In this document: one piece after another, positions 1 through 64,000 of the stretch
Layout: each line of letters opens with the position of its first letter
How positions within the stretch are numbered: position 1 is the stretch's first letter
NCBI GenBank assembly: GCA_014382345.1
Contig: JACNJX010000044.1
Span: 1 to 64,000 of the forward strand
Direction of reading: 5' to 3'
From: Alphaproteobacteria bacterium
Lineage (GTDB): Bacteria > Pseudomonadota > Alphaproteobacteria > Rhodospirillales > Casp-alpha2
DNA: 64,000 nucleotides
Notes under the pieces: model-generated
Told to the model about the DNA's origin: nothing
What the model saw: only the letters and a program-made list of their open reading frames with translations
Databases searched by the model: none
Position numbers and translations under genes: made by a program

Positions 1-92
1 CCCCGGGCCCGTTTCAGGAAAGCAAGCGGCTGGGGGGGGGGCGGCAAGATCGCCGTCCGCTTCCATCCCGCCGTTTTGAGAAGGTACGCATC

Positions 93-575
93 ATGGGTCT
101 TAAATTGAATCTGAAGCCGCACGAGAAGTGCATCATTGGCGGCGCCGCCGTGCAAAACGGCAATAAGATGGCGTCTCTCATGATCGCGAATCAGACGACG
201 ATCCTTCGCGAAAAGCACATCATGACGGAAGAAAAGGCCGATACTCTGGCCAAGCAAATCTATTTCGTCGTGCAACTGATCTACCTTGATGGCGGTATCG
301 ATAACAGCAAGCAAAACCACGAAGTCTTTTTTAAACTTATTCGTGAATTTATTGATCTTGATCCCAGCAGCGTTGTCCTGGAGATCATCGGCAAAATCGG
401 TCAGCAAATTCTTGAGGGTGAGGATTACCAAGCCCTGGCGCAGTGCCGGAAGCTGATCGAATACGAAGCAGCGGTTTTAAATAGCCGGGACGGAAAAGAG
501 GCCCGGGACATGAGCCCGCAGGTGGATAAGACCCCCCCGGCGGACGTGGCCAACCAGTTGGAAGCAGGGAGCTGA
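93..575 (+). CDS. flbT: FlbT, flagellin mRNA/flagellum biosynthesis regulator
   Basis: A 160-residue protein of the FlbT family. In Caulobacter FlbT binds the flagellin mRNA leader and destabilises it until the hook is complete. The N-terminus has the family pattern (MGLKLNLKPHEKCIIGGAAV, then NGNKMASLMIANQ and LREKHIMTEE), and the helical C-terminal half ends in an acidic, proline-containing tail of about 30 residues that is not conserved. The ATG has the Shine-Dalgarno AGAAGG 9 bases upstream. It is followed 4 bp later by flaF, its usual partner. The flagellin gene that normally precedes it is outside the window. Family assignment is firm; the regulatory role is by homology. Confidence 0.93.
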   Translation: MGLKLNLKPHEKCIIGGAAVQNGNKMASLMIANQTTILREKHIMTEEKADTLAKQIYFVVQLIYLDGGIDNSKQNHEVFFKLIREFIDLDPSSVVLEIIGKIGQQILEGEDYQALAQCRKLIEYEAAVLNSRDGKEARDMSPQVDKTPPADVANQLEAGS

Positions 576-579
576 TATC

Positions 580-1017
580 GTGGAGAGTGAAACCAGACCA
601 ATGGGCTCCCAGGCCTCGGTGGCGATCAGCGGGTATCAGCAAACCCAGAAAACCGTCGATACCAACCGGGAAGCCACCCCCGCCGAAGTTGACGCCATAG
701 TGTTGCGCCAAGCGGCGGAACGCCTGCTAAAGGCCCAGCAGATGCCCGATGACGAATTTTTCGAGGAATCGCTGCTTTACAATCAGTTGATTTGGACCGT
801 GATCCAATCGGAAATGACGGCGGAGAACCCGTTGTCCGAAGAGATCAAGGCCAATCTGATCAGCCTCAGCATCTTCGTCGACAAGCAGACGGCGAAGGCG
901 ATTGGGACCCGGGAACCGGATCTGTTGAATACGCTTATTAACATCAACAGAAATATTTCCATGGGGCTGGAACGCACGGTCCCTGAGCAACCGGTTGGCG
1001 AACAGCCGGAACTATAA
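580..1017 (+). CDS. flaF: FlaF, flagellin synthesis/secretion factor
   Basis: A 145-residue FlaF family protein. In Caulobacter FlaF is needed for flagellin translation and secretion and opposes FlbT. Recognisable parts are AISGYQQTQKTVDTNREA near the N-terminus, the helix with ERLLKAQ, and the C-terminal segment SLSIFVDKQTAKAI followed by INRNISMGL. The start is a GTG with AGGGAG 8 bases upstream; an ATG seven codons in (position 601) is a possible alternative. It is 4 bp downstream of flbT, so the two are almost certainly co-transcribed. Confidence 0.92.
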   Translation: MESETRPMGSQASVAISGYQQTQKTVDTNREATPAEVDAIVLRQAAERLLKAQQMPDDEFFEESLLYNQLIWTVIQSEMTAENPLSEEIKANLISLSIFVDKQTAKAIGTREPDLLNTLININRNISMGLERTVPEQPVGEQPEL

Positions 1018-1068
1018 AAACATTCGGACTAATAGGAAAAAAGGTTACTCGAGAAAAGGGATAGTACA

Positions 1069-1446
1069 ATGGAAACGATTAAACCTGTTGAAGGCAACGT
1101 CGTTTATTCGCCGCCTTCAAGACCTTCTAAAACTTCATCGTCAGGTGATTCAACAACTGGCATTAGGAACGTTGCGCCTCAGTTCGTCTCGCCGAAAGGC
1201 AACATTGATCCACAAACCGGCGTTTTCGTGACGGAAGTTCGCGACACCGGAACCGGTCAGGTTACCTTTCAGTATCCGTCGAAAAAGGCGGTGGCGGCGT
1301 ATACGCGTTCGAATCAATCTGAAAAAGCAGATGTTGAACCCAAGCAACCTGTTCACGGCGAAGGTCAAGCGCAGCCGGAAAGCAAACCGAAGGTTGAGGC
1401 TTCACCATCCGCAGATGCAGTAACGGACGGTACAAAAGACAGTTAA
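1069..1446 (+). CDS. Small FlaG-like flagellar protein
   Basis: A 125-residue protein with a short ordered core (about residues 45-78: PQTGVFVTEVRDTGTGQVTF, then QYPSKKAVAAYTR) between a serine/proline-rich N-terminus and a charged low-complexity C-terminus. The core resembles the FlaG pattern of a conserved TG turn followed by a Q-[IY]-P-[SP] motif, and genes of this size commonly follow flagellin, flbT and flaF. The ATG has AAAGGGA 8 bases upstream and lies 51 bp after flaF. FlaG proteins influence filament length, but that function is not shown here. The similarity is short, so this is a probable rather than certain assignment. Confidence 0.6.
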   Translation: METIKPVEGNVVYSPPSRPSKTSSSGDSTTGIRNVAPQFVSPKGNIDPQTGVFVTEVRDTGTGQVTFQYPSKKAVAAYTRSNQSEKADVEPKQPVHGEGQAQPESKPKVEASPSADAVTDGTKDS

Positions 1447-1465
1447 GATACAGACTCTCTGACTC

Positions 1466-1518
1466 TTTCGCTCCGGATAGCGAAAATTAGGGCTGTTGAT
1501 AAAGCTTTACACAGCCCT
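1466..1518 (+). other. Two tandem stem-loops after the flaG-like gene
   Basis: TTTCGC at 1466-1471 pairs with GCGAAA at 1480-1485, and AGGGCTGT at 1489-1496 pairs with ACAGCCCT at 1511-1518. Neither is followed by a T run, so they look more like 3'-end stabilising or processing hairpins than intrinsic terminators. Confidence 0.4.
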
Positions 1519-1563
1519 ACGTGAGACTGGAGTTCACCTTGCTCTGAGGTCGGCGTTTCTTGA

Positions 1564-1608
1564 AAGGAAGCCGAATCTTTCGGGGCGGTTTCCTTTGTCT
1601 TTTTCTTA
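1564..1608 (+). terminator. Rho-independent terminator after flbT-flaF-flaG
   Basis: A ten-pair stem (AAGGAAGCCG at 1564-1573 with CGGTTTCCTT at 1586-1595, one G-T wobble) with a 12-nt loop is followed by TGTCTTTTTCTT at 1596-1607. It lies about 120 bp after the stop codon of the preceding gene and before the next coding frame. Confidence 0.7.
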
Positions 1609-1724
1609 ACGCGCCTCGCTGAACGGTCGGCTGAACAATCCGAAATTTAGGTTTCGACACGAAGGAATTACCGGGTTTATGGTAGTTCCCATATATTCGT
1701 TCGGATTTTTCCAGGAGAAAGCCT

Positions 1725-3662
1725 ATTCGCGCCAGAGCGCCCATTTATTTTGCCCCTCCTGCCGAGGGGCAGGGAGCAGGAGGGAGTGCGGGTGGACCTT
1801 CGAGCGGAAGTTCGGGGGACGGGGAATCGCAGCAGTTTGTTGCGGAGGCTCTGCACAAAGGGGTACAGCTGCAAAAGCAGGGTTTATTCGACGAGGCGGA
1901 AACGCTTTATCGGAAAATTCTTGAATCCGTTCCGGAACACCCCGACGCACACCATTTGCTGGGACTCATCGAACGCCAGGCCGGCCGGAACGAACAGGCC
2001 ATTGAGCGTTTCAACCGGGCCATTGCAGCCAATTCCGGGGTTGCGGCCTATCATGTGAACCTTGGAAACGCGCTCAAAAGCCTCGGCCGGTGGGAAGACG
2101 CCGTGGCCTGCTATCGCCAGGCCCTTGCCATAAGTCCGGATTTGGCCGAAGCGCACAGCAACCTTGGCAATGTGTTCCAGGACCTGGGCCGGCCGGAGGA
2201 TGCCGTTGTCAGCTACCAAAACGCCTTGGCCGCGAAACCGGATTATGCCGAAGCCTTTGGCAACCTCGGCAATGCGCTGATGAGTCTGGAACGCCCGGAG
2301 GAGGCTGCGGAAAGTTTCCGGAACGCACTCACGCTTCAACCGGAATTCATCGAAGCCTACTCAGGTCTTGGCAATGCGCTTCAGGAACTGGGGCAATTGG
2401 ACACGGCGGTTGCCACGTACGCCAAGGCGTTGGCGCTCAAGCCGGATTATGCCGAGGCGCACTGCAACCTGGGGCTGGCGTTCCAGGGTCTCGGCCAATT
2501 CGACAAGGCTCTTGCCAGTTACGCCATGGCCCTTGCCTGCAATCCGGATTTTTCCGAGGCCCATACCAACCTTGGGGGGGCGCTCAAGGAACTTGGCCGG
2601 TTTGATGAGGCGGAGGCCAGTTACCGGCGCGCCGTAGAAGCCCAACCAGACAACGCGGATGCCCATTTTCAGCTCGCTCTCTGCTTGCTTTTGGTCGGCA
2701 AGATGGCGGAGGGATGGGAAGAATACGAATGGCGCTGGCGGGCCACACACGGGGTCGTTCGGCGCGATTTCCCGCAAGCCCCGTGGCAGGGCGAAGCTGT
2801 GGCCGGCAAGACGGTTTTGGTGTGGTGCGAACAGGGCGTCGGCGATGAAGTTCTGTACGCCGGCAGGGTGCCCGCCTTGCTCGAAGCCGGCGCGCGCGTG
2901 ATCCTGGAGTGCGATCCCCGGCTGACGCATGTGTTCGCCCGCTCGTTTCCCGGCGTTACGGCCATTGGCCGCAGTACGCCGCCCGATCCTCGTTTGCTTG
3001 ATGAGGCGATCGAATATCAATGCCCGGCCGGAAGCCTGGACCGCTGGCTCAAGCCCGGTGTGGGGCCCGGTGTGGGGCCCGGTGTGGGGCCCGGTGTGGG
3101 GAATGAAGCAAAACCCGCTGCCTATCTGATGGCCGATGAATCCGGGCGCGAGGCCTTGCGAAAACGCTATCAAGGCGATGGGGGCGAGCGGCTTGTCGGC
3201 ATTACCTGGAACAGCAAGAACAAAAGGATCGGGGAGAGTAAGTCCTTAAACCTATTGGAACTGGCGCCTCTGGCGGGCATTGCCGGCATCAAACTGGTTG
3301 ACCTGCAATACGGCGACACCCAGGACCAGCGCGACGCCTTTGCTGACCGGACCGGTGTGGAGATTTTACACGACGACAGCATTGACCAGATGAAGGATAT
3401 CGATGCCTTCGTCGATCAGGTGGCGGCTATGGACCTGGTGGTGACGGTGTCCAACACGACGGCGCATATCGCAGGCGCCCTGGGCCTTCCGACATGGGTC
3501 ATGGTGCACCCGACGCCCTTGCCCTGCTGGCTTTTGGAAAGAGAAGACAGTCCATGGTTTCCGGATGTCAGGCTGTTCCGGAAAATCCCGCAGGACGGCT
3601 GGGAAAATGTGGTCGGGCGTGTTGCCAAGGATCTGGCGGGACTTTACTCCCCCCAGCCTTAG
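1725..3662 (+). CDS. TPR protein with GT9-like glycosyltransferase domain
   Basis: An N-terminal TPR array of about seven repeats (units ending in LGNAL or LGNVF) is fused to a GT9/heptosyltransferase-like domain with AEGWEEYEWRWR, GKTVLVWCEQGVGDE, GITWNSKN and VTVSNTTAHIAGALGLPTWV. Such proteins often accompany surface-glycan or flagellin-modification loci. The start is problematic. The first standard in-frame start codon is TTG at 1956, which cuts into the first TPR, but the coding frame clearly continues upstream (LYRKILESVPEHPDAHHLLG spans 1905-1964) to a stop at 1683 with no ATG, GTG or TTG. I set the start at ATT 1725, which has AGGAG 7 bases upstream. A frameshifted N-terminus is the alternative. 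A run of VGPG repeats lies at 3054-3101. Domain confidence is high, start confidence low. Confidence 0.75.
   Translation: MRARAPIYFAPPAEGQGAGGSAGGPSSGSSGDGESQQFVAEALHKGVQLQKQGLFDEAETLYRKILESVPEHPDAHHLLGLIERQAGRNEQAIERFNRAIAANSGVAAYHVNLGNALKSLGRWEDAVACYRQALAISPDLAEAHSNLGNVFQDLGRPEDAVVSYQNALAAKPDYAEAFGNLGNALMSLERPEEAAESFRNALTLQPEFIEAYSGLGNALQELGQLDTAVATYAKALALKPDYAEAHCNLGLAFQGLGQFDKALASYAMALACNPDFSEAHTNLGGALKELGRFDEAEASYRRAVEAQPDNADAHFQLALCLLLVGKMAEGWEEYEWRWRATHGVVRRDFPQAPWQGEAVAGKTVLVWCEQGVGDEVLYAGRVPALLEAGARVILECDPRLTHVFARSFPGVTAIGRSTPPDPRLLDEAIEYQCPAGSLDRWLKPGVGPGVGPGVGPGVGNEAKPAAYLMADESGREALRKRYQGDGGERLVGITWNSKNKRIGESKSLNLLELAPLAGIAGIKLVDLQYGDTQDQRDAFADRTGVEILHDDSIDQMKDIDAFVDQVAAMDLVVTVSNTTAHIAGALGLPTWVMVHPTPLPCWLLEREDSPWFPDVRLFRKIPQDGWENVVGRVAKDLAGLYSPQP
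3054..3101 (+). repeat. 12-nt tandem repeat, four perfect copies
   Basis: The unit CCCGGTGTGGGG occurs four times in direct succession and encodes repeated VGPG within the glycosyltransferase domain. The copies are identical, so the array is probably recent and prone to slipped-strand length change without frameshift. Confidence 0.9.
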
Positions 3663-3681
3663 GCCGGCACGGTCAGTTTGG

Positions 3682-3883
3682 TTAAATGGTAAGCTTCAGG
3701 GATTCACCGATACGGCTAAGGTAAAGCCGGGGTTTATGCTCCTGGATGTATTGATCCACAGCCGGCCTGGAGCAGCGGATGCATGTGGACGAACTCGTGA
3801 TAGGTGGACGAATACCAGTCCGTATCCAGGCCCAGCAGGGCGATGGTTTCAGGAATGGTCTCTTCCACGGGATCTTTGAATGG
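3682..3883 (-). pseudogene. Remnant of a TylF/macrocin-type O-methyltransferase
   Basis: Two fragments in adjacent minus-strand frames match successive parts of the C-terminal half of TylF-type methyltransferases. The first (about 3883-3765) reads PVEETIPETIALLGLDTDWY followed by SSTYHEF, covering the family's LLRLDTDWY-(D/E)ST segment. The second (about 3760-3682) reads AVDQYIQEHKPRLYLSRIG and ends in ESLKLTI and a stop, like the family C-terminus. The glycine-rich strand with the two aspartates that normally joins them is missing, so an internal deletion of about 50 nt has shifted the frame. The N-terminal half is absent, and the remnant abuts the stop of the neighbouring GT41 gene. Found by reading the minus strand; no alignment could be run. 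Confidence 0.6.
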
Positions 3884-3894
3884 TTACCTTGTCT

Positions 3895-6558
3895 TCAAAC
3901 CCTGCTGCTTTTGCGATCCTGTGCCATACACCAATCACGCCAAATGCCCCGCAACAATCCGGCGAAGCCTTGGGAAAATTTTTCTCCATCGCAGATGGGC
4001 GATCGGGCCATCTTCTCGCGCAGTCCGGCCCGCAAATCGGCCAGCCTTTCGATGTCAACGGCAAGCGCCACGGCCAGGTTCACGTAGTCCTCATGATCGC
4101 GGGCGACAAGCTCGGGCAGACCGACTGTCGATAAGTGGCTCAGGCTGTGACGGCTGGCAAAGGTTTCTCCGGCAACGGTAATCACGGGGACTCCCATCCA
4201 CAGCGCTTCATACGTCGTTAGCCCGCCGGAGTAGGGGAAAGGATCAAGCGCGATATCCACGTCATTATAGCGCGCCAGCAATTCCGGGTGCGATGACTTG
4301 CCTTCAAGGATCAATCTTGAGGGGTCTACGCCCTCTGCCTGGAACATGGAGGTCAGGCGTTTCGCGTTGGCGCCGGAATCGATGCCCCGGAACTTAAGCA
4401 CCAGCCGGGATCGTTCAACGCCCTTGAGAACGTCAGCCCAGACGGATACCACCGCCTCATTTATTTTTGCCGGGTTGCTGAAAGAGGCGAATGTCACGCC
4501 TGCGTTTCGCTCAAAGGGGAGGGGTCCGACCTCCGGCGCATAAGCCGGTGGCGCATAACAGAGCCAGCCGTCGGGCATGCGGATGACCTTTTCGCTGTAA
4601 AACGGCTCATCCTCTTCGGGCGTCGAGTAAATATCCGATATCAGGTAATCGATGGCGGACAGCCCCGTCGTTCCTACATATCCCGCCCAGGCAACCTGCA
4701 CGGGCGCCGGTTTGCGGGCAAAGACGAGCAAACGGTTGCTGGCCGAATGGCCGGACAGATCGATGAGAATGTCTATCCCGTCGGACACGATCATTTTTGC
4801 CAGATCTTCGTCGGACTCCCCGTAAATATCCCGCCACGCGCCGGCGGCGGCCTTTATCTGCTGTGTCATCTCATCACCGATGCGGTCAGAGAAGCATACG
4901 GTTTCGATATCGTGGTTCCCCAGGCTCTCAAGCATGGCAAGGATGAAATATCCGACCGGATGGCGCCCCAGGTCCGGCGAGACAAAGCCAACCCGCAATT
5001 TCCGTTCCGGCTCGCGGTTGTTACCATGGACCGGCCTGTCCGCTCGGAATTGGTGTGCATGGCGTTCGTCCCATTGCGAATGCAGTTGGAACAGTGATTG
5101 GGACGTATGTCCAAGCCGGTATTGTTCCGTCATAAGCAGATTGCTGTGGGCAAAGGCGAAGTCGGGCTTGATGTCGAGAGCCTTGGCATAGATTTCTGCG
5201 GCTTTTACCGGCTGGCCGAGTTCATTATAAAGGCTGCCAAGGTTGTTAAGTCCTTCGGTATAGTCCGGGTTGATGGCAAGAGCCTTCTGGTAGCTCTCCA
5301 CGGCCTCATCCTGCCTGCCCATTTCCCTGTATGTGTTGCCCATGTTGCTGTGGGCTTCAACGTAATCGGGTTTGATGTCGAGAGCCTTGGCAAAACACGC
5401 CATGGCCTGATCCAGTTTCTTTTGGTCTTTCAGGACGCTGCCAAGATTATTATGGACCTCAGGAAGGTCCGGGTTCAGGTCCATAGCCCTGCGGAGGCTT
5501 TCCTCGGCCTCATCCAGCTTGCCCAGTTGTCTCAGCGCATTGCCGAGGTTGCCGTGGGCTTCGGCGTATTCGGGTTTGATGGCAAGGGCTTTCAGGTAGC
5601 TTTCCACGGCGTCTCGGGCTTGGCCAAGCTCGCCGTAAGTGATGCCAAGGTTGTTGTGGCCCTCGGCATAGTCCGGCCGGATGCTAAGGGTTTTGTTGTA
5701 GCAATCGCCGGCATCCTCCAGCCTTTCCAGGTTTTTGTAGGTATTGCCGAGGTTCGTATAGGCGTCCACATACTCCGGATTGATGGCGATGGCTTTTTGA
5801 AAATTCGAAATGGCCTCATCCGTCTCGCCAAGGTCATTGAACGTATTGCCAAGGTTTAAATAGACTTCGGCGTAGTCGGGTCGGATGTCGATGGCCCTGC
5901 GGTAACACCCGACAGCCTCTTCGCTCTTTTCCAGTTTTTTCATAACATTGCCAAGGTTGTTATGCGCCTCGGCGATGTTAGGGTTGATGGCGATGGCCTT
6001 GTTCAGGCTGGCTGCGGCCTCCTCCAGCCGTCCCAGTTCAGCAAGCGCCTGGCCATGGTTGCAGTAGGCTTCGGCGTAATCGGCCTTGATGGCGAAAGCC
6101 TGTTGATAGCTCGCCAGGGCCTCTTCCGTTTGTCCCAGGCCGCCCAGGGCATTGCCGAGACTGAAGTGGGCCTTTGCGAAATCGGGCATGAGGGCAATGG
6201 CCCGGCGATAACTGGCGGCGGCTTTGTCTGCATCGCCCAATTTTTCCAGAATGGCGCCAAGGTTGTTATGGGCCTCCGCGTAATCGGGTTTGTTGAGGAT
6301 GGCTTTCGAAAGCAATTCGGCGGCAATATCGTTTTTTCCAACATGATGGGCGATCACGCCGAGCATATTCAGGGCGATGGGGTGATCCGGGTCGGCTTGC
6401 AGGACGTGTTGGCAAAGCTTTTCGGCCTCGGGCAAATTCCCCGTGGCGAGATGTTTGAGGGCGCTGTCCAGGGCATCTTGGGCCGGCAACGGTTGCGGGT
6501 CCGGAACGGTTGCCTTGCGGCGCTTTTTCTCCTGCCGGCGGCGTTCGCTGCGGTTCAT
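3895..6558 (-). CDS. TPR protein O-GlcNAc transferase-like glycosyltransferase (GT41/SPINDLY)
   Basis: An 887-residue protein. A basic N-terminus (MNRSERRRQEKKRRK) is followed by some 13 TPRs of 34 residues and a GT41 catalytic region: LRVGFVSPDLGRHPVGYF, IDLSGHSASNRLLVFARKPA, APVQVAWAGYVGTTG, FASFSNPAKIN and LDPFPYSGGLTTYEALWMG. These match the OGT nucleotide-sugar site, so it probably O-glycosylates serine or threonine in proteins in the cytoplasm. I chose the ATG at 6558 over the TTG at 6591 because the MNR(S/A)E(R/K)RRQ start is shared with the paralogue at 60-63 kb. It lies downstream of flgL on the same strand, so flagellin is the natural candidate substrate; that is inference from position. 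Confidence 0.88.
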   Translation of the reverse strand: MNRSERRRQEKKRRKATVPDPQPLPAQDALDSALKHLATGNLPEAEKLCQHVLQADPDHPIALNMLGVIAHHVGKNDIAAELLSKAILNKPDYAEAHNNLGAILEKLGDADKAAASYRRAIALMPDFAKAHFSLGNALGGLGQTEEALASYQQAFAIKADYAEAYCNHGQALAELGRLEEAAASLNKAIAINPNIAEAHNNLGNVMKKLEKSEEAVGCYRRAIDIRPDYAEVYLNLGNTFNDLGETDEAISNFQKAIAINPEYVDAYTNLGNTYKNLERLEDAGDCYNKTLSIRPDYAEGHNNLGITYGELGQARDAVESYLKALAIKPEYAEAHGNLGNALRQLGKLDEAEESLRRAMDLNPDLPEVHNNLGSVLKDQKKLDQAMACFAKALDIKPDYVEAHSNMGNTYREMGRQDEAVESYQKALAINPDYTEGLNNLGSLYNELGQPVKAAEIYAKALDIKPDFAFAHSNLLMTEQYRLGHTSQSLFQLHSQWDERHAHQFRADRPVHGNNREPERKLRVGFVSPDLGRHPVGYFILAMLESLGNHDIETVCFSDRIGDEMTQQIKAAAGAWRDIYGESDEDLAKMIVSDGIDILIDLSGHSASNRLLVFARKPAPVQVAWAGYVGTTGLSAIDYLISDIYSTPEEDEPFYSEKVIRMPDGWLCYAPPAYAPEVGPLPFERNAGVTFASFSNPAKINEAVVSVWADVLKGVERSRLVLKFRGIDSGANAKRLTSMFQAEGVDPSRLILEGKSSHPELLARYNDVDIALDPFPYSGGLTTYEALWMGVPVITVAGETFASRHSLSHLSTVGLPELVARDHEDYVNLAVALAVDIERLADLRAGLREKMARSPICDGEKFSQGFAGLLRGIWRDWCMAQDRKSSRV

Positions 6559-6644
6559 AGAAATTTCCAGACAGAGTTGAACATCCGCCAAAGTATAATG
6601 ATTTTTTTGTTATTCCCAGCCATACAAAAGGGGGGCTGAAGGGG

Positions 6645-8786
6645 TTAGCCAATCGGCAGATAGTTGCCCAGGTTCAACTGGCGAATGCGGGCGAAGGCCT
6701 GGAACGATGCTTCCAGCGCCAGTTGCTGGTCCAGCAGAAGGGTGGTCACTTCCGTCCGGTTGATGCCTTCCGTATTCTTGATGCTGGTTTGCATGAAGTT
6801 GATGATATCGAAGTGCAGTTCGTTGGTGGTATGAATCAGGGAGCGGTCGAAGCCAACGTCCAGTTCGATCTGTTCGATATTGCTGGTCAGTTCGGTGCCG
6901 AAGGGCGGCGTTCCCCCGGGAGACCGCACAAGGGCGCTGTTCAGCAAATAAATGGCATTATCGATCCGGCCGGTGTTCTGATCGAGACCGCCTTCGGTCT
7001 GGAAGATCCCTTGGGCGATGATTTTCATGGCCCGGATGGCCTTTTCAAACCCGGGGTCGATAGCATTCAGGTCGTATTCGAATTTCCGGGTTTCATCGAC
7101 CCGGTGGGTCATGGAAACCTCATCGCCATTGAAAAACGACGTCGACGAAATGGTGCCGGCGGCTTTTTCGATCCTCAACACGCTCGTTTCGCTGTTGGCC
7201 GCTGTGACCGCGTCCGTGGAGACCAGAGTTACGGTGCTGGCGTCCGACGATACCGATGCGATGGTGAAGGTAGCGCCGTTGTTGGCGCCGCCGGTGACGG
7301 TAAACTTGGAGCCGACGGGAAGCGCATTACCGGCGGCGTCCTGAAAAGTGCTGGCCGGTCCGATGATGGTGTCGGCGGAGGCCCCGCCATCGACAAAGTT
7401 GAGGTTGTTCACCGCGCCTGCGCCGGTATAGGTAAAGTACGGGGCGCCCGCCGTGCCCTGATCGGTAAAGCGTTTGCTCTCGACCACCAGATTGGTGCCG
7501 TCGTTGCTTTTAACCGTAAACGTTTCGTTGTTGGTCGCCGAATTGGTGATGGTGATCTTGGCGCCGACCGGGATGGCGGTGATGACGTCGCCCGCCGACC
7601 GGACCATGGTGTTGTTTGATCGGGTGAAGGCCATCGTGCTGTTCACGGTGATGGTTTTGGTGCTGTCCGCCGGATCCTGGTAGGAAATGGTCACCGGGTT
7701 GGCTGCCTCATCGGTCAATTGTTCGGTCCGGATGTTCAGGGTGGTGCCGGTCTTCCCGGTAACTTCATAGGTGCCGTCGTTGACGCCGCCGGTGCCGGTA
7801 ATGGTGATGGTGGAGCCGACCGTGACGTTGGTGAATTCCGACGATGTCCCGGTGACAATGCTGCCGCCGGATGTGTTGGGCGTAGTTGAGGCCGTGGCGA
7901 TGGTCTGGGCATCGGCGGCGGTGTCGTCGGTTTCCGTCGTGGCCACGGTGTTGGTGAAGGCCGTGCCGGCGGTGTCCGCCGTCAGGGTGAAGACGCCGCC
8001 CGCAGGAGCGCTGGCCGTCACCGGTTCGGTGCCTGCGTTGATGGCGTTGGCCAGGCCGACGGCGACGTCGTTGGCCGATGTCGTTGCGGCGACGAAGGGG
8101 AAGACGACTCCGTTGAGTGTGACGCTAAACTTGTCGCCGACTTCCACCGTGCCGCCGACGGTGATGGTGTCGACCTGGGCCACGGCGCCGACGTTGCGCT
8201 CGAACTGCAACCAGTTGGCCGCCGAGGTGCCGGAATCCTTATTGAAGGTAAAGTCTTCCAGATGTGCGTCCCGGGTCGTCGGCGCCTGAATGCGTGAGCC
8301 GTCGAAGATGTTCTGGTAATCCGCAAGATTGGTCAGGCCGAAATTCACGGGCTGGGTTCCAATCCGGGCGCCGGCAAAAAGAAAGCGGCCGTCCACGGAT
8401 GTGTTGAGATCGGTTTCGATGGACGCCAGGGAACTGAAGGCCTTGTCCTGAATGTCCTTGACCTCTGTTTTATCCTTTACGTCGCTGGTCTGGTAATCCA
8501 GCAACGCGGTCTTGAATTCACTGACCACTTTATGAATGTTGCCGACCACCTTGTTGGTGACTTTTAGGCGCAGGTCCATCAGCTCGTTGTTCTGAATATA
8601 TTGCTCGAGCTGGGCCTGAGTGTTTTCCTGGTTGATCAGGCGTTCGGACTGCGCGGCGATGCCGCCGTAGGTCTGGGATATCTTTTCGGACGCCAACTGG
8701 GTTTCCAGGTTGAACAGTCTGCTTCGTGTCCTGAAAATCTGCTGCAGCAGGGACGTATTGGCGGCTAGGCTGGAAATACGTGTCAT
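6645..8786 (-). CDS. flgL: FlgL, hook-filament junction protein with large central insert
   Basis: A 713-residue protein, more than twice the usual FlgL length of about 300. Residues 1 to about 190 and about 545 to the end form the flagellin-like D0/D1 core: MTRISSLAANTSLLQQIFRT at the N-terminus and FQAFARIRQLNLGNYLPIG at the C-terminus, typical of FlgL/HAP3. The central part of about 350 residues is a Thr/Ala/Gly/Val-rich series of beta-strand modules (for example DTITVGGTVEVGDKFSVTLN), expected to face outward on the assembled filament base. It follows flgK by 13 bp at the end of the flgI-J-N-K-L run and is followed 86 bp later by the GT41 gene. Confidence 0.9.
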   Translation of the reverse strand: MTRISSLAANTSLLQQIFRTRSRLFNLETQLASEKISQTYGGIAAQSERLINQENTQAQLEQYIQNNELMDLRLKVTNKVVGNIHKVVSEFKTALLDYQTSDVKDKTEVKDIQDKAFSSLASIETDLNTSVDGRFLFAGARIGTQPVNFGLTNLADYQNIFDGSRIQAPTTRDAHLEDFTFNKDSGTSAANWLQFERNVGAVAQVDTITVGGTVEVGDKFSVTLNGVVFPFVAATTSANDVAVGLANAINAGTEPVTASAPAGGVFTLTADTAGTAFTNTVATTETDDTAADAQTIATASTTPNTSGGSIVTGTSSEFTNVTVGSTITITGTGGVNDGTYEVTGKTGTTLNIRTEQLTDEAANPVTISYQDPADSTKTITVNSTMAFTRSNNTMVRSAGDVITAIPVGAKITITNSATNNETFTVKSNDGTNLVVESKRFTDQGTAGAPYFTYTGAGAVNNLNFVDGGASADTIIGPASTFQDAAGNALPVGSKFTVTGGANNGATFTIASVSSDASTVTLVSTDAVTAANSETSVLRIEKAAGTISSTSFFNGDEVSMTHRVDETRKFEYDLNAIDPGFEKAIRAMKIIAQGIFQTEGGLDQNTGRIDNAIYLLNSALVRSPGGTPPFGTELTSNIEQIELDVGFDRSLIHTTNELHFDIINFMQTSIKNTEGINRTEVTTLLLDQQLALEASFQAFARIRQLNLGNYLPIG

Positions 8787-8799
8787 GTCAGCGTTCCTA

Positions 8800-10968
8800 T
8801 TAGACTACTTGCTCAAGGGCATCGAGCATTCGCTGAACAGTTGCGATGATTCGGGCCGATGCGTTGAAGGCCTGTTCAAATATGATGAGGTTGGACATTT
8901 CTTCGTCCAGATTTACGCCCCGGCTCGTGTCCGATTTGAATTGCAGGGATTCGGTCAATGAGCGTTGGCTTTTGCCGTTGGATTCAATGGTGTCGGCCTG
9001 GCGGGCATTCTCCGAAACGATGCTGGAGGCGTATTCCGTAAAGGTGTGCTGGACACTGGCCAAGCCACCGGCGGTATCGAAGCCGTTGGAAGACGTGAAG
9101 GCGGAGGCCAGCGACTCAATGATCGAATTGTCGCCGAGGCTCATGAAGTATTCGCCGCTCGCCCCTTTGTTGGCGTCCCAAAGGACGGAGCCCGTGGTGA
9201 TCTTGCTCGGCTGGTCGAAAATGTCGCTGCGAATCTGAATGGTCGATGCCACGCGGGCATCGGCCTTGTGCATGGAGATGTCGGTCAGAAAGGTGTTGCC
9301 GGCGGCCTGGGTGACGGTCATGGAAGACCCCTGGTCGTGGGCGATCCTGAGCCGCACGCCGGAACCATCGGGAACGACGCTGGCCGTGACATCGGTGACG
9401 TTGTTAGTAATCAGGGTCGCCAGGTCGGTCAGGCTTGTGCCCGCGGTCACCGCTAACGGACTGCCGGTCAGCGTGCCGGTTGCGTCGCGGAACGTCAGTT
9501 GCGAGGCGCTGGCGGTAAAGGAGCTGGTGAGGACGTTCGATTCGTGAATGTTGTCTGCCAGGCCGGTGACGAAGAAATCGTTTAATCCAAGGAAATTGGA
9601 AAGCCCGGAAACGCTCTCATCGCTGTTGCCATCGCCGTTGGCGTCGAAATTGAGGGTGGCGTCCTGCAGCGTGCTGCCGTTGGCGGTCGCCGTCTCATCG
9701 CGGAAGGCAAGGTTAACCGACGTCGAATTGAGGTTGATATCGAAATTTCCGGACGCATTGACAATGACCGTGGCCGAAGCGGCGCCGTTGGCGCGAAGCC
9801 ACGCTTGCAACTTGGTCGCCGCGTTGTCGATGGTGGAGTTGTTGGCGTTCAGAATGTCGGCGCTACGCATGGTCGATACGGCGGTCTGGTCGCCGTTGGC
9901 GTCAAACAGGGTGACCGTGGTGTCCGACGTGCCCGAATAGGTAAAGGTCTGTTCCGTCGGGCGCACGAAGGTCCTGGATCCGGTGTAGGTTTGCGCGCCG
10001 GGAACGGCAACGCCGCGGTTATGAATCTGGTTGAAGACGTCGCGCATTTCCGCCGCCATCTCGTCCAACTGGTTCTGCAGGTTGGGCAGAACCTTGTCGC
10101 GCAGTTCGACCAGTCCCTTCAGGTCGCCCCCGCGCAGTTCGTTGGTGATGTCGTTGCGGGCTTCGACCGTGCCGACATAAATACCGGCAATATCGCCTTC
10201 CGAATGGGTCGATGTAGACGAGACGGTTGCTGAAACCGAGTGGGTGATCACGGGCGGAATGGTGTCGACCAGCGTCCGTCCGCCTGACGAAAACACGACG
10301 ACATCGCCGTCCGCGCGGGAGAAGTAACGGATATCAATATACGTGGCCAATTCGTCCAACTGCGCGTCACGCTGGTCCCTGAGATCGGAGACGTCGCGCC
10401 CGACCGAGGAATTGGAAACGATGTCATCGTTCAATTGATCGATGCGGGCGACGATCTTGTTCATCGCAGTGACTTTTTCACCGATCTCGACGTCGGCCTG
10501 AAGGCGCAGTTCCTGGATCGTCTCGCTCATGTCCTGTAATTTCAGGACCGCGTCGTTGGCCCGGCGGATGACTTCCGACTGCTGGACCGACTTATCCGGG
10601 GACAGCGTCAGCGTTTCCAGCGACGAGACGAATTCATCCAAAAGATGGGCAACCGAGGTGTTGTCATTGGGCGTTCCGAACATGTCCTGGGTGCGGGCAA
10701 AATAATTATCCTGAACGATCAGCGCATGCAGCTCGCCAAGTTCGATGCGGACGCTTTTCATCAATCCTTCATCGACCTGGCGGGTAATATCGGAAACGGA
10801 AACGCCCGCGCCGACTCCGACAATAACCTGCGATTCGACGCTGACGATCTTGCGTGAATACCCCTCTGTGTTGACGTTGGCGATATTGTTGGCGACAACG
10901 TTCAGAGTCTGCTGGTTGACCAGCAGGCCGCTTTGCGCGGTGCGAAGCGCTTGGGTGAGACTCGCCAT
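8800..10968 (-). CDS. flgK: FlgK, hook-associated protein 1
   Basis: A 722-residue hook-filament junction protein, longer than the 550 residues of enterobacterial FlgK because of extra Asn/Thr/Ser-rich outer domains (about residues 330-600). The N-terminus carries the rod/hook family signature (SGLLVNQQTLNVVANNIANV, then NTEGYSRK), and the C-terminus has the matching coiled helix (NLDEEMSNLIIFEQAFNASA and VQRMLDALEQVV). The ATG has CGGAG upstream. The gene sits 22 bp after the flgN-like gene and 13 bp before flgL, all in one transcription direction. Confidence 0.95.
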   Translation of the reverse strand: MASLTQALRTAQSGLLVNQQTLNVVANNIANVNTEGYSRKIVSVESQVIVGVGAGVSVSDITRQVDEGLMKSVRIELGELHALIVQDNYFARTQDMFGTPNDNTSVAHLLDEFVSSLETLTLSPDKSVQQSEVIRRANDAVLKLQDMSETIQELRLQADVEIGEKVTAMNKIVARIDQLNDDIVSNSSVGRDVSDLRDQRDAQLDELATYIDIRYFSRADGDVVVFSSGGRTLVDTIPPVITHSVSATVSSTSTHSEGDIAGIYVGTVEARNDITNELRGGDLKGLVELRDKVLPNLQNQLDEMAAEMRDVFNQIHNRGVAVPGAQTYTGSRTFVRPTEQTFTYSGTSDTTVTLFDANGDQTAVSTMRSADILNANNSTIDNAATKLQAWLRANGAASATVIVNASGNFDINLNSTSVNLAFRDETATANGSTLQDATLNFDANGDGNSDESVSGLSNFLGLNDFFVTGLADNIHESNVLTSSFTASASQLTFRDATGTLTGSPLAVTAGTSLTDLATLITNNVTDVTASVVPDGSGVRLRIAHDQGSSMTVTQAAGNTFLTDISMHKADARVASTIQIRSDIFDQPSKITTGSVLWDANKGASGEYFMSLGDNSIIESLASAFTSSNGFDTAGGLASVQHTFTEYASSIVSENARQADTIESNGKSQRSLTESLQFKSDTSRGVNLDEEMSNLIIFEQAFNASARIIATVQRMLDALEQVV

Positions 10969-10990
10969 AAAAAATACTCCGGGTTAGTCG

Positions 10991-11431
10991 TTACAGCGTG
11001 TGGTCAATGGAAATGGCAACACTCTTAGCAGCCGCCTGTTGGTCCAGAGCACCCGAGCCAGTGGCGGAATAGGTACCGGCGCTGGGCACACTCGCCTTGA
11101 CGGCTTCGGCGATCATATTGACGACGCGGCGATTGGCCTCGATGCCGATTTTCAGCAACTGGGAATTGTCCGCGATCAGTGCATTGACCTTTTCGCCCAG
11201 GGTCCGAAGCTGGTCGCGCAGTTCCCCGTCGACTTCATTCAGCGCCGTGGGGTCGTCCGCGAGGCCCATGATACGGCTCTCATAGACGCGCCCAAGGGTG
11301 ACCTTTTCATCCAAAATCTCGTTGATTTCGGAGTATTTCCTGTTGCTGAGGGCGTCGTTTTCGCGCTCCAGCAGGCCGGTCAGGCGCTTGGTGATGACGA
11401 TCAGATCGTTTACGCGGTTTGTCGGGTCCAT
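10991..11431 (-). CDS. flgN: FlgN-like export chaperone
   Basis: A 146-residue, largely helical protein with the FlgN layout: an N-terminal helix with LTGLLERENDALSNRKY and a long central helix pair ending in LLKIGIEANRRVVNMIAEAV. FlgN binds FlgK and FlgL and delivers them to the flagellar export gate. Its position between flgJ and flgK supports the assignment, since sequence conservation in this family is weak. It begins 2 bp after the flgJ stop, so translation is probably coupled. Confidence 0.75.
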   Translation of the reverse strand: MDPTNRVNDLIVITKRLTGLLERENDALSNRKYSEINEILDEKVTLGRVYESRIMGLADDPTALNEVDGELRDQLRTLGEKVNALIADNSQLLKIGIEANRRVVNMIAEAVKASVPSAGTYSATGSGALDQQAAAKSVAISIDHTL

Positions 11432-11433
11432 GA

Positions 11434-11763
11434 TTATTGCAGCTCCTGTGTTTTTATGATTTCCCGGAACACGGCGTCGGCCAAACCGATCCCGCCGGCC
11501 TTGGCGATGGCTTTGCCGTATTCATCCACTTGCATGCTTTTCCACATTTTTTCAGTCTCGCCGCCGCCGAAAGGCTCCGCCGCTTCGATGTTTTCGAACA
11601 TCGGTTTCAGCATCTGGCCCAAGAACACAGCCTCGAAGTCTTCGGCCGTCTTGCGGGCCTGGTGCATGTTTGTTGCCTTGCTGATACTGGGCAGGGACCG
11701 GCCCTGGCTCAGGGCGTTGCCGGCTTGCAGGGCGAACTGGTTGTTGGAGGTCAATTCGCTCAT
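11434..11763 (-). CDS. flgJ: FlgJ-type rod-binding protein (no muramidase domain)
   Basis: A 109-residue protein equal to the N-terminal rod-binding domain of FlgJ (AEDFEAVFLGQMLKPMFE, then FGGGETEKMWKSMQVDEYGK and GIGLADAV). The C-terminal peptidoglycan hydrolase domain of enterobacterial FlgJ is absent, as is usual in alphaproteobacteria, where a separate lytic enzyme does that job. Its start codon overlaps the last base of the flgI stop codon, so the two are translationally coupled. Confidence 0.9.
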   Translation of the reverse strand: MSELTSNNQFALQAGNALSQGRSLPSISKATNMHQARKTAEDFEAVFLGQMLKPMFENIEAAEPFGGGETEKMWKSMQVDEYGKAIAKAGGIGLADAVFREIIKTQELQ

Positions 11764-12938
11764 TACATCACCTCGATTTCGGCCTGCAGGGCGCCGGCTG
11801 TCTTGACCGCCTGCAGGATGGTGATCATGTCCCTGGGTCCGATCCCGAGAGAGTTCAGGCCGTTGACCATTTCCTGCAGCGTGACGCCGGATTCGAACAC
11901 CGTTAGTTTCTTGTTTTCGCCTTCGTCAACCTGGACATCGGTTCGGTCGACGGTTGTCGTGGTGCCGACTTCGGCGAACGGGCCCGGCTGGGAGACCTGC
12001 TGGGCTTCGGTAATGCGGATGGTCAGGCTGCCCTGGGCAATGGCGACCGTGCTGATGCGGACGTTTTCGCCCATGACGATGGTGCCCGACTGTTCGTCGA
12101 TGACGACCCGGGCCAGCTGATCGGGTTCGACGCGCAGCTGTTCGATGTCGGTCAGCAGATTGACGACGTTTTCCTTGTAACTGCGGGGAACGTTCAGGCG
12201 GATCGTGGTCGGGTCGCTGGCCGCCGCCGCCGGTGTGCCGAGAAAGGCGTTGATCGCCTGGGATAGCCGCCGCGCCGTGGTGAAATCCGGGTTGCGCAGC
12301 GTCAGGTTGATGGTTTCGCGCTTGCCGAACTCAAAGCCCAGTTCGCGTTCGATAATGCCGCCGTTGGCGATACGGCCGCTGGTCGGAACGCCCTTGGTCA
12401 CGGTTTCCGCATCGCCGCCGGCCTGGAAGCCGCCGACGGCCAATTGGCCCTGGGATACGGCATAGACTTCGCCATCGGCGCCGAGAAGCGGGGTGACCAG
12501 CAAGGTGCCGCCCAGCAAACTGTCGGAATCGCCAAGCGCGCTGACGGTGACGTCGATGCGGCTGCCCTGGCGGGCGAAGGGCGGCAGGGAGGCGGTGACC
12601 ATGACGGCGGCGACGTTCTTGGAATCCAGCCCGGAATCCGTCGGCTTGACGCCGAGCCGGTTCAGCATCGCCTGCAGGCTCTGCTTGGTGAAGTGTCCGG
12701 TTTTCAGGGTGTCGCCCGTGCCGTTGAGGCCGACCACCAAACCGTAGCCGACCAGCATGTTGTCGCGCACACCCTCGAAATAAACCAGATCCTTGATTCT
12801 TGAGGCTGCGTTGGAAGCGGTCGCCGTGAAAAGCATAAAAAGCATCGCCGTCAGGCCGGCGATGGCGGCCTTGCGAAACGCCTCCAGCCTGGGGCTCCGG
12901 CAGCCGGTGCGGATGATTGTGATTCCCGTCAATTCCAT
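11763..12938 (-). CDS. flgI: FlgI, flagellar P-ring protein
   Basis: A 391-residue P-ring subunit that forms a bushing around the rod in the peptidoglycan layer. A Sec signal (hydrophobic AAIAGLTAMLFMLFTA, cleavage after the ASNA segment) precedes the conserved start of the mature protein: SRIKDLVYFEGVRDNMLVGY, then GLVVGLNGTGDTL. The end has GIGPRDMITILQAVKTAGAL. The ATG at 12938 has GGAAC just upstream. It is the first gene of the flgI-J-N-K-L run and is preceded by a sigma-54 site at 13012-13026. Confidence 0.96.
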   Translation of the reverse strand: MELTGITIIRTGCRSPRLEAFRKAAIAGLTAMLFMLFTATASNAASRIKDLVYFEGVRDNMLVGYGLVVGLNGTGDTLKTGHFTKQSLQAMLNRLGVKPTDSGLDSKNVAAVMVTASLPPFARQGSRIDVTVSALGDSDSLLGGTLLVTPLLGADGEVYAVSQGQLAVGGFQAGGDAETVTKGVPTSGRIANGGIIERELGFEFGKRETINLTLRNPDFTTARRLSQAINAFLGTPAAAASDPTTIRLNVPRSYKENVVNLLTDIEQLRVEPDQLARVVIDEQSGTIVMGENVRISTVAIAQGSLTIRITEAQQVSQPGPFAEVGTTTTVDRTDVQVDEGENKKLTVFESGVTLQEMVNGLNSLGIGPRDMITILQAVKTAGALQAEIEVM

Positions 12939-13011
12939 TTTTTCGTTCCGTTCCAGTCGATTGGGTTCGGGACAGGCCCGGTTTTTGGGCTTACCTATTG
13001 GCTTTTTTACT

Positions 13012-13026
13012 GCGAATTCCGTGCCA
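13012..13026 (-). promoter_or_regulatory. Sigma-54 promoter for flgI operon
   Basis: On the minus strand the sequence TGGCACG-GAAT-TCGC matches the sigma-54 consensus TGGCACG-N4-TTGC at all but one position, with the GG and GC doublets correctly spaced. The predicted transcript start is about 60 nt before the flgI ATG. The rest of the 325-bp gap (12939-13263) holds only this and the flgE terminator. Confidence 0.8.
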
Positions 13027-13189
13027 AGGGTGCGGCATAGATAACCATTTGAAAATAAACAAAAAAATTAAATAACAGGAGCGGCGGATTTCACCCTTTG
13101 GCATAGACGGCGGGCAGGGTGGGTAAAAATTGCCGGTTTCGGTTCAGTCTTCCTTGAAAAGGCCCGGTTTCCGCGGAATAGCCAAAAGG

Positions 13190-13223
13190 CAAAAATAATA
13201 ACGCCGGCGATGATCCGCCGGCG
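13190..13223 (-). terminator. Rho-independent terminator of flgE
   Basis: A perfect 8-bp stem (CGCCGGCG at 13202-13209 and 13216-13223) with a 6-nt loop is followed, reading on the minus strand, by TTATTATTTTTG. It lies 41 bp after the flgE stop codon and separates flgE from the flgI operon. Confidence 0.85.
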
Positions 13224-13263
13224 CCAAAATAACCTATCCGGGGGTAAATCCGGGGCCAGAGGG

Positions 13264-14865
13264 CTAACGTTTCAGATCCCTGGCGGTAATGGTCAGTTCG
13301 TCGAGGGTCTTGAACACCGTGGCCGATGAGTTATAGGCCTGCTGGACCTGGATCATTTGGGAGAACTGGGTCGTCAGGTCGACGTTGGAAAGCTCCAGCG
13401 TGAAAGGCGATAAATCCGCGATCCCGCTGACATCGGCGAATACCGAACGGCGTGTGCCGGAGTCCGGGGATTCCACATAAACATTTCCGCTTTTGGCTTC
13501 CAGTCCGTTGACGTTGGTGAACAGAGCCAGGGGAATCTTGTAGATTTGGCGCGATGTGCCGTCGGAGAACCTGCCGACCACATGGCCTTTTCCGTCAAAT
13601 TCAATGCTGGAGATATTCGCGGACGCCAAGCCGTTTTGTGAAAAATCGACGTTGGTAAAGTCTCCGTTTAGCTGCGTCATGTTTGTGAAATCGAAGGCGG
13701 TGGAATTGGTCGCGCCATCGCTCCAGGTGATGCTGGCGGTGACGCTGGTCGGCGACTTCAGGGAACCATCGGAGTTGAAAATCAGCGGCGAGCCGACGAC
13801 CCGGGTCGAAGCGGCGCTGCTGGCCGCGGCGACCGTTTCCGGGCCGCCCGGCAGCGGCGTGCCCGCGTTGACGGTAATGGTGGAGAAATCGTCCGAAATG
13901 GCGCCGATGGTGTAGGTGCCGTCGGCCGCCGTGGTGCCGGCGAGCGTGATCGGGTCTCCGACGGAAAGGCCCATGAAAGCACCCGGCGAGGCTGCGGCGG
14001 GAAATTGCTCGTTGACGATTTTGATGGACCGGGTCGTGGGGTCCAGTTTCAGCAATTTTCCCGAACCGGTCCCCGTGGTCAGGGAAAAGGCCGCACCCGG
14101 GGACTGTGTTACAGCCGTCAGGCTGTCGCCGGAAAACTGTAATTGCCATTCATTGGCGTTCTGTGTCCGGGTGAACGAGGTCGTCAGGCTGCGAAGTTTG
14201 CCGTTGGAATCAACGATGCTGTATGCCGAGCTTTCGCTGGCTTCCTTGAACTGTTTGCCGGAGGGAAGGTTCAGGTTGATATTGGCCGTGGTGGTCGCAC
14301 TGAAATTGTTGAGAAAGGCGTACTGGTCCACGCGCATTGGCGCCAAGGCGCCGGTCGGCGAAAAGGTGCCATCCGTTTGTGGGGCAACCCCTAAAAGGTA
14401 ATACCCGTTCTTGTCGGCCAGGTACCCCTGATCGACCTGAATGGTGTTTCCGTCATCGGCGAGGACGGACACTTTCGCTCCGGCCGTGTTGACCTGGAAA
14501 CCGCCGTCACGGGTGAAATAGATTTCGTTGCTGGTCGCCAACGTCGGGCTGACCTGGAAAAAACCGGCGCCGGCGATGGAAAGATCCAGGCCGCGCTCGG
14601 TTCCGGTGATAATGCCCTGCTTGTCCAGGGTCTGGTAATCTTTGGGCAGGACCCCGCCCATTGCGCGTTCCTGGTTGGCGAAGGATAGCGTTCCGTCAGA
14701 GCCGGCGCCGGTCGTCATGTTGTTGCTCAGCACCGTGGCAAAACGGGTGTCGGTTCTTTTGTAGCCGGGCGTGCTGACATTGGCGATGTTGCTGCCGATG
14801 GTGTTTAACGCATGCGCCTGGGTTCTCATGCCCAGGACGCTTGATTGGAAAATCGATAAACCCAT
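13264..14865 (-). CDS. flgE: FlgE, flagellar hook protein
   Basis: A 533-residue hook subunit. The N-terminus has the axial-protein signature (MGLSIFQSSVLGMRTQAHAL, then NTIGSNIANVSTPGYKRTDT), the interior has GTERGLDLSIAGAGFFQV, and the C-terminus ends with LTTQFSQMIQVQQAYNSSA and LDELTITARDLKR. The ATG at 14865 with GGAG 9 bases upstream is preferred to the open frame 15 codons further upstream. It is a single-gene unit with its own sigma-54 site (14927-14941) and terminator (13190-13223), matching the separate control of hook genes in the Caulobacter cascade. Confidence 0.95.
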   Translation of the reverse strand: MGLSIFQSSVLGMRTQAHALNTIGSNIANVSTPGYKRTDTRFATVLSNNMTTGAGSDGTLSFANQERAMGGVLPKDYQTLDKQGIITGTERGLDLSIAGAGFFQVSPTLATSNEIYFTRDGGFQVNTAGAKVSVLADDGNTIQVDQGYLADKNGYYLLGVAPQTDGTFSPTGALAPMRVDQYAFLNNFSATTTANINLNLPSGKQFKEASESSAYSIVDSNGKLRSLTTSFTRTQNANEWQLQFSGDSLTAVTQSPGAAFSLTTGTGSGKLLKLDPTTRSIKIVNEQFPAAASPGAFMGLSVGDPITLAGTTAADGTYTIGAISDDFSTITVNAGTPLPGGPETVAAASSAASTRVVGSPLIFNSDGSLKSPTSVTASITWSDGATNSTAFDFTNMTQLNGDFTNVDFSQNGLASANISSIEFDGKGHVVGRFSDGTSRQIYKIPLALFTNVNGLEAKSGNVYVESPDSGTRRSVFADVSGIADLSPFTLELSNVDLTTQFSQMIQVQQAYNSSATVFKTLDELTITARDLKR

Positions 14866-14926
14866 TGGTTTTGCTCCGGCGTGATGCGGGCGCACGGGCG
14901 CCCAAAACATTTCATGGCATTAAGTA

Positions 14927-14941
14927 GCAAGAAAGATGCCA
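14927..14941 (-). promoter_or_regulatory. Sigma-54 promoter for flgE
   Basis: On the minus strand TGGCATC-TTTC-TTGC is an almost perfect sigma-54 -24/-12 element, placing the transcript start about 50 nt before the flgE ATG. Confidence 0.85.
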
Positions 14942-15270
14942 AGTCGGATAAAGCTTAACCAATTGAAACTATTGAATAAAAACTTTACGGGCGTGGGGCG
15001 TTTCCCGGAATTCCGGTATTTTCAGTAGATCGCCATGAAAAATTTGCCGGGTAGGCCCCCGGCGCTACGTATTTTCCGGCTTTCCGCCCTCAAGGTGTCC
15101 TGCTGCACTGTCCTGCCAGAAAAGGGGTATATTGGATTGTTCTGGCTTTCGCAGGGCGGATGGGTAGAATCCAGCCCTGCACCGGGGCCTTCGTAAGGGG
15201 CGGGAAGACGGGAGATATTCCGCGCTCCCTCCCGGAAGCATATTTTCTTTCCGTGTACCATGGGTGTCTG
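14942..15270. other. Divergent spacer between flgE and fliX
   Basis: About 330 bp with no supported gene. It contains a TTAACCAATTG stretch near 14957 that resembles a CtrA half-site. I could not place a convincing promoter for fliX; TGGC-N10-GC near 15150 is a weak sigma-54 resemblance only. Confidence 0.5.
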
Positions 15271-15708
15271 ATGAAAATTTCCAGAGTCGGTCCCAGCAAG
15301 CAGTCCGGATCGGCAAAAAAGAAAAAATCGTCCGCCAGCGCCGGGGAATTCGCCGATCAGGTGCGCGGTGCGGTTTCCGTCGGAGAGACCGGTAATGCAC
15401 AGGCTGCGGACGGTGCGTCTCCCGTCGGCGCCATGGATTCCATTCTCGCCGTTCAAGAGGTTCCGGACGCTACCGATGGCCGCTCCAAAGGGATTTTGGT
15501 TCGTTACGGGGACGAACTGCTCGAGCGTTTGGATGAAATCAGGCTGGCGATCCTGAGTGGTGTTGTCTCCAAGGAGCGCTTGGCGGACCTTGCCCAGAAG
15601 CTGCGCCAGAAGCGCCAAACCTGCGATGATCCCCGCCTCAATGAGATTATTGATGAAATCGAACTCCGCGCTGAGGTCGAGGTTGCAAAGCTGACTCGCG
15701 GCAGATAA
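15271..15708 (+). CDS. fliX: FliX, flagellar assembly regulator
   Basis: A 145-residue FliX family protein. In Caulobacter FliX senses early flagellar assembly and switches the sigma-54 activator FlbD. The N-terminus has MKISRVGPSKQSG followed by a Lys/Ser-rich stretch and EFADQV; the conserved C-terminal helices contain GDELLERLDEIRLAILSG, then LADLAQKLRQKR and IIDEIELRAEVEVAKL. I used the ATG at 15271, where homology begins; the open frame extends 37 codons upstream without similarity. It agrees with the three sigma-54 sites in neighbouring flagellar operons. Confidence 0.88.
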   Translation: MKISRVGPSKQSGSAKKKKSSASAGEFADQVRGAVSVGETGNAQAADGASPVGAMDSILAVQEVPDATDGRSKGILVRYGDELLERLDEIRLAILSGVVSKERLADLAQKLRQKRQTCDDPRLNEIIDEIELRAEVEVAKLTRGR

Positions 15709-15868
15709 GTCCGTATATTCCTGGCTTCATTTAAGATCAATATTTTCAAAGGGCTAGAAGACCTGCCCTTAAATAAATTTGCCTCTTGCAGTGAGAGCCC
15801 TGCTTTTTTATATTCCGGCCAACAAATTAACACGCTGACAGAAATTAAGAGCTGGGAGCCTGAGCACG

Positions 15869-16285
15869 ATGAACGTGACGTTACCGCCGGATTATCGGCC
15901 CTTGGCCAAAGAGCCGTTCATGAACGAAAAAATGCGGGAGTATTTTCGTCAGAAACTTCTGCACTGGAAGAGCGAGCTGCTGAACGAATCCAGCAGCACC
16001 ATTCAGCATCTTCAGGAAGGTGGAAATTCTGAATCGGACCTGGCCGACCGTGCGTCTGTCGAAACGGACCGGTCTCTGGAACTGCGGACCCGGGACCGGG
16101 CGCGCAAGCTTATTACCAAGATCGATGAAGCCCTGGAGCGCATCGATAACGGGACCTACGGGTATTGCATGGAAACCGACGAACCGATCAGCCTGTCCAG
16201 GCTGGAGGCCCGCCCCATCGCAACCCTTACCATCGAAGCGCAGGAACGCCACGAGCGGATGGAAAAAACCCACCGCGACGAATAA
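15869..16285 (+). CDS. dksA: DksA-type RNA polymerase-binding regulator
   Basis: A 138-residue DksA/TraR family protein, which binds the RNA polymerase secondary channel and works with ppGpp. It has the coiled-coil arms (LLHWKSELLNESSSTIQHL to RARKLITKIDEALERIDNG) and the C-terminal globule YGYCMETDEPISLSRLEARP. Only one of the four zinc-ligand cysteines of E. coli DksA is kept, as seen in other alphaproteobacterial DksA proteins. A second in-frame ATG lies at 15920. It is followed by a strong terminator and is separated from fliX by 160 bp. Confidence 0.9.
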   Translation: MNVTLPPDYRPLAKEPFMNEKMREYFRQKLLHWKSELLNESSSTIQHLQEGGNSESDLADRASVETDRSLELRTRDRARKLITKIDEALERIDNGTYGYCMETDEPISLSRLEARPIATLTIEAQERHERMEKTHRDE

Positions 16286-16311
16286 TTCCCTTTATCCGTT
16301 TTTTAGGGGAC

Positions 16312-16350
16312 AAAAAAAGAGGCCGGTGCAACAGCACCGGCCTTTAAGTT
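16312..16350. terminator. Bidirectional terminator between dksA and flgH
   Basis: A 9-bp GC-rich stem (GGCCGGTGC at 16321-16329 with GCACCGGCC at 16334-16342, loop AACA) has TTTAAGTT on one side and a run of seven A on the other (16312-16318), so it can act for dksA on the plus strand and for flgH on the minus strand. Confidence 0.88.
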
Positions 16351-16374
16351 GCTAGATTCCAACCTAAGCTGAAT

Positions 16375-17136
16375 CTAGAACGGGAAAATGATATCCCAGA
16401 TTTGCGTCCCCCAGCGAGGCTGCTGAAGCTGGCTCAGGGTCCCCGAGCCGCCGTAGGCGACGCGCATTTCGGCGATGCTGTCGTCGGCGATGGTGTTGTC
16501 GGAGTCGATGTCCGAAGGCCGGATCACGCCGGTGACCATCAATTCGCGCATTTCGCTGTTCACTTTGATTTCCTGGCGTCCGACGATGACGAGCGATCCG
16601 TTGGGCAGGATTTGCGTCACCACGGCGGCAAACGTCAGACTGACCACTTCGCTGCGGTCGATGGTGCCATCGCCCGATGTGGTGTGGACGTTGCCGAAGC
16701 TCATGGCCGAGAGCGGATTGACCGCTTGCGGCAGTACCTTGGCGAATTCGGCCTCAAGTCCCAACAGGGCGGTGACGTCGGTGTCTTCGCTGTCCTTGCG
16801 GTCGCGCTCTGTCAAATTTTCGAATACGGCGCTGTCGTTCAAGTCCAGCTTGACGGTGACGATGTCGCCGATGTTCTTGGCCCGGTGATCTTTGAAAAAG
16901 GCCCTGGCGCCGGCGCGCCACAATGAATTGGGATTGTCTTCGGCCACTTCGGGTGCCGGCATCGGCAAGCTGACGGGGCGATACGCCGGTCGGGCAATCG
17001 GGTTGGAAATTTTTGTCAGTTCCGGACCATCACCGATTTCCGACAAACGGCTCGCCAGATTACAGGCGCTGACCGATGTCGCGAGAAGGCCAATGACGGC
17101 GCCTCGCAGCAGGGTCTGGACGGTTGTTTTTGTCAT
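16375..17136 (-). CDS. flgH: FlgH, flagellar L-ring lipoprotein
   Basis: A 253-residue outer-membrane L-ring subunit. The lipoprotein signal (MTKTTVQTLLRGAVIGLLAT then SVSAC) supplies the lipidated cysteine. The mature protein has the FlgH marks SLWRAGARAFFKDHRAKNIG, the aspartate-rich strand DIVTVKLDLNDSA, and the ending GVIRPSDIDSDNTI with WDIIFPF. Several start codons lie close together; the ATG at 17136 has GGAG 9 bases upstream, while GTG at 17157 is the furthest. It is the last gene of the flgF-G-A-H run. Confidence 0.94.
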   Translation of the reverse strand: MTKTTVQTLLRGAVIGLLATSVSACNLASRLSEIGDGPELTKISNPIARPAYRPVSLPMPAPEVAEDNPNSLWRAGARAFFKDHRAKNIGDIVTVKLDLNDSAVFENLTERDRKDSEDTDVTALLGLEAEFAKVLPQAVNPLSAMSFGNVHTTSGDGTIDRSEVVSLTFAAVVTQILPNGSLVIVGRQEIKVNSEMRELMVTGVIRPSDIDSDNTIADDSIAEMRVAYGGSGTLSQLQQPRWGTQIWDIIFPF

Positions 17137-17175
17137 TTTCTTCATCTCCATAGTCACGGTCTATTTTTGTGATCA

Positions 17176-17195
17176 TCCCCGGGGGGCGCCCGGGG
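17176..17195 (-). other. GC hairpin between flgA and flgH
   Basis: On the minus strand CCCCGGG and CCCGGGG pair around a 5-nt loop between the flgA stop and the flgH start. No T run follows, so it more likely affects mRNA stability or relative expression than termination. Confidence 0.45.
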
Positions 17196-17202
17196 AAGAC
17201 CG

Positions 17203-18213
17203 TTAATTCATCACCGTGAAACCGGTGGGCAGGACCGAAACCTTGCCCATGCCGGTGACTTCAGCTTCGATGACTTTGTTGCTTCGGGTGTTGGCGATGC
17301 GCACGATATCGCCGTCGCTACCGTTTTCCAGGGCCTTGCCTTGGGACGTCAGGGTCATTTTCGGCACCCTCAGGTTAATCGTCACGAGCGATCCCTTGGC
17401 GACCAGGATCGGACGCTGAACGGAACTGGCATGCAGGGCGCGTCCCTGACGCAGGCCCCGTTTGGCGGCCATACCGATCAGGTTTTCGGCATCGACAATG
17501 GCGTCGCGTCTGAGCCGGTCGCTTCTGACACGGAGCCATTTGATGTCGCGCTTGGTAATCACTTCCTTAGCCAACACCCGGCGGTTGAGAACCGGAACCT
17601 CGGTCATTTTGTGGGCGCGCCCGGTGACCCGGTGGCGCTGCGCGCGCGGGTCGTTCGCGGGCGCCGTGATAATGGCAGTGAACCGTCCCGTCCGGGGTTC
17701 ATAAGCAGCGTCGTCTACTCCGACCGTGGCGAGTACGCCAGCCGGAACGTACAAGCGCATCATCCGGTTGCTCAGTTGCAGGGTCATGGATGCCTCAGCG
17801 CCCTGTTTGGCCAGGGCGGCGAGGATGGCGTCTTCGATTTCATCACGGGTGATGACCTGGCTTTTGCGTTCGACCACGATCTGGTCCTGGACGCCCATGG
17901 GACGCCAGTCGAGGCCGTAGGTCCGGGCCACCCGGTACAGCCAGCGGGCGTCGAAAACCGCCCGTTTGCCGGGGTCCGGAGCATACGCGATGACGATGCC
18001 TGCCTTGTCTTCTCCGGCATTGGCGAAGACGTCGTCCAGGTAGATCATCTTGTTTTTGACCGTGGCCGATTCCCGCAACAGAACTTTGAAGGTTCCGGGC
18101 TTTACCTCGATGCCTTTGTCGGCGGTCCGGGCGGAGACTTTTTCCGCTCCCATCGCCGGCATGGACGGCAGCAACAAAGCCACGGCTGTTAGTGCGAGTA
18201 TGAACGTTCTCAT
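17203..18213 (-). CDS. flgA: FlgA, P-ring assembly chaperone
   Basis: A 336-residue periplasmic chaperone for P-ring formation. It has a cleavable signal (MRTFILALTAVALLLPSMPA then MGAEKV) and a C-terminal SAF-type domain with VLNRRVLAKEVITKRDIKWL, LIGMAAKRGLRQGRALHAS and LVTINLRVPKMTLTSQGKAL, the usual FlgA signature. It starts 10 bp after flgG and precedes flgH. Confidence 0.93.
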   Translation of the reverse strand: MRTFILALTAVALLLPSMPAMGAEKVSARTADKGIEVKPGTFKVLLRESATVKNKMIYLDDVFANAGEDKAGIVIAYAPDPGKRAVFDARWLYRVARTYGLDWRPMGVQDQIVVERKSQVITRDEIEDAILAALAKQGAEASMTLQLSNRMMRLYVPAGVLATVGVDDAAYEPRTGRFTAIITAPANDPRAQRHRVTGRAHKMTEVPVLNRRVLAKEVITKRDIKWLRVRSDRLRRDAIVDAENLIGMAAKRGLRQGRALHASSVQRPILVAKGSLVTINLRVPKMTLTSQGKALENGSDGDIVRIANTRSNKVIEAEVTGMGKVSVLPTGFTVMN

Positions 18214-18223
18214 CCGTCTTCTC

Positions 18224-19009
18224 CTAACGCAGGGCCGTTAAGGTGCCCATCATTTCGTCAGACGTTTGAATGACCTTCGAATTCATCTCGTAAGCCCGCT
18301 GGGCGGAAATCAGGTTGGAAATTTCCTCGACCGCGTTGACGTTCGAGGTTTCCAGGAAGCCTTGCAGGATTGACCCGAAGCCCGTGCTGCCCGGCGCGCC
18401 GGTGACTGGAGAACCGGAGGCCGGCGTTTCGGTCAGCAGGTTGTTGCCTTCCGCCGCCAAGCCCGCTTCGTTGGGGAAGTTGGCGACCTGGATCTGGCCG
18501 ACGTTGGAGAATGCGACCTGGCCTTCGATTTTCGCAAGCACCTGGCCGGACTGGTTGATGGTCACGTCGATGGCATTGCTGGGAACCGTAATGGCCGGTT
18601 CCAGCGGATAGCCGTCATGGGTGACGACCTGGCCGTTGGCGTCCAGCTGGAAGGTGCCGTCGCGGGTATAGGCGGTGCCGCCGGCCGGCAGCTGGATCTG
18701 AAAGAATCCCTTGCCCTGGACCGCCATGTCGAAGGTGTTGTCCGTGGCTTCCAGGTTGCCTTGTTCATGAATGCGGTAGACCGCGGCCAGCTTGACGCCC
18801 AAGCCCAGTTGCACGCCGGATGGCACGATGGTGCCGGCATCCGATGACGTGGTGCCGACGCGCCGGAGATCTTGATAAATCAAGTCGTGGAATTCCGTGC
18901 GCCTGCGCATGTAGGCGGTTGTGTTCATGTTGGCCAGGTTGTTCGAAACAACCTCGACGTTTCTTTGCTGGGCGAGCATTCCCGTCGCCGCAATATCCAG
19001 TGATCTCAT
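18224..19009 (-). CDS. flgG: FlgG, distal rod protein
   Basis: A 261-residue distal rod subunit. Features are MRSLDIAATGMLAQQRNVEV, NNLANMNTTAYMRRRTEFHD, the conserved QLGLGVKLAAVYRIHEQGNL region, and the C-terminal SNVNAVEEISNLISAQRAYE with KVIQTSDEMMGTLTALR. Length is standard. It lies between flgF (91 bp upstream) and flgA. Confidence 0.96.
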   Translation of the reverse strand: MRSLDIAATGMLAQQRNVEVVSNNLANMNTTAYMRRRTEFHDLIYQDLRRVGTTSSDAGTIVPSGVQLGLGVKLAAVYRIHEQGNLEATDNTFDMAVQGKGFFQIQLPAGGTAYTRDGTFQLDANGQVVTHDGYPLEPAITVPSNAIDVTINQSGQVLAKIEGQVAFSNVGQIQVANFPNEAGLAAEGNNLLTETPASGSPVTGAPGSTGFGSILQGFLETSNVNAVEEISNLISAQRAYEMNSKVIQTSDEMMGTLTALR

Positions 19010-19100
19010 GGTTCCCGTCCTTTCTGTATATTTGGCCTTGTTGACCTTTGTCTTAACTTTGCCTTTCGCAGGCGTATTGTTGCGATCTCTTCCCGGTGGG

Positions 19101-19835
19101 TTAAGCCGACTGTCCGTACTCCCGCAGCATGTTCCGCATTCTCTTGTCTTCCTCGTCGACGAATTTGCGGATGTTGTCGTACTTGCGGCTGATCTCGATC
19201 AGGTTCGCCATCTCGAAAATCGGCTTGATGTTGGCGCCTTCCAGCGTGCCTTGGGCGATCTCCGGGTTTTCCACGTCCTTGGGCGTTTCATCCGCGCCGA
19301 ACAGGCCGTCGGCAAAGCGTTTCAGCTTCTGCGGTTCATCGAAGGACACCAGCCGGATCTTGCCCAGTTCGCCGTTGTTGGTAGCCACGGTTCCGTCGCG
19401 GGAAATGGTGACTTCCGTGTCTTCAGGGCTGAGGAAGAATGGCGCGTTGCCCGACGACAACACCGGCTCGCCGGTTTGGGTGACGATTTGTCCGCCGTCG
19501 TCCAACTGAAAACGTCCGTTGCGGGTGTAACGCTCGCCATCCTCCGTCTGGATAACGAAGAACCCTTGGCCGGTAATTGCCAGATCAAGCGGGTTGCCGG
19601 TTTTTTCCATTTGACCGGACTGCATATCGGTCATTGTCGCGATGTCACGGACATAGGCCAGGTTTGCTTTTCTCAGCTTGTTGCTGCCTTGGCTTTTTAC
19701 GAGATGTTCGATGAACATCATTTTTTCGCCTTTGAAGCCGTGCGTGTTCATATTGGCGATGTTGTTGGCGACAACGTCCATTTGACGCCGTAAGCCGGTT
19801 TGGCGGGACAATGCTATGAGCGATGCTGTTTCCAT
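19101..19835 (-). CDS. flgF: FlgF, proximal rod protein
   Basis: A 244-residue proximal rod subunit. METASLIALSRQTGLRRQMD then VVANNIANMNTHGFKGEKMM is the axial-protein N-terminus, GNPLDLAITGQGFFVIQTED is central, and ANLIEISRKYDNIRKFVDEE is near the C-terminus. The open frame runs 30 codons further upstream, but similarity begins at the ATG 19835, which lies 52 bp from a sigma-54 -12 element. First gene of flgF-G-A-H. Confidence 0.94.
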   Translation of the reverse strand: METASLIALSRQTGLRRQMDVVANNIANMNTHGFKGEKMMFIEHLVKSQGSNKLRKANLAYVRDIATMTDMQSGQMEKTGNPLDLAITGQGFFVIQTEDGERYTRNGRFQLDDGGQIVTQTGEPVLSSGNAPFFLSPEDTEVTISRDGTVATNNGELGKIRLVSFDEPQKLKRFADGLFGADETPKDVENPEIAQGTLEGANIKPIFEMANLIEISRKYDNIRKFVDEEDKRMRNMLREYGQSA

Positions 19836-19886
19836 GGTTCCACAAATCCCTTTATCAAAAATCCACTCGTACCCGCCGAATACTAT

Positions 19887-19901
19887 GCATGGCCCGTGCC
19901 A
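19887..19901 (-). promoter_or_regulatory. Sigma-54 promoter for flgF operon
   Basis: On the minus strand TGGCACG-GGCC-ATGC matches the consensus TGGCACG-N4-TTGC except for one base, with correct GG-N10-GC spacing. It predicts a leader of about 40 nt before flgF. Confidence 0.82.
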
Positions 19902-20258
19902 ACATAAAAAAATCATTAAAATCATTAAGTTAGAGTTTGTTCTGGAGGGGCGGGATCGTCATCTCCGGGGCGGCGGGTATGCTTTGCCGGGTAGTTCTTG
20001 CCCCGGAACGGCGCGCTTGAGCGCGCCTTCAGCGGAGTCTTGCCAAAGCGGGATGGCAAGGTGGGGAAGCCCGGAAACCTCGGGATTGTTGCCCCCGGTA
20101 TCGCGGATTTGGTACTCTATGATTCGCTGCCGTCCAAAAGGCCCCGAAAGGCTATGGAAAATCCAGGTTTCACGGGATGAAAACGGGCATACGCAGAAAT
20201 GAAATATATGGATTGTGATGTCCCGGCGATGTTTTGGGCGCCCTTTCTCAAGAAGTTG
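19902..20258. other. Divergent spacer between flgF and fliL
   Basis: About 350 bp without a supportable gene. The open frames here lack ribosome-binding sites and protein-like composition. The functional content I can see is the flgF sigma-54 site on one edge and the fliL upstream motif at 20259-20276 on the other. Confidence 0.5.
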
Positions 20259-20276
20259 TTAACCAACCAGGCTTTA
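20259..20276 (+). promoter_or_regulatory. 18-bp motif shared by fliL and flgB upstream regions
   Basis: TTAACCAACCAGGCTTTA lies 58 bp before the fliL start. The same motif with two substitutions lies at 30847-30864 before flgB. It begins with TTAACC, like CtrA half-sites, but is longer. Role unknown. Confidence 0.6.
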
Positions 20277-20334
20277 TATTCTCCCAGCGGCGGTTCCCGG
20301 TTTTCGGGTCCTGTTGCAATAGTGGTTTTTGGTG

Positions 20335-20898
20335 ATGGCTGACGAAGAAGAACCAGAGGACGAAATTGACGATGAGGATGGCGAGGGCCTCGGCGACGAG
20401 GACGGCGAGGCATCCGAAAAGTCAGGTGGTACGAAGAAAGTTCTTCTTATTGTCGCCGTTGTCTTGTTGTTGGCGGTCGGTGGTTTTGCCGCAGCTTATT
20501 TTACCGGTCTCCTGGATCCGGTTATCGCCTGGGTAACGGGGGGCTCCGGAGAAGAGAGTCAGGCGGATGAGGAGAAAAGGAAGGCTTCGCTGGAGGCGGT
20601 TTTCTTTCCGTTGGAAGAAATCATCGTCAACCTCAATACCGGGGGCCGCAAGTCGAGCTTCCTGAAGGTTCGGGTCAGCCTGGAACTGGCCGACGAGAAG
20701 GATATTAAAAGGATTGAAACCGTGATGCCGCGCATAATGGATAACTTTCAGGTTTATCTCCGCGAACTTCGGATCGAGGATTTGAAGGGCTCCGCCGGCA
20801 TGTATCGGCTCAGGGAAGAATTGCTGACGCGAGTCAATATCGCCGCAGCGCCCGTTAAGGTTAACGATGTTCTGTTCAAGGAAATGCTTGTTCAGTAA
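20335..20898 (+). CDS. fliL: FliL, flagellar stator-associated protein
   Basis: A 187-residue inner-membrane protein that rings the stator units. A strongly acidic N-terminal tail (MADEEEPEDEIDDEDGEGLG) precedes one membrane segment (KKVLLIVAVVLLLAVGGFAA) and a periplasmic FliL domain (EAVFFPLEEIIVNLNTGGRK, SFLKVRVSLELADEKDI, LREELLTRVNIA). I used ATG 20335, just inside a TTG-GTG-ATG cluster. It starts the fliL-fliM-motility run and is 30 bp before fliM. Confidence 0.93.
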   Translation: MADEEEPEDEIDDEDGEGLGDEDGEASEKSGGTKKVLLIVAVVLLLAVGGFAAAYFTGLLDPVIAWVTGGSGEESQADEEKRKASLEAVFFPLEEIIVNLNTGGRKSSFLKVRVSLELADEKDIKRIETVMPRIMDNFQVYLRELRIEDLKGSAGMYRLREELLTRVNIAAAPVKVNDVLFKEMLVQ

Positions 20899-20928
20899 GG
20901 GTTTCACAAGGCAAGGAAGCAGATTGAT

Positions 20929-22095
20929 ATGACAAGCCCTGCCGACGAAGACGAAGACCAGGACGCCCTGGCCGCCGAATGGGAAGCCTCCATGGGAGGC
21001 GAAGATGGTGACGGTGGCGGCGACGGCGAGGACGATCTGGCCGCCGAATGGGAGTCCATGGTCGGCGAAGGCGAAGAAGGAGAAGACGGCGGTGGCGAAG
21101 TTGCCGTGGCCGACGAGGGCGGACGGGAATCGACGCGCGTTCTCAACCAGGAAGAAATCGACAGTCTTCTCGGGTTCGATGAGGAGCACGACGACTCCGG
21201 CGACAAGTCCGGGATCCAGGCGATCCTGTCGAGCGCCCTGGTTTCATATGAACGTCTGCCGATGCTGGAGGTCGTGTTCGACCGTCTGGTCCGCCTGATG
21301 TCCACATCGCTTCGGAATTTCACCTCCGACAACGTCGAAGTCTCGCTCGACAATATCGCCTCCATTCGCTTCGGGGATTACCTGAACTCCATTCCGTTGC
21401 CGGCCATGCTGAGCGTATTCAAGGCCGAGGAATGGGATAACTTCGGGCTGGTGACGGTCGATTCCTCGCTGATTTATTCCATTGTCGACGTTCTTCTGGG
21501 TGGACGCCGGGGCACGGCGGCGATGCGGATCGAGGGCCGCCCCTACACGACCATCGAACGGTCCCTGGTGGAACGCATGGTACATGTGATGCTGGCCGAT
21601 CTGAGCGCCGCCTTTGAGCCGTTGAGCCCTGTAACCTTCCGTTTCGACCGGCTGGAAACAAACCCCCGGTTCGCCACCATTTCCCGGCCTTCCAACGCGG
21701 CCATCGTGACGCGGCTCCGGATCGACATGGAAGATCGCGGCGGGCGGCTGGAACTGCTGTTGCCATATGCGACGCTGGAGCCGGTTCGCGAACTGCTGTT
21801 GCAGATGTTCATGGGCGAAAAATTCGGCCGGGATTCCATTTGGGAAACCCATCTTGCAGAAGAACTCTGGATGACCGAGGTCGACCTGGAAGCCGTCGTT
21901 GACCAGCAGATCATGCGCCTGAGCGAGGTCTTCGACCTCAAGATCGGCTCTCGCATCATGTTCAGCGCGACGCCGGATTCTCTGGTCGCGCTCCATTGCG
22001 GCGATGTTGCCATGTATACCGGGCGCATGGGCCGCAAGGGCAATCAGATCGCCATCAAAATCGAGTCGAAAGTTGATTCAAAGGCCCGGCAATAG
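20929..22095 (+). CDS. fliM: FliM, flagellar motor switch protein
   Basis: A 388-residue C-ring switch protein. The N-terminal 70 residues are acidic and glycine-rich and contain two copies of an AAEWE-S-M motif. The CheY-P docking and FliM core follow (RVLNQEEIDSLLGFDEEHDD, then ALVSYERLPMLEVVFDRLVR, SLIYSIVDVLLGG and TIERSLVERMVHVML), and a FliN-like C-terminal domain (EVFDLKIGSRIMFSATPDSL). Typical FliM proteins are about 330-370 residues, the excess being the acidic tail. Confidence 0.95.
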   Translation: MTSPADEDEDQDALAAEWEASMGGEDGDGGGDGEDDLAAEWESMVGEGEEGEDGGGEVAVADEGGRESTRVLNQEEIDSLLGFDEEHDDSGDKSGIQAILSSALVSYERLPMLEVVFDRLVRLMSTSLRNFTSDNVEVSLDNIASIRFGDYLNSIPLPAMLSVFKAEEWDNFGLVTVDSSLIYSIVDVLLGGRRGTAAMRIEGRPYTTIERSLVERMVHVMLADLSAAFEPLSPVTFRFDRLETNPRFATISRPSNAAIVTRLRIDMEDRGGRLELLLPYATLEPVRELLLQMFMGEKFGRDSIWETHLAEELWMTEVDLEAVVDQQIMRLSEVFDLKIGSRIMFSATPDSLVALHCGDVAMYTGRMGRKGNQIAIKIESKVDSKARQ

Positions 22096-22160
22096 GCCTT
22101 GAGAAAGTGATTATGGTCCATTCGTATAACGTTACAACCGTCAAATTTTAAGGAACGCCT

Positions 22161-22712
22161 GTGCCCTTTTCATTGATACTGGATGTGTTCGTTGCGCTTC
22201 TTCTGGTTATCACCATCGGCTTTGCCGTGGTGTTGAACAAACGACTCGGTAAGTTGCGTGCCGACCGGAAAGCCCTGGAAAAACTGGCGTCGACGTTCGG
22301 GGATTCCACTTTTCGCGCCGAGGAGGGCATCAAAATCCTGCAGCATACCACCGACGTGCTGCAGCAGCGCCTGGAGCAGGCGCAGGGTTTGAAAGACGAC
22401 CTGGCGTTTCTGATCGAACGCGGCGACAGGGCGGCGGACAACCTGGAACATCTGGTTCGCGCCACGCGCGATGTGCACGGTGGCGGCGCGAAGGCCCCGT
22501 CTGAATTTGAGCCTGAATTTGAGCCTGAATTTGAGCCTGAATCTAAGCCAGAACCCCGTTCCGAACGGGCGCCGGAAGCCGCAAGCGAGCCGTTGACGGC
22601 TCGGAGAAATACGATGGGGGACGATACGGCGGGGGACGATATGGCGGATGACGACGAAGGAAAATCGGAAGCCGAACGGGAACTGCTGAAAGCCATCCGC
22701 TCTGCCGGCTAG
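22161..22712 (+). CDS. DUF6468-type membrane protein of flagellar clusters
   Basis: A 183-residue protein with one N-terminal membrane segment (LILDVFVALLLVITIGFAVV), a helical region of about 90 residues (LGKLRADRKALEKLASTFGD to LIERGDRAADNLEHLV) and a disordered acidic tail containing FEPE repeats. The layout and its position between fliM and motE match the alphaproteobacterial DUF6468 family. Function unknown; the coiled-coil segment suggests a membrane-anchored structural partner of the motor or C-ring. The start is GTG with AGGAA 6 bases upstream. Confidence 0.65.
   Translation: MPFSLILDVFVALLLVITIGFAVVLNKRLGKLRADRKALEKLASTFGDSTFRAEEGIKILQHTTDVLQQRLEQAQGLKDDLAFLIERGDRAADNLEHLVRATRDVHGGGAKAPSEFEPEFEPEFEPESKPEPRSERAPEAASEPLTARRNTMGDDTAGDDMADDDEGKSEAERELLKAIRSAG
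22503..22550 (+). repeat. 12-nt tandem repeat encoding FEPE
   Basis: Three perfect copies of GAATTTGAGCCT (22503-22538) are followed by one degenerate copy, giving repeated EFEP in the disordered tail of the DUF6468 protein. Confidence 0.9.
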
Positions 22713-22762
22713 GCCGGTCAGGTAGGGTAGTGCTGTATGGAATGCGGATATAGGTTACTAAC

Positions 22763-23485
22763 ATGTTGAAAATATTTTCAAAAATCAGATTCCTGCCGCT
22801 GACGATTTTTGCCGCGACGATGATGTTGACGGTCAAGATCGGCGACATCTGGGAAGGGTTCGGTGGAATGGACCAAGGCTCCATCCAGGTTGCCGGTGCG
22901 GTCGCGCAGACCGGTGGCGGTGCCAATAAATCCGCGGAGGATGCCGGTGACGGGAATGCCCAAAAGGGCGATCCCCAGGATAAAGCCAAGGCGATGTCCG
23001 CCGCCCTGAAGGATGAGCCCAAGGGTCCCCAGTCGAAACTGATTACCGAAGACCCGACGCTCCTGACCAATGCTGAAATCGATCTGTTGCAGCAACTGGC
23101 CGAGCGCCGTCGGGTTCTGGAATCCCGCGAGCAGGAACTACAAACCCGGACCGGTCTTCTGACCGCCGCGGAACGGCGCATCGACAAGAAAGTCCAGGAA
23201 TTGAAATCGCTTCGGGAAACCATTACCGGTCTGATCAAGACCTACGACAATCAACAGGACGCGAAACTGGTCAGCCTGGTCAAAATTTACGAAAACATGA
23301 AGCCCAAGGACGCGGCCAGGATTTTCGAGGATCTTGAAATGGACACGTTGCTTGAGGTCGCGGAACGGATGAAGGAACGGAAACTGGCGCCGGTGATGGC
23401 GAAAATGAATCCGGAAAAAGCCCGTGAAATGACCGTTGAACTGTCGCAATTGCGGAATTTGCCCATTGTTCCCAAGCCGAATTAG
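22763..23485 (+). CDS. motE: MotE-family periplasmic/inner-membrane motility protein
   Basis: A 240-residue protein with an N-terminal signal or anchor (FLPLTIFAATMMLTVKIGDI), a low-complexity linker, a coiled coil (residues about 95-160, DLLQQLAERRRVLESREQEL to KVQELKSLRETITGLIKTYD) and a C-terminal MgtE-N/FliG-like domain (VKIYENMKPKDAARIFEDL, then EMDTLLEVAERMKERKLAPV). This is the MotE architecture; in Sinorhizobium MotE is a chaperone for the periplasmic motor protein MotC. Its neighbours here are two MotB-like genes and a large periplasmic TPR gene. Confidence 0.8.
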   Translation: MLKIFSKIRFLPLTIFAATMMLTVKIGDIWEGFGGMDQGSIQVAGAVAQTGGGANKSAEDAGDGNAQKGDPQDKAKAMSAALKDEPKGPQSKLITEDPTLLTNAEIDLLQQLAERRRVLESREQELQTRTGLLTAAERRIDKKVQELKSLRETITGLIKTYDNQQDAKLVSLVKIYENMKPKDAARIFEDLEMDTLLEVAERMKERKLAPVMAKMNPEKAREMTVELSQLRNLPIVPKPN

Positions 23486-23515
23486 TTTTTGCAGAATTGG
23501 TTACAGTAGGAACGT

Positions 23516-24214
23516 ATGAACGAATTTTCGGCCGCAAACCCATCCGCGTATGATTCCCGCCAGGGAACCGTCTATGCCTTTCTTTCCCTGTTTTTGCTGA
23601 TTCTCGCCTTTTTTATCGTTCTGGTGTCCATTTCCACCGTCGAAGACGTCAAATCGAAGGCGGTGATGCAAAGCCTGACGTCTACCTTCACCACATTCCG
23701 TAAGACCGGAGATGTGATTTCCGACTTTACATCGAAACAGGGCGATGTGCTGGGCGGGCAGGCGTTCCAGGAAAAAGTCACCGGAATTTTTGCGACCGCC
23801 CTTCAGGTTGCCAAGGTCGAGATCGTCCAGCCCGGCCGTTTGATGCATGCGCGCATGCCCATCGAAGCCGTGTTTCAGGAAAACACCGACCGGTTAAACC
23901 CGAATGTCGTGGCGTTTCTCGACCGGATAGTCGCGGCCTTGGGTGGCCGCCCGCCGGGGGTCCGGTTCGATATGGAATTTATCGTCGGGACGGTTCCGGC
24001 CGGAGACGGGACGTTTCATGTAACGCAGACTTTGGCGATGGCGCGAGCCGGTGGGTTCGCCCGCGAAATTCTCGGCCGGGGCGCTCCCCCGGACAGCCTG
24101 TCGGTAGGGCTCGTGCCGGATGCGCCGGGACAGGTGACGATGCGCTTTTACGTCCGCAGTGAAAACAAAGGTCGTACTGAAAATCAAACCCAGCCTCGGG
24201 CTGGGCCGCAATAA
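23516..24214 (+). CDS. MotB-like membrane protein lacking the proton-binding Asp
   Basis: A 232-residue protein with a single N-terminal membrane segment (VYAFLSLFLLILAFFIVLVS) and a periplasmic region ending in an OmpA/MotB-like fold (NVVAFLDRIVAALGG, ALAMARAGGFAREILGRGAP). It aligns with the next gene, a MotB, but where MotB has the essential aspartate (TFTDLVALMLTFF) this protein has serine (AFLSLFLLILAFF). It is therefore probably not a proton-conducting stator subunit but may be a structural paralogue. The stop is 10 bp before the chosen start of motB. Confidence 0.7.
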   Translation: MNEFSAANPSAYDSRQGTVYAFLSLFLLILAFFIVLVSISTVEDVKSKAVMQSLTSTFTTFRKTGDVISDFTSKQGDVLGGQAFQEKVTGIFATALQVAKVEIVQPGRLMHARMPIEAVFQENTDRLNPNVVAFLDRIVAALGGRPPGVRFDMEFIVGTVPAGDGTFHVTQTLAMARAGGFAREILGRGAPPDSLSVGLVPDAPGQVTMRFYVRSENKGRTENQTQPRAGPQ

Positions 24215-24224
24215 AAGGGTTCCG

Positions 24225-25016
24225 GTGGGTACGGTGGACAATCAACAACATAATATTCAGCCGACTTTTTCGCCCGGCGCATCGTCCGATGGGCGAGGCC
24301 AGCGGGTATGGCTGATTACGTTTACCGATCTGGTCGCCTTGATGCTGACCTTTTTCGTCATGCTGTTCGCCATGTCCAGCGTCAAGGTCAGCGATTGGCA
24401 GAACGTGATCGATTCCCTGTCACAGACCCTGCGCCCGACGCTTGAAAAAGTGCCTCCGGTGCAGACATCGAAATTCAACATCGGCACTATTTTCCGTGGT
24501 AAGGCGATTAATCTGGATTATCTGGCCTCCGTGATCGGGGAAGCGGTTGATGCGCAACCCCAGTTGACGGACAGCCATATTCTGCTTCTGGATGATCGCC
24601 TGATGATCGTCCTTCCAGGAGACACCCTGTTTCCGGCGGGGACGGCGGAGATGACGGACGCCGGGCGCAAGGCTCTGTTCGTTTTGGGCGGCGTGCTGCG
24701 CAATATCGGCAACGAAATCGGCGTCAACGGCCATACGGGCACGGAACCGCCGGCGAGGATCGGGGTGGGCGATGGTGTGGGTGGTGGCTATGCATCCAAC
24801 TGGGAATTGTCTACGGCCAGGGCCGCTTCCGTCGCCAATGCGCTGCGACAATCCGGTTACCTGAAAACCATTACCGCCTTTGGTTACGCCGACGGGCGTC
24901 CCGCGCCGTTGTTGGGATTACCGGGGGAATTTCAAGGGGAGCTTACCGTTGAGCAGCGCGCATCCCTAGATCGGCGGATCGAAATCATCATCCGGCCCGA
25001 GGCGGGGGGGGCATGA
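24225..25016 (+). CDS. motB: MotB-type flagellar stator protein
   Basis: A 263-residue stator subunit. The membrane segment WLITFTDLVALMLTFFVMLF keeps the proton-accepting aspartate, and the C-terminal OmpA-like peptidoglycan-binding domain has LPGDTLFPAGTAEMTDAGRK, VNGHTGTEP, ELSTARAASVANALRQSGY and DRRIEIIIRP. I used GTG 24225, with AAGGG 5 bases upstream. The frame is open to GTG 24159, but that would overlap the preceding gene by 56 bp. No motA is adjacent. It overlaps the next gene in an ATGATGG arrangement. Confidence 0.85.
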   Translation: MGTVDNQQHNIQPTFSPGASSDGRGQRVWLITFTDLVALMLTFFVMLFAMSSVKVSDWQNVIDSLSQTLRPTLEKVPPVQTSKFNIGTIFRGKAINLDYLASVIGEAVDAQPQLTDSHILLLDDRLMIVLPGDTLFPAGTAEMTDAGRKALFVLGGVLRNIGNEIGVNGHTGTEPPARIGVGDGVGGGYASNWELSTARAASVANALRQSGYLKTITAFGYADGRPAPLLGLPGEFQGELTVEQRASLDRRIEIIIRPEAGGA

Positions 25017-28000
25017 TGGCCCGGCGGTTGCTTTCCCTGTTGGCGCTTCTTGTTCTCGCTTTGCTGGCGGATATTTTTTCCGCCCAGTCCTTACGGGCCG
25101 AGCCGGTGCGCGTCAGCGCCGCCGCCCGGGATGATTTCGGACGTATCGTCTTTAACTGGAATTCCCCGGTCAGTCACAAGTCTTCGGTCAGCGGTGGGAC
25201 AATGACGGTGCGCTTCGCCCGCCCCATCGAAGCGTCTTTCGGGCGTGTCACCCGGACGCTCCGGAAATACGTGAAATCCGTCAAATCCGGGGGCGACGGG
25301 CAAAGCGTGGTTGTCGAACTGGCCGGAGAATTCGACGTCTACAGTTTCGATTCCGGCAGTTCGGTGATCGTTGAAATCGCCGAAAAGGAGACGGCGCCTA
25401 AGGATAAAGAAGACTCCAAACAGGCCAAATCTTCCGCCGCCAAGCCGAACGCCGAAGCAAAGCCGGCCGAGAAAACGGCGGGGGCGGTAGAGTCTGGTAA
25501 GGAAGATTCCGATCTTCCAACCGTTCGGGTCCGCACGGGCCAACACGCCGAGTATACGCGCCTGGTCTTCGACTGGCCCAGCAAGGTGGCCTATGACCTC
25601 AAGCAGGACGGTGCCATCGCCACTCTGACCTTCAACCGCGCCGTTAATTTCAACCTCAAGGCCCTAACAACGGGCCGTGTGCCCTTTATCGGCGGCGCCA
25701 GGGCCGGGCTTGGCGACGGAACGTCAACCGTCACCCTGTCCGTCCCGAAAACTTCCAAGCTCCGTCATTTCCTGGCCGGGGCCAAGGTGGTTGTCGATGT
25801 TCGCCGGCCCAGCGGTTCACAGAAGGCGGAGGCCCTGCCGCCCGAACAAGCCCCAAAAAAGGAATTGGAAATGGTCGCGGAAAAGGCTCCCGAAACTCCC
25901 AAGGCCCCGGAGGTGAACGAGCCAGCGTCACAACCCGCGTCTAAAACCGCGGATATCAAAAAAACAACAGAGAGCGGAGCGGTAAAAACCGCCGCTCAGT
26001 TGAAAACCGGGGCTGAACCTGCCGAGCCGGCAAAGGGACCGGAGCCTGTATCCGGTCAAACTCCGGGAACCCCCACGCGCTTGACGCCTCCGCCAGGAAC
26101 GCAGGCTGCGGCGTCTTCTCCGTCCACCGCTCCGGAAAAACCGCAAGCCCTGCAAGGTTCGCGAAGCCGGGCCGCGGGGCTTCCGCCCCTGGCGCCGGCT
26201 CCGTCGGGCGTTAGAGTCGCTGCAGCCCCGCCGGCTTCCGGTTCGTCGTCCGGTCCTGGCGCCGCGCCCGCCGATGCCGTGACGCTCCGCTTTGATTGGA
26301 GCGAACCCGTTGGCGCCGCTATTTTCCGGCGCGGCGGAACCCTCTGGATCGCCTTCGACAAGCCGACGGCTATCGACGTCGCCCAATTGCGCGAAGCCGG
26401 CCGGAATATCATCAAAGGCGTGGAACAGATGGGGACGACCCAGGGAACGGTTCTCAGGCTGGCGACCATGGAAGGGATCAATCCGTCCGTTCGCCGCGAC
26501 GGGCTGGCCTGGTTGCTGGATTTCCGCAAACAACCCCTGGACGCAAAGACACCCTTGACGGTTCATGCGCAACCGAACTCGCCCGTCGGCGCCCGGCTGT
26601 TTGTGCCGGTGCCCGAGCCCGGAAAGCCCATCGGCATCACCGATCCTGAGGTCGGCGATAATTTGATCATTGTTCCTCTGATTCCCTTAAGCAACGGGAT
26701 CGGGTTGGAGTATGTCTATCCGCAACTTCGCTTCATAACCTCCGCCCAGGGCATCGTCGTGCAACCCCGCGTCGACGATATCCGGGTGCGCCCCTTGCGT
26801 GAAGGCGTTGAAGTGACCAGTGGCGGGGAATTGCAGATTTCGGCGGTATCCGAAGAGGCCGAGGCCAACCGCAAACTGGCGGCCATGAAGCCGCTGACCC
26901 GGATTCTCGACCTCGAACCATGGAAGGTGAAAAGTCCCCTTTCCTTCCGCAACCGGAAGCACGAGCTGCTGTACGCCGTCAGCCGGTCGAAAGGGACGGC
27001 CCGCGAAGCCACGCGCCTTGACCTGGTGCGGTTTTATATCGCCAACGGATATTTTGCCGAAGGCTTGGCCGTATTGCGCGAAAGTGTGCGGACGCGTTCC
27101 GGAATTGAACAGAATCCGGAATTCCGAATGCTCCGGGGGGTGGCAAAATTCATGCTGGGCCGCTACGTGGAGGCCGATAAGGATTTTTTCCACGACGAAC
27201 TGAAATGGATCGACGAAGCCGCGTTTTGGCGGGGCGCGATTCGGGCGGCAATCGGCGACATCACGGCGGCGGCATCCGTTCTTAGACGCACCGGCCGGAT
27301 CATCCGTCCCTATCCGAAAGCCATAAAAATTCCCTTGGGCCAATTGGTTGCCGATACGGCGCTGAAGGCCGGCGATATCAAGCAGGCCCGGTATTTCCTT
27401 GAATTTCTTCGCCTCGACAACCTTACGCCGAAAGAGAAAAACCTGCTCGATTATGAAGAGGGGCGGGTTCTGGAACTGTCCGGAGATTTTGATGCCGCCA
27501 TCGCCAAGTGGGAAGCCGTGCGCGACGGCACGCACCGGCCGAGCCAACCGAAAGCGGTGATCTCGCGTATGGAACTGCTCCGCAAACTGGACCGTCTGCC
27601 CTTGTCCGGGGCGATCCAGGACCTCGAAAAAATCCGCTTCGCCTGGCGCGGCGATGAATTCGAATTCAACCTGTTGCGCCGGTTGGGCACTCTCTATATC
27701 GAAAACGGTCAATATCGAAAAGGCCTGGACCAGTTGCGCCAGGCCGCGACCTACTTTCGCACCCACCCGGATGCGCCGCAGGTGACGTTGCAGATGTCAG
27801 ATGCCTTCACCAGCTTGTACCTGGATGACGCCGCCGATTCCCTGCCGCCGGTGATGGCGATCGCCATTTACGATGAATTCAAGGAACTGACCCCGGCTGG
27901 CGTTCAGGGCGACGAAATGATCCGCAAGCTGGCCGACCGGCTAGTCGGCGTAGATCTTCTCGACCGGGCTCTTCAATTGCTGACCGCCCAGGTCCGCTAC

Positions 28001-28756
28001 CGCCTCCAGGGCGAAGAAAAGGCCCGTGTCGGAGCGCAACTGGCGCTGGTGCATATCCTCGCCCGGCAATATGACGAAGCCATAAAGACCCTGGATGAAA
28101 CGGATTCACCGGGGCTTCCGGCATCTCTGGTCCAGCAACGCCTGCATATACGCGCGAGAACCCTGATGGGCGTCGAGCAGAATGAAACCGCGCTCGCGGT
28201 GCTCAAGGGGGACAAAAGCAGGGACGCGGAGCTGCTCAGGACGGAAATCTTCTGGGGTGAGCGGAAGTGGTCCAATGCGGCCCAGGCGCTTCGCAACCTG
28301 ATCCGTCTGACCGATGCGAAACCGGGCAAGGAACTGGACGACAGGCAGGCGGCCTATGTTCTGAATTACGCCATCGCCTTGACCTTATCCGGAAATGAAC
28401 GGGCCCTTGGCCGGGCGCGCAGCGATTTTTCCACAGGCATGGCCAAAAACAGGCTGAAAAACGCCTTCAACCTGATTGTTTCGCAGAGGTCCTTGGGGCT
28501 TTTGGACCCCGGTCAGGTGCGCTCCAATGTCAAGGAAGCGGAAAACTTCGTAACCTTCATGGCCGCCTACCGCGAACGCTTGAAGAAGGAAAACCTGAGC
28601 GAACTGGTGCCGCCGGCGGCGCGGCCCAAACGCGCTGGCCGCAACCCGGGCCTTCAGAAGGGCAAGCAAACGCCGGAAGCCCCGAAAACCACGCCCCCGG
28701 CGGGTGATAACGCCGTACCCGGACAACAACCGTCCCGTACGCCGCCGCAGGCGTAA
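25013..28756 (+). CDS. Giant periplasmic AMIN-like/TPR protein of the flagellar cluster
   Basis: A 1247-residue exported protein. A signal (RLLSLLALLVLALLADIFSA) is followed by two AMIN-like beta modules (about residues 30-120 and 170-260), a proline/alanine-rich linker of about 150 residues, a third similar module (about 420-510: TLRFDWSEPVGAAIFRRGGT), and a C-terminal TPR-like helical region (about 650-1190). The tail is again Pro/Lys-rich. It starts within the motB stop, so it is co-translated with the stator genes. AMIN modules bind peptidoglycan or periplasmic partners, suggesting a scaffold around the stator. A MotC-like role is possible given motE upstream; no specific function is known to me. 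Confidence 0.75.
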   Translation: MMARRLLSLLALLVLALLADIFSAQSLRAEPVRVSAAARDDFGRIVFNWNSPVSHKSSVSGGTMTVRFARPIEASFGRVTRTLRKYVKSVKSGGDGQSVVVELAGEFDVYSFDSGSSVIVEIAEKETAPKDKEDSKQAKSSAAKPNAEAKPAEKTAGAVESGKEDSDLPTVRVRTGQHAEYTRLVFDWPSKVAYDLKQDGAIATLTFNRAVNFNLKALTTGRVPFIGGARAGLGDGTSTVTLSVPKTSKLRHFLAGAKVVVDVRRPSGSQKAEALPPEQAPKKELEMVAEKAPETPKAPEVNEPASQPASKTADIKKTTESGAVKTAAQLKTGAEPAEPAKGPEPVSGQTPGTPTRLTPPPGTQAAASSPSTAPEKPQALQGSRSRAAGLPPLAPAPSGVRVAAAPPASGSSSGPGAAPADAVTLRFDWSEPVGAAIFRRGGTLWIAFDKPTAIDVAQLREAGRNIIKGVEQMGTTQGTVLRLATMEGINPSVRRDGLAWLLDFRKQPLDAKTPLTVHAQPNSPVGARLFVPVPEPGKPIGITDPEVGDNLIIVPLIPLSNGIGLEYVYPQLRFITSAQGIVVQPRVDDIRVRPLREGVEVTSGGELQISAVSEEAEANRKLAAMKPLTRILDLEPWKVKSPLSFRNRKHELLYAVSRSKGTAREATRLDLVRFYIANGYFAEGLAVLRESVRTRSGIEQNPEFRMLRGVAKFMLGRYVEADKDFFHDELKWIDEAAFWRGAIRAAIGDITAAASVLRRTGRIIRPYPKAIKIPLGQLVADTALKAGDIKQARYFLEFLRLDNLTPKEKNLLDYEEGRVLELSGDFDAAIAKWEAVRDGTHRPSQPKAVISRMELLRKLDRLPLSGAIQDLEKIRFAWRGDEFEFNLLRRLGTLYIENGQYRKGLDQLRQAATYFRTHPDAPQVTLQMSDAFTSLYLDDAADSLPPVMAIAIYDEFKELTPAGVQGDEMIRKLADRLVGVDLLDRALQLLTAQVRYRLQGEEKARVGAQLALVHILARQYDEAIKTLDETDSPGLPASLVQQRLHIRARTLMGVEQNETALAVLKGDKSRDAELLRTEIFWGERKWSNAAQALRNLIRLTDAKPGKELDDRQAAYVLNYAIALTLSGNERALGRARSDFSTGMAKNRLKNAFNLIVSQRSLGLLDPGQVRSNVKEAENFVTFMAAYRERLKKENLSELVPPAARPKRAGRNPGLQKGKQTPEAPKTTPPAGDNAVPGQQPSRTPPQA

Positions 28757-28789
28757 AGGTTCAAGCCTATAGGAAAAAGGGGCCAGCTA

Positions 28790-29620
28790 TCAGCCGAAGC
28801 TGCGCACCAGTGAGCCGACGATCATGTACCAGCCGTCGACCAGCACGAAAAAGATGATCTTGAACGGCAGGGCTATGATGATCGGCGGCAGCATCATCAT
28901 GCCCATGGACATCAGCACCGACGCCACCACCATGTCGATAATCAGGAACGGTACAAAAACCAGAAAGCCGATCTCGAAGGCGCGGCGCAGTTCGGAAATC
29001 ACGAATGCCGGGATCAACACCCGCATGGGCATTTCCTTTTTGACCTCTGCGTCGGGAATTTTCGCGATGTCGACGAACAGTGCGATATCCTGCTCGCGCA
29101 CATGGGACAACATGAAGGCGCGAAACGGCTGAACGGAGCGCTTGAAAGCCTCGGCTTCTTCGATCTCGCCCTCGATCAGAGGCTTGATACCCTGATCAAA
29201 GGTTTTCTCGAAAACCGGCATCATCACGAACAGGGTTAGGAACAGCGCCAGGCTGATCAAGACCTGGTTGGGCGGCGTCTGCTGGGTGCCGAGCGCCGTG
29301 CGCAGAAACGATAGAACAACGATGATGCGCACGAACGACGTCATCATGACCAGGATCGACGGCGCCAGGCTGAGGACGGTCACCAGGGCGATGATCTGGA
29401 TGACCCGGGCCGTTGTTTCGCCACCCGTGGCGTCTCCGCCGAGGTCCAGAGACAGGCTTTGCGCGGCCGCCGGATCCGCCGTCCACACCAGAACCGCTGC
29501 GAGCGCCAGGCTCAGCGCCGACGCGCCAACGAAGGCCAAAAGCAGAGGCTTCAGTGAAGAAGAGCGGGGTTTGACCCGGGGTTTGGCCCGGAATTTGGCC
29601 CGGAATTTGGCAAGGATCAT
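28790..29620 (-). CDS. fliP: FliP, flagellar export-gate protein
   Basis: A 276-residue export-gate subunit. Core motifs are VLSLAPSILVMMTSFVRIIV, LRTALGTQQTPPNQVLISLA, FLTLFVMMPVF, PMRVLIPAFVISELRRAFEI and GMMMLPPIIIALPFKIIFFV. It has the usual cleavable signal ending AAAQ, but in front of it lies an unusual basic extension (KFRAKFRAKPRVKPR) made of 12-nt repeats. Start and fliO stop overlap by 4 bp (ATGA). Confidence 0.95.
   Translation of the reverse strand: MILAKFRAKFRAKPRVKPRSSSLKPLLLAFVGASALSLALAAVLVWTADPAAAQSLSLDLGGDATGGETTARVIQIIALVTVLSLAPSILVMMTSFVRIIVVLSFLRTALGTQQTPPNQVLISLALFLTLFVMMPVFEKTFDQGIKPLIEGEIEEAEAFKRSVQPFRAFMLSHVREQDIALFVDIAKIPDAEVKKEMPMRVLIPAFVISELRRAFEIGFLVFVPFLIIDMVVASVLMSMGMMMLPPIIIALPFKIIFFVLVDGWYMIVGSLVRSFG
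29561..29608 (-). repeat. 12-nt tandem repeat at the fliP start
   Basis: Two perfect copies of AAATTCCGGGCC (minus strand, 29608-29585) are followed by degenerate copies down to about 29561. They encode FRAK-FRAK-PRVK-PR immediately before the signal sequence. Confidence 0.85.
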
Positions 29621-29940
29621 GCCTGGTCCTCGGGATTGTTTCCGCCGGTGGACGTTCCGTCCGGTTCCGGTTTCGCCCGAATTCCGCTTTCGATGACGGT
29701 TTCACCGTTCGGGCTCAGCACCAGCAGATGCTCGGTATCGTCGCGCCGGATCAGGACCATGCGGCGGCGTCCGTCCAGGGGGGCCGCCTCAACGACCGCA
29801 AGCCTCCGGTTGGTGGATTTCTTTATGGCCTGGGACGGAAAGCCAAAGCCCATGCGTCTGGCCATGGCTGCGGCGGCGCCGATCAATCCGATGACGAAGA
29901 CCAGTGCCAGAAAAAATCGGAGATACTCGGAAAATTCCAT
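29617..29940 (-). CDS. fliO: FliO, flagellar export-gate assembly protein
   Basis: A 107-residue membrane protein with one N-terminal segment (YLRFFLALVFVIGLIGAAAA) and a short cytoplasmic domain carrying the FliO pattern RRLAVVEAAPLDGRRRMVLI, then RRDDTEHLLVLSPNGETVIE. FliO stabilises FliP during gate assembly. It directly overlaps fliP and follows an unknown small gene by 18 bp. Confidence 0.9.
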   Translation of the reverse strand: MEFSEYLRFFLALVFVIGLIGAAAAMARRMGFGFPSQAIKKSTNRRLAVVEAAPLDGRRRMVLIRRDDTEHLLVLSPNGETVIESGIRAKPEPDGTSTGGNNPEDQA

Positions 29941-29958
29941 GGTTTTTAATCGTCGCTC

Positions 29959-30264
29959 TTACGTGTTGTCTTTGGCCGCGTCGCGGCTGGCTTGCAACTC
30001 GGCCAACTCCCGGCCCAGGTCATTGAGGTCGTTCACCAGCCCCTCGATGGAGGTCATAATCATCGGGGCGTCCGCATCCGAAGGCGGGTTGGCGGAGATG
30101 GCCGCGCAAAAGGCGCTGACCTTGGTCATGAAGCTGCCGAGTTCGATATCGTTGCCGGCGGCAACCTCACCGCGGGCGGCCAGGATTTCGCCCGCCAGGG
30201 TGGCGATGCCGTCTCTCAGGCTGGCGGTATTGTTGTCGTTGGTGGGGGTATCGGGAGGGGTCAT
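29959..30264 (-). CDS. Small helical protein of unknown function in fliO operon
   Basis: A 101-residue protein, mostly helical, with an N-terminal disordered stretch (MTPPDTPTNDNNTA) and a C-terminal coiled-coil-like segment (EGLVNDLNDLGRELAELQAS). No membrane segment or known motif. The ATG at 30264 is preceded by AAGGAG and overlaps the stop of the upstream flhB-like gene (ATGA), so it is translationally coupled to it. Its place between an FlhB-like gene and fliO suggests a part in export-gate function, but I do not recognise the family. Confidence 0.7.
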   Translation of the reverse strand: MTPPDTPTNDNNTASLRDGIATLAGEILAARGEVAAGNDIELGSFMTKVSAFCAAISANPPSDADAPMIMTSIEGLVNDLNDLGRELAELQASRDAAKDNT

Positions 30265-30626
30265 GGTTCTGGCTCCTTGGGCCATAAAGCGGACAAACCG
30301 CCATCCTGTGGTGCGCCCATGTCGCCGGGCGCGGAAAAGCCGGCATTGGCCTGATATACATAGGTGAGGATTTCGGCGACGGCGGCGAAGGCTTCGACGG
30401 GGATTTCGCTGTCGATATCAATGGAACTCAACAACTGCGCCAGGTCCGCGTCTTCACGGACCCTGACGCCGTTGGCAAAAGCGATCTCCAAAATCTGCTC
30501 GGCAATGCGGCCGCGGCCGCCGGCGACCATGCGGGGCGGGCGACCATTCTTCAGGTCGTGCGCGAGCGCGACAGCCACGGCCTGCTTGTTGTCTTCGCCT
30601 TCATGGTCTTTTTCGGATGTCGACAA
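30261..30626 (-). CDS. FlhB C-terminal-domain-like protein (FlhX/FhlB type)
   Basis: A 121-residue cytoplasmic protein equivalent to the C-terminal half of FlhB without the membrane domain: AVAVALAHDLKNGRPPRMVA, then EQILEIAFANGVRVREDADL, AQLLSSIDIDSEIPVEAFAA and VAEILTYVYQAN. The NPTH autocleavage motif present in the true FlhB of this window is not present. Such proteins can substitute partly for the FlhB cytoplasmic domain in export switching. Start is TTG with GAGG upstream. It is the first gene of the minus-strand run to fliP, divergent from flgB, with a CtrA-like box in between. Confidence 0.85.
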   Translation of the reverse strand: MSTSEKDHEGEDNKQAVAVALAHDLKNGRPPRMVAGGRGRIAEQILEIAFANGVRVREDADLAQLLSSIDIDSEIPVEAFAAVAEILTYVYQANAGFSAPGDMGAPQDGGLSALWPKEPEP

Positions 30627-30700
30627 GGTGCCTCTTTCGCTCCGTTCTGCCAGGGAACGGCGTTAAACACTGGAACCACTATAACCGTGACGCACCGGCC

Positions 30701-30716
30701 TTAAAAATCACTTAAC
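30701..30716. promoter_or_regulatory. CtrA-type binding site (TTAA-N7-TTAAC)
   Basis: TTAA-AAATCAC-TTAAC matches the CtrA consensus TTAA-N7-TTAAC exactly. It lies 75 bp before the flhB-like start and 260 bp before flgB, in the divergent spacer 30627-30977. The presence of cckA six genes downstream fits, but ctrA itself is not in the window. Confidence 0.65.
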
Positions 30717-30846
30717 CGGCGGGGGAATGGCAATGCCATGTTATTAAACGAATTATTTCCATTTCGGGGGAGGCTATTCCGGGGCCGGTTTCCGGCCAGG
30801 AAGGGACCTTGTGGCCGACTCGGGAGGCCAACTGGGGGCGTACCTT

Positions 30847-30864
30847 TTAACCAACCCGGTTTTA
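30847..30864 (+). promoter_or_regulatory. 18-bp motif upstream of flgB, shared with fliL
   Basis: TTAACCAACCCGGTTTTA is identical at 16 of 18 positions to the motif before fliL. Its end runs into a degenerate CtrA-like box (TTTA-CCAATTG-TTAAG, 30861-30876). It lies 114 bp before the flgB ATG. A classical sigma-54 site is not evident here. Confidence 0.6.
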
Positions 30865-30977
30865 CCAATTGTTAAGAAACCCGGCAGATAATGCCTAGTC
30901 GTGGCCTGTGAGTCGTGCATTGCGAAAAATTTGCAGCTGCGCCTGGAACGGGAAAACAGTTTAAAGGCATCAGGGTT

Positions 30978-31382
30978 ATGGATTTATCCAGCGTCCCCTT
31001 TTTTAGCATCGTCAAGAAACGCATGGCCTGGCTGGGCCATCGCCAGGAGGTCTTGTCGCAGAACATCGCCAATGCGGATACCCCCGGTTACAAGGCCCGG
31101 GACATCAAGGCCTTTCAGTTCAAGGAGATGGTCCGCAAGGAAAGCGCAAGTCTCACCATGGCGGCGACGTCGGGGAGCCACCTTCGGGGGCAGCCCAAGC
31201 GAACGACGGAATTCGGCTCCCAGGAAATCCGCAACCCGTATGAGACCGCTACCAACGGAAACTCCGTCGTGCTCGAAGAGCAGATGGCGAAAATGAGCGA
31301 ATCATCGGTCAATTACCGCCTGGCCACCCAATTGTACAAAAAGCATCTCGGCATGATCAAAACAGCCCTCGGCCGCCGCTGA
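30978..31382 (+). CDS. flgB: FlgB, proximal rod protein
   Basis: A 134-residue proximal rod subunit. MDLSSVPFFSIVKKRMAWLG then HRQEVLSQNIANADTPGYKA is the family start, and YRLATQLYKKHLGMIKTALG the usual ending. The frame is open 21 codons upstream, but similarity begins at ATG 30978. It heads the flgB-flgC-fliE-fliQ-fliR-flhB-cckA run. Confidence 0.95.
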   Translation: MDLSSVPFFSIVKKRMAWLGHRQEVLSQNIANADTPGYKARDIKAFQFKEMVRKESASLTMAATSGSHLRGQPKRTTEFGSQEIRNPYETATNGNSVVLEEQMAKMSESSVNYRLATQLYKKHLGMIKTALGRR

Positions 31383-31422
31383 GCAGGATTTTTCGGTCAC
31401 CGAATTCTTAAGGATTAGATTT

Positions 31423-31833
31423 ATGGACGACATCATCAAGACAATGCGGATTTCCGGCGCCGGCATGCGCGCACAAGGCAACCGTCTTCGCGTGATCTCG
31501 CAAAACCTCGCCAACGCCAATTCCCTGCCGCAGGAACCCGGCAAAAATCCCTACCGGCGTCAGGTCATTTCCTTCAAGAATGTCCTCGACCGGTCGATCG
31601 GCCTGAAAACGGTGCGCACGGGCAAGGTTCAGCCCGACCGCTCCGATTTCAACAAACGCTATGAACCGAGCCACCCGGCTGCCGACGTTGATGGCTACGT
31701 GAAGACGCCGAACGTCAACACCCTGATCGAAATGACCGATATGCGCGAGGCGCAACGGTCCTACGAGGCCAACCTCAACGCCATTAAGGTTTCCAAGGGC
31801 ATGCTGAACCAGACCATCGAGCTGCTGCGTTAG
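31423..31833 (+). CDS. flgC: FlgC, proximal rod protein
   Basis: A 136-residue proximal rod subunit, 40 bp after flgB. It has MRISGAGMRAQGNRLRVISQ, NLANANSLPQEPGKNPYRRQ, HPAADVDGYVKTPNVNTLIE and the C-terminal REAQRSYEANLNAIKVSKGM, all standard for FlgC. Confidence 0.96.
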   Translation: MDDIIKTMRISGAGMRAQGNRLRVISQNLANANSLPQEPGKNPYRRQVISFKNVLDRSIGLKTVRTGKVQPDRSDFNKRYEPSHPAADVDGYVKTPNVNTLIEMTDMREAQRSYEANLNAIKVSKGMLNQTIELLR

Positions 31834-31893
31834 TACAAGAGCCTGATAAAGAACGGGAAAACAGATAACCAAGAGAGAGAGTAGGAAACATAT

Positions 31894-32214
31894 ATGTCCG
31901 CTCCGTTGACAAGTATCACCACCGCGATCAATGCCTATAACGACGCCGTCAAAGGCGGCGGCTCCGCCAAAGAGGAAATCTCCGCCGGTCCATCGGGAAG
32001 CGAATTCGCCGATCTGGTCAAGGGCGCCATCAATGAAGCCAAGAAGATCGGCGAGCGCAGCGAACAACTTTCCATCGCCGGCGTCGCCGAACGTGCCGAT
32101 ATCGGCCAGGTCGTCACGGCGGTTGCGGAAGCCGAAGTTACGTTACAGACTGTGGTAACGATTCGCGACAAGGTCCTGGACGCCTACAAGGACATCATCC
32201 GCATGCCCATCTAG
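31894..32214 (+). CDS. fliE: FliE, hook-basal body junction protein
   Basis: A 106-residue protein that joins the MS ring to the rod. The conserved C-terminal helix pair has SIAGVAERADIGQVVTAVAE, then AEVTLQTVVTIRDKVLDAYK and DIIRMPI. The start has AGGAAAC upstream. Standard place between flgC and fliQ. Confidence 0.95.
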   Translation: MSAPLTSITTAINAYNDAVKGGGSAKEEISAGPSGSEFADLVKGAINEAKKIGERSEQLSIAGVAERADIGQVVTAVAEAEVTLQTVVTIRDKVLDAYKDIIRMPI

Positions 32215-32286
32215 GCGAGCTTTCCAGGGACCGGGGCAGGTACCCGGCTTTGGCGTAATTCGAAACATCGCGGTTAGGGGATTCCG

Positions 32287-32553
32287 GTGGACGAGGCCTC
32301 CGTTCTGGAAATTGGCCGAAACGGTATTTGGGTGGTCCTGAAGTTGTCGGCCCCTATCATGGGCGCGGGTCTTTTAATCGGGCTTGTCATCGCGCTGTTT
32401 CAGGCGCTGACCACCATTCAGGAAATGACTCTGACGTTCGTTCCCAAGATCGTCGTCATCTTCTTTTCAATTCTGTTGTTCCTGCCGTTCATGATGACGA
32501 CGCTGATCGAATTTTCCCAGGAACTGTTCGGCCTGATCGTCACGCTGGGGTAA
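32287..32553 (+). CDS. fliQ: FliQ, flagellar export-gate protein
   Basis: An 88-residue two-helix membrane protein: LKLSAPIMGAGLLIGLVIAL, then FQALTTIQEMTLTFVPKIVV and a second hydrophobic helix. The start is GTG with AGGGG 6-8 bases upstream. FliQ inserts into the FliP-FliR export gate. Followed by fliR after 21 bp. Confidence 0.95.
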   Translation: MDEASVLEIGRNGIWVVLKLSAPIMGAGLLIGLVIALFQALTTIQEMTLTFVPKIVVIFFSILLFLPFMMTTLIEFSQELFGLIVTLG

Positions 32554-32574
32554 CGGGGGGGGTAATTTCGGGGC

Positions 32575-33336
32575 ATGTTGGAAGAAATCCTCACCCTCAA
32601 TATTTTCGGTTTTTTCCTTATTTTTACGCGCATCGGGACGGCGCTGGCCATCATGCCGGGGTTCAGCGCAGGCTTCGTTCCCGTCCGCCTGCGTTTAGGC
32701 ATTGCCCTTGCTATCAGCTTCGTCATGACGCCGGTTTTGATCGCCGGGCTTCCGGTGCGTCCGCCGAGTGTCGCCGGCATGGCGATGCTGATCGGCGGGG
32801 AATTTTTGATCGGCCTGTTTTTCGGCGCTATCGCCCGCATCCTGATCGGCGCCCTGCAGACGGCGGGTACGGTGATTTCCTACATGTCGTCCATGGCCAA
32901 TGCGATGATCCAGGACCCCATCGCCGAGCAGCAAAGCTCCACCGTCGCCAGTTTCCTGTTGATTATGGGCACGGTTCTTATTTTCAGTGCCGACCTGCAT
33001 CACATGATGCTGCGCGCCCTTGCCGACAGCTATACGCTGATGGAACCGGGCCGGGCGCTGCCGATGGGCGATATGGTTAATATTCTGGGCCGCCGGGTGG
33101 CCGACAGTTTCGCGCTCGGGCTCCGTTTGGCGGCGCCCGTCGTCATCGTCGGGCTGACCTATTACATCGGCCTCGGCCTGCTGGGCCGCCTGATGCCGCA
33201 ACTACAGGTCTTCTTCTTCGGTTTGCCGGTCCAGATCGGGTTGCAGATATGGGTTCTGGCGATCACCCTGACCGGCATCATGCTGGTGTTCTTGCAGAAT
33301 TTCGGGGAAGCCTATCAGAACTTCATCTTGCCTTAA
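32575..33336 (+). CDS. fliR: FliR, flagellar export-gate protein
   Basis: A 253-residue membrane protein with about six hydrophobic segments. Family marks include LIFTRIGTALAIMPGFSAGF, GGEFLIGLFFGAIARILIGA, GLRLAAPVVIVGLTYYIGLG and a C-terminal PVQIGLQIWVLAITLTG. Length is standard and position between fliQ and flhB is conserved. Confidence 0.95.
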   Translation: MLEEILTLNIFGFFLIFTRIGTALAIMPGFSAGFVPVRLRLGIALAISFVMTPVLIAGLPVRPPSVAGMAMLIGGEFLIGLFFGAIARILIGALQTAGTVISYMSSMANAMIQDPIAEQQSSTVASFLLIMGTVLIFSADLHHMMLRALADSYTLMEPGRALPMGDMVNILGRRVADSFALGLRLAAPVVIVGLTYYIGLGLLGRLMPQLQVFFFGLPVQIGLQIWVLAITLTGIMLVFLQNFGEAYQNFILP

Positions 33337-33419
33337 CGCTTTGGCCGCTAAATTGGGCAGGTGGATCCTGGGAAGGCTCCTCAGGAATGTCCCGGGAAGG
33401 CCAATAGCAAGGACGGAAC

Positions 33420-34529
33420 ATGGCCGAAGAAGACGACGACTCACAAAAAACAGAAGACCCATCAGAGCGAAAGCTTTCGAAAGCCCGGGAGAAAGGCGAC
33501 GTCGCCCAATCCCAGGAGCTCAAGACGTGGATGATCCTGCTGGGCGGTACCGCCGGGCTGATCTTCATGGGCCCGACCATCGCCAGCGGCATCCGCCAGG
33601 TGGCCATACCCTTCGTGCAAAGTCCGCATGCCATTCCGATCGATTTCGAACATCTGCTCCTGACCATGGCCGACGTGACGTCGAACGTCGGGCTTTTGCT
33701 GGCGCCTTTGCTTGGGCTTTTGCTGATTCTCGGCATTGCTTCCAATGTTGCCCAGTTCGGGCTGATGTTTTCGCCGGAAAAGGTGAAATTCGACCTGTCC
33801 AAGATTTCCGTCCTCAAGGGCACGAAGCGGATGTTTTCGCAGCGCGCGCTCATGGAATTTCTCAAGGGGATATTGAAGCTTGTCGCCGTCGGCGTGGTGT
33901 CTTTTCTTCTGGCGCTGCCGTGGCTGACCGACCTGACGCTGTTTCCCCGCATGGAAATTGTCCAGTCCATGGACCGTATTTTCATCATCGCGACCGTGCT
34001 GTCGGCAGGTACGCTGGGGGTGATGACCCTGGTTGCGGCCATGGATTTCGCGTTTCAAAAGCACCGCTTTACCAAGCGCATGCGCATGTCGAAGCAGGAA
34101 GTGAAGGACGAGCACAAGCAATCGGAAGGCGATCCGCACGTGAAGGCGCGGATTCGGAAAATCCGCACCGAACGCGCTCAGCAGCGCATGATGAGCGCCG
34201 TTCCAGACGCCGACGTGATCATCACCAACCCGACCCACTATTCCATCGCCCTGCAATACAAGATGGATGAAATGGCGGCGCCCAAGCTGGTCGCCAAGGG
34301 CGTCGATCACCTGGCTATGCGCATCCGGGAAGTCGCCGAGGCCAACGACGTGCCCCTGGTGGAAAACCCGCCCCTGGCGCGTGCGCTCTATGCGGGCGTC
34401 GATATCGACGAGGAAATTCCCGCCGAACATTTCAAGGCGGTGGCCGAGGTTATCGGCTTCGTCATGCGCCAACGGGGCGAACTGCCGGGCGCAGACCCTT
34501 CAACCGGTGGCCAAGCGCCGCTACAATAA
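33420..34529 (+). CDS. flhB: FlhB, flagellar export specificity switch
   Basis: A 369-residue export-gate protein. An N-terminal basic segment (DDSQKTEDPSERKLSKAREK) leads into four membrane helices, and the cytoplasmic domain carries the autocleavage motif in VIITNPTHYSIALQYK, followed by KLVAKGVDHLAMRIREVAEA and VPLVENPPLARALYAGVDID. The start ATG has AAGGA upstream. 83 bp after fliR; cckA follows 71 bp later. Confidence 0.96.
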   Translation: MAEEDDDSQKTEDPSERKLSKAREKGDVAQSQELKTWMILLGGTAGLIFMGPTIASGIRQVAIPFVQSPHAIPIDFEHLLLTMADVTSNVGLLLAPLLGLLLILGIASNVAQFGLMFSPEKVKFDLSKISVLKGTKRMFSQRALMEFLKGILKLVAVGVVSFLLALPWLTDLTLFPRMEIVQSMDRIFIIATVLSAGTLGVMTLVAAMDFAFQKHRFTKRMRMSKQEVKDEHKQSEGDPHVKARIRKIRTERAQQRMMSAVPDADVIITNPTHYSIALQYKMDEMAAPKLVAKGVDHLAMRIREVAEANDVPLVENPPLARALYAGVDIDEEIPAEHFKAVAEVIGFVMRQRGELPGADPSTGGQAPLQ

Positions 34530-34600
34530 AGCATCGTTGAAACGGTCGAGTGGCCGGGCGCAAACGGAAATCAAGCGGAAGACTTAAGTGGAGTATGGGG

Positions 34601-37177
34601 GTGAAGGGGTCTCAAGGATATCACGCGAACACGCTGGCGCCCAGGGCAAAACCGGCGGGCGGCCCGATTCGCTGGCTGATTCGCCTGCCGCTGTTGTGGG
34701 CTCTGCTGACCGTGCTGTTGGCGGGGGCGGCGGCGTTCCTGCATCTCAAGGGCCAGGAGACCTCCGTTCAGGCACTCTATGTCTCCGGCTTCGCGCTGTT
34801 GGCTTTTGCCGGCCTAGCCTGGGCCTTGGGCGCGGCGAAGGCCAGGGATTCGGCGTCCCGGCTGTTGCGCGCCGCAGCCGATGAATCCGGCGAAGGGCTG
34901 TTGATGACCGCTGGTAATGGACGGTTCGTGTATTCCAACCCGTCCTTTCACCGGCTCTTTCGCATGGCCGCCGAAAATGGCTCGGGGCGGGTGAAGTCGC
35001 TGGACGCCATCGCCGGCGCGCTCAACGGCGATGCAACGGCGCTGGCGGCCTTTCAGCGCCTCGCCGTCACCGCCGAAGCGGGCATCGCCGGACACGAGGA
35101 ATTTCCCGTCGCCATCGGCTCAGGACAGGTGGAATGGCGCCGCCTCACCGTCAGCCCGGTAACCCGGGCCGGCCACAAGGCGGACGGCCCCGGTGCGCTT
35201 TGGCGGGCCGAGGATATTACCGCCGGGCGTGAGATGGACACCATCCGCCGCGAGGAGGAAACTCATCTCGCCGATTTCCTGGATATGTTGCCGGTCGGCT
35301 TCTTTTCCGCCGATGCCAGCGGGCACTTCCTATACGTCAATCAGACCCTGGCGCAATGGCTGGACAGCGGTCCTGAGGACATGGCCGGCCAGCCCCTGGA
35401 CCAATACATGAGCCCCGGCGAGGACAAACGCGCTGCCGGTATCAACGCCGCCACCGTTTCCTTTAAACGCCGCGACGGCGGCACGTTTTCGGGCTGGGTG
35501 ATCCAATCCCTGCACGCGGGAGATGGAGAGCGGCCCGCCTACAGCCGCTGCGTGGTGCTTCGAAGCGCCGACTGGCGATACCGCGACGCCGGCGCGGAAG
35601 GCGAGGGGGTCGGGGGCGATGGCGGCAGTTCGGAAATTCGGCTGCACTGGCTGTTCGACGAGGCCCCGGTGGGCATCGTGCTGCTCGATTTGCAGGGCAA
35701 CATCGCCGAATGCAACCGGGCTTTTTTGAAGCTCATCGGACTCAACCCGGAAGACCTGATCGGGCTTCCCTTTGCCGATCGGGTGGCCAAGGAGGACCGG
35801 GGCGATATCGCGGCGGCGCTGTCCAAGGTTGTCATGGGTACGGCTAGGGCGACGCATATGGAAGTCCGCATGCCCGGCGCGCGGGAACGCGAGCTGATGG
35901 CGTCGCTCTACGCCAGCCGGCTGGAAAACGCCGAAGGCGAGCTGTCGGGGCTGGCGCTGCATTTCATCGACACCACGGAACAGATAAACCTGGAAGTCCA
36001 GTTCGCCCAGTCTCAGAAAATGGACGCCGTCGGACAGCTTGCAGGCGGCGTGGCGCATGATTTCAACAATCTGCTGACGGCGATGATCGGGTTTTCGGAC
36101 CTGCTCCTGGCGCGCCATGGTCCCGGCGACCCGGACTTCGCCGATATCCAGCAGATCCGACAGAACGCCAGCCGGGCGACCAACCTGGTGCGCCAGCTTC
36201 TCGCCTTTTCGCGTAAGCAGGCGCTGGCGTTGGTGCAGCTCGACGTGACCGAAACCCTGAATGAACTGACCACGCTTTTGGGCCGGCTGATCGGCGAGAA
36301 GATCGCGCTCAAGCTGGAACACGGCAAGGATTTAGGCGCCATCAAGGTCGACCGGGGCCAGTTCGACCAAGTCATTATCAACCTCGCGGTCAATGCGCGC
36401 GACGCCATGCCGGGCGGCGGCGAGTTGACGCTGACGACGTCGTCTCTGGTCCTGGATGCACCCGTACAGCGCGGCCATGACCTGATGCCCAGGGGGCCCT
36501 ATGTCCTGATCCGGGTGTCCGACACCGGCACCGGCATCCGCAAGGAAGATATGGAGAGGATTTTCGAGCCGTTCTTCTCGACCAAGGAGGTCGGGGCGGG
36601 AACCGGACTGGGACTCTCCACGGTGTATGGCATCGTGCATCAGACCGGCGGCTTTATTTTCGTCGACAGCGCGCCGGGCGAGGGCACCACGTTCAGCATC
36701 TATATGCCCAAATACACCGAAGACGACGAGGCCAAGGACCTGGCCGCCGGCGAGGCACCGCCCCGTGTGTCTTCCCTGGACGCGGCGGAGGGCAAGGGCG
36801 ACCTGACCGGGTCGGGCACGGTGCTTCTGGTCGAGGACGAAGACGCGGTCCGCCTGTTCGGCGCACGCGCACTCCGCAACAAGGGCTATACGGTGCTGGA
36901 GGCGGAAAACGGAGAAAGCGCGCTCGATGTCCTGAACTCCGCCGACGGGACCATCGACCTGATCATTTCAGACGTGGTGATGCCCGGCATGGACGGAAAT
37001 ACCCTGGTCGGACTGGTGCGCCACGAACTGCCCGACGTGAAGGTGATTTTAATGTCGGGCTACGCCGAAGACGTCTTCCGCGACGAAATCGAGCGCGACC
37101 CGACGATCCATTTTCTGCCCAAGCCGTTCAGCCTGAAGGGGCTGGCGGCGGCGGTGAAGGGCGTGATGGAGGGCTAG
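34601..37177 (+). CDS. cckA: CckA, hybrid sensor histidine kinase
   Basis: An 858-residue membrane hybrid kinase that, in alphaproteobacteria, feeds phosphate to CtrA and CpdR through ChpT. Two N-terminal membrane helices (residues about 25-75) precede PAS-like domains (about 90-200, 210-330 and 350-460), a HisKA domain with the phospho-accepting His in GGVAHDFNNLLTAMIGFSDL (about residue 488), a HATPase domain (NLAVNARDAMPGGGEL, DTGTGI, GTGLGLSTVYGIV) and a C-terminal receiver (VLLVEDEDAVRLFGARAL, DLIISDVVMPGMDG, LMSGYAEDVF). The GTG at 34601 has GGAG 7 bases upstream; ATG 34595 is an alternative. Location after flhB is a Rhodospirillales habit. Confidence 0.92.
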   Translation: MKGSQGYHANTLAPRAKPAGGPIRWLIRLPLLWALLTVLLAGAAAFLHLKGQETSVQALYVSGFALLAFAGLAWALGAAKARDSASRLLRAAADESGEGLLMTAGNGRFVYSNPSFHRLFRMAAENGSGRVKSLDAIAGALNGDATALAAFQRLAVTAEAGIAGHEEFPVAIGSGQVEWRRLTVSPVTRAGHKADGPGALWRAEDITAGREMDTIRREEETHLADFLDMLPVGFFSADASGHFLYVNQTLAQWLDSGPEDMAGQPLDQYMSPGEDKRAAGINAATVSFKRRDGGTFSGWVIQSLHAGDGERPAYSRCVVLRSADWRYRDAGAEGEGVGGDGGSSEIRLHWLFDEAPVGIVLLDLQGNIAECNRAFLKLIGLNPEDLIGLPFADRVAKEDRGDIAAALSKVVMGTARATHMEVRMPGARERELMASLYASRLENAEGELSGLALHFIDTTEQINLEVQFAQSQKMDAVGQLAGGVAHDFNNLLTAMIGFSDLLLARHGPGDPDFADIQQIRQNASRATNLVRQLLAFSRKQALALVQLDVTETLNELTTLLGRLIGEKIALKLEHGKDLGAIKVDRGQFDQVIINLAVNARDAMPGGGELTLTTSSLVLDAPVQRGHDLMPRGPYVLIRVSDTGTGIRKEDMERIFEPFFSTKEVGAGTGLGLSTVYGIVHQTGGFIFVDSAPGEGTTFSIYMPKYTEDDEAKDLAAGEAPPRVSSLDAAEGKGDLTGSGTVLLVEDEDAVRLFGARALRNKGYTVLEAENGESALDVLNSADGTIDLIISDVVMPGMDGNTLVGLVRHELPDVKVILMSGYAEDVFRDEIERDPTIHFLPKPFSLKGLAAAVKGVMEG

Positions 37178-37296
37178 GTCCTCTGCCGTCGCCGCCGGAT
37201 ATCCCTGTTGCATTCAAAAACCCCGCCCCGGAGTTCTTCAAAATCGCGTTTATATAGCTGACTGAACAAGCTAGATTCTCGAAATAGGAGCCAAAA

Positions 37297-37503
37297 ATGG
37301 CAGAAACCAATGGCTCAGAGGCTGATCGAATCGACCGTGACAGTTTTATCCAAGCTGTTCGTGAGGTTGCTACGGAGAGCCTTGAAGAGAGAACTTCTCA
37401 AAGTGTTGCTGAATTAGAGGCTGACTCAATAGCTCGTCTCGCGTGGTATCGTGCATTGACGGTACAGAAGAAAACAGAAAGTGCAGGTCCAGGGCATAAC
37501 TAG
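37297..37503 (+). CDS. Small orphan protein in AT-rich island
   Basis: A 68-residue acidic, helical protein (AETNGSEADRIDRDSFIQAV, then REVATESLEERTSQSVAELE). The start has a strong ribosome-binding site (AGGAG, 7 bases before ATG). Base composition is clearly richer in A+T than the flanking genes and continues so to the recA promoter, suggesting acquired or fast-evolving DNA. No family recognised. An opposing open frame (37370-37663) overlaps but has no ribosome-binding site. Confidence 0.55.
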   Translation: MAETNGSEADRIDRDSFIQAVREVATESLEERTSQSVAELEADSIARLAWYRALTVQKKTESAGPGHN

Positions 37504-37766
37504 ATGCCGTTATGGCATCGGCGGCATCATCTTCTAAATCAGTTTGTTTGAATACGAGAATTTTGGAAAAATCGGGGTTGTGATCAAGTGGTGTGTACTC
37601 CTCATCCCCGGTCAAATCTCGAAGTTGAATCCTAATGTCGGTTAGGTGTTGTGTTACGACCAATGGGGGAGACAGTAAGGCTGTGTTTGGTAGTTCAAAA
37701 TTTATTAGAATATAAAAGGAACATAGACTGAAAAAATATTTATTTTCAGTAGGTTAAAAAATCCAC
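37504..37766. other. AT-rich spacer before recA
   Basis: About 260 bp with much lower G+C than the surroundings and no supported gene. A 97-residue minus-strand frame covers 37370-37663 (with DEEYTPLDHNPDFSKILVFK, then QTDLEDDAADAIT); it has a TTG start and no ribosome-binding site, so it may be a decayed gene. Confidence 0.4.
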
Positions 37767-37794
37767 TTGCCAATGAGAACAAAACATGTACTTT
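37767..37794 (+). promoter_or_regulatory. Possible recA promoter
   Basis: TTGCCA (37767-37772) and TACTTT (37789-37794) are spaced 16 bp. Transcription would start near 37800, just ahead of the SOS box at 37814. Proposed from spacing only. Confidence 0.4.
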
Positions 37795-37813
37795 TGTGGG
37801 AACAGCATTCGTT

Positions 37814-37828
37814 GAACCATTGAAGAAC
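37814..37828. promoter_or_regulatory. LexA-type SOS box of recA
   Basis: GAAC-CATTGAA-GAAC is an exact match to the alphaproteobacterial LexA operator GAAC-N7-GAAC (equivalently GTTC-N7-GTTC). It ends 25 bp before the recA ATG. Confidence 0.85.
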
Positions 37829-37853
37829 ATGTGAAATAAGGAAGGATCCAATC

Positions 37854-39017
37854 ATGTCGGAAGCACCGTTGCGCCTCGTGGAAAAAGACAAGGAAAAAGA
37901 CTCCGCAAACAAGAGCAAGGCCCTGGAGGCGGCGGTCACTCAGATCGAACGCGCCTTCGGCAAGGGCTCCGTCATGCGTTTGGGCCAGCGTGAGGTGGTG
38001 CAGACGGAAGTCTTTTCGTCCGGTTCCATCAACCTGGATATCGCGCTCGGAATCGGCGGCCTGCCGCGTGGCCGGGTGATCGAAATTTACGGGCCGGAAA
38101 GCTCCGGCAAGACGACGCTGTCGCTGCACGCGGTGGCGGAAGCCCAGAAGATTGGCGGCACCTGCGCCTTTATCGACGCCGAACACGCGCTCGATCCGAT
38201 TTACGCCAAGAAACTCGGCGTCGATGTCGAAAATCTGCTGATTTCGCAGCCTGACAGCGGCGAACAGGCGCTGGAAATTGCCGACACCCTGGTCCGTTCC
38301 GGGGCCGTCGACGTGTTGGTGATCGACAGCGTCGCCGCCCTGGTGCCGAAGGCCGAACTGGAAGGTGAAATGGGCGACCATCATGTCGGCCTGCAGGCCC
38401 GCCTGATGAGTCAGGCGCTGCGCAAGCTGACCGGCTCCGTCTCCAAGTCCAACACGACGATCATTTTCATCAACCAGATTCGCATCAAGATCGGCGTCAT
38501 GTTCGGCAACCCGGAAACCACGACGGGCGGCAACGCGCTCAAATTCTATTCCTCGATCCGCATGGAAATCCGCCGCATCGGCGCCATCAAGGACCGCGAC
38601 GAAGTGGTCGGCAACCAGACCCGGGTCAAGGTGGTCAAGAACAAGCTGGCGCCGCCGTTCAAGATGGTCGAATTCGACATCATGTACGGCGAGGGCATTT
38701 CCAAGCTGGGCGAAATCCTGGATCTCGGCGTCCTGAAAGGGTTTATCGAGAAATCCGGCTCCTGGTTCTCGTACAATTCCGAACGCATCGGCCAGGGACG
38801 GGAAAACGCCAAGACCTACCTCAAGCAAAACCCCGAAATCGCCAACCAGATCGAGGCCCTGATCCGCCAGAACGCGGAAGACATCGCCGAGGAAATGATG
38901 ATCGGCCACGAAGACGACACGCCCAAAGACGGAGAAGATGGCGAAAACGTTAAAGACGGCGGCACGGATGCAGACCCCGACTCCGCGTCTGAAAAAGATA
39001 CGCCCGAAGCCTCCTGA
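37854..39017 (+). CDS. recA: RecA recombinase
   Basis: A 387-residue RecA. Walker A is [15 protein letters not shown], followed by [60 protein letters not shown] and the [20 protein letters not shown] segment. The acidic C-terminal tail ([20 protein letters not shown]) is longer than usual; E. coli RecA has 353 residues. The ATG has AAGGA upstream. It is preceded by an SOS box and followed by a strong terminator. Confidence 0.97.
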
Positions 39018-39045
39018 TCGGGTTAAATATCCTCCAGCAATACCG

Positions 39046-39078
39046 CGGCCCTTCTCCGTTCCGGAGAGGGGCCGTTTT
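39046..39078 (+). terminator. Rho-independent terminator of recA
   Basis: A 12-bp stem (CGGCCCTTCTCC at 39046-39057 with GGAGAGGGGCCG at 39063-39074, one G-T wobble, loop GTTCC) is followed by TTTT at 39075-39078. Confidence 0.9.
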
Positions 39079-39177
39079 GCTGACGGGAAGGCCGTTTTAA
39101 TATGCGGCGGAAGAAATACCCGCCTTTCTCCACCAAAGGCGTTTATTTCTCAGCACCCGCCCCCTAAATTACCCCCC

Positions 39178-41844
39178 ATGCAAACGGTCAATGATATCCG
39201 CAAGGCGTTTCTCGACTACTTCGCCGGCCACGGCCACGAAGTCGTTGCCTCGTCGCCTTTAGTGCCCTTGAACGATCCGACGTTGATGTTCGTCAACGCC
39301 GGCATGGTGCAGTTCAAGAACGTCTTCACCGGCAACGAGACCCGGCCTTATGACCGCGCGGTGACGTCGCAGAAATGCGTCCGCGCCGGGGGCAAGCACA
39401 ACGACCTGGAAAACGTCGGCTACACGGCGCGCCACCACACGTTTTTCGAGATGCTGGGCAACTTCTCGTTCGGCGACTACTTCAAGGACCAGGCCATCGA
39501 ACTGTCGTGGGACCTGGTGACCAGGGACTTCGGCCTGGCCAAAGACAAGCTTCTGGTCACCGTCTACGCGGACGACGATCAGGCGTTTGATCTGTGGAAG
39601 AAAATCGCCGGGCTGCCCGAAGAGCGCATTTTGCGTATCGCCACGTCGGACAACTTCTGGGCCATGGGCGACACCGGGCCGTGCGGGCCGTGTTCGGAAA
39701 TTTTCTACGATCACGGCGACCATATTCCGGGCGGCCCCCCCGGCAGTCCGGACGAAGACGGCGACCGCTTCATCGAAATCTGGAATCTGGTGTTCATGCA
39801 GTACGAACAACAGACCCCGGAACAACGCGTCGATCTGCCGAAACCCTCCATCGACACCGGCATGGGGCTGGAACGCATCGCCGCCGTCATGCAGGGCACC
39901 CACGACAACTACGAAATCGACATGTTCAAGACCCTCATCGAGGCCTCGGCGGAGGCCTCCAATACCGAGCCCATGGGCGAGCACAACATATCCCACCGGG
40001 TCATCGCCGATCATCTGCGGGCGTGCAGCTTTTTGATGGCCGACGGCGTCATGCCGTCCAACGAAGGGCGCGGTTACGTGTTGAGACGGATCATGCGCCG
40101 GGCCATGCGCCATGCCCATCTCATGGGCTGTGAAGAACCCCTGATGTGGCGGCTGGTGCCGGCGTTGGTGACGGAAATGGGCCATGCCTATGCAGACCTT
40201 ATTCGCGCCGAGCCATTGATTACGGAAACCTTCAAACTGGAGGAAACCCGCTTCAAGAAGACGCTGGACCGGGGGCTCAAGCTGCTCGACGAAGAAACCG
40301 CCGGGCTGGACGAAGGCGGCGTGCTGGACGGCGAAACCGCATTCAAACTGTACGACACCTACGGCTTTCCCCTCGACCTGACCGAAGACGCGCTGCGCAC
40401 CAAGGGCATGCAAGTGGACAATGACGGCTTCAATGCGGCCATGGAGCGCCAGCGCGAAGATGCCCGCAAGGCCTGGTCCGGCTCCGGTGATGCGGCGACG
40501 GAAACCATCTGGTTCGAAATCAAGGAAGACCTCGGCGCGACGGAGTTTCTCGGCTACGAAACCGAACAGGCGGAAGGCCTTGTCACCGCCCTGGTGGTGG
40601 ACGGCAAGCGCGTCGATGAAGCCAAGGCCGGCATTGAGGCCTGCGTGATCGTCAACCAGACGCCGTTTTACGGCGAATCCGGCGGCCAGGTCGGCGACAC
40701 GGGGAGCCTCGCGTCCGTTACCGGCAGCGGAACCTTCACGGTCAGCGACGTTAAGAAAAAAGTCGATGGTGTGTTTGTCCACATGGGCCGCGTTGAGGAC
40801 GGCGCGATCCGTGTCGGCGACGACGTGCGTCTGGACGTCGACGGCGCCCGGCGGAGCCGTGTGCGCGCCAACCATTCCGCGACGCACCTTCTGCATGCCG
40901 CGCTCCGCAAACGGCTGGGCGATCATGTGACTCAGAAAGGTTCCCTGGTGGCCGCCGACAGGCTGCGCTTCGACATCAGCCACCCCAAGGTCCTTGAGCC
41001 GGATGAACTGGCCGATGTGGAAGAGGCTGTCATCCGGCAGATCGCCCTCAACGCAGAGGTCCAAACTCATCTGATGGAACCCGCCGCCGCCGTTGAGGCC
41101 GGCGCCATGGCGCTGTTCGGCGAGAAATACGGCGAAGAGGTGCGGGTGGTGTCCATGGGTAAATCCGGGGAGGGCGAAGGGGAAGGGGCGTTTTCCACGG
41201 AATTGTGCGGCGGCACCCACGTCCGGCGCACCGGCGATATCGGCGTCCTTAAGGTCGTCAGCGAAGGCGCGGTGGCGTCCGGCGTTCGCCGTATCGAGGC
41301 GTTGACCGGCGACGGTGCGCGTGCCTACTTCGCCGAGGCCGAGCAGACGCTTCTGCAAACGGCGGCGACGTTGAAAGTACAGCCCGCCGACGTGCCCGGC
41401 CGGGTCCAGGCCCTGATGGACGAACGCCGCCAGCTTGAAGCCGATCTCAAGGCGGCGCGGCGCGAAATGGCGACGGGTGGGGGCGACGGAACCGGCGGCG
41501 GGGATGCTGATAGCAAAGATGTTAATGGCGTCAAATACCTGCCGCGCCTGCTCGACGGCATGCCGGCCAAGGAACTGAAAAGTCTCGCCGATGACCTGAA
41601 AAAACAGGTCGGCTCCGGCGTCGTGGCCCTGGTCTCGGTGGACGATGGCAAGGCGTCGGTCGTCGTTGGCGTTACGGATGACCTGACGGGAACCATCAGT
41701 GCCGTCGATCTCGTCCGCGCAGGCTCGGCCGCAGTCGGCGGCAAGGGCGGCGGCGGGCGGCCCGACATGGCGCAGGCCGGCGGGCCTGACGGCACGAAGG
41801 CGCAAGCCGCGCTTGACGCCATCGAAGGTGCGATCGGCGCTTAG
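39178..41844 (+). CDS. alaS: Alanyl-tRNA synthetase
   Basis: An 888-residue AlaRS. The class II catalytic domain begins [20 protein letters not shown] and has [20 protein letters not shown] and [12 protein letters not shown]. The editing domain has the metal motif [19 protein letters not shown] and the later [13 protein letters not shown]. The C-Ala domain ends with [21 protein letters not shown] chose ATG 39178, 160 bp after recA; the frame is open upstream without similarity. The recA-alaS order is widespread in alphaproteobacteria. Confidence 0.97.
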
Positions 41845-42033
41845 AGTCTTTACTCCGAGTCGCACGTTTCTCGGCTTTTCCCTTTCCCGAGCCTTACCCT
41901 AACCCATTGGCAAACCGTCTTTTCGGGGCCTCGTGTGGCGTGCAACCCCTGTGCTGGCTTATTCTTGACCTTCGCTGGCGCATTTTGAGCCGCAGGCGTT
42001 TTTTTTGGCCGCAGGCGCGGGGCCTGCATAGGG

Positions 42034-43368
42034 GTGCCTTTGGAACAGTTTTTCGATCCCGCATTCATCGAGGCCAGGATCGCCGAAATAACGGCTTGGT
42101 CCCGTGCGAATATTTTTGTTCTCAGCGCTGTCATCCAGTTCGCCGTTATCGCGGCGGCCTTTGTCATTGCCAAACTCAGCGCCGAACGGTTCAGCCGGCT
42201 GCTGGAAAAGGGCATGGACACGCTCTGGTACAACCGTTTCGTCCGTCCCGCCACGGAAGTCCTGGCCCCGCTTAGCCTGCCGGTTGTCTGGCTGGTGCTG
42301 CAGTGGTTCTCCGTTGTCGCGGCGCATAATGCGGGCTGGGCCAACCATGTAATCCGTATCGTCGTCAGCCTGCTGACGGCGTGGATCATCATCCGTCTGG
42401 CATCAACCCTTATTCGCCACACCGCCTGGGCCAGAGCCGTCGCCGTCGCCGCCTGGACCATCGCCGCGCTCAACATCACCGGCCTTTTGGATCCGACCAT
42501 GACGGTGCTGGATTCCATGGCGCTGAATATCGGTTTGGTGCGGATTTCCATCTTGGGCGTATTCAAGGCCATCATAGCACTTGGCGTCCTGTTGTGGCTG
42601 GCGGGGTATTTCTCGCACCTTTTGGAACGCCGCCTCAGCGTCATGCCCGGCGTGACGCCTGCCGCCGGAGTTCTGTTCGGCAAGCTGTTCCGGGTTCTTC
42701 TCTTTACCATCGCCGTCGTCGTGGCTATGGACTCCGTCGGCATCGACCTGACGGCGCTGGCGCTGTTCTCCGGCGCCATCGGCCTCGGTATCGGATTCGG
42801 TCTGCAAAAGGTGTTTTCCAACCTCATCAGCGGCTTCATTCTGCTGATGGACCGGTCCGTCAAACCGGGCGACGTCATCGCCATCGGCGAGACCTACGGC
42901 TGGATCAATGCCTTGAGCGCACGGTATGTCTCGGTGATTACGCGCGACGGCATTGAGCACCTGATCCCGAACGAGGAACTAATCTCGCAACGGGTGGAAA
43001 ACTGGTCCTTTTCCAACCGGCTGGTGCGTCTTCGTCTGCCCATTGGCGTCGCCTACGAGACCGACGTGAAAAAGGCGATCGAAATCGTCATCGAAGCGGC
43101 AAACGATGTCGAACGGGTGTTGGCGGAGCCCGCGCCGGCGTGTCAGTTGACCGGCTTCGGCGATAACGCCGTCAATCTGGAACTTCGGGTCTGGATCAAC
43201 GATCCCCGCAACGGTCTGGGCAACGTTAAAAGCGCCATTCTGCTGGGCGTCTGGGAAAAGTTCGCCGAACACGATATCGCCTTTCCGTACCCGCAACGCG
43301 ATCTGCACATCAAAAGCGCCGTACCCCTGACAATCGAGCCGGCGCCTGCATCAGGCCAATCCGCTTAG
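42034..43368 (+). CDS. MscS-family mechanosensitive ion channel
   Basis: A 444-residue membrane protein with four to five N-terminal hydrophobic segments, then the MscS pore helix (LALFSGAIGLGIGFGLQKVF, SNLISGFILLMDRSVKPGDV) and the beta domain (GWINALSARYVSVITRDGIE, HLIPNEELISQRVENWSF). E. coli MscS has 286 residues, so this is an extended family member. The start is GTG. It probably opens under osmotic downshock. The gene ends 7 bp from the convergent cyclophilin gene with no terminator between. Confidence 0.9.
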   Translation: MPLEQFFDPAFIEARIAEITAWSRANIFVLSAVIQFAVIAAAFVIAKLSAERFSRLLEKGMDTLWYNRFVRPATEVLAPLSLPVVWLVLQWFSVVAAHNAGWANHVIRIVVSLLTAWIIIRLASTLIRHTAWARAVAVAAWTIAALNITGLLDPTMTVLDSMALNIGLVRISILGVFKAIIALGVLLWLAGYFSHLLERRLSVMPGVTPAAGVLFGKLFRVLLFTIAVVVAMDSVGIDLTALALFSGAIGLGIGFGLQKVFSNLISGFILLMDRSVKPGDVIAIGETYGWINALSARYVSVITRDGIEHLIPNEELISQRVENWSFSNRLVRLRLPIGVAYETDVKKAIEIVIEAANDVERVLAEPAPACQLTGFGDNAVNLELRVWINDPRNGLGNVKSAILLGVWEKFAEHDIAFPYPQRDLHIKSAVPLTIEPAPASGQSA

Positions 43369-43375
43369 AGCAAAA

Positions 43376-43924
43376 TTATTTGGCGTCGGCGGCAACGCGC
43401 AGGGAGATGATCTTGTCCGGGTCGTCGACGGAGCCGTTCCGGGCCTTGTCGCCGCGCTTGATCTTGCCGACGAATTCCATGCCCTCCACCACTTTGCCCC
43501 AGACGGTATATTGACCGTCGAGGAAGCGCGATGCCGCGAGGACGATGAAAAACTGGCTGTCGGCGCTGTTCGGGTCTTGGGCACGGGCCATGGAGACGAT
43601 GCCACGGACGTGGGGCTCGTCGGAAAATTCGGCCGGGATATTCTGTCCGGAACCGCCAGTGCCATTGCCCTTGGGGTCGCCGCCCTGGGCCATGAAGCCG
43701 CCGATGACCCGGTGGAAGGTCAGGCCGTCGTAAAATTTTTCGCGCGCCAATTCCTTGATGCGGGCGACATGTTTCGGCGCCAGATCGGGGCGCATCTCAA
43801 TCACCGCCGTCCCGTCCTTGAGCTCCATTAACAGTGTGTTCTCCGGATCTCCGGCTTCGGCGGCGTCATTCATCGCCATTCCTCCAAACAATATAGTAAA
43901 TAGTAAAATTCCCAGACGGATCAT
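43376..43924 (-). CDS. Periplasmic cyclophilin-type peptidyl-prolyl isomerase
   Basis: A 182-residue cyclophilin with a Sec signal (GILLFTILFGGMAMNDAAEA). The catalytic fold shows FYDGLTFHRVIGGFMAQGGD, GNGTGGSGQNIPAEF, RGIVSMARAQDPNSADSQFF and GQYTVWGKVVEGM. It probably assists periplasmic or outer-membrane protein folding. It lies 25 bp after cheZ on the same strand. Confidence 0.93.
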   Translation of the reverse strand: MIRLGILLFTILFGGMAMNDAAEAGDPENTLLMELKDGTAVIEMRPDLAPKHVARIKELAREKFYDGLTFHRVIGGFMAQGGDPKGNGTGGSGQNIPAEFSDEPHVRGIVSMARAQDPNSADSQFFIVLAASRFLDGQYTVWGKVVEGMEFVGKIKRGDKARNGSVDDPDKIISLRVAADAK

Positions 43925-43949
43925 GGAAGGTCCTCATCTCTAATCAAGC

Positions 43950-44483
43950 CTAGTCAAAAAGTTTGTCGATCTCGTCCTGCGAAATGCCTTCCCCTTCAAG
44001 GGCCGGACCGCGCAGCAGTTTTTCATCCTCGGTCATTTCCACTTCGGGCTTGACCTCGATCTTGTCGATTTCATCCTTGCCCCAGACGCTGATAAGGGCG
44101 TTGACCCGGTCTTCCACATAGGTCACCGACTTGATGACCTTGGTCACCCGTTGGCCGGTGATGTCCTGGAAGGAACAGGCCTCGAAAACATCGTTTCCGT
44201 TATTGGAAATTTTATCCAGTAGCGCCAATTGCGCTTCGTCGGTGATGGTTTTGCGCAATTCATCAACGGCTTCGTCGTTCTTTTCCATACACTCCATGAT
44301 CGTGTTGGTGGCCTCTTCGGTGGCCTTGACGATGGCGTCCAACTGATCGGACATGCTGTCGAAATGAAGCTGTTCGTCCGCCGGCCTGTTGATGGCTGCG
44401 ATTTCTTCGCGTACCCGCTGCAGGTATTTGAACAAGCCTATGAGTTCCTGTTTCAGGACATCGGATTCGGCTTGTTGTTCCAT
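43950..44483 (-). CDS. cheZ: CheZ, CheY-P phosphatase
   Basis: A 177-residue CheZ. Long helices (QELIGLFKYLQRVREEIAAI to EATNTIMECMEKNDEAVDEL) lead into the active-site segment ACSFQDITGQRVTKVIKSVT, which has the catalytic Asp and Gln, and the C-terminal CheY-binding tail GISQDEIDKLFD. I chose ATG 44483, with AGGGAG 6 bases upstream. No other chemotaxis gene is in the window. The preceding frame extends 20 codons without similarity. Confidence 0.88.
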   Translation of the reverse strand: MEQQAESDVLKQELIGLFKYLQRVREEIAAINRPADEQLHFDSMSDQLDAIVKATEEATNTIMECMEKNDEAVDELRKTITDEAQLALLDKISNNGNDVFEACSFQDITGQRVTKVIKSVTYVEDRVNALISVWGKDEIDKIEVKPEVEMTEDEKLLRGPALEGEGISQDEIDKLFD

Positions 44484-44606
44484 GGAAGGCTCCCTGGCCG
44501 GCAAAGGTTCATATCGAATGCGCAAGTGAAGAACCGGGTGCATTCGGTTTTATTCACCGCCGGTCATCATAAATAGGAATTTGGCGTTGGCAATCCCGCT
44601 TAAGGG

Positions 44607-45095
44607 TTATTGATCCTGTTTTTTCTTTTTTTGTCTATTAGGGGCGGCAATGGAGGCCGGGTCGCCTTTTAAAGCCTGGAGCGCAAGGAAAGTCAGTTTC
44701 TGGCGTTGTTCTTCGCTGATGTCGTCGAGCACATGCTGTTTGGAGTCGCGGATTTCCATGGCTTGCCGGATCAAGGCCTGGCGCTCGCCGGTCATTTCGG
44801 GTTTGGCCCCTAATTCATCTTCGGCCGCTTTCAGGGAGTCGACGATCAACTGGCGGGTTTCCTCGTGGTTCAGGCCACTGATGGGATCGCGCGGTTCCGT
44901 TTGCGCCGGAGGGGCGGCAGGTGGGTTTTGGGTTTCCGAAGGGTCTGCAGGTTGGTCAGGCAGCCGGGCGGCGGCCTTTTCCTCGGCCAGGGTCTGGCCA
45001 GCCTCGCGGATTTTCTTTTTGAATTCCAGCGTGTCGCGCGCACTTTTGTCCATAACCACGGACAGCAGGGCTTTTGAAAGCATGTTTTTAATCAT
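44607..45095 (-). CDS. Conserved protein of unknown function upstream of cheZ
   Basis: A 162-residue soluble, charged protein: a helical N-terminus (MIKNMLSKALLSVVMDKSAR), a Pro/Gln/Ala-rich middle (residues about 48-72), a helical C-terminal part (EETRQLIVDSLKAAEDELGA to DDISEEQRQKLTFLALQALK) and a lysine-rich end (RQKKKKQDQ). No membrane segment or known motif. It is co-directional with cheZ at 123 bp. Divergent from pyk across a 196-bp spacer. Confidence 0.65.
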   Translation of the reverse strand: MIKNMLSKALLSVVMDKSARDTLEFKKKIREAGQTLAEEKAAARLPDQPADPSETQNPPAAPPAQTEPRDPISGLNHEETRQLIVDSLKAAEDELGAKPEMTGERQALIRQAMEIRDSKQHVLDDISEEQRQKLTFLALQALKGDPASIAAPNRQKKKKQDQ

Positions 45096-45291
45096 GTTGT
45101 CAGGATCGTACCGTAAAAACCTTACTTTGCGTTAACGAAGAACGCCGGGGAAATTATTTAAACGGCTGCATTTGATCCGCGCCAGCCGGGTAAGCCCGCC
45201 CCCTCAAAAAAATCGGTAAAAGTGAAATTTACGTGACGAACCCCCTATAAAGGCTGGCTTAATTTGAGCCGGGGCGTATTCTGTTATTGTC

Positions 45292-46707
45292 ATGAGACGC
45301 TTACGCAATGCCAAAATTATAGCCACCCTCGGACCCGGAACGTCTTCCGAGGAAATGATCAACGCCCTGTTCGAAGCAGGCGCTGATGTTTTTCGCCTGA
45401 ATTTCAGCCACGGCAAGCACGACGACCACAAGCGCCGCTACGACATCATCCGCGGCATGGAGGAAAAGTATAACCGCTCCATCGGCATCCTCCTCGATCT
45501 CCAGGGGCCGAAACTTCGGGTCGGGAACTTCAAGACCGGCAAGGTGATGCTGGAGCAGGGCAATCGGTTCCGTCTCGACCTTTCGGACGAGCCCGGCGAT
45601 GAAACCCGCGCGCCCCTGCATCACCCGGAAATCTTCGAAGCCCTTAAAGAGGGTACGGACCTGTTGCTGGATGACGGAAAAATCCGCCTCAAGGTCCTGG
45701 AATTCGGAAAGGATTTTGCCGAAACGGAAATCGTCATCGGGGGCAAGCTGTCGGACCACAAGGGCGTCAATGTCCCGTCCGCCGTTCTTCCCCTGTCATC
45801 GCTGACGGAGAAGGACCTGGAAGACCTGCGCTATGGCCTGGACCTCGGCGTTGACTGGGTGGCGCTTTCCTTCGTGCAAAGGCCGGAAGATATCGCCCAG
45901 GCCCGCAAGCTGATCGCCGGGCGCGCCGGGGTCATGACCAAGCTGGAAAAACCGGCGGCCATGGATCACCTGGATGAAATCGTCAACCTGTCGGACGCCG
46001 TCATGGTGGCGCGTGGCGATCTGGGTGTCGAAGTGCCGCCCGAAGACGTGCCCGCCCTGCAGAAACGAATCGTTTTCACGTGCCGCGCCGCCGGTAAACC
46101 CGTGATCGTTGCCACCCAGATGCTGGAATCCATGGTCCAGGCGCCGACGCCGACCCGCGCCGAAGCCTCCGACGTGGCCACCGCCGTCTATGACGGGGCC
46201 GATGCGGTTATGCTGTCGGCGGAAACGGCGGTTGGCGAATACCCGGTCGAAGCCGTCGCCATGATGGACAGCATCATCCACAAAGTGGAAATCGACCCCC
46301 ATTACCGTAAGATGATGGAGGCCTACCGCTACGCGCCCGAGGCGACGGCCGCCGACGCCATCACCGCCGCCGCCCGCCAGGTCGCCCACACCATTTCCGC
46401 CAGCGTCATCGTGACGTTTTCGTCGACCGGTTCGACGACGCTGCGCTGTGCGCGGGAACGCCCGATGGTCCCGGTGCTGAGCCTGACGCCCCGCTCCGAT
46501 ACGGCTCGGCGCCTGGCGCTGGCCTGGGGGGTGCATTCGGTGAAAACCGAGGATTTGAAGATTTTCCGCGACATGGTGGTCAAGGCCATTCGCATCGCCA
46601 AGAGTGAAGGCTTCGCCGATGTCGGCGACCCGCTGGTGATTACCGCGGGCGTCCCCTTCGGCACCCCTGGGGCGACCAATATCCTGCGCATCGCCTGGGT
46701 CGAATAG
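45292..46707 (+). CDS. pyk: Pyruvate kinase
   Basis: A 471-residue type II-like pyruvate kinase of glycolysis (phosphoenolpyruvate and ADP to pyruvate and ATP). Marks are NAKIIATLGPGTSSEEMINA, DVFRLNFSHGKHDDHKRRYD, ILLDLQGPKLRVGNFKTG, VMVARGDLGVEVPPEDVPAL, VIVATQMLESMVQAPTPTRA and DAVMLSAETAVGEYPVEAVA. Length is standard. A DMT-like AEC transporter follows after 27 bp. Confidence 0.96.
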   Translation: MRRLRNAKIIATLGPGTSSEEMINALFEAGADVFRLNFSHGKHDDHKRRYDIIRGMEEKYNRSIGILLDLQGPKLRVGNFKTGKVMLEQGNRFRLDLSDEPGDETRAPLHHPEIFEALKEGTDLLLDDGKIRLKVLEFGKDFAETEIVIGGKLSDHKGVNVPSAVLPLSSLTEKDLEDLRYGLDLGVDWVALSFVQRPEDIAQARKLIAGRAGVMTKLEKPAAMDHLDEIVNLSDAVMVARGDLGVEVPPEDVPALQKRIVFTCRAAGKPVIVATQMLESMVQAPTPTRAEASDVATAVYDGADAVMLSAETAVGEYPVEAVAMMDSIIHKVEIDPHYRKMMEAYRYAPEATAADAITAAARQVAHTISASVIVTFSSTGSTTLRCARERPMVPVLSLTPRSDTARRLALAWGVHSVKTEDLKIFRDMVVKAIRIAKSEGFADVGDPLVITAGVPFGTPGATNILRIAWVE

Positions 46708-46734
46708 GCCGGGCCCCGGTCCGGAACCCGACAC

Positions 46735-47610
46735 ATGCTTTCCCAGCTATTTTCCGTTATCGCACCGGTTTTCGTCTGCGCCGCCATCGGCTACGTCTGG
46801 AAACGCCAGAACCGGCCCTATGACGCGGACCTGATTTCGGCGCTGTCGGTCAATATCGGAACGCCGTGCCTGGCCTTTTACACCCTGACATCAACCAATC
46901 TGGACCCCGGCGCCTTCAACGAAATGGCCCTGGCGACGCTGGTCACCCTGGCCGCCTTCGTTGCCCTTTATGTTCCGGCCCTGAAGGCGGTGGGCCTGAG
47001 CCAGAAAGCGTTCCTGCCGGCCCTGACGTTCGCCAATGTCGGCAACATGGGGTTGCCGTTGGCCTTGCTGGCGTTCGGCGAACAGGGGTTGGCGCTGGCG
47101 ATATCCTACTTCGCCATCAACGTCGTGGTGATGTTTTCCTTTGGCGTCGCCGTGGCGGCGGGAGCCGCATCGTGGCGCAAGCTGGTGCGGCTGCCGGTGC
47201 TGTATGCGGTCGGCGCGGCGCTGGCGTTTCTGTACACCGGCACGACGCCGCCGGAATGGGTCGCCAGCACGACACGTATTCTCGGCGGGCTGACCATTCC
47301 GCTGATGCTGATCACGCTGGGCGTTTCGCTCGCCGGATTGGGAATCCGCAGCCTGCCGCGCAGTTTCGGCTTGTCGGTACTGCGCCTCCTCAGCGGCTTC
47401 GCCATCGGCTGGGCGACAGCCGAGATCTTCGGCATGGAGGGCGCGGCCAGGGGCGTCTTGATTTTGCAATGCGCCATGCCGGTGGCGGTGTTCAACTACC
47501 TGTTCGCGCTGCAATACAACAACCAGCCCGAAGAGGTCGCAGGCACGGTGGTAATCTCGACGGCGCTGTCGTTCCTGACCCTGCCGGCGCTGCTGTGGTA
47601 TGTGATGTAA
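46735..47610 (+). CDS. AEC-family membrane transporter
   Basis: A 291-residue protein with about ten hydrophobic segments and the auxin-efflux-carrier family pattern (GTPCLAFYTLTSTNLDP, LTFANVGNMGLPLALLAFGE, QGLALAISYFAINVVVMFSF, GGLTIPLMLITLGVSLAGLG, LQCAMPVAVFNYLFALQYNN). Substrate unknown; relatives carry malate, malonate or other small organic acids. Its stop codon is immediately followed by the stop of the convergent oxidoreductase gene. Confidence 0.88.
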   Translation: MLSQLFSVIAPVFVCAAIGYVWKRQNRPYDADLISALSVNIGTPCLAFYTLTSTNLDPGAFNEMALATLVTLAAFVALYVPALKAVGLSQKAFLPALTFANVGNMGLPLALLAFGEQGLALAISYFAINVVVMFSFGVAVAAGAASWRKLVRLPVLYAVGAALAFLYTGTTPPEWVASTTRILGGLTIPLMLITLGVSLAGLGIRSLPRSFGLSVLRLLSGFAIGWATAEIFGMEGAARGVLILQCAMPVAVFNYLFALQYNNQPEEVAGTVVISTALSFLTLPALLWYVM

Positions 47611-50600
47611 TTATTCCGCAGCGTCGGCCTTAAGGTCCGTCGCGCCATTACGGAAACCCGCGAGCAGCTGTTCTTCAGAAGCCTTGGCGTCGAGACGGTT
47701 CCGTTCCTTGACGTGGCCGAAACCGCGCACACTGAGCGGAAGGCCCGCGATTTCCACGGCGAGGCCGTGGGTGTCCGGACCCAGGCCCTGGATCAGTTCC
47801 TCAACAACCGCCTCATAGTCGCGGATCATGCGGCGTTCCCCTTTGCGCTCTGCGGTATAGCCGAAAATATCGAACGCCGTTCCGCGCAGGCCTTTGAGCC
47901 CGGCCATCAGGCGGAAGGCCGCCATCACCCCCCGTGATATCGATGGCCCGAAAGTCTGTTTCTGTAATTCTCCGGTGGCCGGATCCCGTCTGGCAAATAG
48001 CGGCGGCGCCATGTGGAAGGATAGCCGCACCGGCCCTTCGAATTCCCGTTTCAGGGCGCGTTCAAAACTTCCGTCCGTATAGAGCCGGGCGACTTCGTAT
48101 TCGTCCTTGACCGCGAGAAGCTTGAAATAGGCTTTTGCCACGGCGTTGCTTAAGCCCGTCTTGTCCGGCGTTTTCTCAGCTTCCGCCGCATGGACCCGTT
48201 CCACCAGTGCCATGTAGCGCCGGGCGTAAGCGGCGTTCTGGTAGCGCGTAAGATCGGCGGCGCGGCGGTCGATGAAATGGCCTTTTGGAGGTTGGCCATC
48301 AAGGGTGTCGGCTGGCAGCAGAGCCGTCACGGCGTCCAGGTCGTGCGCGGCGCGCCGACCCCAGAGGAAGGCCTGTTTGTTGAATACGACGGCGACGCCG
48401 TTGAGGTCGAGGGCATGCTCGATAGCGTCCGCCGACACCGGCAGCAGGCCTTTCTGGTAGGCATAGCCGACCATGAACATATTAGCCGCGATGGCGTCGC
48501 CCAACAGCCCCAGCGCCAGCCCGGTGGCATCGACAAAGCGGATGGACCGGGGGCCGGTGGCTTCGGCCAGGGCATCGCGGAATTTTTGTTCCGGGAATTC
48601 CAGGTCCGGCTTGGCGGTGAAGTTGGATGTCATTGTCCGGTTGGCGTTGACTATCGCCGAGGTCACGCCGGGGTTCAGCTTGCCCAGGGCTTCGGCGCTG
48701 GCGGACACCACCATGTCGCAACCGATCAGCAGCTTTGCGCCACCGGCGGCAAGTCGCACGGCGTGCAGCTTCTCCGGATCGCCGGAGATGCGGACATGGG
48801 AATAGACCGCGCCGTTTTTCTGCGCCAGGCCGGCGATGTCGAGCACGGACACGCCCTTGCCTTCCAAGTGCGCCGCCATGGACAGGATTGCGCCAACGGT
48901 GACGACCCCGGTGCCGCCGATGCCGGTGACGAGGATTCCATAGGGCAAGGCGGCATCGGCCAGAACGGGATCAGGCATAGTCTCGAATTGGGCCTCGTGG
49001 GGGCTGTTCTTTACGGCGTCCGGCTTGCGGGGCTGGGCGTCATGCACGGTGACGAAGGCCGGGCAGAACCCCTTGATACAGGTGAAGTCCTTGTTGCACG
49101 ACGACTGGTTGATGGCCCGCTTGCGGCCCAATTCCGTTTCCAGGGGCTGGATGGCGACGCAGTTGGACTGCACGCCGCAATCGCCACAGCCCTCGCAGAC
49201 GGCGGCGTTGATGAAAGGCCGCGCCGCCGGGTCGGGATACAGGCCGCGCTTTCTCCGCCGGCGTTTTTCGGCGGCGCAGGTCTGATCGTAAATCAGCACC
49301 GACACGCCTTGAATGTTGCGCAGGTCGCGCTGCAGGGCGTCGAGGTCGTCGCGGTGGTGGAACGTCACGCCGGAGGCGAAGTCCGCGCCGACGGGGTATT
49401 TATGGGGTTCGTCGGACACCACGGCGATGCGGTCCACGCCCTCGGCCCGCACCTGGGCGGAAATCATCGGAACATCCAGCGGCCCGTCCATGGGCTGGCC
49501 GCCGGTCATGGCGACGGCGTCGTTGTAGAGAATCTTGTAGGTGATGTTGACGTTCGCCGCGACGGCGGCGCGGATGGCCAGAATGCCGGAATGAAAATAA
49601 GTGCCATCGCCGATGTTGACGAAGATGTGTTTGGTATCCGTGAAGGGCGCCTGCCCCAACCAATTGGCGCCTTCACCGCCCATGTGGGTGAAGGTGGCGG
49701 TGTTCCGGTCCATCCAGATGGCCATGTAATGGCAGCCGATGCCGGCGGCCGCGCGCGAACCTTCCGGCACCTTGGTGGAGATGTTGTGCGGGCAGCCGGA
49801 ACAGAAATACGGGATGCGCTCGACACCGGGGGCCGACGCCTCCAGCGCGCGTTCCTTGTCCTCCAGAAACGCCAGGCGCTCATTGATCAGGGTGCGGACC
49901 GGGTCGCTGACGGAAAATCCCTCGATGCGCCTGGCGATGACGCGCGCGATGCGGGCCGGGGTCAGCTCTCCGGCGGATGGCAAAATCCATTCGCCCGTCT
50001 CATTGAACTTGCCGACCACGCGGGGCCGCATGTCGGCGCGCCAGTTGTATAGCTGCTCCTTGATCTGGTTTTCCATCACCGCGCGTTTTTCCTCGACCAC
50101 CAGGATTTCCTCCAGGCCTTCGGCGAAGGTGCGGATGACGTCCTTTTCCAGCGGCCACGGCATGCCGACCTTCAAGAGCCTAAGGCCGATCTGTTCGGCC
50201 TGCTCCGCGCCGATGCCGAGGTCATCCAGTGCCTGCAGGACATCGAGATAGGATTTGCCGGTGGAGATAATGCCGAAGCGGGGTTTTACGGAACCGGGGG
50301 CGGAGTCCATGGTCACCCGGTTGAGGCCGTTGGCGCGGGCGAAGGCGAGGGCGGCGTAAATCTTGTGGCGTTGCAGGCGGTGTTCCTGGTCCATCGCCGG
50401 GTCTGGCCAGCGGATATGCAGTCCGCCATCGGGCATATCAAAGTCGTCCGGGAGGCGGATGTTCACCCGCTCCGGGTCAATCAGCACGGACGCCGTGGTG
50501 TCGATGTTATCGGTGATGCATTTCATGCCGACCCAGCATCCCGAATAGCGCGACATGGCCCAGCCATAGAGACCGAAGTCGAGAATTTCCTGAACATTGG

Positions 50601-51117
50601 CGGGGTTGAGAATGGGGATGTGGGCGTCCATCAGGGCGTGTTCGCTCTGGCTCGGCACGGTCGAGGATTTGCATGCCGGATCGTCGCCGGCCAGCGCCAG
50701 TACGCCGCCGTGGGGGGCCGTGCCGGCGAAGTTGGCGTGGCGGAAAACGTCGCCGGAGCGGTCGACGCCCGGCCCCTTGCCGTACCAGATGCCGAACACC
50801 CCGTCATAGCGCGCGCCTTCGAAAATGTTGAGCTGCTGGCTGCCCCAAAGGGCGGTGGCCGCCAGGTCTTCGTTGACGGCGGGGTGGAATTTCACGTGGT
50901 GGTCGCGAAGGTGCGCCTCGGCGCGGCCGAATTCCCGGTCAATGCCGCCGAGCGGCGAGCCTCGATAACCGGTCACGTATCCGGCGGTATTCAACCCTGC
51001 GGCCAGGTCGCGGCGGCGCTGCATCAGGGCAAGCCGTACCAGGGCCTGGGTCCCGGTCAGGAAAATTCGGCCCTCTTCCCGGGTGTATTTATCGTCCAGC
51101 GTGACGTGATTCAGCAT
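47611..51117 (-). CDS. Indolepyruvate:ferredoxin oxidoreductase, fused subunits
   Basis: An 1168-residue iron-sulfur enzyme of the fused alpha/gamma type. It oxidises aryl or branched 2-oxoacids from amino-acid breakdown, giving the acyl-CoA and reduced ferredoxin. Order: an N-terminal pyrimidine-binding domain (GYRGSPLGGIDREFGRAEAH), a TPP domain (FVNIGDGTYFHSGILAIRAA with NITYKILYNDAVAMTGGQ), a ferredoxin-like cluster (CEGCGDCGVQSNC, then CNKDFTCIKGFCPAF), and a gamma domain (ILVTGIGGTGVVTVGAILSM). Length and architecture are standard for proteobacterial one-chain enzymes. Confidence 0.93.
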   Translation of the reverse strand: MLNHVTLDDKYTREEGRIFLTGTQALVRLALMQRRRDLAAGLNTAGYVTGYRGSPLGGIDREFGRAEAHLRDHHVKFHPAVNEDLAATALWGSQQLNIFEGARYDGVFGIWYGKGPGVDRSGDVFRHANFAGTAPHGGVLALAGDDPACKSSTVPSQSEHALMDAHIPILNPANVQEILDFGLYGWAMSRYSGCWVGMKCITDNIDTTASVLIDPERVNIRLPDDFDMPDGGLHIRWPDPAMDQEHRLQRHKIYAALAFARANGLNRVTMDSAPGSVKPRFGIISTGKSYLDVLQALDDLGIGAEQAEQIGLRLLKVGMPWPLEKDVIRTFAEGLEEILVVEEKRAVMENQIKEQLYNWRADMRPRVVGKFNETGEWILPSAGELTPARIARVIARRIEGFSVSDPVRTLINERLAFLEDKERALEASAPGVERIPYFCSGCPHNISTKVPEGSRAAAGIGCHYMAIWMDRNTATFTHMGGEGANWLGQAPFTDTKHIFVNIGDGTYFHSGILAIRAAVAANVNITYKILYNDAVAMTGGQPMDGPLDVPMISAQVRAEGVDRIAVVSDEPHKYPVGADFASGVTFHHRDDLDALQRDLRNIQGVSVLIYDQTCAAEKRRRRKRGLYPDPAARPFINAAVCEGCGDCGVQSNCVAIQPLETELGRKRAINQSSCNKDFTCIKGFCPAFVTVHDAQPRKPDAVKNSPHEAQFETMPDPVLADAALPYGILVTGIGGTGVVTVGAILSMAAHLEGKGVSVLDIAGLAQKNGAVYSHVRISGDPEKLHAVRLAAGGAKLLIGCDMVVSASAEALGKLNPGVTSAIVNANRTMTSNFTAKPDLEFPEQKFRDALAEATGPRSIRFVDATGLALGLLGDAIAANMFMVGYAYQKGLLPVSADAIEHALDLNGVAVVFNKQAFLWGRRAAHDLDAVTALLPADTLDGQPPKGHFIDRRAADLTRYQNAAYARRYMALVERVHAAEAEKTPDKTGLSNAVAKAYFKLLAVKDEYEVARLYTDGSFERALKREFEGPVRLSFHMAPPLFARRDPATGELQKQTFGPSISRGVMAAFRLMAGLKGLRGTAFDIFGYTAERKGERRMIRDYEAVVEELIQGLGPDTHGLAVEIAGLPLSVRGFGHVKERNRLDAKASEEQLLAGFRNGATDLKADAAE

Positions 51118-51426
51118 GACTTGGTCCGGTCGCCCGATTCTGTAGTTCCTGTTGGTTTAGAAAATACCGTAATACGCCCCCACGCTGCTTACAATCATCG
51201 GCAAGGCCTGGGCGGCAATTCAAATCGCAAAATACCGTTAGGGAACCGGGGCAGTAGTGGGGCCGTAACCTGTTGTTCTACATGTAAATATAAAGGGTTT
51301 GTTCATGTTTACCCTTGATGATTGTGTAGATTTTGTATATACGGGCATAGCTTTTTGACAGTTCTGCCGTATGGCTCCCGTTTATTGGAATCGATGAGGG
51401 TTCCAATTGACCGGAGAAGGACGGAT
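51118..51426. other. Spacer between oxidoreductase and cysteine-rich gene
   Basis: A 309-bp divergent region, AT-rich between about 51270 and 51360. AAGGGT and ACCCTT around 51293-51316 form a 6-bp inverted repeat. TTGACA at 51355-51360 looks like a -35 element but no good -10 follows at 16-18 bp. No gene seen. Confidence 0.45.
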
Positions 51427-52086
51427 ATGAAAATCGAACGGCGAAAAACCGACAGGCGGGAACATACCGGAATCCGTGCCGATTTGGCGCGGCTTTCACA
51501 CTTGCCGGAAAGCCCGGGCCGGGTGTGCGGACCGGATTGCCGGACGGTGTGCCCAATCTGTTCGCTGACGTCCTGCACGTGCCAGTGTTCCCGCGACTGC
51601 CCCGACATTCCCCATCAGATGACGTCGGACCCCAATTTCCCCATTGAAAGCGGGATCGCGCCGCTGGTCTTCGAATTGGAGCAATTGGGCGTGTTCGAGC
51701 CCTGCTGGTCGTGCGAAGGGCACAACGATGCAAGCGGGGCTTTATGGAAAATTCCCCGGGTTTGGTTCTATTGCGATTCGGTCGTCCAGGTGCGTCTGCT
51801 GTCGGATGTCCTGAAAAACCTGAAGATCGATGAAATGACTATCGCCCCGTGGCAGGTGCGGTTGACGTTTTCCAATGAGGACAACCCATTGACGACGTTT
51901 TCCATCAGGCCCGATATCGGCCCCAATGACAGCTATGCCCTTGAGAAATTGCAGGGCGATATCCGGGCGATAACGCAATTCCTGCGCCCGATGATGCTCA
52001 AAGGCGCAAGCCAGCTCGCCGCCTTCCTGGATTCCGACTCGGACTCTGCCGTTGAAGATTCGAACCAGGTCCAAAGTTCCACTTGA
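51427..52086 (+). CDS. Cysteine-rich protein of unknown function
   Basis: A 219-residue soluble protein. A basic start (MKIERRKTDRREHTGIRADL) is followed by eight cysteines within 25 residues (C34, 38, 42, 45, 50, 52, 54, 58), then a second small cluster CWSCEGH (C93, C96, H99), and a C-terminal alpha/beta region without cysteines after about 120 (VQVRLLSDVLKNLKIDEMTI, then LEKLQGDIRAITQFLRPMML). The spacing suggests metal or Fe-S binding, but I do not recognise the family. The ATG has GAGAAGG upstream. The frame extends 35 codons further without a better start. Confidence 0.65.
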   Translation: MKIERRKTDRREHTGIRADLARLSHLPESPGRVCGPDCRTVCPICSLTSCTCQCSRDCPDIPHQMTSDPNFPIESGIAPLVFELEQLGVFEPCWSCEGHNDASGALWKIPRVWFYCDSVVQVRLLSDVLKNLKIDEMTIAPWQVRLTFSNEDNPLTTFSIRPDIGPNDSYALEKLQGDIRAITQFLRPMMLKGASQLAAFLDSDSDSAVEDSNQVQSST

Positions 52087-52294
52087 TAACGTGACCGCCA
52101 CCGAAACGTTCCCTGTCATTGCCGGAATAACGTGCTTAAGGACCATGGCGGCATGGTTTAATGCCTGACTTGGCGCCGCATTTCGTCAACCGCCTCCAAC
52201 ACAACTCGCTGGCCGGCCTTTTCCTAATGGGATGCTTTTTCTCCGCCAAGGGGGTATACGGGGGGACCTGAACGAACTCTGGAATACCTGATCT

Positions 52295-53275
52295 ATGACT
52301 GTCTTGGTTACCGGCGCCGCCGGTTTTATCGGTTTTCACACGTCGCGCACGCTTCTGAAACGGGGCGATAAGGTTGTCGGCGTCGATAGCCTCAACGATT
52401 ACTATGACGTTACGCTTAAACAGGCGCGCCTCGACGTGCTGGGCGAAATGGAGGGCTTCACCTTCGAGCAGTTGGACGTGGCCGACCGCCAGGCGGTGGG
52501 AGACCTGATCGCCAGGCACGGCGACACCACCCGCGTCGTGCACCTGGCGTCACAGGCCGGCGTGCGCCATTCGCTGATCGACCCGTTCGCCTATACCCAC
52601 GCCAACGTCGAAGGCCATCTGGTGCTTATGGAAACCTGCCGCACGCTGGCGCGGCTCGATCATTTCGTTTACGCGTCGTCCAGTTCCGTTTACGGGGCCA
52701 ACACCAAGCTGCCGTTCTCCATCCAGGACCCGGTCGACACGCCGTTGTCGGTCTATGCGGCGACCAAGCGGTCGATGGAACTGCTGTCGCATTCCTATGC
52801 TCACATTTACGCCATGCCGCTGACCGGGCTTCGCTTCTTTACCGTTTACGGGCCGTGGGGACGGCCCGACATGGCAGCGATGATCTTTATCCGCAAAATC
52901 CTGGCCGGAGAGCCGATCCCGGTGTTCAACAATGGCGATATGCGGCGCGATTTCACCTATATCGACGACATCGTCGCCGGCGTGCTGGCGGTCCTCGACA
53001 AGCCGCCTGTTTCCGAAGAGGGCAAGGCGCCGTGCCGTGTCTACAACATCGGCAATAACCAGTCCGAACCGCTGATGCGCTATATCTCGTTGCTGGAAGA
53101 GGCTTTGGGCAAAAAGGCGGAGATCGACTTTCAGCCCCTGCAACCCGGCGACGTGCCGGAAACCGCCGCCGACATCACCGAAACACAGCGCGATTTCGGC
53201 TTCGAGCCGAAGACCGGCATCGACGAAGGTCTGCCCCGGCTGGTGGACTGGTACCGGGACTATTACGGGGCCTGA
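52295..53275 (+). CDS. NAD-dependent sugar epimerase (UDP-glucuronate 4-epimerase type)
   Basis: A 326-residue short-chain dehydrogenase of the epimerase class. The NAD motif is VLVTGAAGFIGFHTSRTLLK, followed by VDSLNDYYDVTLKQARLD, the Ser-Tyr-Lys catalytic set (YASSSSVYGANTKLPFS and VYAATKRSMELLSHSYAHIY) and GLRFFTVYGPWGRPDMAAMI. The NDYYD and WGRPDMA segments are typical of UDP-glucuronate 4-epimerases making UDP-galacturonate for surface polysaccharides. Substrate specificity is inferred. EamA transporter follows after 17 bp. Confidence 0.88.
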   Translation: MTVLVTGAAGFIGFHTSRTLLKRGDKVVGVDSLNDYYDVTLKQARLDVLGEMEGFTFEQLDVADRQAVGDLIARHGDTTRVVHLASQAGVRHSLIDPFAYTHANVEGHLVLMETCRTLARLDHFVYASSSSVYGANTKLPFSIQDPVDTPLSVYAATKRSMELLSHSYAHIYAMPLTGLRFFTVYGPWGRPDMAAMIFIRKILAGEPIPVFNNGDMRRDFTYIDDIVAGVLAVLDKPPVSEEGKAPCRVYNIGNNQSEPLMRYISLLEEALGKKAEIDFQPLQPGDVPETAADITETQRDFGFEPKTGIDEGLPRLVDWYRDYYGA

Positions 53276-53292
53276 GGGGCCCGGTTCTCAAA

Positions 53293-54174
53293 ATGCTTCG
53301 TCATTCCCTAATGCTGTTCGTTCTGGCGGTGGTCTGGAGCGGTTCGTTCCCGGCCATCAAGGTCGGCGTCGAAACCATCCCGCCGTTGACCCTGACCGCC
53401 GGGCGGATCCTGATCGCCGCCCTGGTGTTGACGGCGTTCACCTTTATCCGGGGCGACGGACTGCCGCGCGTGCGCCGGGTCTGGGTCTATTGTTTGCTGA
53501 TTGGCATTCTCGGCAACGGATTGCCGTTCACCCTGATCAACTGGGGCGAGGAATACGTCGATAGCGGCCAGGCCGCCATCCTGATGGCGGTGATGCCGCT
53601 TGTGACCATCGTGCTGGCGCACTTCTTCACCAAAGGTGACCGCTTGTCGCCGCTTAAGGTGATGGGCGTTGTTATCGGCTTCACCGGGGTCGTGGTTCTG
53701 GTCGGGCCGGAAGCGGTCAAAGGGCTGGGCGGCGATGTCTGGCGGCAACTGGCGATTTCCGGCGGCGCGGTCTGTTATTCGTTGACCGTGATCCTGACCC
53801 GCAACATGCCGCCGTCGCCGTTGATTGCGCGCTCCGCCGGTGTGGTGATCATGGGCGCCCTGGTGATGACGCCCGCCGCCCTGATCGTGGATCGGCCCTG
53901 GGCCCTGGAGCCAAACACCGACGGCCTGTTGGCGATGGTTTTCTTAGGGCTTTTCCCGACGGCGTTGGCGACCATCGTGCTGTTCCATCTGGTGCAGCTT
54001 CGCGGCGCCAGCTTCGTCGCCTATTCCAATTACCTGATTCCGGTGTTCGCCGTAATGTGGGGGGCGGCATTCCTGGACGAGGCCCTGTCGCCACAGACCG
54101 GAACGGCGCTGCTGGTGATCCTGGCGGGCCTGGTGCTGACGCAGGTGCGCAAGCGGCCTTCCAGCGGTTCTTAG
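53293..54174 (+). CDS. EamA/DMT-family membrane transporter
   Basis: A 293-residue protein with about ten membrane helices in two EamA repeats (first SLMLFVLAVVWSGSFPAIKV, with PFTLINWGEEYVDSGQAAIL; second LAISGGAVCYSLTVILTRNM, with ASFVAYSNYLIPVFAVMWGA). Drug/metabolite exporter superfamily; substrate cannot be told. Close downstream of the epimerase gene. Its stop codon overlaps that of the convergent acyl-CoA ligase. Confidence 0.9.
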   Translation: MLRHSLMLFVLAVVWSGSFPAIKVGVETIPPLTLTAGRILIAALVLTAFTFIRGDGLPRVRRVWVYCLLIGILGNGLPFTLINWGEEYVDSGQAAILMAVMPLVTIVLAHFFTKGDRLSPLKVMGVVIGFTGVVVLVGPEAVKGLGGDVWRQLAISGGAVCYSLTVILTRNMPPSPLIARSAGVVIMGALVMTPAALIVDRPWALEPNTDGLLAMVFLGLFPTALATIVLFHLVQLRGASFVAYSNYLIPVFAVMWGAAFLDEALSPQTGTALLVILAGLVLTQVRKRPSSGS

Positions 54175-55913
54175 CCGTAGAGCACTTCCAGCGCCTCGCC
54201 ATAAAGACTCAGAATCTTGTGGCGGCGGATTTTCATGGTCGGGGTCATCAATTCGTTTTCGACGGAAAAGGCTTCATCGGCGAGGATGAAGCGGCGCACC
54301 TTTTCGATGTTGGAAAGCGACGCGTTGACCCTTTCCAGCACCGGAACCAGAGCCTTTTCGGCATCCGCGCCCTGCGCTGCCAGCCAATCCGCATCCGCCA
54401 CCAGTACGGCGACGAGATGCGGGTGGCGGTCGCCGTAAACCATGGCCTGGGCGATCTCCGGCTCGATGGTGAGGATGTTTTCGACCCGTTGCGGCGAGAC
54501 GTTGTCGCCGCCGGAATTGACGATAATGTCCTTCTTGCGGTCGGTGATCTGCAAATGCCCGTCTTCGTCGATCAGGCCGATGTCGCCGGTGTGCACCCAG
54601 CCGTCGCGGATCGCCTCGTTGGTCGCCTCTTGGTTGTTCCAGTATCCCTGCATAACCAGGTCGCCGCGCGCCAGGATTTCACCGTCGTCGGCGATTTTGA
54701 CCTCGACGTCCTTCAACGGCGGCCCGACGGTGTGCAGCTTCATGTCGCCGGGCCGGTTGACGCTGATCACCGGCGACGTTTCCGTCTGCCCGTATCCCTG
54801 GAGAATTTGCAGTCCAAGCGCCGTAAAGAACATTCCGATATCCGGGTTCAGCGGTGCGCCGCCGGACACCAGGGCCTTCAGCCGCCCGCCGAAGCGTGCG
54901 CGCACTTTGTCGCGGACCAGCTTGTCGAGAAGCCTGTCGGTGATGTGATCGACGATGCCAAGGCCGGCCGGGTTTTGGTATCGCCGGGTACCCAGTTCGA
55001 TTGTCTTCAGGAACATTTTTTCCTTCAAGCCGCCCGCCTTGCGCACGCCTGCCGAAATGCGCTGATGCAGCGTTTCGTAAAGCCTGGGCACGGCGGACAT
55101 GATGGTTGGCCTGGCCTCGATCATGTCGGAGGACAGGGTATCGACTCCCTGGGCGTAGTAGATTTCCGCGCCAATGGTCATCGGGAAGAAATGCCCGACC
55201 ATGTGTTCGTAGGAATGGCTGAGCGGCAGGAACGACAGAAAGACTTCATTGCTTAAGCCCAGTTCCACCAACCGCTCCCGCGCGCCGTCACAATTGGACA
55301 GGAGATTGCGGTGGCTGAGCATGACGCCCTTCGGCAGGCCCCCGGTGCCGGAGGTGTAGATGATACACGCCGTATCGTCGCTTGCCGCACGATTGGCCAT
55401 TTCGATGATATTGGCATGGCCCTGCTGGCCCTGTTCGATGACGTCGTCCATATGCAGAACCCGGAGGCTGAGCTCTTGGGAGAATTCGGGCGGGTCCATG
55501 GCGATGATGAATTTCAGCTCCGGGGCATTCAGGGTGGCGGGCAGCAACTGCTCAGCCAGTTTCCGGGTCGACACGATGGCGCCCTTCGCTCCGCTGTCGT
55601 GCAGGATGTGCAGGTGGTCGTTGGTGGTGTTGGTGGTGTAGGCGGGGACCGTGATGGCCCCGATGGACATGATCGCCATGTCGGCGACCAGCCAGGCCGG
55701 GCGGTTTTCCGCTACCAGCATCACCCGGTCGCCTTTTTCCACGCCTTGCGCCAGTAGGCCGCGCGCCAGCGGCGTGATGCGGGCCGCGGTATCGCCCCAG
55801 CTCAGCGGCTTATAGTCTCCACCGCGCTTCGCCCACAGGAACGGCCGGTCGCCCAATCGGCCTACCTGATCGAAAAACATGGCTGGAAGGCTGGTCCAGT
55901 CGCGCTCGCTCAT
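54171..55913 (-). CDS. Long-chain fatty-acid-CoA ligase (AMP-binding)
   Basis: A 580-residue acyl-adenylate enzyme. Signatures are the P-loop (IIYTSGTGGLPKGVMLSHRN), QILQGYGQTETSPVISVNRP, GWVHTGDIGLIDEDGHLQIT and DRKKDIIVNSGGDNVSPQRV. It resembles the FadD15-like group of long-chain ligases. I placed the start at ATG 55913 (MSERDWTSLPAMFFDQVGRL), where similarity begins; the frame is open 78 codons upstream. Divergent from the M3 peptidase gene. Confidence 0.92.
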   Translation of the reverse strand: MSERDWTSLPAMFFDQVGRLGDRPFLWAKRGGDYKPLSWGDTAARITPLARGLLAQGVEKGDRVMLVAENRPAWLVADMAIMSIGAITVPAYTTNTTNDHLHILHDSGAKGAIVSTRKLAEQLLPATLNAPELKFIIAMDPPEFSQELSLRVLHMDDVIEQGQQGHANIIEMANRAASDDTACIIYTSGTGGLPKGVMLSHRNLLSNCDGARERLVELGLSNEVFLSFLPLSHSYEHMVGHFFPMTIGAEIYYAQGVDTLSSDMIEARPTIMSAVPRLYETLHQRISAGVRKAGGLKEKMFLKTIELGTRRYQNPAGLGIVDHITDRLLDKLVRDKVRARFGGRLKALVSGGAPLNPDIGMFFTALGLQILQGYGQTETSPVISVNRPGDMKLHTVGPPLKDVEVKIADDGEILARGDLVMQGYWNNQEATNEAIRDGWVHTGDIGLIDEDGHLQITDRKKDIIVNSGGDNVSPQRVENILTIEPEIAQAMVYGDRHPHLVAVLVADADWLAAQGADAEKALVPVLERVNASLSNIEKVRRFILADEAFSVENELMTPTMKIRRHKILSLYGEALEVLYG

Positions 55914-56029
55914 CTTCGTCTTTCCCTCCCGTCGTAGAGGTCTATCATTGACGTTGCCGTTGGCGATTTCCACCATTATATGCATTCTCATGACCATCGC
56001 CTGGTCCCAAGAAAAACAAAGGATTACCA

Positions 56030-57832
56030 ATGCCCAAACCGAAGGCAAAAAAAACCGACCTGCCCCGCTGGAATCTGAATGACCTCTATGCCGGACCGAA
56101 GTCGGCGAAGCTGAAGGCGGACCTCGCCTGGACGGAGGCGGAATCAAAAAAATTCCGCAAGGCCTATGAGGGCAGGCTGAAGGGGCTGGACGGGCAGGGG
56201 CTGGGCCGCGCCATCGCCCGATATGAGAAAATCGCCGAGCGCATCGGCAAGATCATGAGCTACGGGCACCTGCTGCACGCCACCAACATGAGCGACACCG
56301 CCGTCAGCGTCTTTTTCCAGACCCTGCAGGAACGGGTGACGGACATCTCGACCGAAACCCTGTTCTTTAGCCTGGAACTCAACCGCATCGGCGATGGCGT
56401 CCTGAAGCGCCAGCTCAAGCATCCCAAGTCCGCCCACTACGCGCCTTGGGTCCGCGATGTCCGGGTGTTCCGCGACCATCAGCTGTCTGACGAGGCGGAG
56501 AAGCTTCTGCATGAAAAGTCCCTGACCAGCCACAACGCCTGGATCCGGTTGTTCGGGGAGACCATGGCCGATATCCGGTTTTCCGTCGAAAAGCCGGGAA
56601 AAGGAAAACGCATCAAGGAAATGACGCTCGCCGATACGCTCAACATGTTGTCGGACAAAAAGCCCGCCGTCCGCAAACAGGCGGCGAAGGCGCTGAATGC
56701 CGGGCTTGGCAAAAACATCCGCACCTTCACCCTGATCACCAACACCCTGGCCAAGGACAAGGAGATCGAGGATCAGTGGCGGCGCTATCCGGAGCCGCAG
56801 TCCTACCGCAACCTGTCCAATCAGGTCGAAGACGAGGTCGTCGCCGCCCTGGTTGGTTCCGTGCGAAAGAACTACACCAACCTGTCGCACCGCTATTACA
56901 AGCTGAAGGCCAAATGGTTCGGCGTGCGCCAGCTCAACACCTGGGACCGCAACGCGCCGCTGCCGGAAGATTCCGACCGCCGCTTTTCGTGGGACGAGGC
57001 AAAATCCACGGTGCTGTCGGCCTATGGCGGGTTCGCGCCGGAGATGGCGTCCATCGCCAAGCAGTTCTTCGACAAACGCTGGATCGATGCGCCGCCCGAG
57101 GCAGGCAAGGATTCCGGGGCTTTTTCCCATTCCACGGTGCCGTCCGTGCACCCCTACGTAATGATGAATTTCCACGGCAAGGCGCGTGACGTGATGACCC
57201 TGGCCCACGAGTTGGGCCACGGTGTGCATCAGGTGCTGGCCGCCAAGCAGGGCGCGTTGATGAGCGACACGCCGCTGACGCTGGCGGAAACGGCGTCGGT
57301 GTTCGGCGAAATGCTGACCTTCCGTAAAATGCTGGAAACCGAGAAAAGCGCCAAGCGGCGGCGCATCCTTCTGGCCGGTAAGGTCGAGGACATGATGAAC
57401 ACGGTGATCCGCCAGATCGCTTTTCACTGCTTCGAGGAACAGGTCCATTCCGAGCGCCCGAAGGGCGAGCTCAGCGCCGACCGGCTGGGCAAAATCTGGA
57501 TGCAGGTGCAACGCGAAAGCCTGGGGCCGGCCTTCAAGTTCGATGACGAATACCGGCATTTCTGGGCCTACATCCCGCACTTCCTGCACGCACCGTTTTA
57601 CGTCTACGCCTATGCCTTCGGCGACTGTCTGGTGAATTCACTCTATGACGTGTTCCAGTCCGGGCATCCGGGGTTTGAGAAAAAGTATTTCGACATGCTG
57701 AAGGCCGGCGGCACGCTTCGCCACAAGGAGCTGTTGGCGCCGTTCGGACTGGATGCGTCCGACCCGGCGTTCTGGAACCGGGGCTTAAGCGTGATCTCCG
57801 GCTTTATCGACGAACTGGAAGAAACCCTGTGA
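56030..57832 (+). CDS. pepF: M3-family oligoendopeptidase (PepF type)
   Basis: A 600-residue cytoplasmic zinc metallopeptidase. The active site is VMTLAHELGHGVHQVLAAKQ, with the further zinc-binding glutamate in LTLAETASVFGEMLTFRKML. N-terminal helical domain (KTDLPRWNLNDLYAGPKSAK, then AWTEAESKKFRKAYEGRL) and C-terminal HFLHAPFYVYAYAFGDCLVN are typical of the PepF/oligoendopeptidase F group. Degrades short peptides. Standard length. Confidence 0.94.
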   Translation: MPKPKAKKTDLPRWNLNDLYAGPKSAKLKADLAWTEAESKKFRKAYEGRLKGLDGQGLGRAIARYEKIAERIGKIMSYGHLLHATNMSDTAVSVFFQTLQERVTDISTETLFFSLELNRIGDGVLKRQLKHPKSAHYAPWVRDVRVFRDHQLSDEAEKLLHEKSLTSHNAWIRLFGETMADIRFSVEKPGKGKRIKEMTLADTLNMLSDKKPAVRKQAAKALNAGLGKNIRTFTLITNTLAKDKEIEDQWRRYPEPQSYRNLSNQVEDEVVAALVGSVRKNYTNLSHRYYKLKAKWFGVRQLNTWDRNAPLPEDSDRRFSWDEAKSTVLSAYGGFAPEMASIAKQFFDKRWIDAPPEAGKDSGAFSHSTVPSVHPYVMMNFHGKARDVMTLAHELGHGVHQVLAAKQGALMSDTPLTLAETASVFGEMLTFRKMLETEKSAKRRRILLAGKVEDMMNTVIRQIAFHCFEEQVHSERPKGELSADRLGKIWMQVQRESLGPAFKFDDEYRHFWAYIPHFLHAPFYVYAYAFGDCLVNSLYDVFQSGHPGFEKKYFDMLKAGGTLRHKELLAPFGLDASDPAFWNRGLSVISGFIDELEETL

Positions 57833-57866
57833 CGGTCCCGTTCCCCCAACGCCTTAATACCCGGTC

Positions 57867-59204
57867 ATGAGCGAAGCCGACAACCTGTCCGGCCGGGTCA
57901 AACGCTACGCCAGAGTCGGTGCCAAGGTCGGCGGCTTCGCGGCGCGTCGCGCCTCCGGCCGCTTGTTCGGCATGGAACAGGACCGAAGCGGTCAGGCCGA
58001 GGCGCTCCATGCCATCCTGGGCGCGCTGAAGGGGCCGTTGATGAAGGTGGCGCAGATTTTGGCCACCGTGCCCGACGTGCTGCCGGAGGAATTCACCGCC
58101 GAGCTGGCCAAGCTGCAATCCAACGCGCCGTCCATGGGCTGGGCCTTCGTCAAGCGCCGCATGACGGGTGAGATGGGCCCGGACTGGCAGGACAAGTTCA
58201 AGTCCTTCGAGCAAGAGGCCGCCCGCGCCGCTTCGCTCGGTCAGGTGCACCGGGCGAAAGACCCGAAGGGCCGGGAGCTGGCCTGCAAAATCCAGTACCC
58301 GGACATGGCCTCCGTTGTCGAGGCCGACCTCAAGCAGTTGAAACTGGCCTTTGCCGTTTACCGGCGCTATGACCCGGCCATCGACACCAGCGAAATCCAC
58401 GTCGAACTGAGCGAACGCCTGCGCGAGGAACTGGATTACCGGCGCGAAGCCAAAAACATGCGGCTGTTCTCGGAAATGCTAAAGGCCGAGAAGGGGGTGC
58501 ATGTCCCCAGCCCGGTGGAAGGCCTGTGCACGGAGCGCTTGCTCAGCATGTCGTGGCTCGAGGGCGAGCCGCTGATGCAGTTCGTCGATGGACCGCTGGA
58601 GGACCGCAATGCGCTCGCCCGCAACATGTTCCAGGCCTGGTACGTGCCGTTTTACAATTACGGCGTCATTCACGGCGACCCGCATTTGGGCAATTACTCG
58701 GTGCGCCCGGACGCATCCGTAAACCTGATGGATTTCGGCTGTGTGCGGGTGTTCAAGCCCTCCTTCGTCGGCGGCGTCATCAATCTTTACAAAGCCATCC
58801 GCGACGACGACATGGACCTTGCCGTGCACGCCTACGAAACCTGGGGTTTCGAAGAGATGGACCGCGAGGTGATCGATATCCTCAACCAATGGGCCCGGTT
58901 CCTCTATGCGCCGCTGCTGGAGGATCGCGTCAAACCGATCCAGGACGACGGCGGCGTCATGTTTGGCGCCGGCGTCGCCGCCAAGGTGCACCGGGAACTG
59001 CGCGAAATCGGCGGCGTCACGCCGCCCCGGGAATTCGTGCTGATGGACCGCGCCGCCATCGGGCTGGGCAGCGTGTTCACTCACCTGAAAGCGGAAATCA
59101 ACTGGCACCGCATGTTCCACGACCTGGTGGACGACTTCGACGAAACCAAACTGGCCAAACGGCAGAAAAAGACGTTGGCAAGCTTTGATATTCCGCTGTC
59201 CTGA
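57867..59204 (+). CDS. ABC1/UbiB-like atypical kinase
   Basis: A 445-residue ABC1 (AarF/UbiB/ADCK) family protein. The family KxGQ motif appears as KGPLMKVAQILATVPDVLPE, with alanine for glycine. The alanine-rich loop is EAARAASLGQVHRAKDPKGR, the nucleotide lysine is in LACKIQYPDMASVVEADLKQ, the catalytic loop VIHGDPHLGNYSV and metal motif NLMDFGCVRVFKP. UbiB members support ubiquinone synthesis; whether this one does is not shown. It follows pepF by 34 bp. Confidence 0.88.
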   Translation: MSEADNLSGRVKRYARVGAKVGGFAARRASGRLFGMEQDRSGQAEALHAILGALKGPLMKVAQILATVPDVLPEEFTAELAKLQSNAPSMGWAFVKRRMTGEMGPDWQDKFKSFEQEAARAASLGQVHRAKDPKGRELACKIQYPDMASVVEADLKQLKLAFAVYRRYDPAIDTSEIHVELSERLREELDYRREAKNMRLFSEMLKAEKGVHVPSPVEGLCTERLLSMSWLEGEPLMQFVDGPLEDRNALARNMFQAWYVPFYNYGVIHGDPHLGNYSVRPDASVNLMDFGCVRVFKPSFVGGVINLYKAIRDDDMDLAVHAYETWGFEEMDREVIDILNQWARFLYAPLLEDRVKPIQDDGGVMFGAGVAAKVHRELREIGGVTPPREFVLMDRAAIGLGSVFTHLKAEINWHRMFHDLVDDFDETKLAKRQKKTLASFDIPLS

Positions 59205-59219
59205 CCTTAGGATATTTAA

Positions 59220-59792
59220 ATGTACATAGACGGCGAAAGCCTCGATAAAAAATTTTTCTCCAAGGACGATGTGGTGTTTCGCGAGGGCGACCCCGGCGAC
59301 GCCGCCTATATCGTCGAGACCGGTTCGGTCGGCATCTTCAAGGACGTCGAAGGCGAGGAGGTGCTGCTTGCCACCATGAACGACGGTGAGTTGTTTGGTG
59401 AAATGGCCATCATCGACGGTTCGCCACGTATGGCCCACGCCGTCGTGCTGGAAGACAGCGTCGTCATCGCCATCCCCCGCGCCGGGCTGGAAGCGACCTT
59501 GGCGAAACAGCCGGCGCTGGTGAAAACCCTGATCCGGATTCTGGTCGAAAACCTTCGCAACGTGCATGAAATTTATATGAAACGTCCGCGCAGCGTTACC
59601 GACTACTTCAACGCCATCGCCTTTCATAGCGGCGGGCTGGCCAGAAACCTGGAAACAAATCCAGATATCGATCCCTCCGGGGAAGGCCTGAAGCGGCTCA
59701 AGCTGATCGAGGAACAGTTGCAGGTTCTGCACGAGCAGGTTTCGTCCTACAAGGACCGGCGCGCCAGCGTGCTCGACGAGGCCGGGGAATAA
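59220..59792 (+). CDS. Cyclic-nucleotide-binding domain protein without HTH
   Basis: A 190-residue protein. Residues about 10-120 form a cNMP-binding beta roll (FFSKDDVVFREGDPGDAAYI, DGELFGEMAIIDGSPRMAHA, VVLEDSVVIAIPRAGLEATL). No Crp-type helix-turn-helix follows; the C-terminal part (about 125-190) is helical and ends in a coiled-coil stretch (RLKLIEEQLQVLHEQVSSYK). It may be a regulatory subunit or sensor acting through protein contacts. It is 15 bp after the ABC1 kinase gene, so the two are probably co-transcribed. Confidence 0.82.
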   Translation: MYIDGESLDKKFFSKDDVVFREGDPGDAAYIVETGSVGIFKDVEGEEVLLATMNDGELFGEMAIIDGSPRMAHAVVLEDSVVIAIPRAGLEATLAKQPALVKTLIRILVENLRNVHEIYMKRPRSVTDYFNAIAFHSGGLARNLETNPDIDPSGEGLKRLKLIEEQLQVLHEQVSSYKDRRASVLDEAGE

Positions 59793-59854
59793 AAGACACA
59801 TAACAAGTGTAAAAACGGTTTTCATGCCTGGGACGGAGCAATAGGATACCCCTT

Positions 59855-60250
59855 ATGAGCGACCCGGTTTTTCATGTTCTCCCGGCAGCCCCCGAACCTG
59901 TAGCCCCCTTCAGCCATGCGGTCGAGGCCGATGGCTGGGTTCAGTTGACGGGCCAGATGCCGACCGATCCGGATGATTCCACGAAACCGCTGCCCGAAGG
60001 CATCGAGGCGCAGACCCGGCGTGTCATGGATAATCTTGTGCTGGTTTTAGGCGAACTGGGCTTAGGGCTCGAGCACGTCATATCGGCCCGCGCCTTTCTG
60101 ACAAACTTCGAGCGCGACTACGCCACCATGAACGATGTCTATGCATCCTATTTTCCGGAAGACCGGCGTCCGGCCCGGACCTGCGTCGGCGTGACGGGCC
60201 TGGCCCGAGGCGCATTGGTCGAAATCGACATGATCGCCAAGCGGCCCTAG
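59855..60250 (+). CDS. RidA-family enamine/imine deaminase
   Basis: A 131-residue RidA/YjgF family protein. Marks: APEPVAPFSHAVEADGWVQL, TGQMPTDPDDSTKPLPEGIE, QTRRVMDNLVLVLGELGLGL and RPARTCVGVTGLARGALVEI, with the substrate-binding arginine and glutamate. The first 18 residues differ from classic RidA, so this may be a paralogous subgroup. It converges on the TPR-GT41 gene 24 bp away. Confidence 0.88.
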   Translation: MSDPVFHVLPAAPEPVAPFSHAVEADGWVQLTGQMPTDPDDSTKPLPEGIEAQTRRVMDNLVLVLGELGLGLEHVISARAFLTNFERDYATMNDVYASYFPEDRRPARTCVGVTGLARGALVEIDMIAKRP

Positions 60251-60274
60251 GCCGCTTTTCCCCGCAGCAAAACT

Positions 60275-62851
60275 TTATGAGCCGGACGCCCCACCGGAGT
60301 CCCCGTTGCGCCATTTTCCACTGGAGGCTTGGGTCAGGGTCTCGCCCGTCATCCAGGCGTCAAAAGCGGCGGTGAAGAAGGCTTCCATTTCCCGGACGGT
60401 GTCCAGTCTTTCGAAAAGCTTTCCGGCATTGGCCTCGATATCGTCCCGCATCCTGTTTCTGAATGCCGTATCCCGGGCCAGACGCAGGGCCAGGTCCAGA
60501 TAGTCGTCGGCATTGCCGGCAATCAATTCGCTCAGGCCCATTTGCTTGTAGAATGCCGCCGTGACCCGCCCCCGCATGAAGTCCTGCGGCCAGGTTACGA
60601 TGGGTGCGCCCAGGGACAACGCCTCGAAGGAGGAATTGCCGCCCGAGAAGCTGGGAATGTCGATCAGGGCGTCCGCCAGTTTGAGGAGGCCGAGGAATTT
60701 CTCACGTGGCATTTTTGAAACGAAGAGGACGTTTTCGGCGACGTCGGGGAACGACCGTGAAAACCGCTCGATTAATAACTTCCGCCAATTACCGCCGGTT
60801 TTGTCATCCACAAGGACAAGGCGCCCCTCCGGGTCGCGGCGCAGCAAATCGCCAAGAACATTGTCGAATTGCGGGTGGAATTTGAACAGCGACTGCGGGC
60901 AGACATACAGCCGGACATCCTGGGGCAGTCCGTAATCGGCGGCGCCATATGTCTTTTCCGGGGCGGCGGGGCGGGGATAAAACGTCGGCACATTGCGCAA
61001 TTTTATCAGTCGTTCGGAATAATGGTCCGAGGCACCGGGAATCTCCAGGCCTTCGGACGAAAGAAAGTAGTCCATATTGGGTATTCCGGTCGTATCAGGG
61101 TGCCCCCACGAGACCGCCTGGACGGGGGCAAGCCGGGCGAAGGCCAGGCAGAAGGGGTAATGGGACATGCCGATGTCCGGGTAAAACAGGATATCCAGCT
61201 TCTCGGCTTCTATGGTTTGGTGATCCTTTTCCAGCCGGCCGCAAAGAGAGACGACCTTGTCCGCGGACTGGTCGATGATTTCCGAAAGCTGGTCTTTCAT
61301 GCCGGGCGGGCGTAACAGGATCACTTCGAAATCGTCTTTCGAAAGGTGCTGGATGATGCCGCGGAACAGCAAGCCGATGGTGTGATCGCGAAAGAAGGAC
61401 GAAAGCAGTCCGATGCGAAGCCGCCTTTTCCCCTGCATTGCATCCATTTCCTTCCGGTGTTCGGGGCGGCAGTGGTCCGCTACGTAGGTCAGGGCAGGGC
61501 AGGCGGCGATGTACAGTTTGGCGATATCCTCCTGGATGCGGCGGTCATTGCGGTTGTGATAGGCCAGGTAAAAGTTCGTAACCCCTATCTCGACGGAAGG
61601 GTTCCCAAGGGTAAGGTTTTCCGACAACAAATCCTGAAGGGCCTTTTCGAGGGTTTCCCGGCAGGACCGGATGTCTTCCCGCGAAGCAGGGATGATCGGT
61701 AAAAGTAGTGCTTTGCGAATTCGCCATCCGGCATTGTCTGGCATATGGGAAAGCGCCAAATCAATCTGCCGGGCCGCGCTCTCAACGTCTCCCTGCTCCC
61801 GGTAGGCAAGTTCAAGGTTGCCATGGGCCTCGGCGTAATCGGGCTTGATCTCGATGGCTCTGTGGTAGCTGGCGATGGCGTCATCCAGTTTTTCAAGATC
61901 CTGGAGCGCATTCCCAAGGTTATTATGCGCCTCGGCGAAATCAGGCCTGATGGCGAGCGCCTTATGATAACTGGCGACGGCCTTATCCGGCTTCCCCAGG
62001 TTTTTAAGGGCATTGCCAAGATTGCCGTGGGCCTCGGCGTAATCGGGCTTGAGGGCGAGCGCTTTGCGGCAACTGGCGGCGGCTTCCTCCAACCGCCCCA
62101 TGTCAAAAAGCGCCGCTCCCAGGTTGTTATGCGCCTCGGCGAAATCGGGCTTGAGAATGATGGCCTTCTGAAAATTGTCGATGGCCTGATCCAACCGGCC
62201 CTGTTTTGTTAAGGCATTCCCGAGGTTGTTATAGGCTTCGGCGAAATCGGGCTTGATGGCGAGGCAGTTTTGGTAATTGGCGACGGCATCGTCCAGTCGC
62301 CCCAGGTCTTTCAGGGCATTGCCAAGGTTGCTGTGGGCCTCGGCAAAATCCGGCTCGATGGCGATGGCCTTTTGCAAACTGGCAACGGCCTCATCCGGCT
62401 TTCCCAGATCCTTGAGCGTGTTGCCAAGGTTGTTATGCGCCTTGGCGTAGTCGGGCTTGAGGACGAGCGCCTTTTGGTAACTGGCGGCGGCCTCCTCCAG
62501 TCTCCTTAGGTCCTGGAACGCCGAGCCCAGGTTGTAATGCGCCTCGGCGAAATCGGGTTTGATGGCAAGGGCCTGGGAAATGAATTCAACGGCACTGTCG
62601 TTTTTCCCCACCTGATGAGCAATCACGCCAAGCAGATGCAACGCATCGGGCTGATTGGGATCGGCCTCGAGGATCTGCTGGTAGATGCCTTCGGCTCTGG
62701 ACAGGTCACCCGCGCCGTGGTGGCGGATGGCCAATTCCAGGGATTGCCGGATGTCTGAAGGCGTTTGACGGGGGGAGGGGCTTGGTTCCTGGGCAGCCTT
62801 CGCCGCTTTCCCGGCCTTTTTCTTTTGTCGGCGTTTTTCCGCCCTGTTCAT
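60275..62851 (-). CDS. TPR protein with divergent GT41-like glycosyltransferase domain
   Basis: An 858-residue protein with a basic N-terminus (MNRAEKRRQKKKAGKAAKAA), about eleven TPRs and a C-terminal GT41/SPINDLY-like domain: KRRLRIGLLSSFFRDHTIGL, LDILFYPDIGMSHYPFCLAF, APVQAVSWGHPDTTGIPNMD, CPQSLFKFHPQFDNVLGDLL and IDIPSFSGGNSSFEALSLGA. The FYPDIGM and HPDTTG segments bring it close to HMW1C-like members rather than the classical OGT at 3.9-6.6 kb. It is likely a protein glycosyltransferase. Preceded by an FkbM methyltransferase 43 bp upstream. Confidence 0.87.
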   Translation of the reverse strand: MNRAEKRRQKKKAGKAAKAAQEPSPSPRQTPSDIRQSLELAIRHHGAGDLSRAEGIYQQILEADPNQPDALHLLGVIAHQVGKNDSAVEFISQALAIKPDFAEAHYNLGSAFQDLRRLEEAAASYQKALVLKPDYAKAHNNLGNTLKDLGKPDEAVASLQKAIAIEPDFAEAHSNLGNALKDLGRLDDAVANYQNCLAIKPDFAEAYNNLGNALTKQGRLDQAIDNFQKAIILKPDFAEAHNNLGAALFDMGRLEEAAASCRKALALKPDYAEAHGNLGNALKNLGKPDKAVASYHKALAIRPDFAEAHNNLGNALQDLEKLDDAIASYHRAIEIKPDYAEAHGNLELAYREQGDVESAARQIDLALSHMPDNAGWRIRKALLLPIIPASREDIRSCRETLEKALQDLLSENLTLGNPSVEIGVTNFYLAYHNRNDRRIQEDIAKLYIAACPALTYVADHCRPEHRKEMDAMQGKRRLRIGLLSSFFRDHTIGLLFRGIIQHLSKDDFEVILLRPPGMKDQLSEIIDQSADKVVSLCGRLEKDHQTIEAEKLDILFYPDIGMSHYPFCLAFARLAPVQAVSWGHPDTTGIPNMDYFLSSEGLEIPGASDHYSERLIKLRNVPTFYPRPAAPEKTYGAADYGLPQDVRLYVCPQSLFKFHPQFDNVLGDLLRRDPEGRLVLVDDKTGGNWRKLLIERFSRSFPDVAENVLFVSKMPREKFLGLLKLADALIDIPSFSGGNSSFEALSLGAPIVTWPQDFMRGRVTAAFYKQMGLSELIAGNADDYLDLALRLARDTAFRNRMRDDIEANAGKLFERLDTVREMEAFFTAAFDAWMTGETLTQASSGKWRNGDSGGASGS

Positions 62852-62894
62852 GGCGTGCCGGCCTCCGGAACGGGTTTAGGTGAAAATCGCCAGG

Positions 62895-63824
62895 TCAATC
62901 GATGTATTCCTTCAGGTTCATGTACAGGCGCTGGTCCGACGGGGAGCGCTGCAGGGCGCCGATGTAGCGGCCGGCAAGGCCTTCCCCGTTCCGGCGGTCC
63001 AGTTCATTGAGAAGGAATAGGACCAAATCGGTAGAAAGATAGACTTCATGCAAAATAGCCGCGGTCTTGAGAAGTTGCGTGTCGGAAAAACCGTCGAGCC
63101 GGGTAACGTCGCGAACAAAGATCGCGTCCGCCCACAAAGCCTGGCTCATCGCCGCATAGGGGTTGTCTCCCATGTGGGACGGCCTGAAGCAGCGCCCGGC
63201 GATATCAATAAACTTGTGCAGGTGAAATCCCTGGTCGCGGAGAAAGACCTGGATGTCGCCGAACAGGGGTTGGTCTTTATAGAGGGGAACGAACTCCACC
63301 TCCGTCTGGATGACGGTTGCGTTCCCCAGGGTTTCAACGCCGTTGCGCAGGATGTCCAGCTCACTTCCCTGGACATCGATTTTCACGAAGTCCACGGGCG
63401 GGCATTCTTCCACATCGTCGAGCCGTTTGGTCTGAACCGTTTCCGTGTTGACCACATAAAAATTCCCCTCCGGGACGCCGGCGCCTATGGAGTGGAAAAG
63501 GTCGATCATTGCCGGGTCCGGTGTGTAAAGCGACGAACATCCGGGATATCGCGTCAGATAAAAAGTCGCCTCCCGGCCGTCCCCGAGAAAGTACGGCAGC
63601 CACGTGGAATTGGCGGCTCCTTGCTGGCGCAGGCGGGCGAGCTCCTCGGGGTTGGGCTCAAATCCGACAACCTCGGCCAGCCCCTGCCCCAACAGGCGGG
63701 CGTAACAGGCTTCGTTTTCAAGCATGGCGCCGACATCGAGGATTTGAATGGTCTCGATATCCGCCTCAAGGGCGTCTTTGAAATCAAAAGAAGGTTTCAT
63801 CGGCATCGGCATGGCTTGCATCAT
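62895..63824 (-). CDS. FkbM-family methyltransferase
   Basis: A 309-residue SAM-dependent methyltransferase. The SAM motif is IQILDVGAMLENEACYARLL with VVGFEPNPEELARLRQQGAA; the FkbM core has VDFVKIDVQGSELDILRNGV and GNATVIQTEVEFVPLY. FkbM enzymes O-methylate sugars or other small groups and often sit beside glycan genes. Here it is first of a two-gene run with the TPR-GT41, suggesting that it methylates a sugar added by that enzyme. Start is the first of two adjacent ATGs; ribosome-binding site is weak. Confidence 0.88.
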   Translation of the reverse strand: MMQAMPMPMKPSFDFKDALEADIETIQILDVGAMLENEACYARLLGQGLAEVVGFEPNPEELARLRQQGAANSTWLPYFLGDGREATFYLTRYPGCSSLYTPDPAMIDLFHSIGAGVPEGNFYVVNTETVQTKRLDDVEECPPVDFVKIDVQGSELDILRNGVETLGNATVIQTEVEFVPLYKDQPLFGDIQVFLRDQGFHLHKFIDIAGRCFRPSHMGDNPYAAMSQALWADAIFVRDVTRLDGFSDTQLLKTAAILHEVYLSTDLVLFLLNELDRRNGEGLAGRYIGALQRSPSDQRLYMNLKEYID

Positions 63825-63930
63825 TCAATGTTCTGCAATTCATGTACAGACTGAAACGGGGGTTGGCGGAATAGTGGGTCCGCCCCGGCGGGAAAGGTAA
63901 TTTTTGCTTGAAATACCCGCTAAAATATGA

Positions 63931-63945
63931 TTAAATTCATTTTAA
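63931..63945. promoter_or_regulatory. CtrA-like box upstream of FkbM gene
   Basis: TTAA-ATTCATT-TTAA has the TTAA-N7-TTAA layout, about 107 bp before the FkbM start. The surrounding 63825-64000 stretch is AT-rich, so chance occurrence is quite possible. No gene is seen in that stretch. Confidence 0.3.
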
Positions 63946-64000
63946 TTAGCTTGCTTAGGAAAAGTTAGTCTTATTTTTTATCGGTTTTTCGTACAGGCCA

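Follow-up and report, generated by a model that had tools for sequence, protein, structure and literature searches.

Gene content and flagellar promoters of the locus

The window (the whole stretch of DNA that was analyzed, 64,000 nucleotides) comes from a marine alphaproteobacterium and carries two groups of flagellar genes whose upstream regions are the subject of this analysis (Table 1): fliL with fliM and, about 10 kb further on, flgB, flgC, fliE, fliQ, fliR, and flhB, with flhX, fliO, and fliP on the opposite strand. The presumed flgB operon ends with a gene assigned as cckA; among 133 families the two best were NCBIfam CckA models (718 bits, short of the cut-off of 1000). The relay to CtrA begins with the kinase CckA. 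In all 18 relatives whose sequence could be read far enough, cckA likewise follows flhB. A terminator scan of positions 30600–37900 gave 12 matches vs. 8.1 expected, one of them at 31368–31383, across the end of flgB, and we judged none of the matches convincing.

Sigma-54-like sites precede flgF (19901, minus strand), flgI (13026, minus strand), and flgE (14941, minus strand). Among the best 30 such sites listed for the window, none with the GG-N10-GC core lies before fliL or flgB, consistent with the original prediction that these two genes, unlike the rod, hook, and ring operons, lack a good sigma-54 site. A sigma-54 promoter at flgB was ruled out since the spacing does not fit.

Table 1. 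Positions of genes and of observed or predicted regulatory features in the window
Feature	Position	Strand	Basis or remarks
Predicted FlbD enhancer of flgI	13119–13137		Third distinct PWM site; 108 bp upstream of sigma-54 site 13026 (-)
Predicted FlbD enhancer of flgE	15036–15051		Fourth distinct PWM site, weakest of the four; about 107 bp upstream of sigma-54 site 14941 (-)
Sigma-54 site of flgF	19886–19901	-	Sigma-54 scan of window
Predicted FlbD enhancer of flgF	19987–20002	-	PWM rank 1; one mismatch to GGCA-N5-TGCC; 101 bp upstream of sigma-54 site
CtrA-type full box of fliL	20248–20262	+	TCAAGAAGTTGTTAA; TCAA-N7-TTAA, left arm one base off TTAA
First 18-mer	20259–20276	+	Right arm of fliL box, spacer, and first two bases of -10
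Predicted -10 of fliL	20275–20280	+	TATATT; 12 bp past box; motif Ta...T after box
fliL	20329–20898	+	Pfam FliL
fliM	20929–22095	+	Pfam FliM
fliP	28790–29620	-	Pfam; downstream of flhX
fliO	29617–29940	-	Pfam; downstream of flhX
flhX (name given here)	30261–30626	-	Pfam; FlhB C-terminal-like; divergent from flgB
Third box	30701–30715		Exact TTAA-N7-TTAA; faces flhX-fliO-fliP
Second 18-mer	30847–30864	+	Non-conserved TTAACCAACC and left arm (TTTA) of flgB box
CtrA-type full box of flgB	30861–30875	+	TTTACCAATTGTTAA; TTTA-N7-TTAA, left arm one base off TTAA
Predicted FlbD operator on flgB -10	30883–30895		GGCA-GATAA-TGCC; PWM and exact repeat
Predicted -10 of flgB	30887–30892	+	GATAAT; 11 bp past box; 26 bp after first base of left arm
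flgB, flgC, fliE, fliQ, fliR, flhB	30978–34529	+	Pfam; flgC by rod C-terminal domain and position
cckA	34550–37177	+	20 bp past flhB; last gene of presumed flgB operon

The 18-bp likeness between the fliL and flgB upstream regions

The original prediction described an 18-bp motif shared by the two upstream regions and suggested that it might be a CtrA half-site joined to a -10-like TTTA. Both copies are present (TTAACCAACCAGGCTTTA before fliL and TTAACCAACCCGGTTTTA before flgB), with 16 of their 18 positions identical. No further site within three mismatches of the joint pattern was found in a scan of the 64-kb window, and the genome-wide search proposed with the prediction returned full matches only at these two sites in the 3.07 Mb assembly; with three mismatches allowed there were four additional sites, vs. 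five for a reversed control pattern. The statement that there is no third copy holds for the 18-mer, but not for the CtrA-type box described below, of which an exact copy lies between the two sites.

These observations favor a common 18-bp element, a CtrA half-site plus a TTTA -10 in the register originally proposed, but several others weigh heavily against it. The window contains 562 merged pairs of 18-mers with two or fewer mismatches, compared to 129, 150, and 119 in first-order Markov controls, so that a 16/18 pair is not rare by itself. The distance from the start of TTAA to the start of the -10 is 16 bp at fliL and 40 bp at flgB. TTAACCAACC before flgB is missing in all three congeners aligned, which rules it out as a second CtrA half-site in this comparison (n = 3), and it scores only 6.4 bits (E = 1) under the conserved-promoter model. 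Among 61 genomes, the 18-mer with two open positions and one mismatch matched in four, the window's own included; in one of these (G024) the match is on the same contig as fliM and flgB, yet 18 kb from fliM, and no flagellar gene was recognised adjoining it. Lastly, the register conserved among relatives is shifted by 25 bp relative to the original alignment of the two promoters. We therefore regard the 18-mer as a highly improbable candidate for a common promoter element. The likeness appears to pair the right arm of one full box (TTAACC, before fliL) with sequence before flgB that is not homologous to it; there, the TTTA read as a -10 is the left arm of another full box. At fliL, the last two bases of the 18-mer are the first two of the predicted -10, TATATT.

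A CtrA-type full box in a common register

De novo motif searches of the regions upstream of fliL and flgB in relatives each returned a motif. For fliL, 107 of 110 fliM loci were kept and the motif was fitted on the 98 left after removal of near-duplicates (log-likelihood 1203 vs. 155 for shuffled regions, width 44); 95 of the 107 regions scored >10 bits and 12 scored ≤10 bits, the latter including one region (L017) misplaced by the script. For flgB, 35 of 36 FlgB loci were kept, of which 34 were used for the motif and 30 without near-duplicates for fitting (614 vs. 133, width 44), with 26 of the 34 regions >10 bits and eight ≤10 bits. The two motifs have one register in common, TNNA-N7-TTAA-N11-(-10). 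The spacing of the full CtrA motif is strongly preferred: YYAA-N7-TTAA occurs in 63/107 fliL regions (2–13 for other spacings from N4 to N10), TTHA-N7-TTAA in 29/35 flgB regions (0–3), and TTAA-N7-TTYA in 28/29 fliF loci (0–1; 29 of 30 loci used). Since some named loci repeat other genomes (L012/L072, L020/L070, L036/L071, and others), these counts are of loci and not of independent species.

In the window both boxes have this spacing with one arm relaxed, the left arms being TCAA at fliL and TTTA at flgB. The box is 12 bp from the -10 at fliL and 11 bp at flgB, and the distance is mostly 11 bp in relatives. Based on the box-to-start distances given for related promoters in PMC6180460, transcription is predicted to start at about 20285–20287 for fliL and about 30898–30899 for flgB; relative to these predicted starts, each box is near -35 and followed by a -10 at a fixed distance.

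The fliL promoters of other genera also predict the flgB site. A full-length PWM built from 13 fliL promoters outside the window's genus ranked the fliL site first in the window, at 30.4, and flgB (30860) second, at 14.8. This cross-prediction rests on the full length of the promoter because box-only PWMs rank the sites lower or backwards: the box-only fliL PWM placed flgB eighth at 9.2 bits, with a coding site (22770, minus strand) second at 20.0, and with the flgB-trained PWM the fliL box came third, solely in the reverse orientation (20263, minus strand). These leave-genus-out PWMs were built because an earlier model from 34 hand-picked promoters (R1) gave flgB and fliL as its two strong matches in the genome, and both were in its training set; its third match had an E of 0.8, and its best match on the ctrA contig reached 6.1 bits (E 0.3).

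CtrA itself is encoded in the genome. The protein is 68% identical to Caulobacter CtrA (NCBIfam CtrA, 413.7 bits, cut-off 350), and its recognition stretch, DEPELKIIDVFICKLRKKL, is unchanged relative to a hand-typed Caulobacter CtrA sequence; the DNA-binding domain is conserved.

Could the TTAA motifs simply be AT-rich sequence of ordinary sigma-70 promoters that do not involve CtrA? Across the genome, the exact TTAA-N7-TTAAC shows no enrichment over a control pattern (11 vs. 12 occurrences); therefore the box alone proves nothing, and the exact sequence was dropped as a predictor of the regulon. Against this explanation are the preference for N7 at fliL, flgB, and fliF and the consensus scans, which found no sigma-70 promoter before fliL (positions 19900–20400) or before flgB, the sole match in 30600–37900 being at 31360–31331 on the minus strand. 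On balance we find it very unlikely.

The third box bears on the direction of the CtrA effect, since it faces flhX. It is kept in full in the three congeners aligned (3/3), and the flgB-trained box-only PWM ranked it second, on the minus strand. Together with the precedent of Caulobacter flgB-fliO (PMC6180460), it would suit a model in which the effect of CtrA is repression at flgB but activation at the divergent flhX-fliO-fliP operon. However, this box has a TATAG 17 bp, not 11 bp, downstream, whereas the flgB box is followed at 11 bp by a conserved -10 in the orientation of flgB, with like geometry at fliL and fliF; in addition, flgB2 of Rhodobacter sphaeroides is reported to be CtrA-activated (PMC6180460). 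The repression model thus seems improbable to us. When 26 regions upstream of flhX were searched de novo, the motif obtained was the flgB promoter in reverse. Overall, the original suggestion that fliL and flgB have early-class flagellar promoters of the CtrA type is supported, but the element they share is a full box, conserved in relatives, at a different register.

A GGCA-N5-TGCC repeat on the flgB -10

The predicted flgB -10 lies inside a GGCA-N5-TGCC repeat, which is exact in 19/35 flgB regions, with no occurrence at the other spacings tried (N2–N8); it is missing in the remaining 16, including two of the three congeners aligned. The same sequence is found upstream of sigma-54 flagellar promoters. 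A site that matches a loose sigma-54 pattern faces flgF at 98/110 fliM loci, although some of these matches are probably due to chance (e.g., L025 and L086); 94 regions were used for motif searching, then 93, and 86 for training. The de novo motif upstream of these sites was GGCAAta.cTGCCcGG (713 vs. 50 shuffled), and the exact N5 repeat was present in 69/93 regions, vs. 0, 0, 1, and 0 for N3, N4, N6, and N7, at a distance from the sigma-54 site that varies within a narrow range across loci.

Trained on the 86 flgF upstream regions, all of other genera, a PWM ranked the flgB repeat second in the window when both strands were scanned. The four top-ranking distinct sites were those of flgF, the flgB -10, flgI, and flgE (rows 1, 2, 3–4, and 6, row 5 overlapping the flgF site). 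A second model, R2, based on 57 of 59 distinct exact repeats (the two of the window's genus were left out), had the flgB repeat as its best match in the window (E 0.13). When R2 was applied to the genome, in an underpowered scan (150 of 1450 candidates scored), two matches were listed, flgB not among them: the best is 87 bp before the sigma-54 site of a flgG-like gene and the second adjoins a transporter gene. At fliF in the window's order, the repeat is 5–6 bp before the CtrA box, the two lying side by side.

We infer that FlbD is the best candidate for the binder of this repeat. A gene between flhA and a motA-like gene (L201:10849–12192, minus strand) has FlbD as its best NCBIfam family, at 736.4 bits, just under the cut-off of 750. 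The alternative is that the CtrA boxes are correct and the flgB repeat is bound by another regulator or is merely a favored context for the -10. The flgB copy is indeed built round the -10 and is lacking in the 16 regions noted above, and we found no report of FlbD bound to GGCA-N5-TGCC. Nevertheless, the repeat occurs near the sigma-54 sites of flgF, flgI, and flgE, before the flgG-like gene, and beside the fliF CtrA box, where a FlbD site would be expected, and a PWM from flgF regions alone finds it at flgB. We view this alternative as unlikely, although it deserves more weight than the others.

Taken together, fliL and flgB are likely to have early (class II) promoters that use the housekeeping sigma factor and depend on CtrA for activation, with a putative FlbD operator on the predicted -10 of flgB.

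Comparison with known systems

In Caulobacter, CtrA-activated class II flagellar promoters are described as having a full TTAA-N7-TTAA motif near -35 (PMC4287350). The promoters here resemble them in the form of the box, its N7 spacing, its position at about -38 from the predicted start, and the early flagellar genes involved (PMC4287350), and also in the presence of a CtrA with the same recognition stretch; they differ in their degenerate left arms. Caulobacter flgB is reported to be CtrA-repressed (PMC6180460), unlike flgB here, which judging from its promoter sequence appears to be activated. Another parallel is the fla2 system of R. sphaeroides, in which fliL2 and flgB2 are reported to be CtrA-dependent with the box ending 23–24 nt before the start (PMC6180460). 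The same two genes are predicted to be under CtrA here, with the same 23–24 nt distance and an A at -11, but the arms of the flgB2 box are 6 bp apart rather than 7. That source also states that the Rhodobacteraceae it depicts lack flbD, in contrast to the FlbD-type repeat on the flgB -10 here.

The Caulobacter fliF promoter is described as that of a CtrA-activated early gene which FlbD represses through the site ftr4 (PMC3930126). The adjoining CtrA box and repeat at fliF in the window's order are similar to it, as far as the description of ftr4 allows the two to be likened, whereas the flgB repeat encloses the -10 and its operon carries cckA. In Rhodospirillum rubrum, ctrA, cckA, and chpT are associated with flagellar genes, a co-location flagged as needing attention (PMC12363192). 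Here cckA is likewise among flagellar genes, and to the account given for R. rubrum we add the promoter from which the presumed operon would be read, with its two predicted inputs.

Proposed mechanism and significance

We propose that phosphorylated CtrA would bind TNNA-N7-TTAA, with the box beginning about 38 bp ahead of the predicted start and its right arm ending 11–12 bp before the -10, and that the housekeeping sigma factor would read both fliL and flgB. CtrA would thereby turn on the flgB operon (flgBC-fliEQR-flhB-cckA). Active FlbD would then cover the flgB -10, turning the operon off, while it switches on flgF, flgI, and flgE, i.e., rod, ring, and hook genes. If cckA is co-transcribed with the flgB operon, its expression could feed back on CtrA.

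There are practical consequences. With the register corrected, mutations made for a reporter experiment would fall on the relevant bases, and the promoter offers two targets of 13–15 bp. In addition, searches limited to each gene's own upstream region could miss a box that lies 3.7 kb upstream of cckA.

Our tentative view, possible but short of an even chance, is that the flgB promoter in the window's order is a compact two-input switch, a CtrA box and a -10 within a FlbD operator, that drives cckA; CtrA would raise its own kinase and early flagellar completion, through FlbD, would cut this off, so that the cell-cycle relay would receive feedback from flagellar assembly. A two-input promoter heading an operon that ends in cckA would provide a concrete reason for the co-location of cckA with flagellar genes.

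Conserved CtrA-type boxes upstream of fliL and flgB

The original prediction described an 18-bp motif shared by the regions before fliL (20259-20276) and flgB (30847-30864), and both copies are present with 16 of 18 positions identical. There was no third copy, as had been claimed: the joint pattern had no further site at up to three mismatches in the window, and a genome-wide search returned the two 18-mers as the sole full matches in the 121-contig, 3.07 Mb assembly, where the four 3-mismatch matches, versus five for a reversed control, represent no excess. Pairs as alike as this one are common in the window (562 18-mer pairs with at most two mismatches, versus 119-150 in three Markov controls). 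The genes adjoining the 18-mers are fliL-fliM, with flgF divergent from fliL, and flgB-flgC-fliE-fliQ-fliR-flhB, with the FlhB-tail gene (flhX), fliO and fliP divergent from flgB. The proposed sigma-54 contrast also held, as flgF, flgI and flgE each have one upstream site and fliL and flgB have none among the 30 best sites listed.

Upstream regions from relatives were located via FliM and FlgB (fliL, 107 loci; flgB, 34 loci) and searched for motifs without a prior, yielding tCAAc.a.TTGTTAACCa.c.....cTa...Tt for fliL and TT.ACcg.TTgTTAAgaaacccGGCAGATAATGCC for flgB. Their common register is a four-base arm, seven bases, TTAA, 11 bases and the -10, and 95/107 fliL and 26/34 flgB regions scored above 10 bits. 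The seven-base spacing between the arms is specific: N7 occurs in 29/35 flgB and 63/107 fliL regions, the remaining spacings N4-N10 occurring in 0-3 and 2-13, respectively.

CtrA-type (TNNA-N7-TTAA) boxes of the two promoters
Feature	Coordinates	Sequence
CtrA-type box of fliL	20248-20262	window
CtrA-type box of flgB	30861-30875	window

Full-length position weight matrices (PWMs) were trained without the window's genus. Over both window strands, that from 13 fliL promoters gave the top rank to 20247, at 30.4 bits, and the next to 30860, at 14.8; that from 13 flgB promoters placed 30860 first in the window (50.0). These ranks agree with the conserved register, in which 20259 pairs with 30872 as its homologue, and not with 30847 as originally aligned; the original observation is real, yet misaligned. 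Cross-prediction loses strength when the box is used without the rest of the promoter: the fliL-trained PWM ranks flgB eighth (9.2 bits), below a coding site at 20.0 bits, and the fliL box is reached by the flgB-trained PWM solely in backward reading. At flgB in three aligned congeners TTAACCAACC is missing and the box is retained. Within the window each left arm differs from TTAA at a single base, and the exact box has no genome-wide enrichment in the assembly. The conserved box register and spacing in relatives support the suggestion of an early promoter of CtrA type. In place of the half-site joined to TTTA, a better description is that each of the two promoters has a full CtrA box, and that flgB has a further predicted operator lying on its -10.

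An exact TTAA-N7-TTAA(C) box also lies at window 30701-30715, facing flhX-fliO-fliP. It is kept in full in three aligned congeners, and downstream on the minus strand TATAG is at 17 bp, not 11.

CtrA and predicted transcript starts

CtrA matches at E 1e-60 or lower were found in 54/61 genomes searched, one or more in each, and the assembly has a single one (E 3e-103, 68% to Caulobacter CtrA). It exceeds the NCBIfam cut-off, and its recognition stretch is unchanged relative to Caulobacter CtrA. The fliL2 and flgB2 promoters of Rhodobacter sphaeroides are reported to depend on CtrA and to have 23-24 nt between the end of the box and the start (PMC6180460). By this rule starts are predicted near 20285-20287 (fliL) and 30898-30899 (flgB), with which both boxes begin at about -38. 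We infer that CtrA occupies both boxes; all functions assigned to these promoters are predicted. However, flgB is reported to be CtrA-repressed in Caulobacter, which counts against CtrA activation here.

On the organism's own ctrA contig (L201), ctrA is divergent from fliI, and its start codon lies ~20 bp downstream of a palindrome with N8 spacing, TTAACGAATTCGTTAA (2177-2192), which is possibly autoregulatory.

An inverted repeat on the flgB -10 and before sigma-54 promoters

Conservation around the -10 is far higher in the flgB motif than in the fliL motif, and the flgB -10 motif, GGCAGATAATGCC, is an inverted repeat, GGCA-N5-TGCC. The exact repeat is not on the -10 in 16/35 flgB regions, including two of three aligned congeners. 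Using a loose pattern, we found a flgF-facing sigma-54-like site in 98/110 fliM loci (94 usable), upstream of which a search without a prior returned cGGCAAta.cTGCCcGGCAa (713 at width 16, versus 50 for shuffled). GGCA-N5-TGCC is exact in 69/93 flgF regions (N3, N4, N6 and N7: 0, 0, 1 and 0) and starts 76-103 bp before the sigma-54 site in 64 of those 69.

With a repeat PWM from 86 flgF regions outside the window's genus, the four top distinct sites on both window strands were the flgF enhancer (19.8 bits), the flgB -10 (19.4), and the flgI (15.2) and flgE (13.1) enhancers. The repeat-type site nearest to fliL is the flgF enhancer, ~250 bp upstream of the fliL box. A stricter model from 57 exact copies had the flgB -10 as its top window match, at a modest E of 0.13. 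Its genome scan (150 of 1450 candidates scored) listed two matches, one adjoining a transporter gene and the other a GGCA-N5-TGCC that precedes a flgG-like gene's sigma-54 site by 87 bp.

This second flgG-like rod gene (L236 530-1306 and 1413-1514, G000:C110), with GGCAGGCCCTGCC 87 bp upstream of its own sigma-54 site, is either a paralogue or contamination (the assembly is 2.33% contaminated). Three flgB loci (L054, L058 and L059) have an extra upstream repeat resembling GGCA-N5-TGCC (GGCAAxAATTGCC) in addition to the -10 copy.

Of 30 fliF loci, 29 were usable; TTAA-N7-TTYA is present in 28 and GGCA-N5-TGCC in 26, the repeat ending 5-6 bp before the box in all 26. The window's own genome likewise has both at fliF (L229). 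A CtrA box is thus combined with the repeat at both fliF and flgB, with a different arrangement at each.

Caulobacter FlbD is described as a sigma-54 activator of middle flagellar genes that represses the early gene fliF via its ftr site (PMC3930126, PMC3096577). The FlbD gene of the assembly, flanked by flhA and a motA-like gene, has FlbD as its best family (736 bits, below the cut-off of 750). FlbD is our candidate binder of GGCA-N5-TGCC. The flgB promoters of two congeners (L042 and L043), in which the -10 repeat is broken (GGCtGATAATGCg and GGCgGATAATGCg) and the CtrA box intact, are natural test cases for this idea.

Linkage of cckA to the flgB operon

A gap of 20 bp separates flhB from the next gene, cckA, and flhB is followed by cckA in 18/18 flgB regions that extend past flhB (19 fetched). 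In MarineAlpha3_Bin2 (L072 11131-11734), the C-terminal portion of flhB lies within ~200 bp after fliM and is itself followed by cckA and recA, either a rearrangement or a misassembly.

Relay and flagellar genes are reported to be co-located in Rhodospirillum rubrum (PMC12363192), and chpT, cckA and divL to be identified in only 27-36% of Rhodospirillales genomes surveyed (PMC8116508). In the literature searched, by title, opening of the abstract and selected passages, no listed paper described an FlbD site on a flgB -10 or a promoter for a flgB-cckA operon. There is no convincing terminator between flhB and cckA, and cckA is probably co-transcribed with the flgB operon. If so, the flgB CtrA box would feed production of the kinase that serves CtrA's own relay, and a possible stop for cckA supply would lie in the repeat on the flgB -10.
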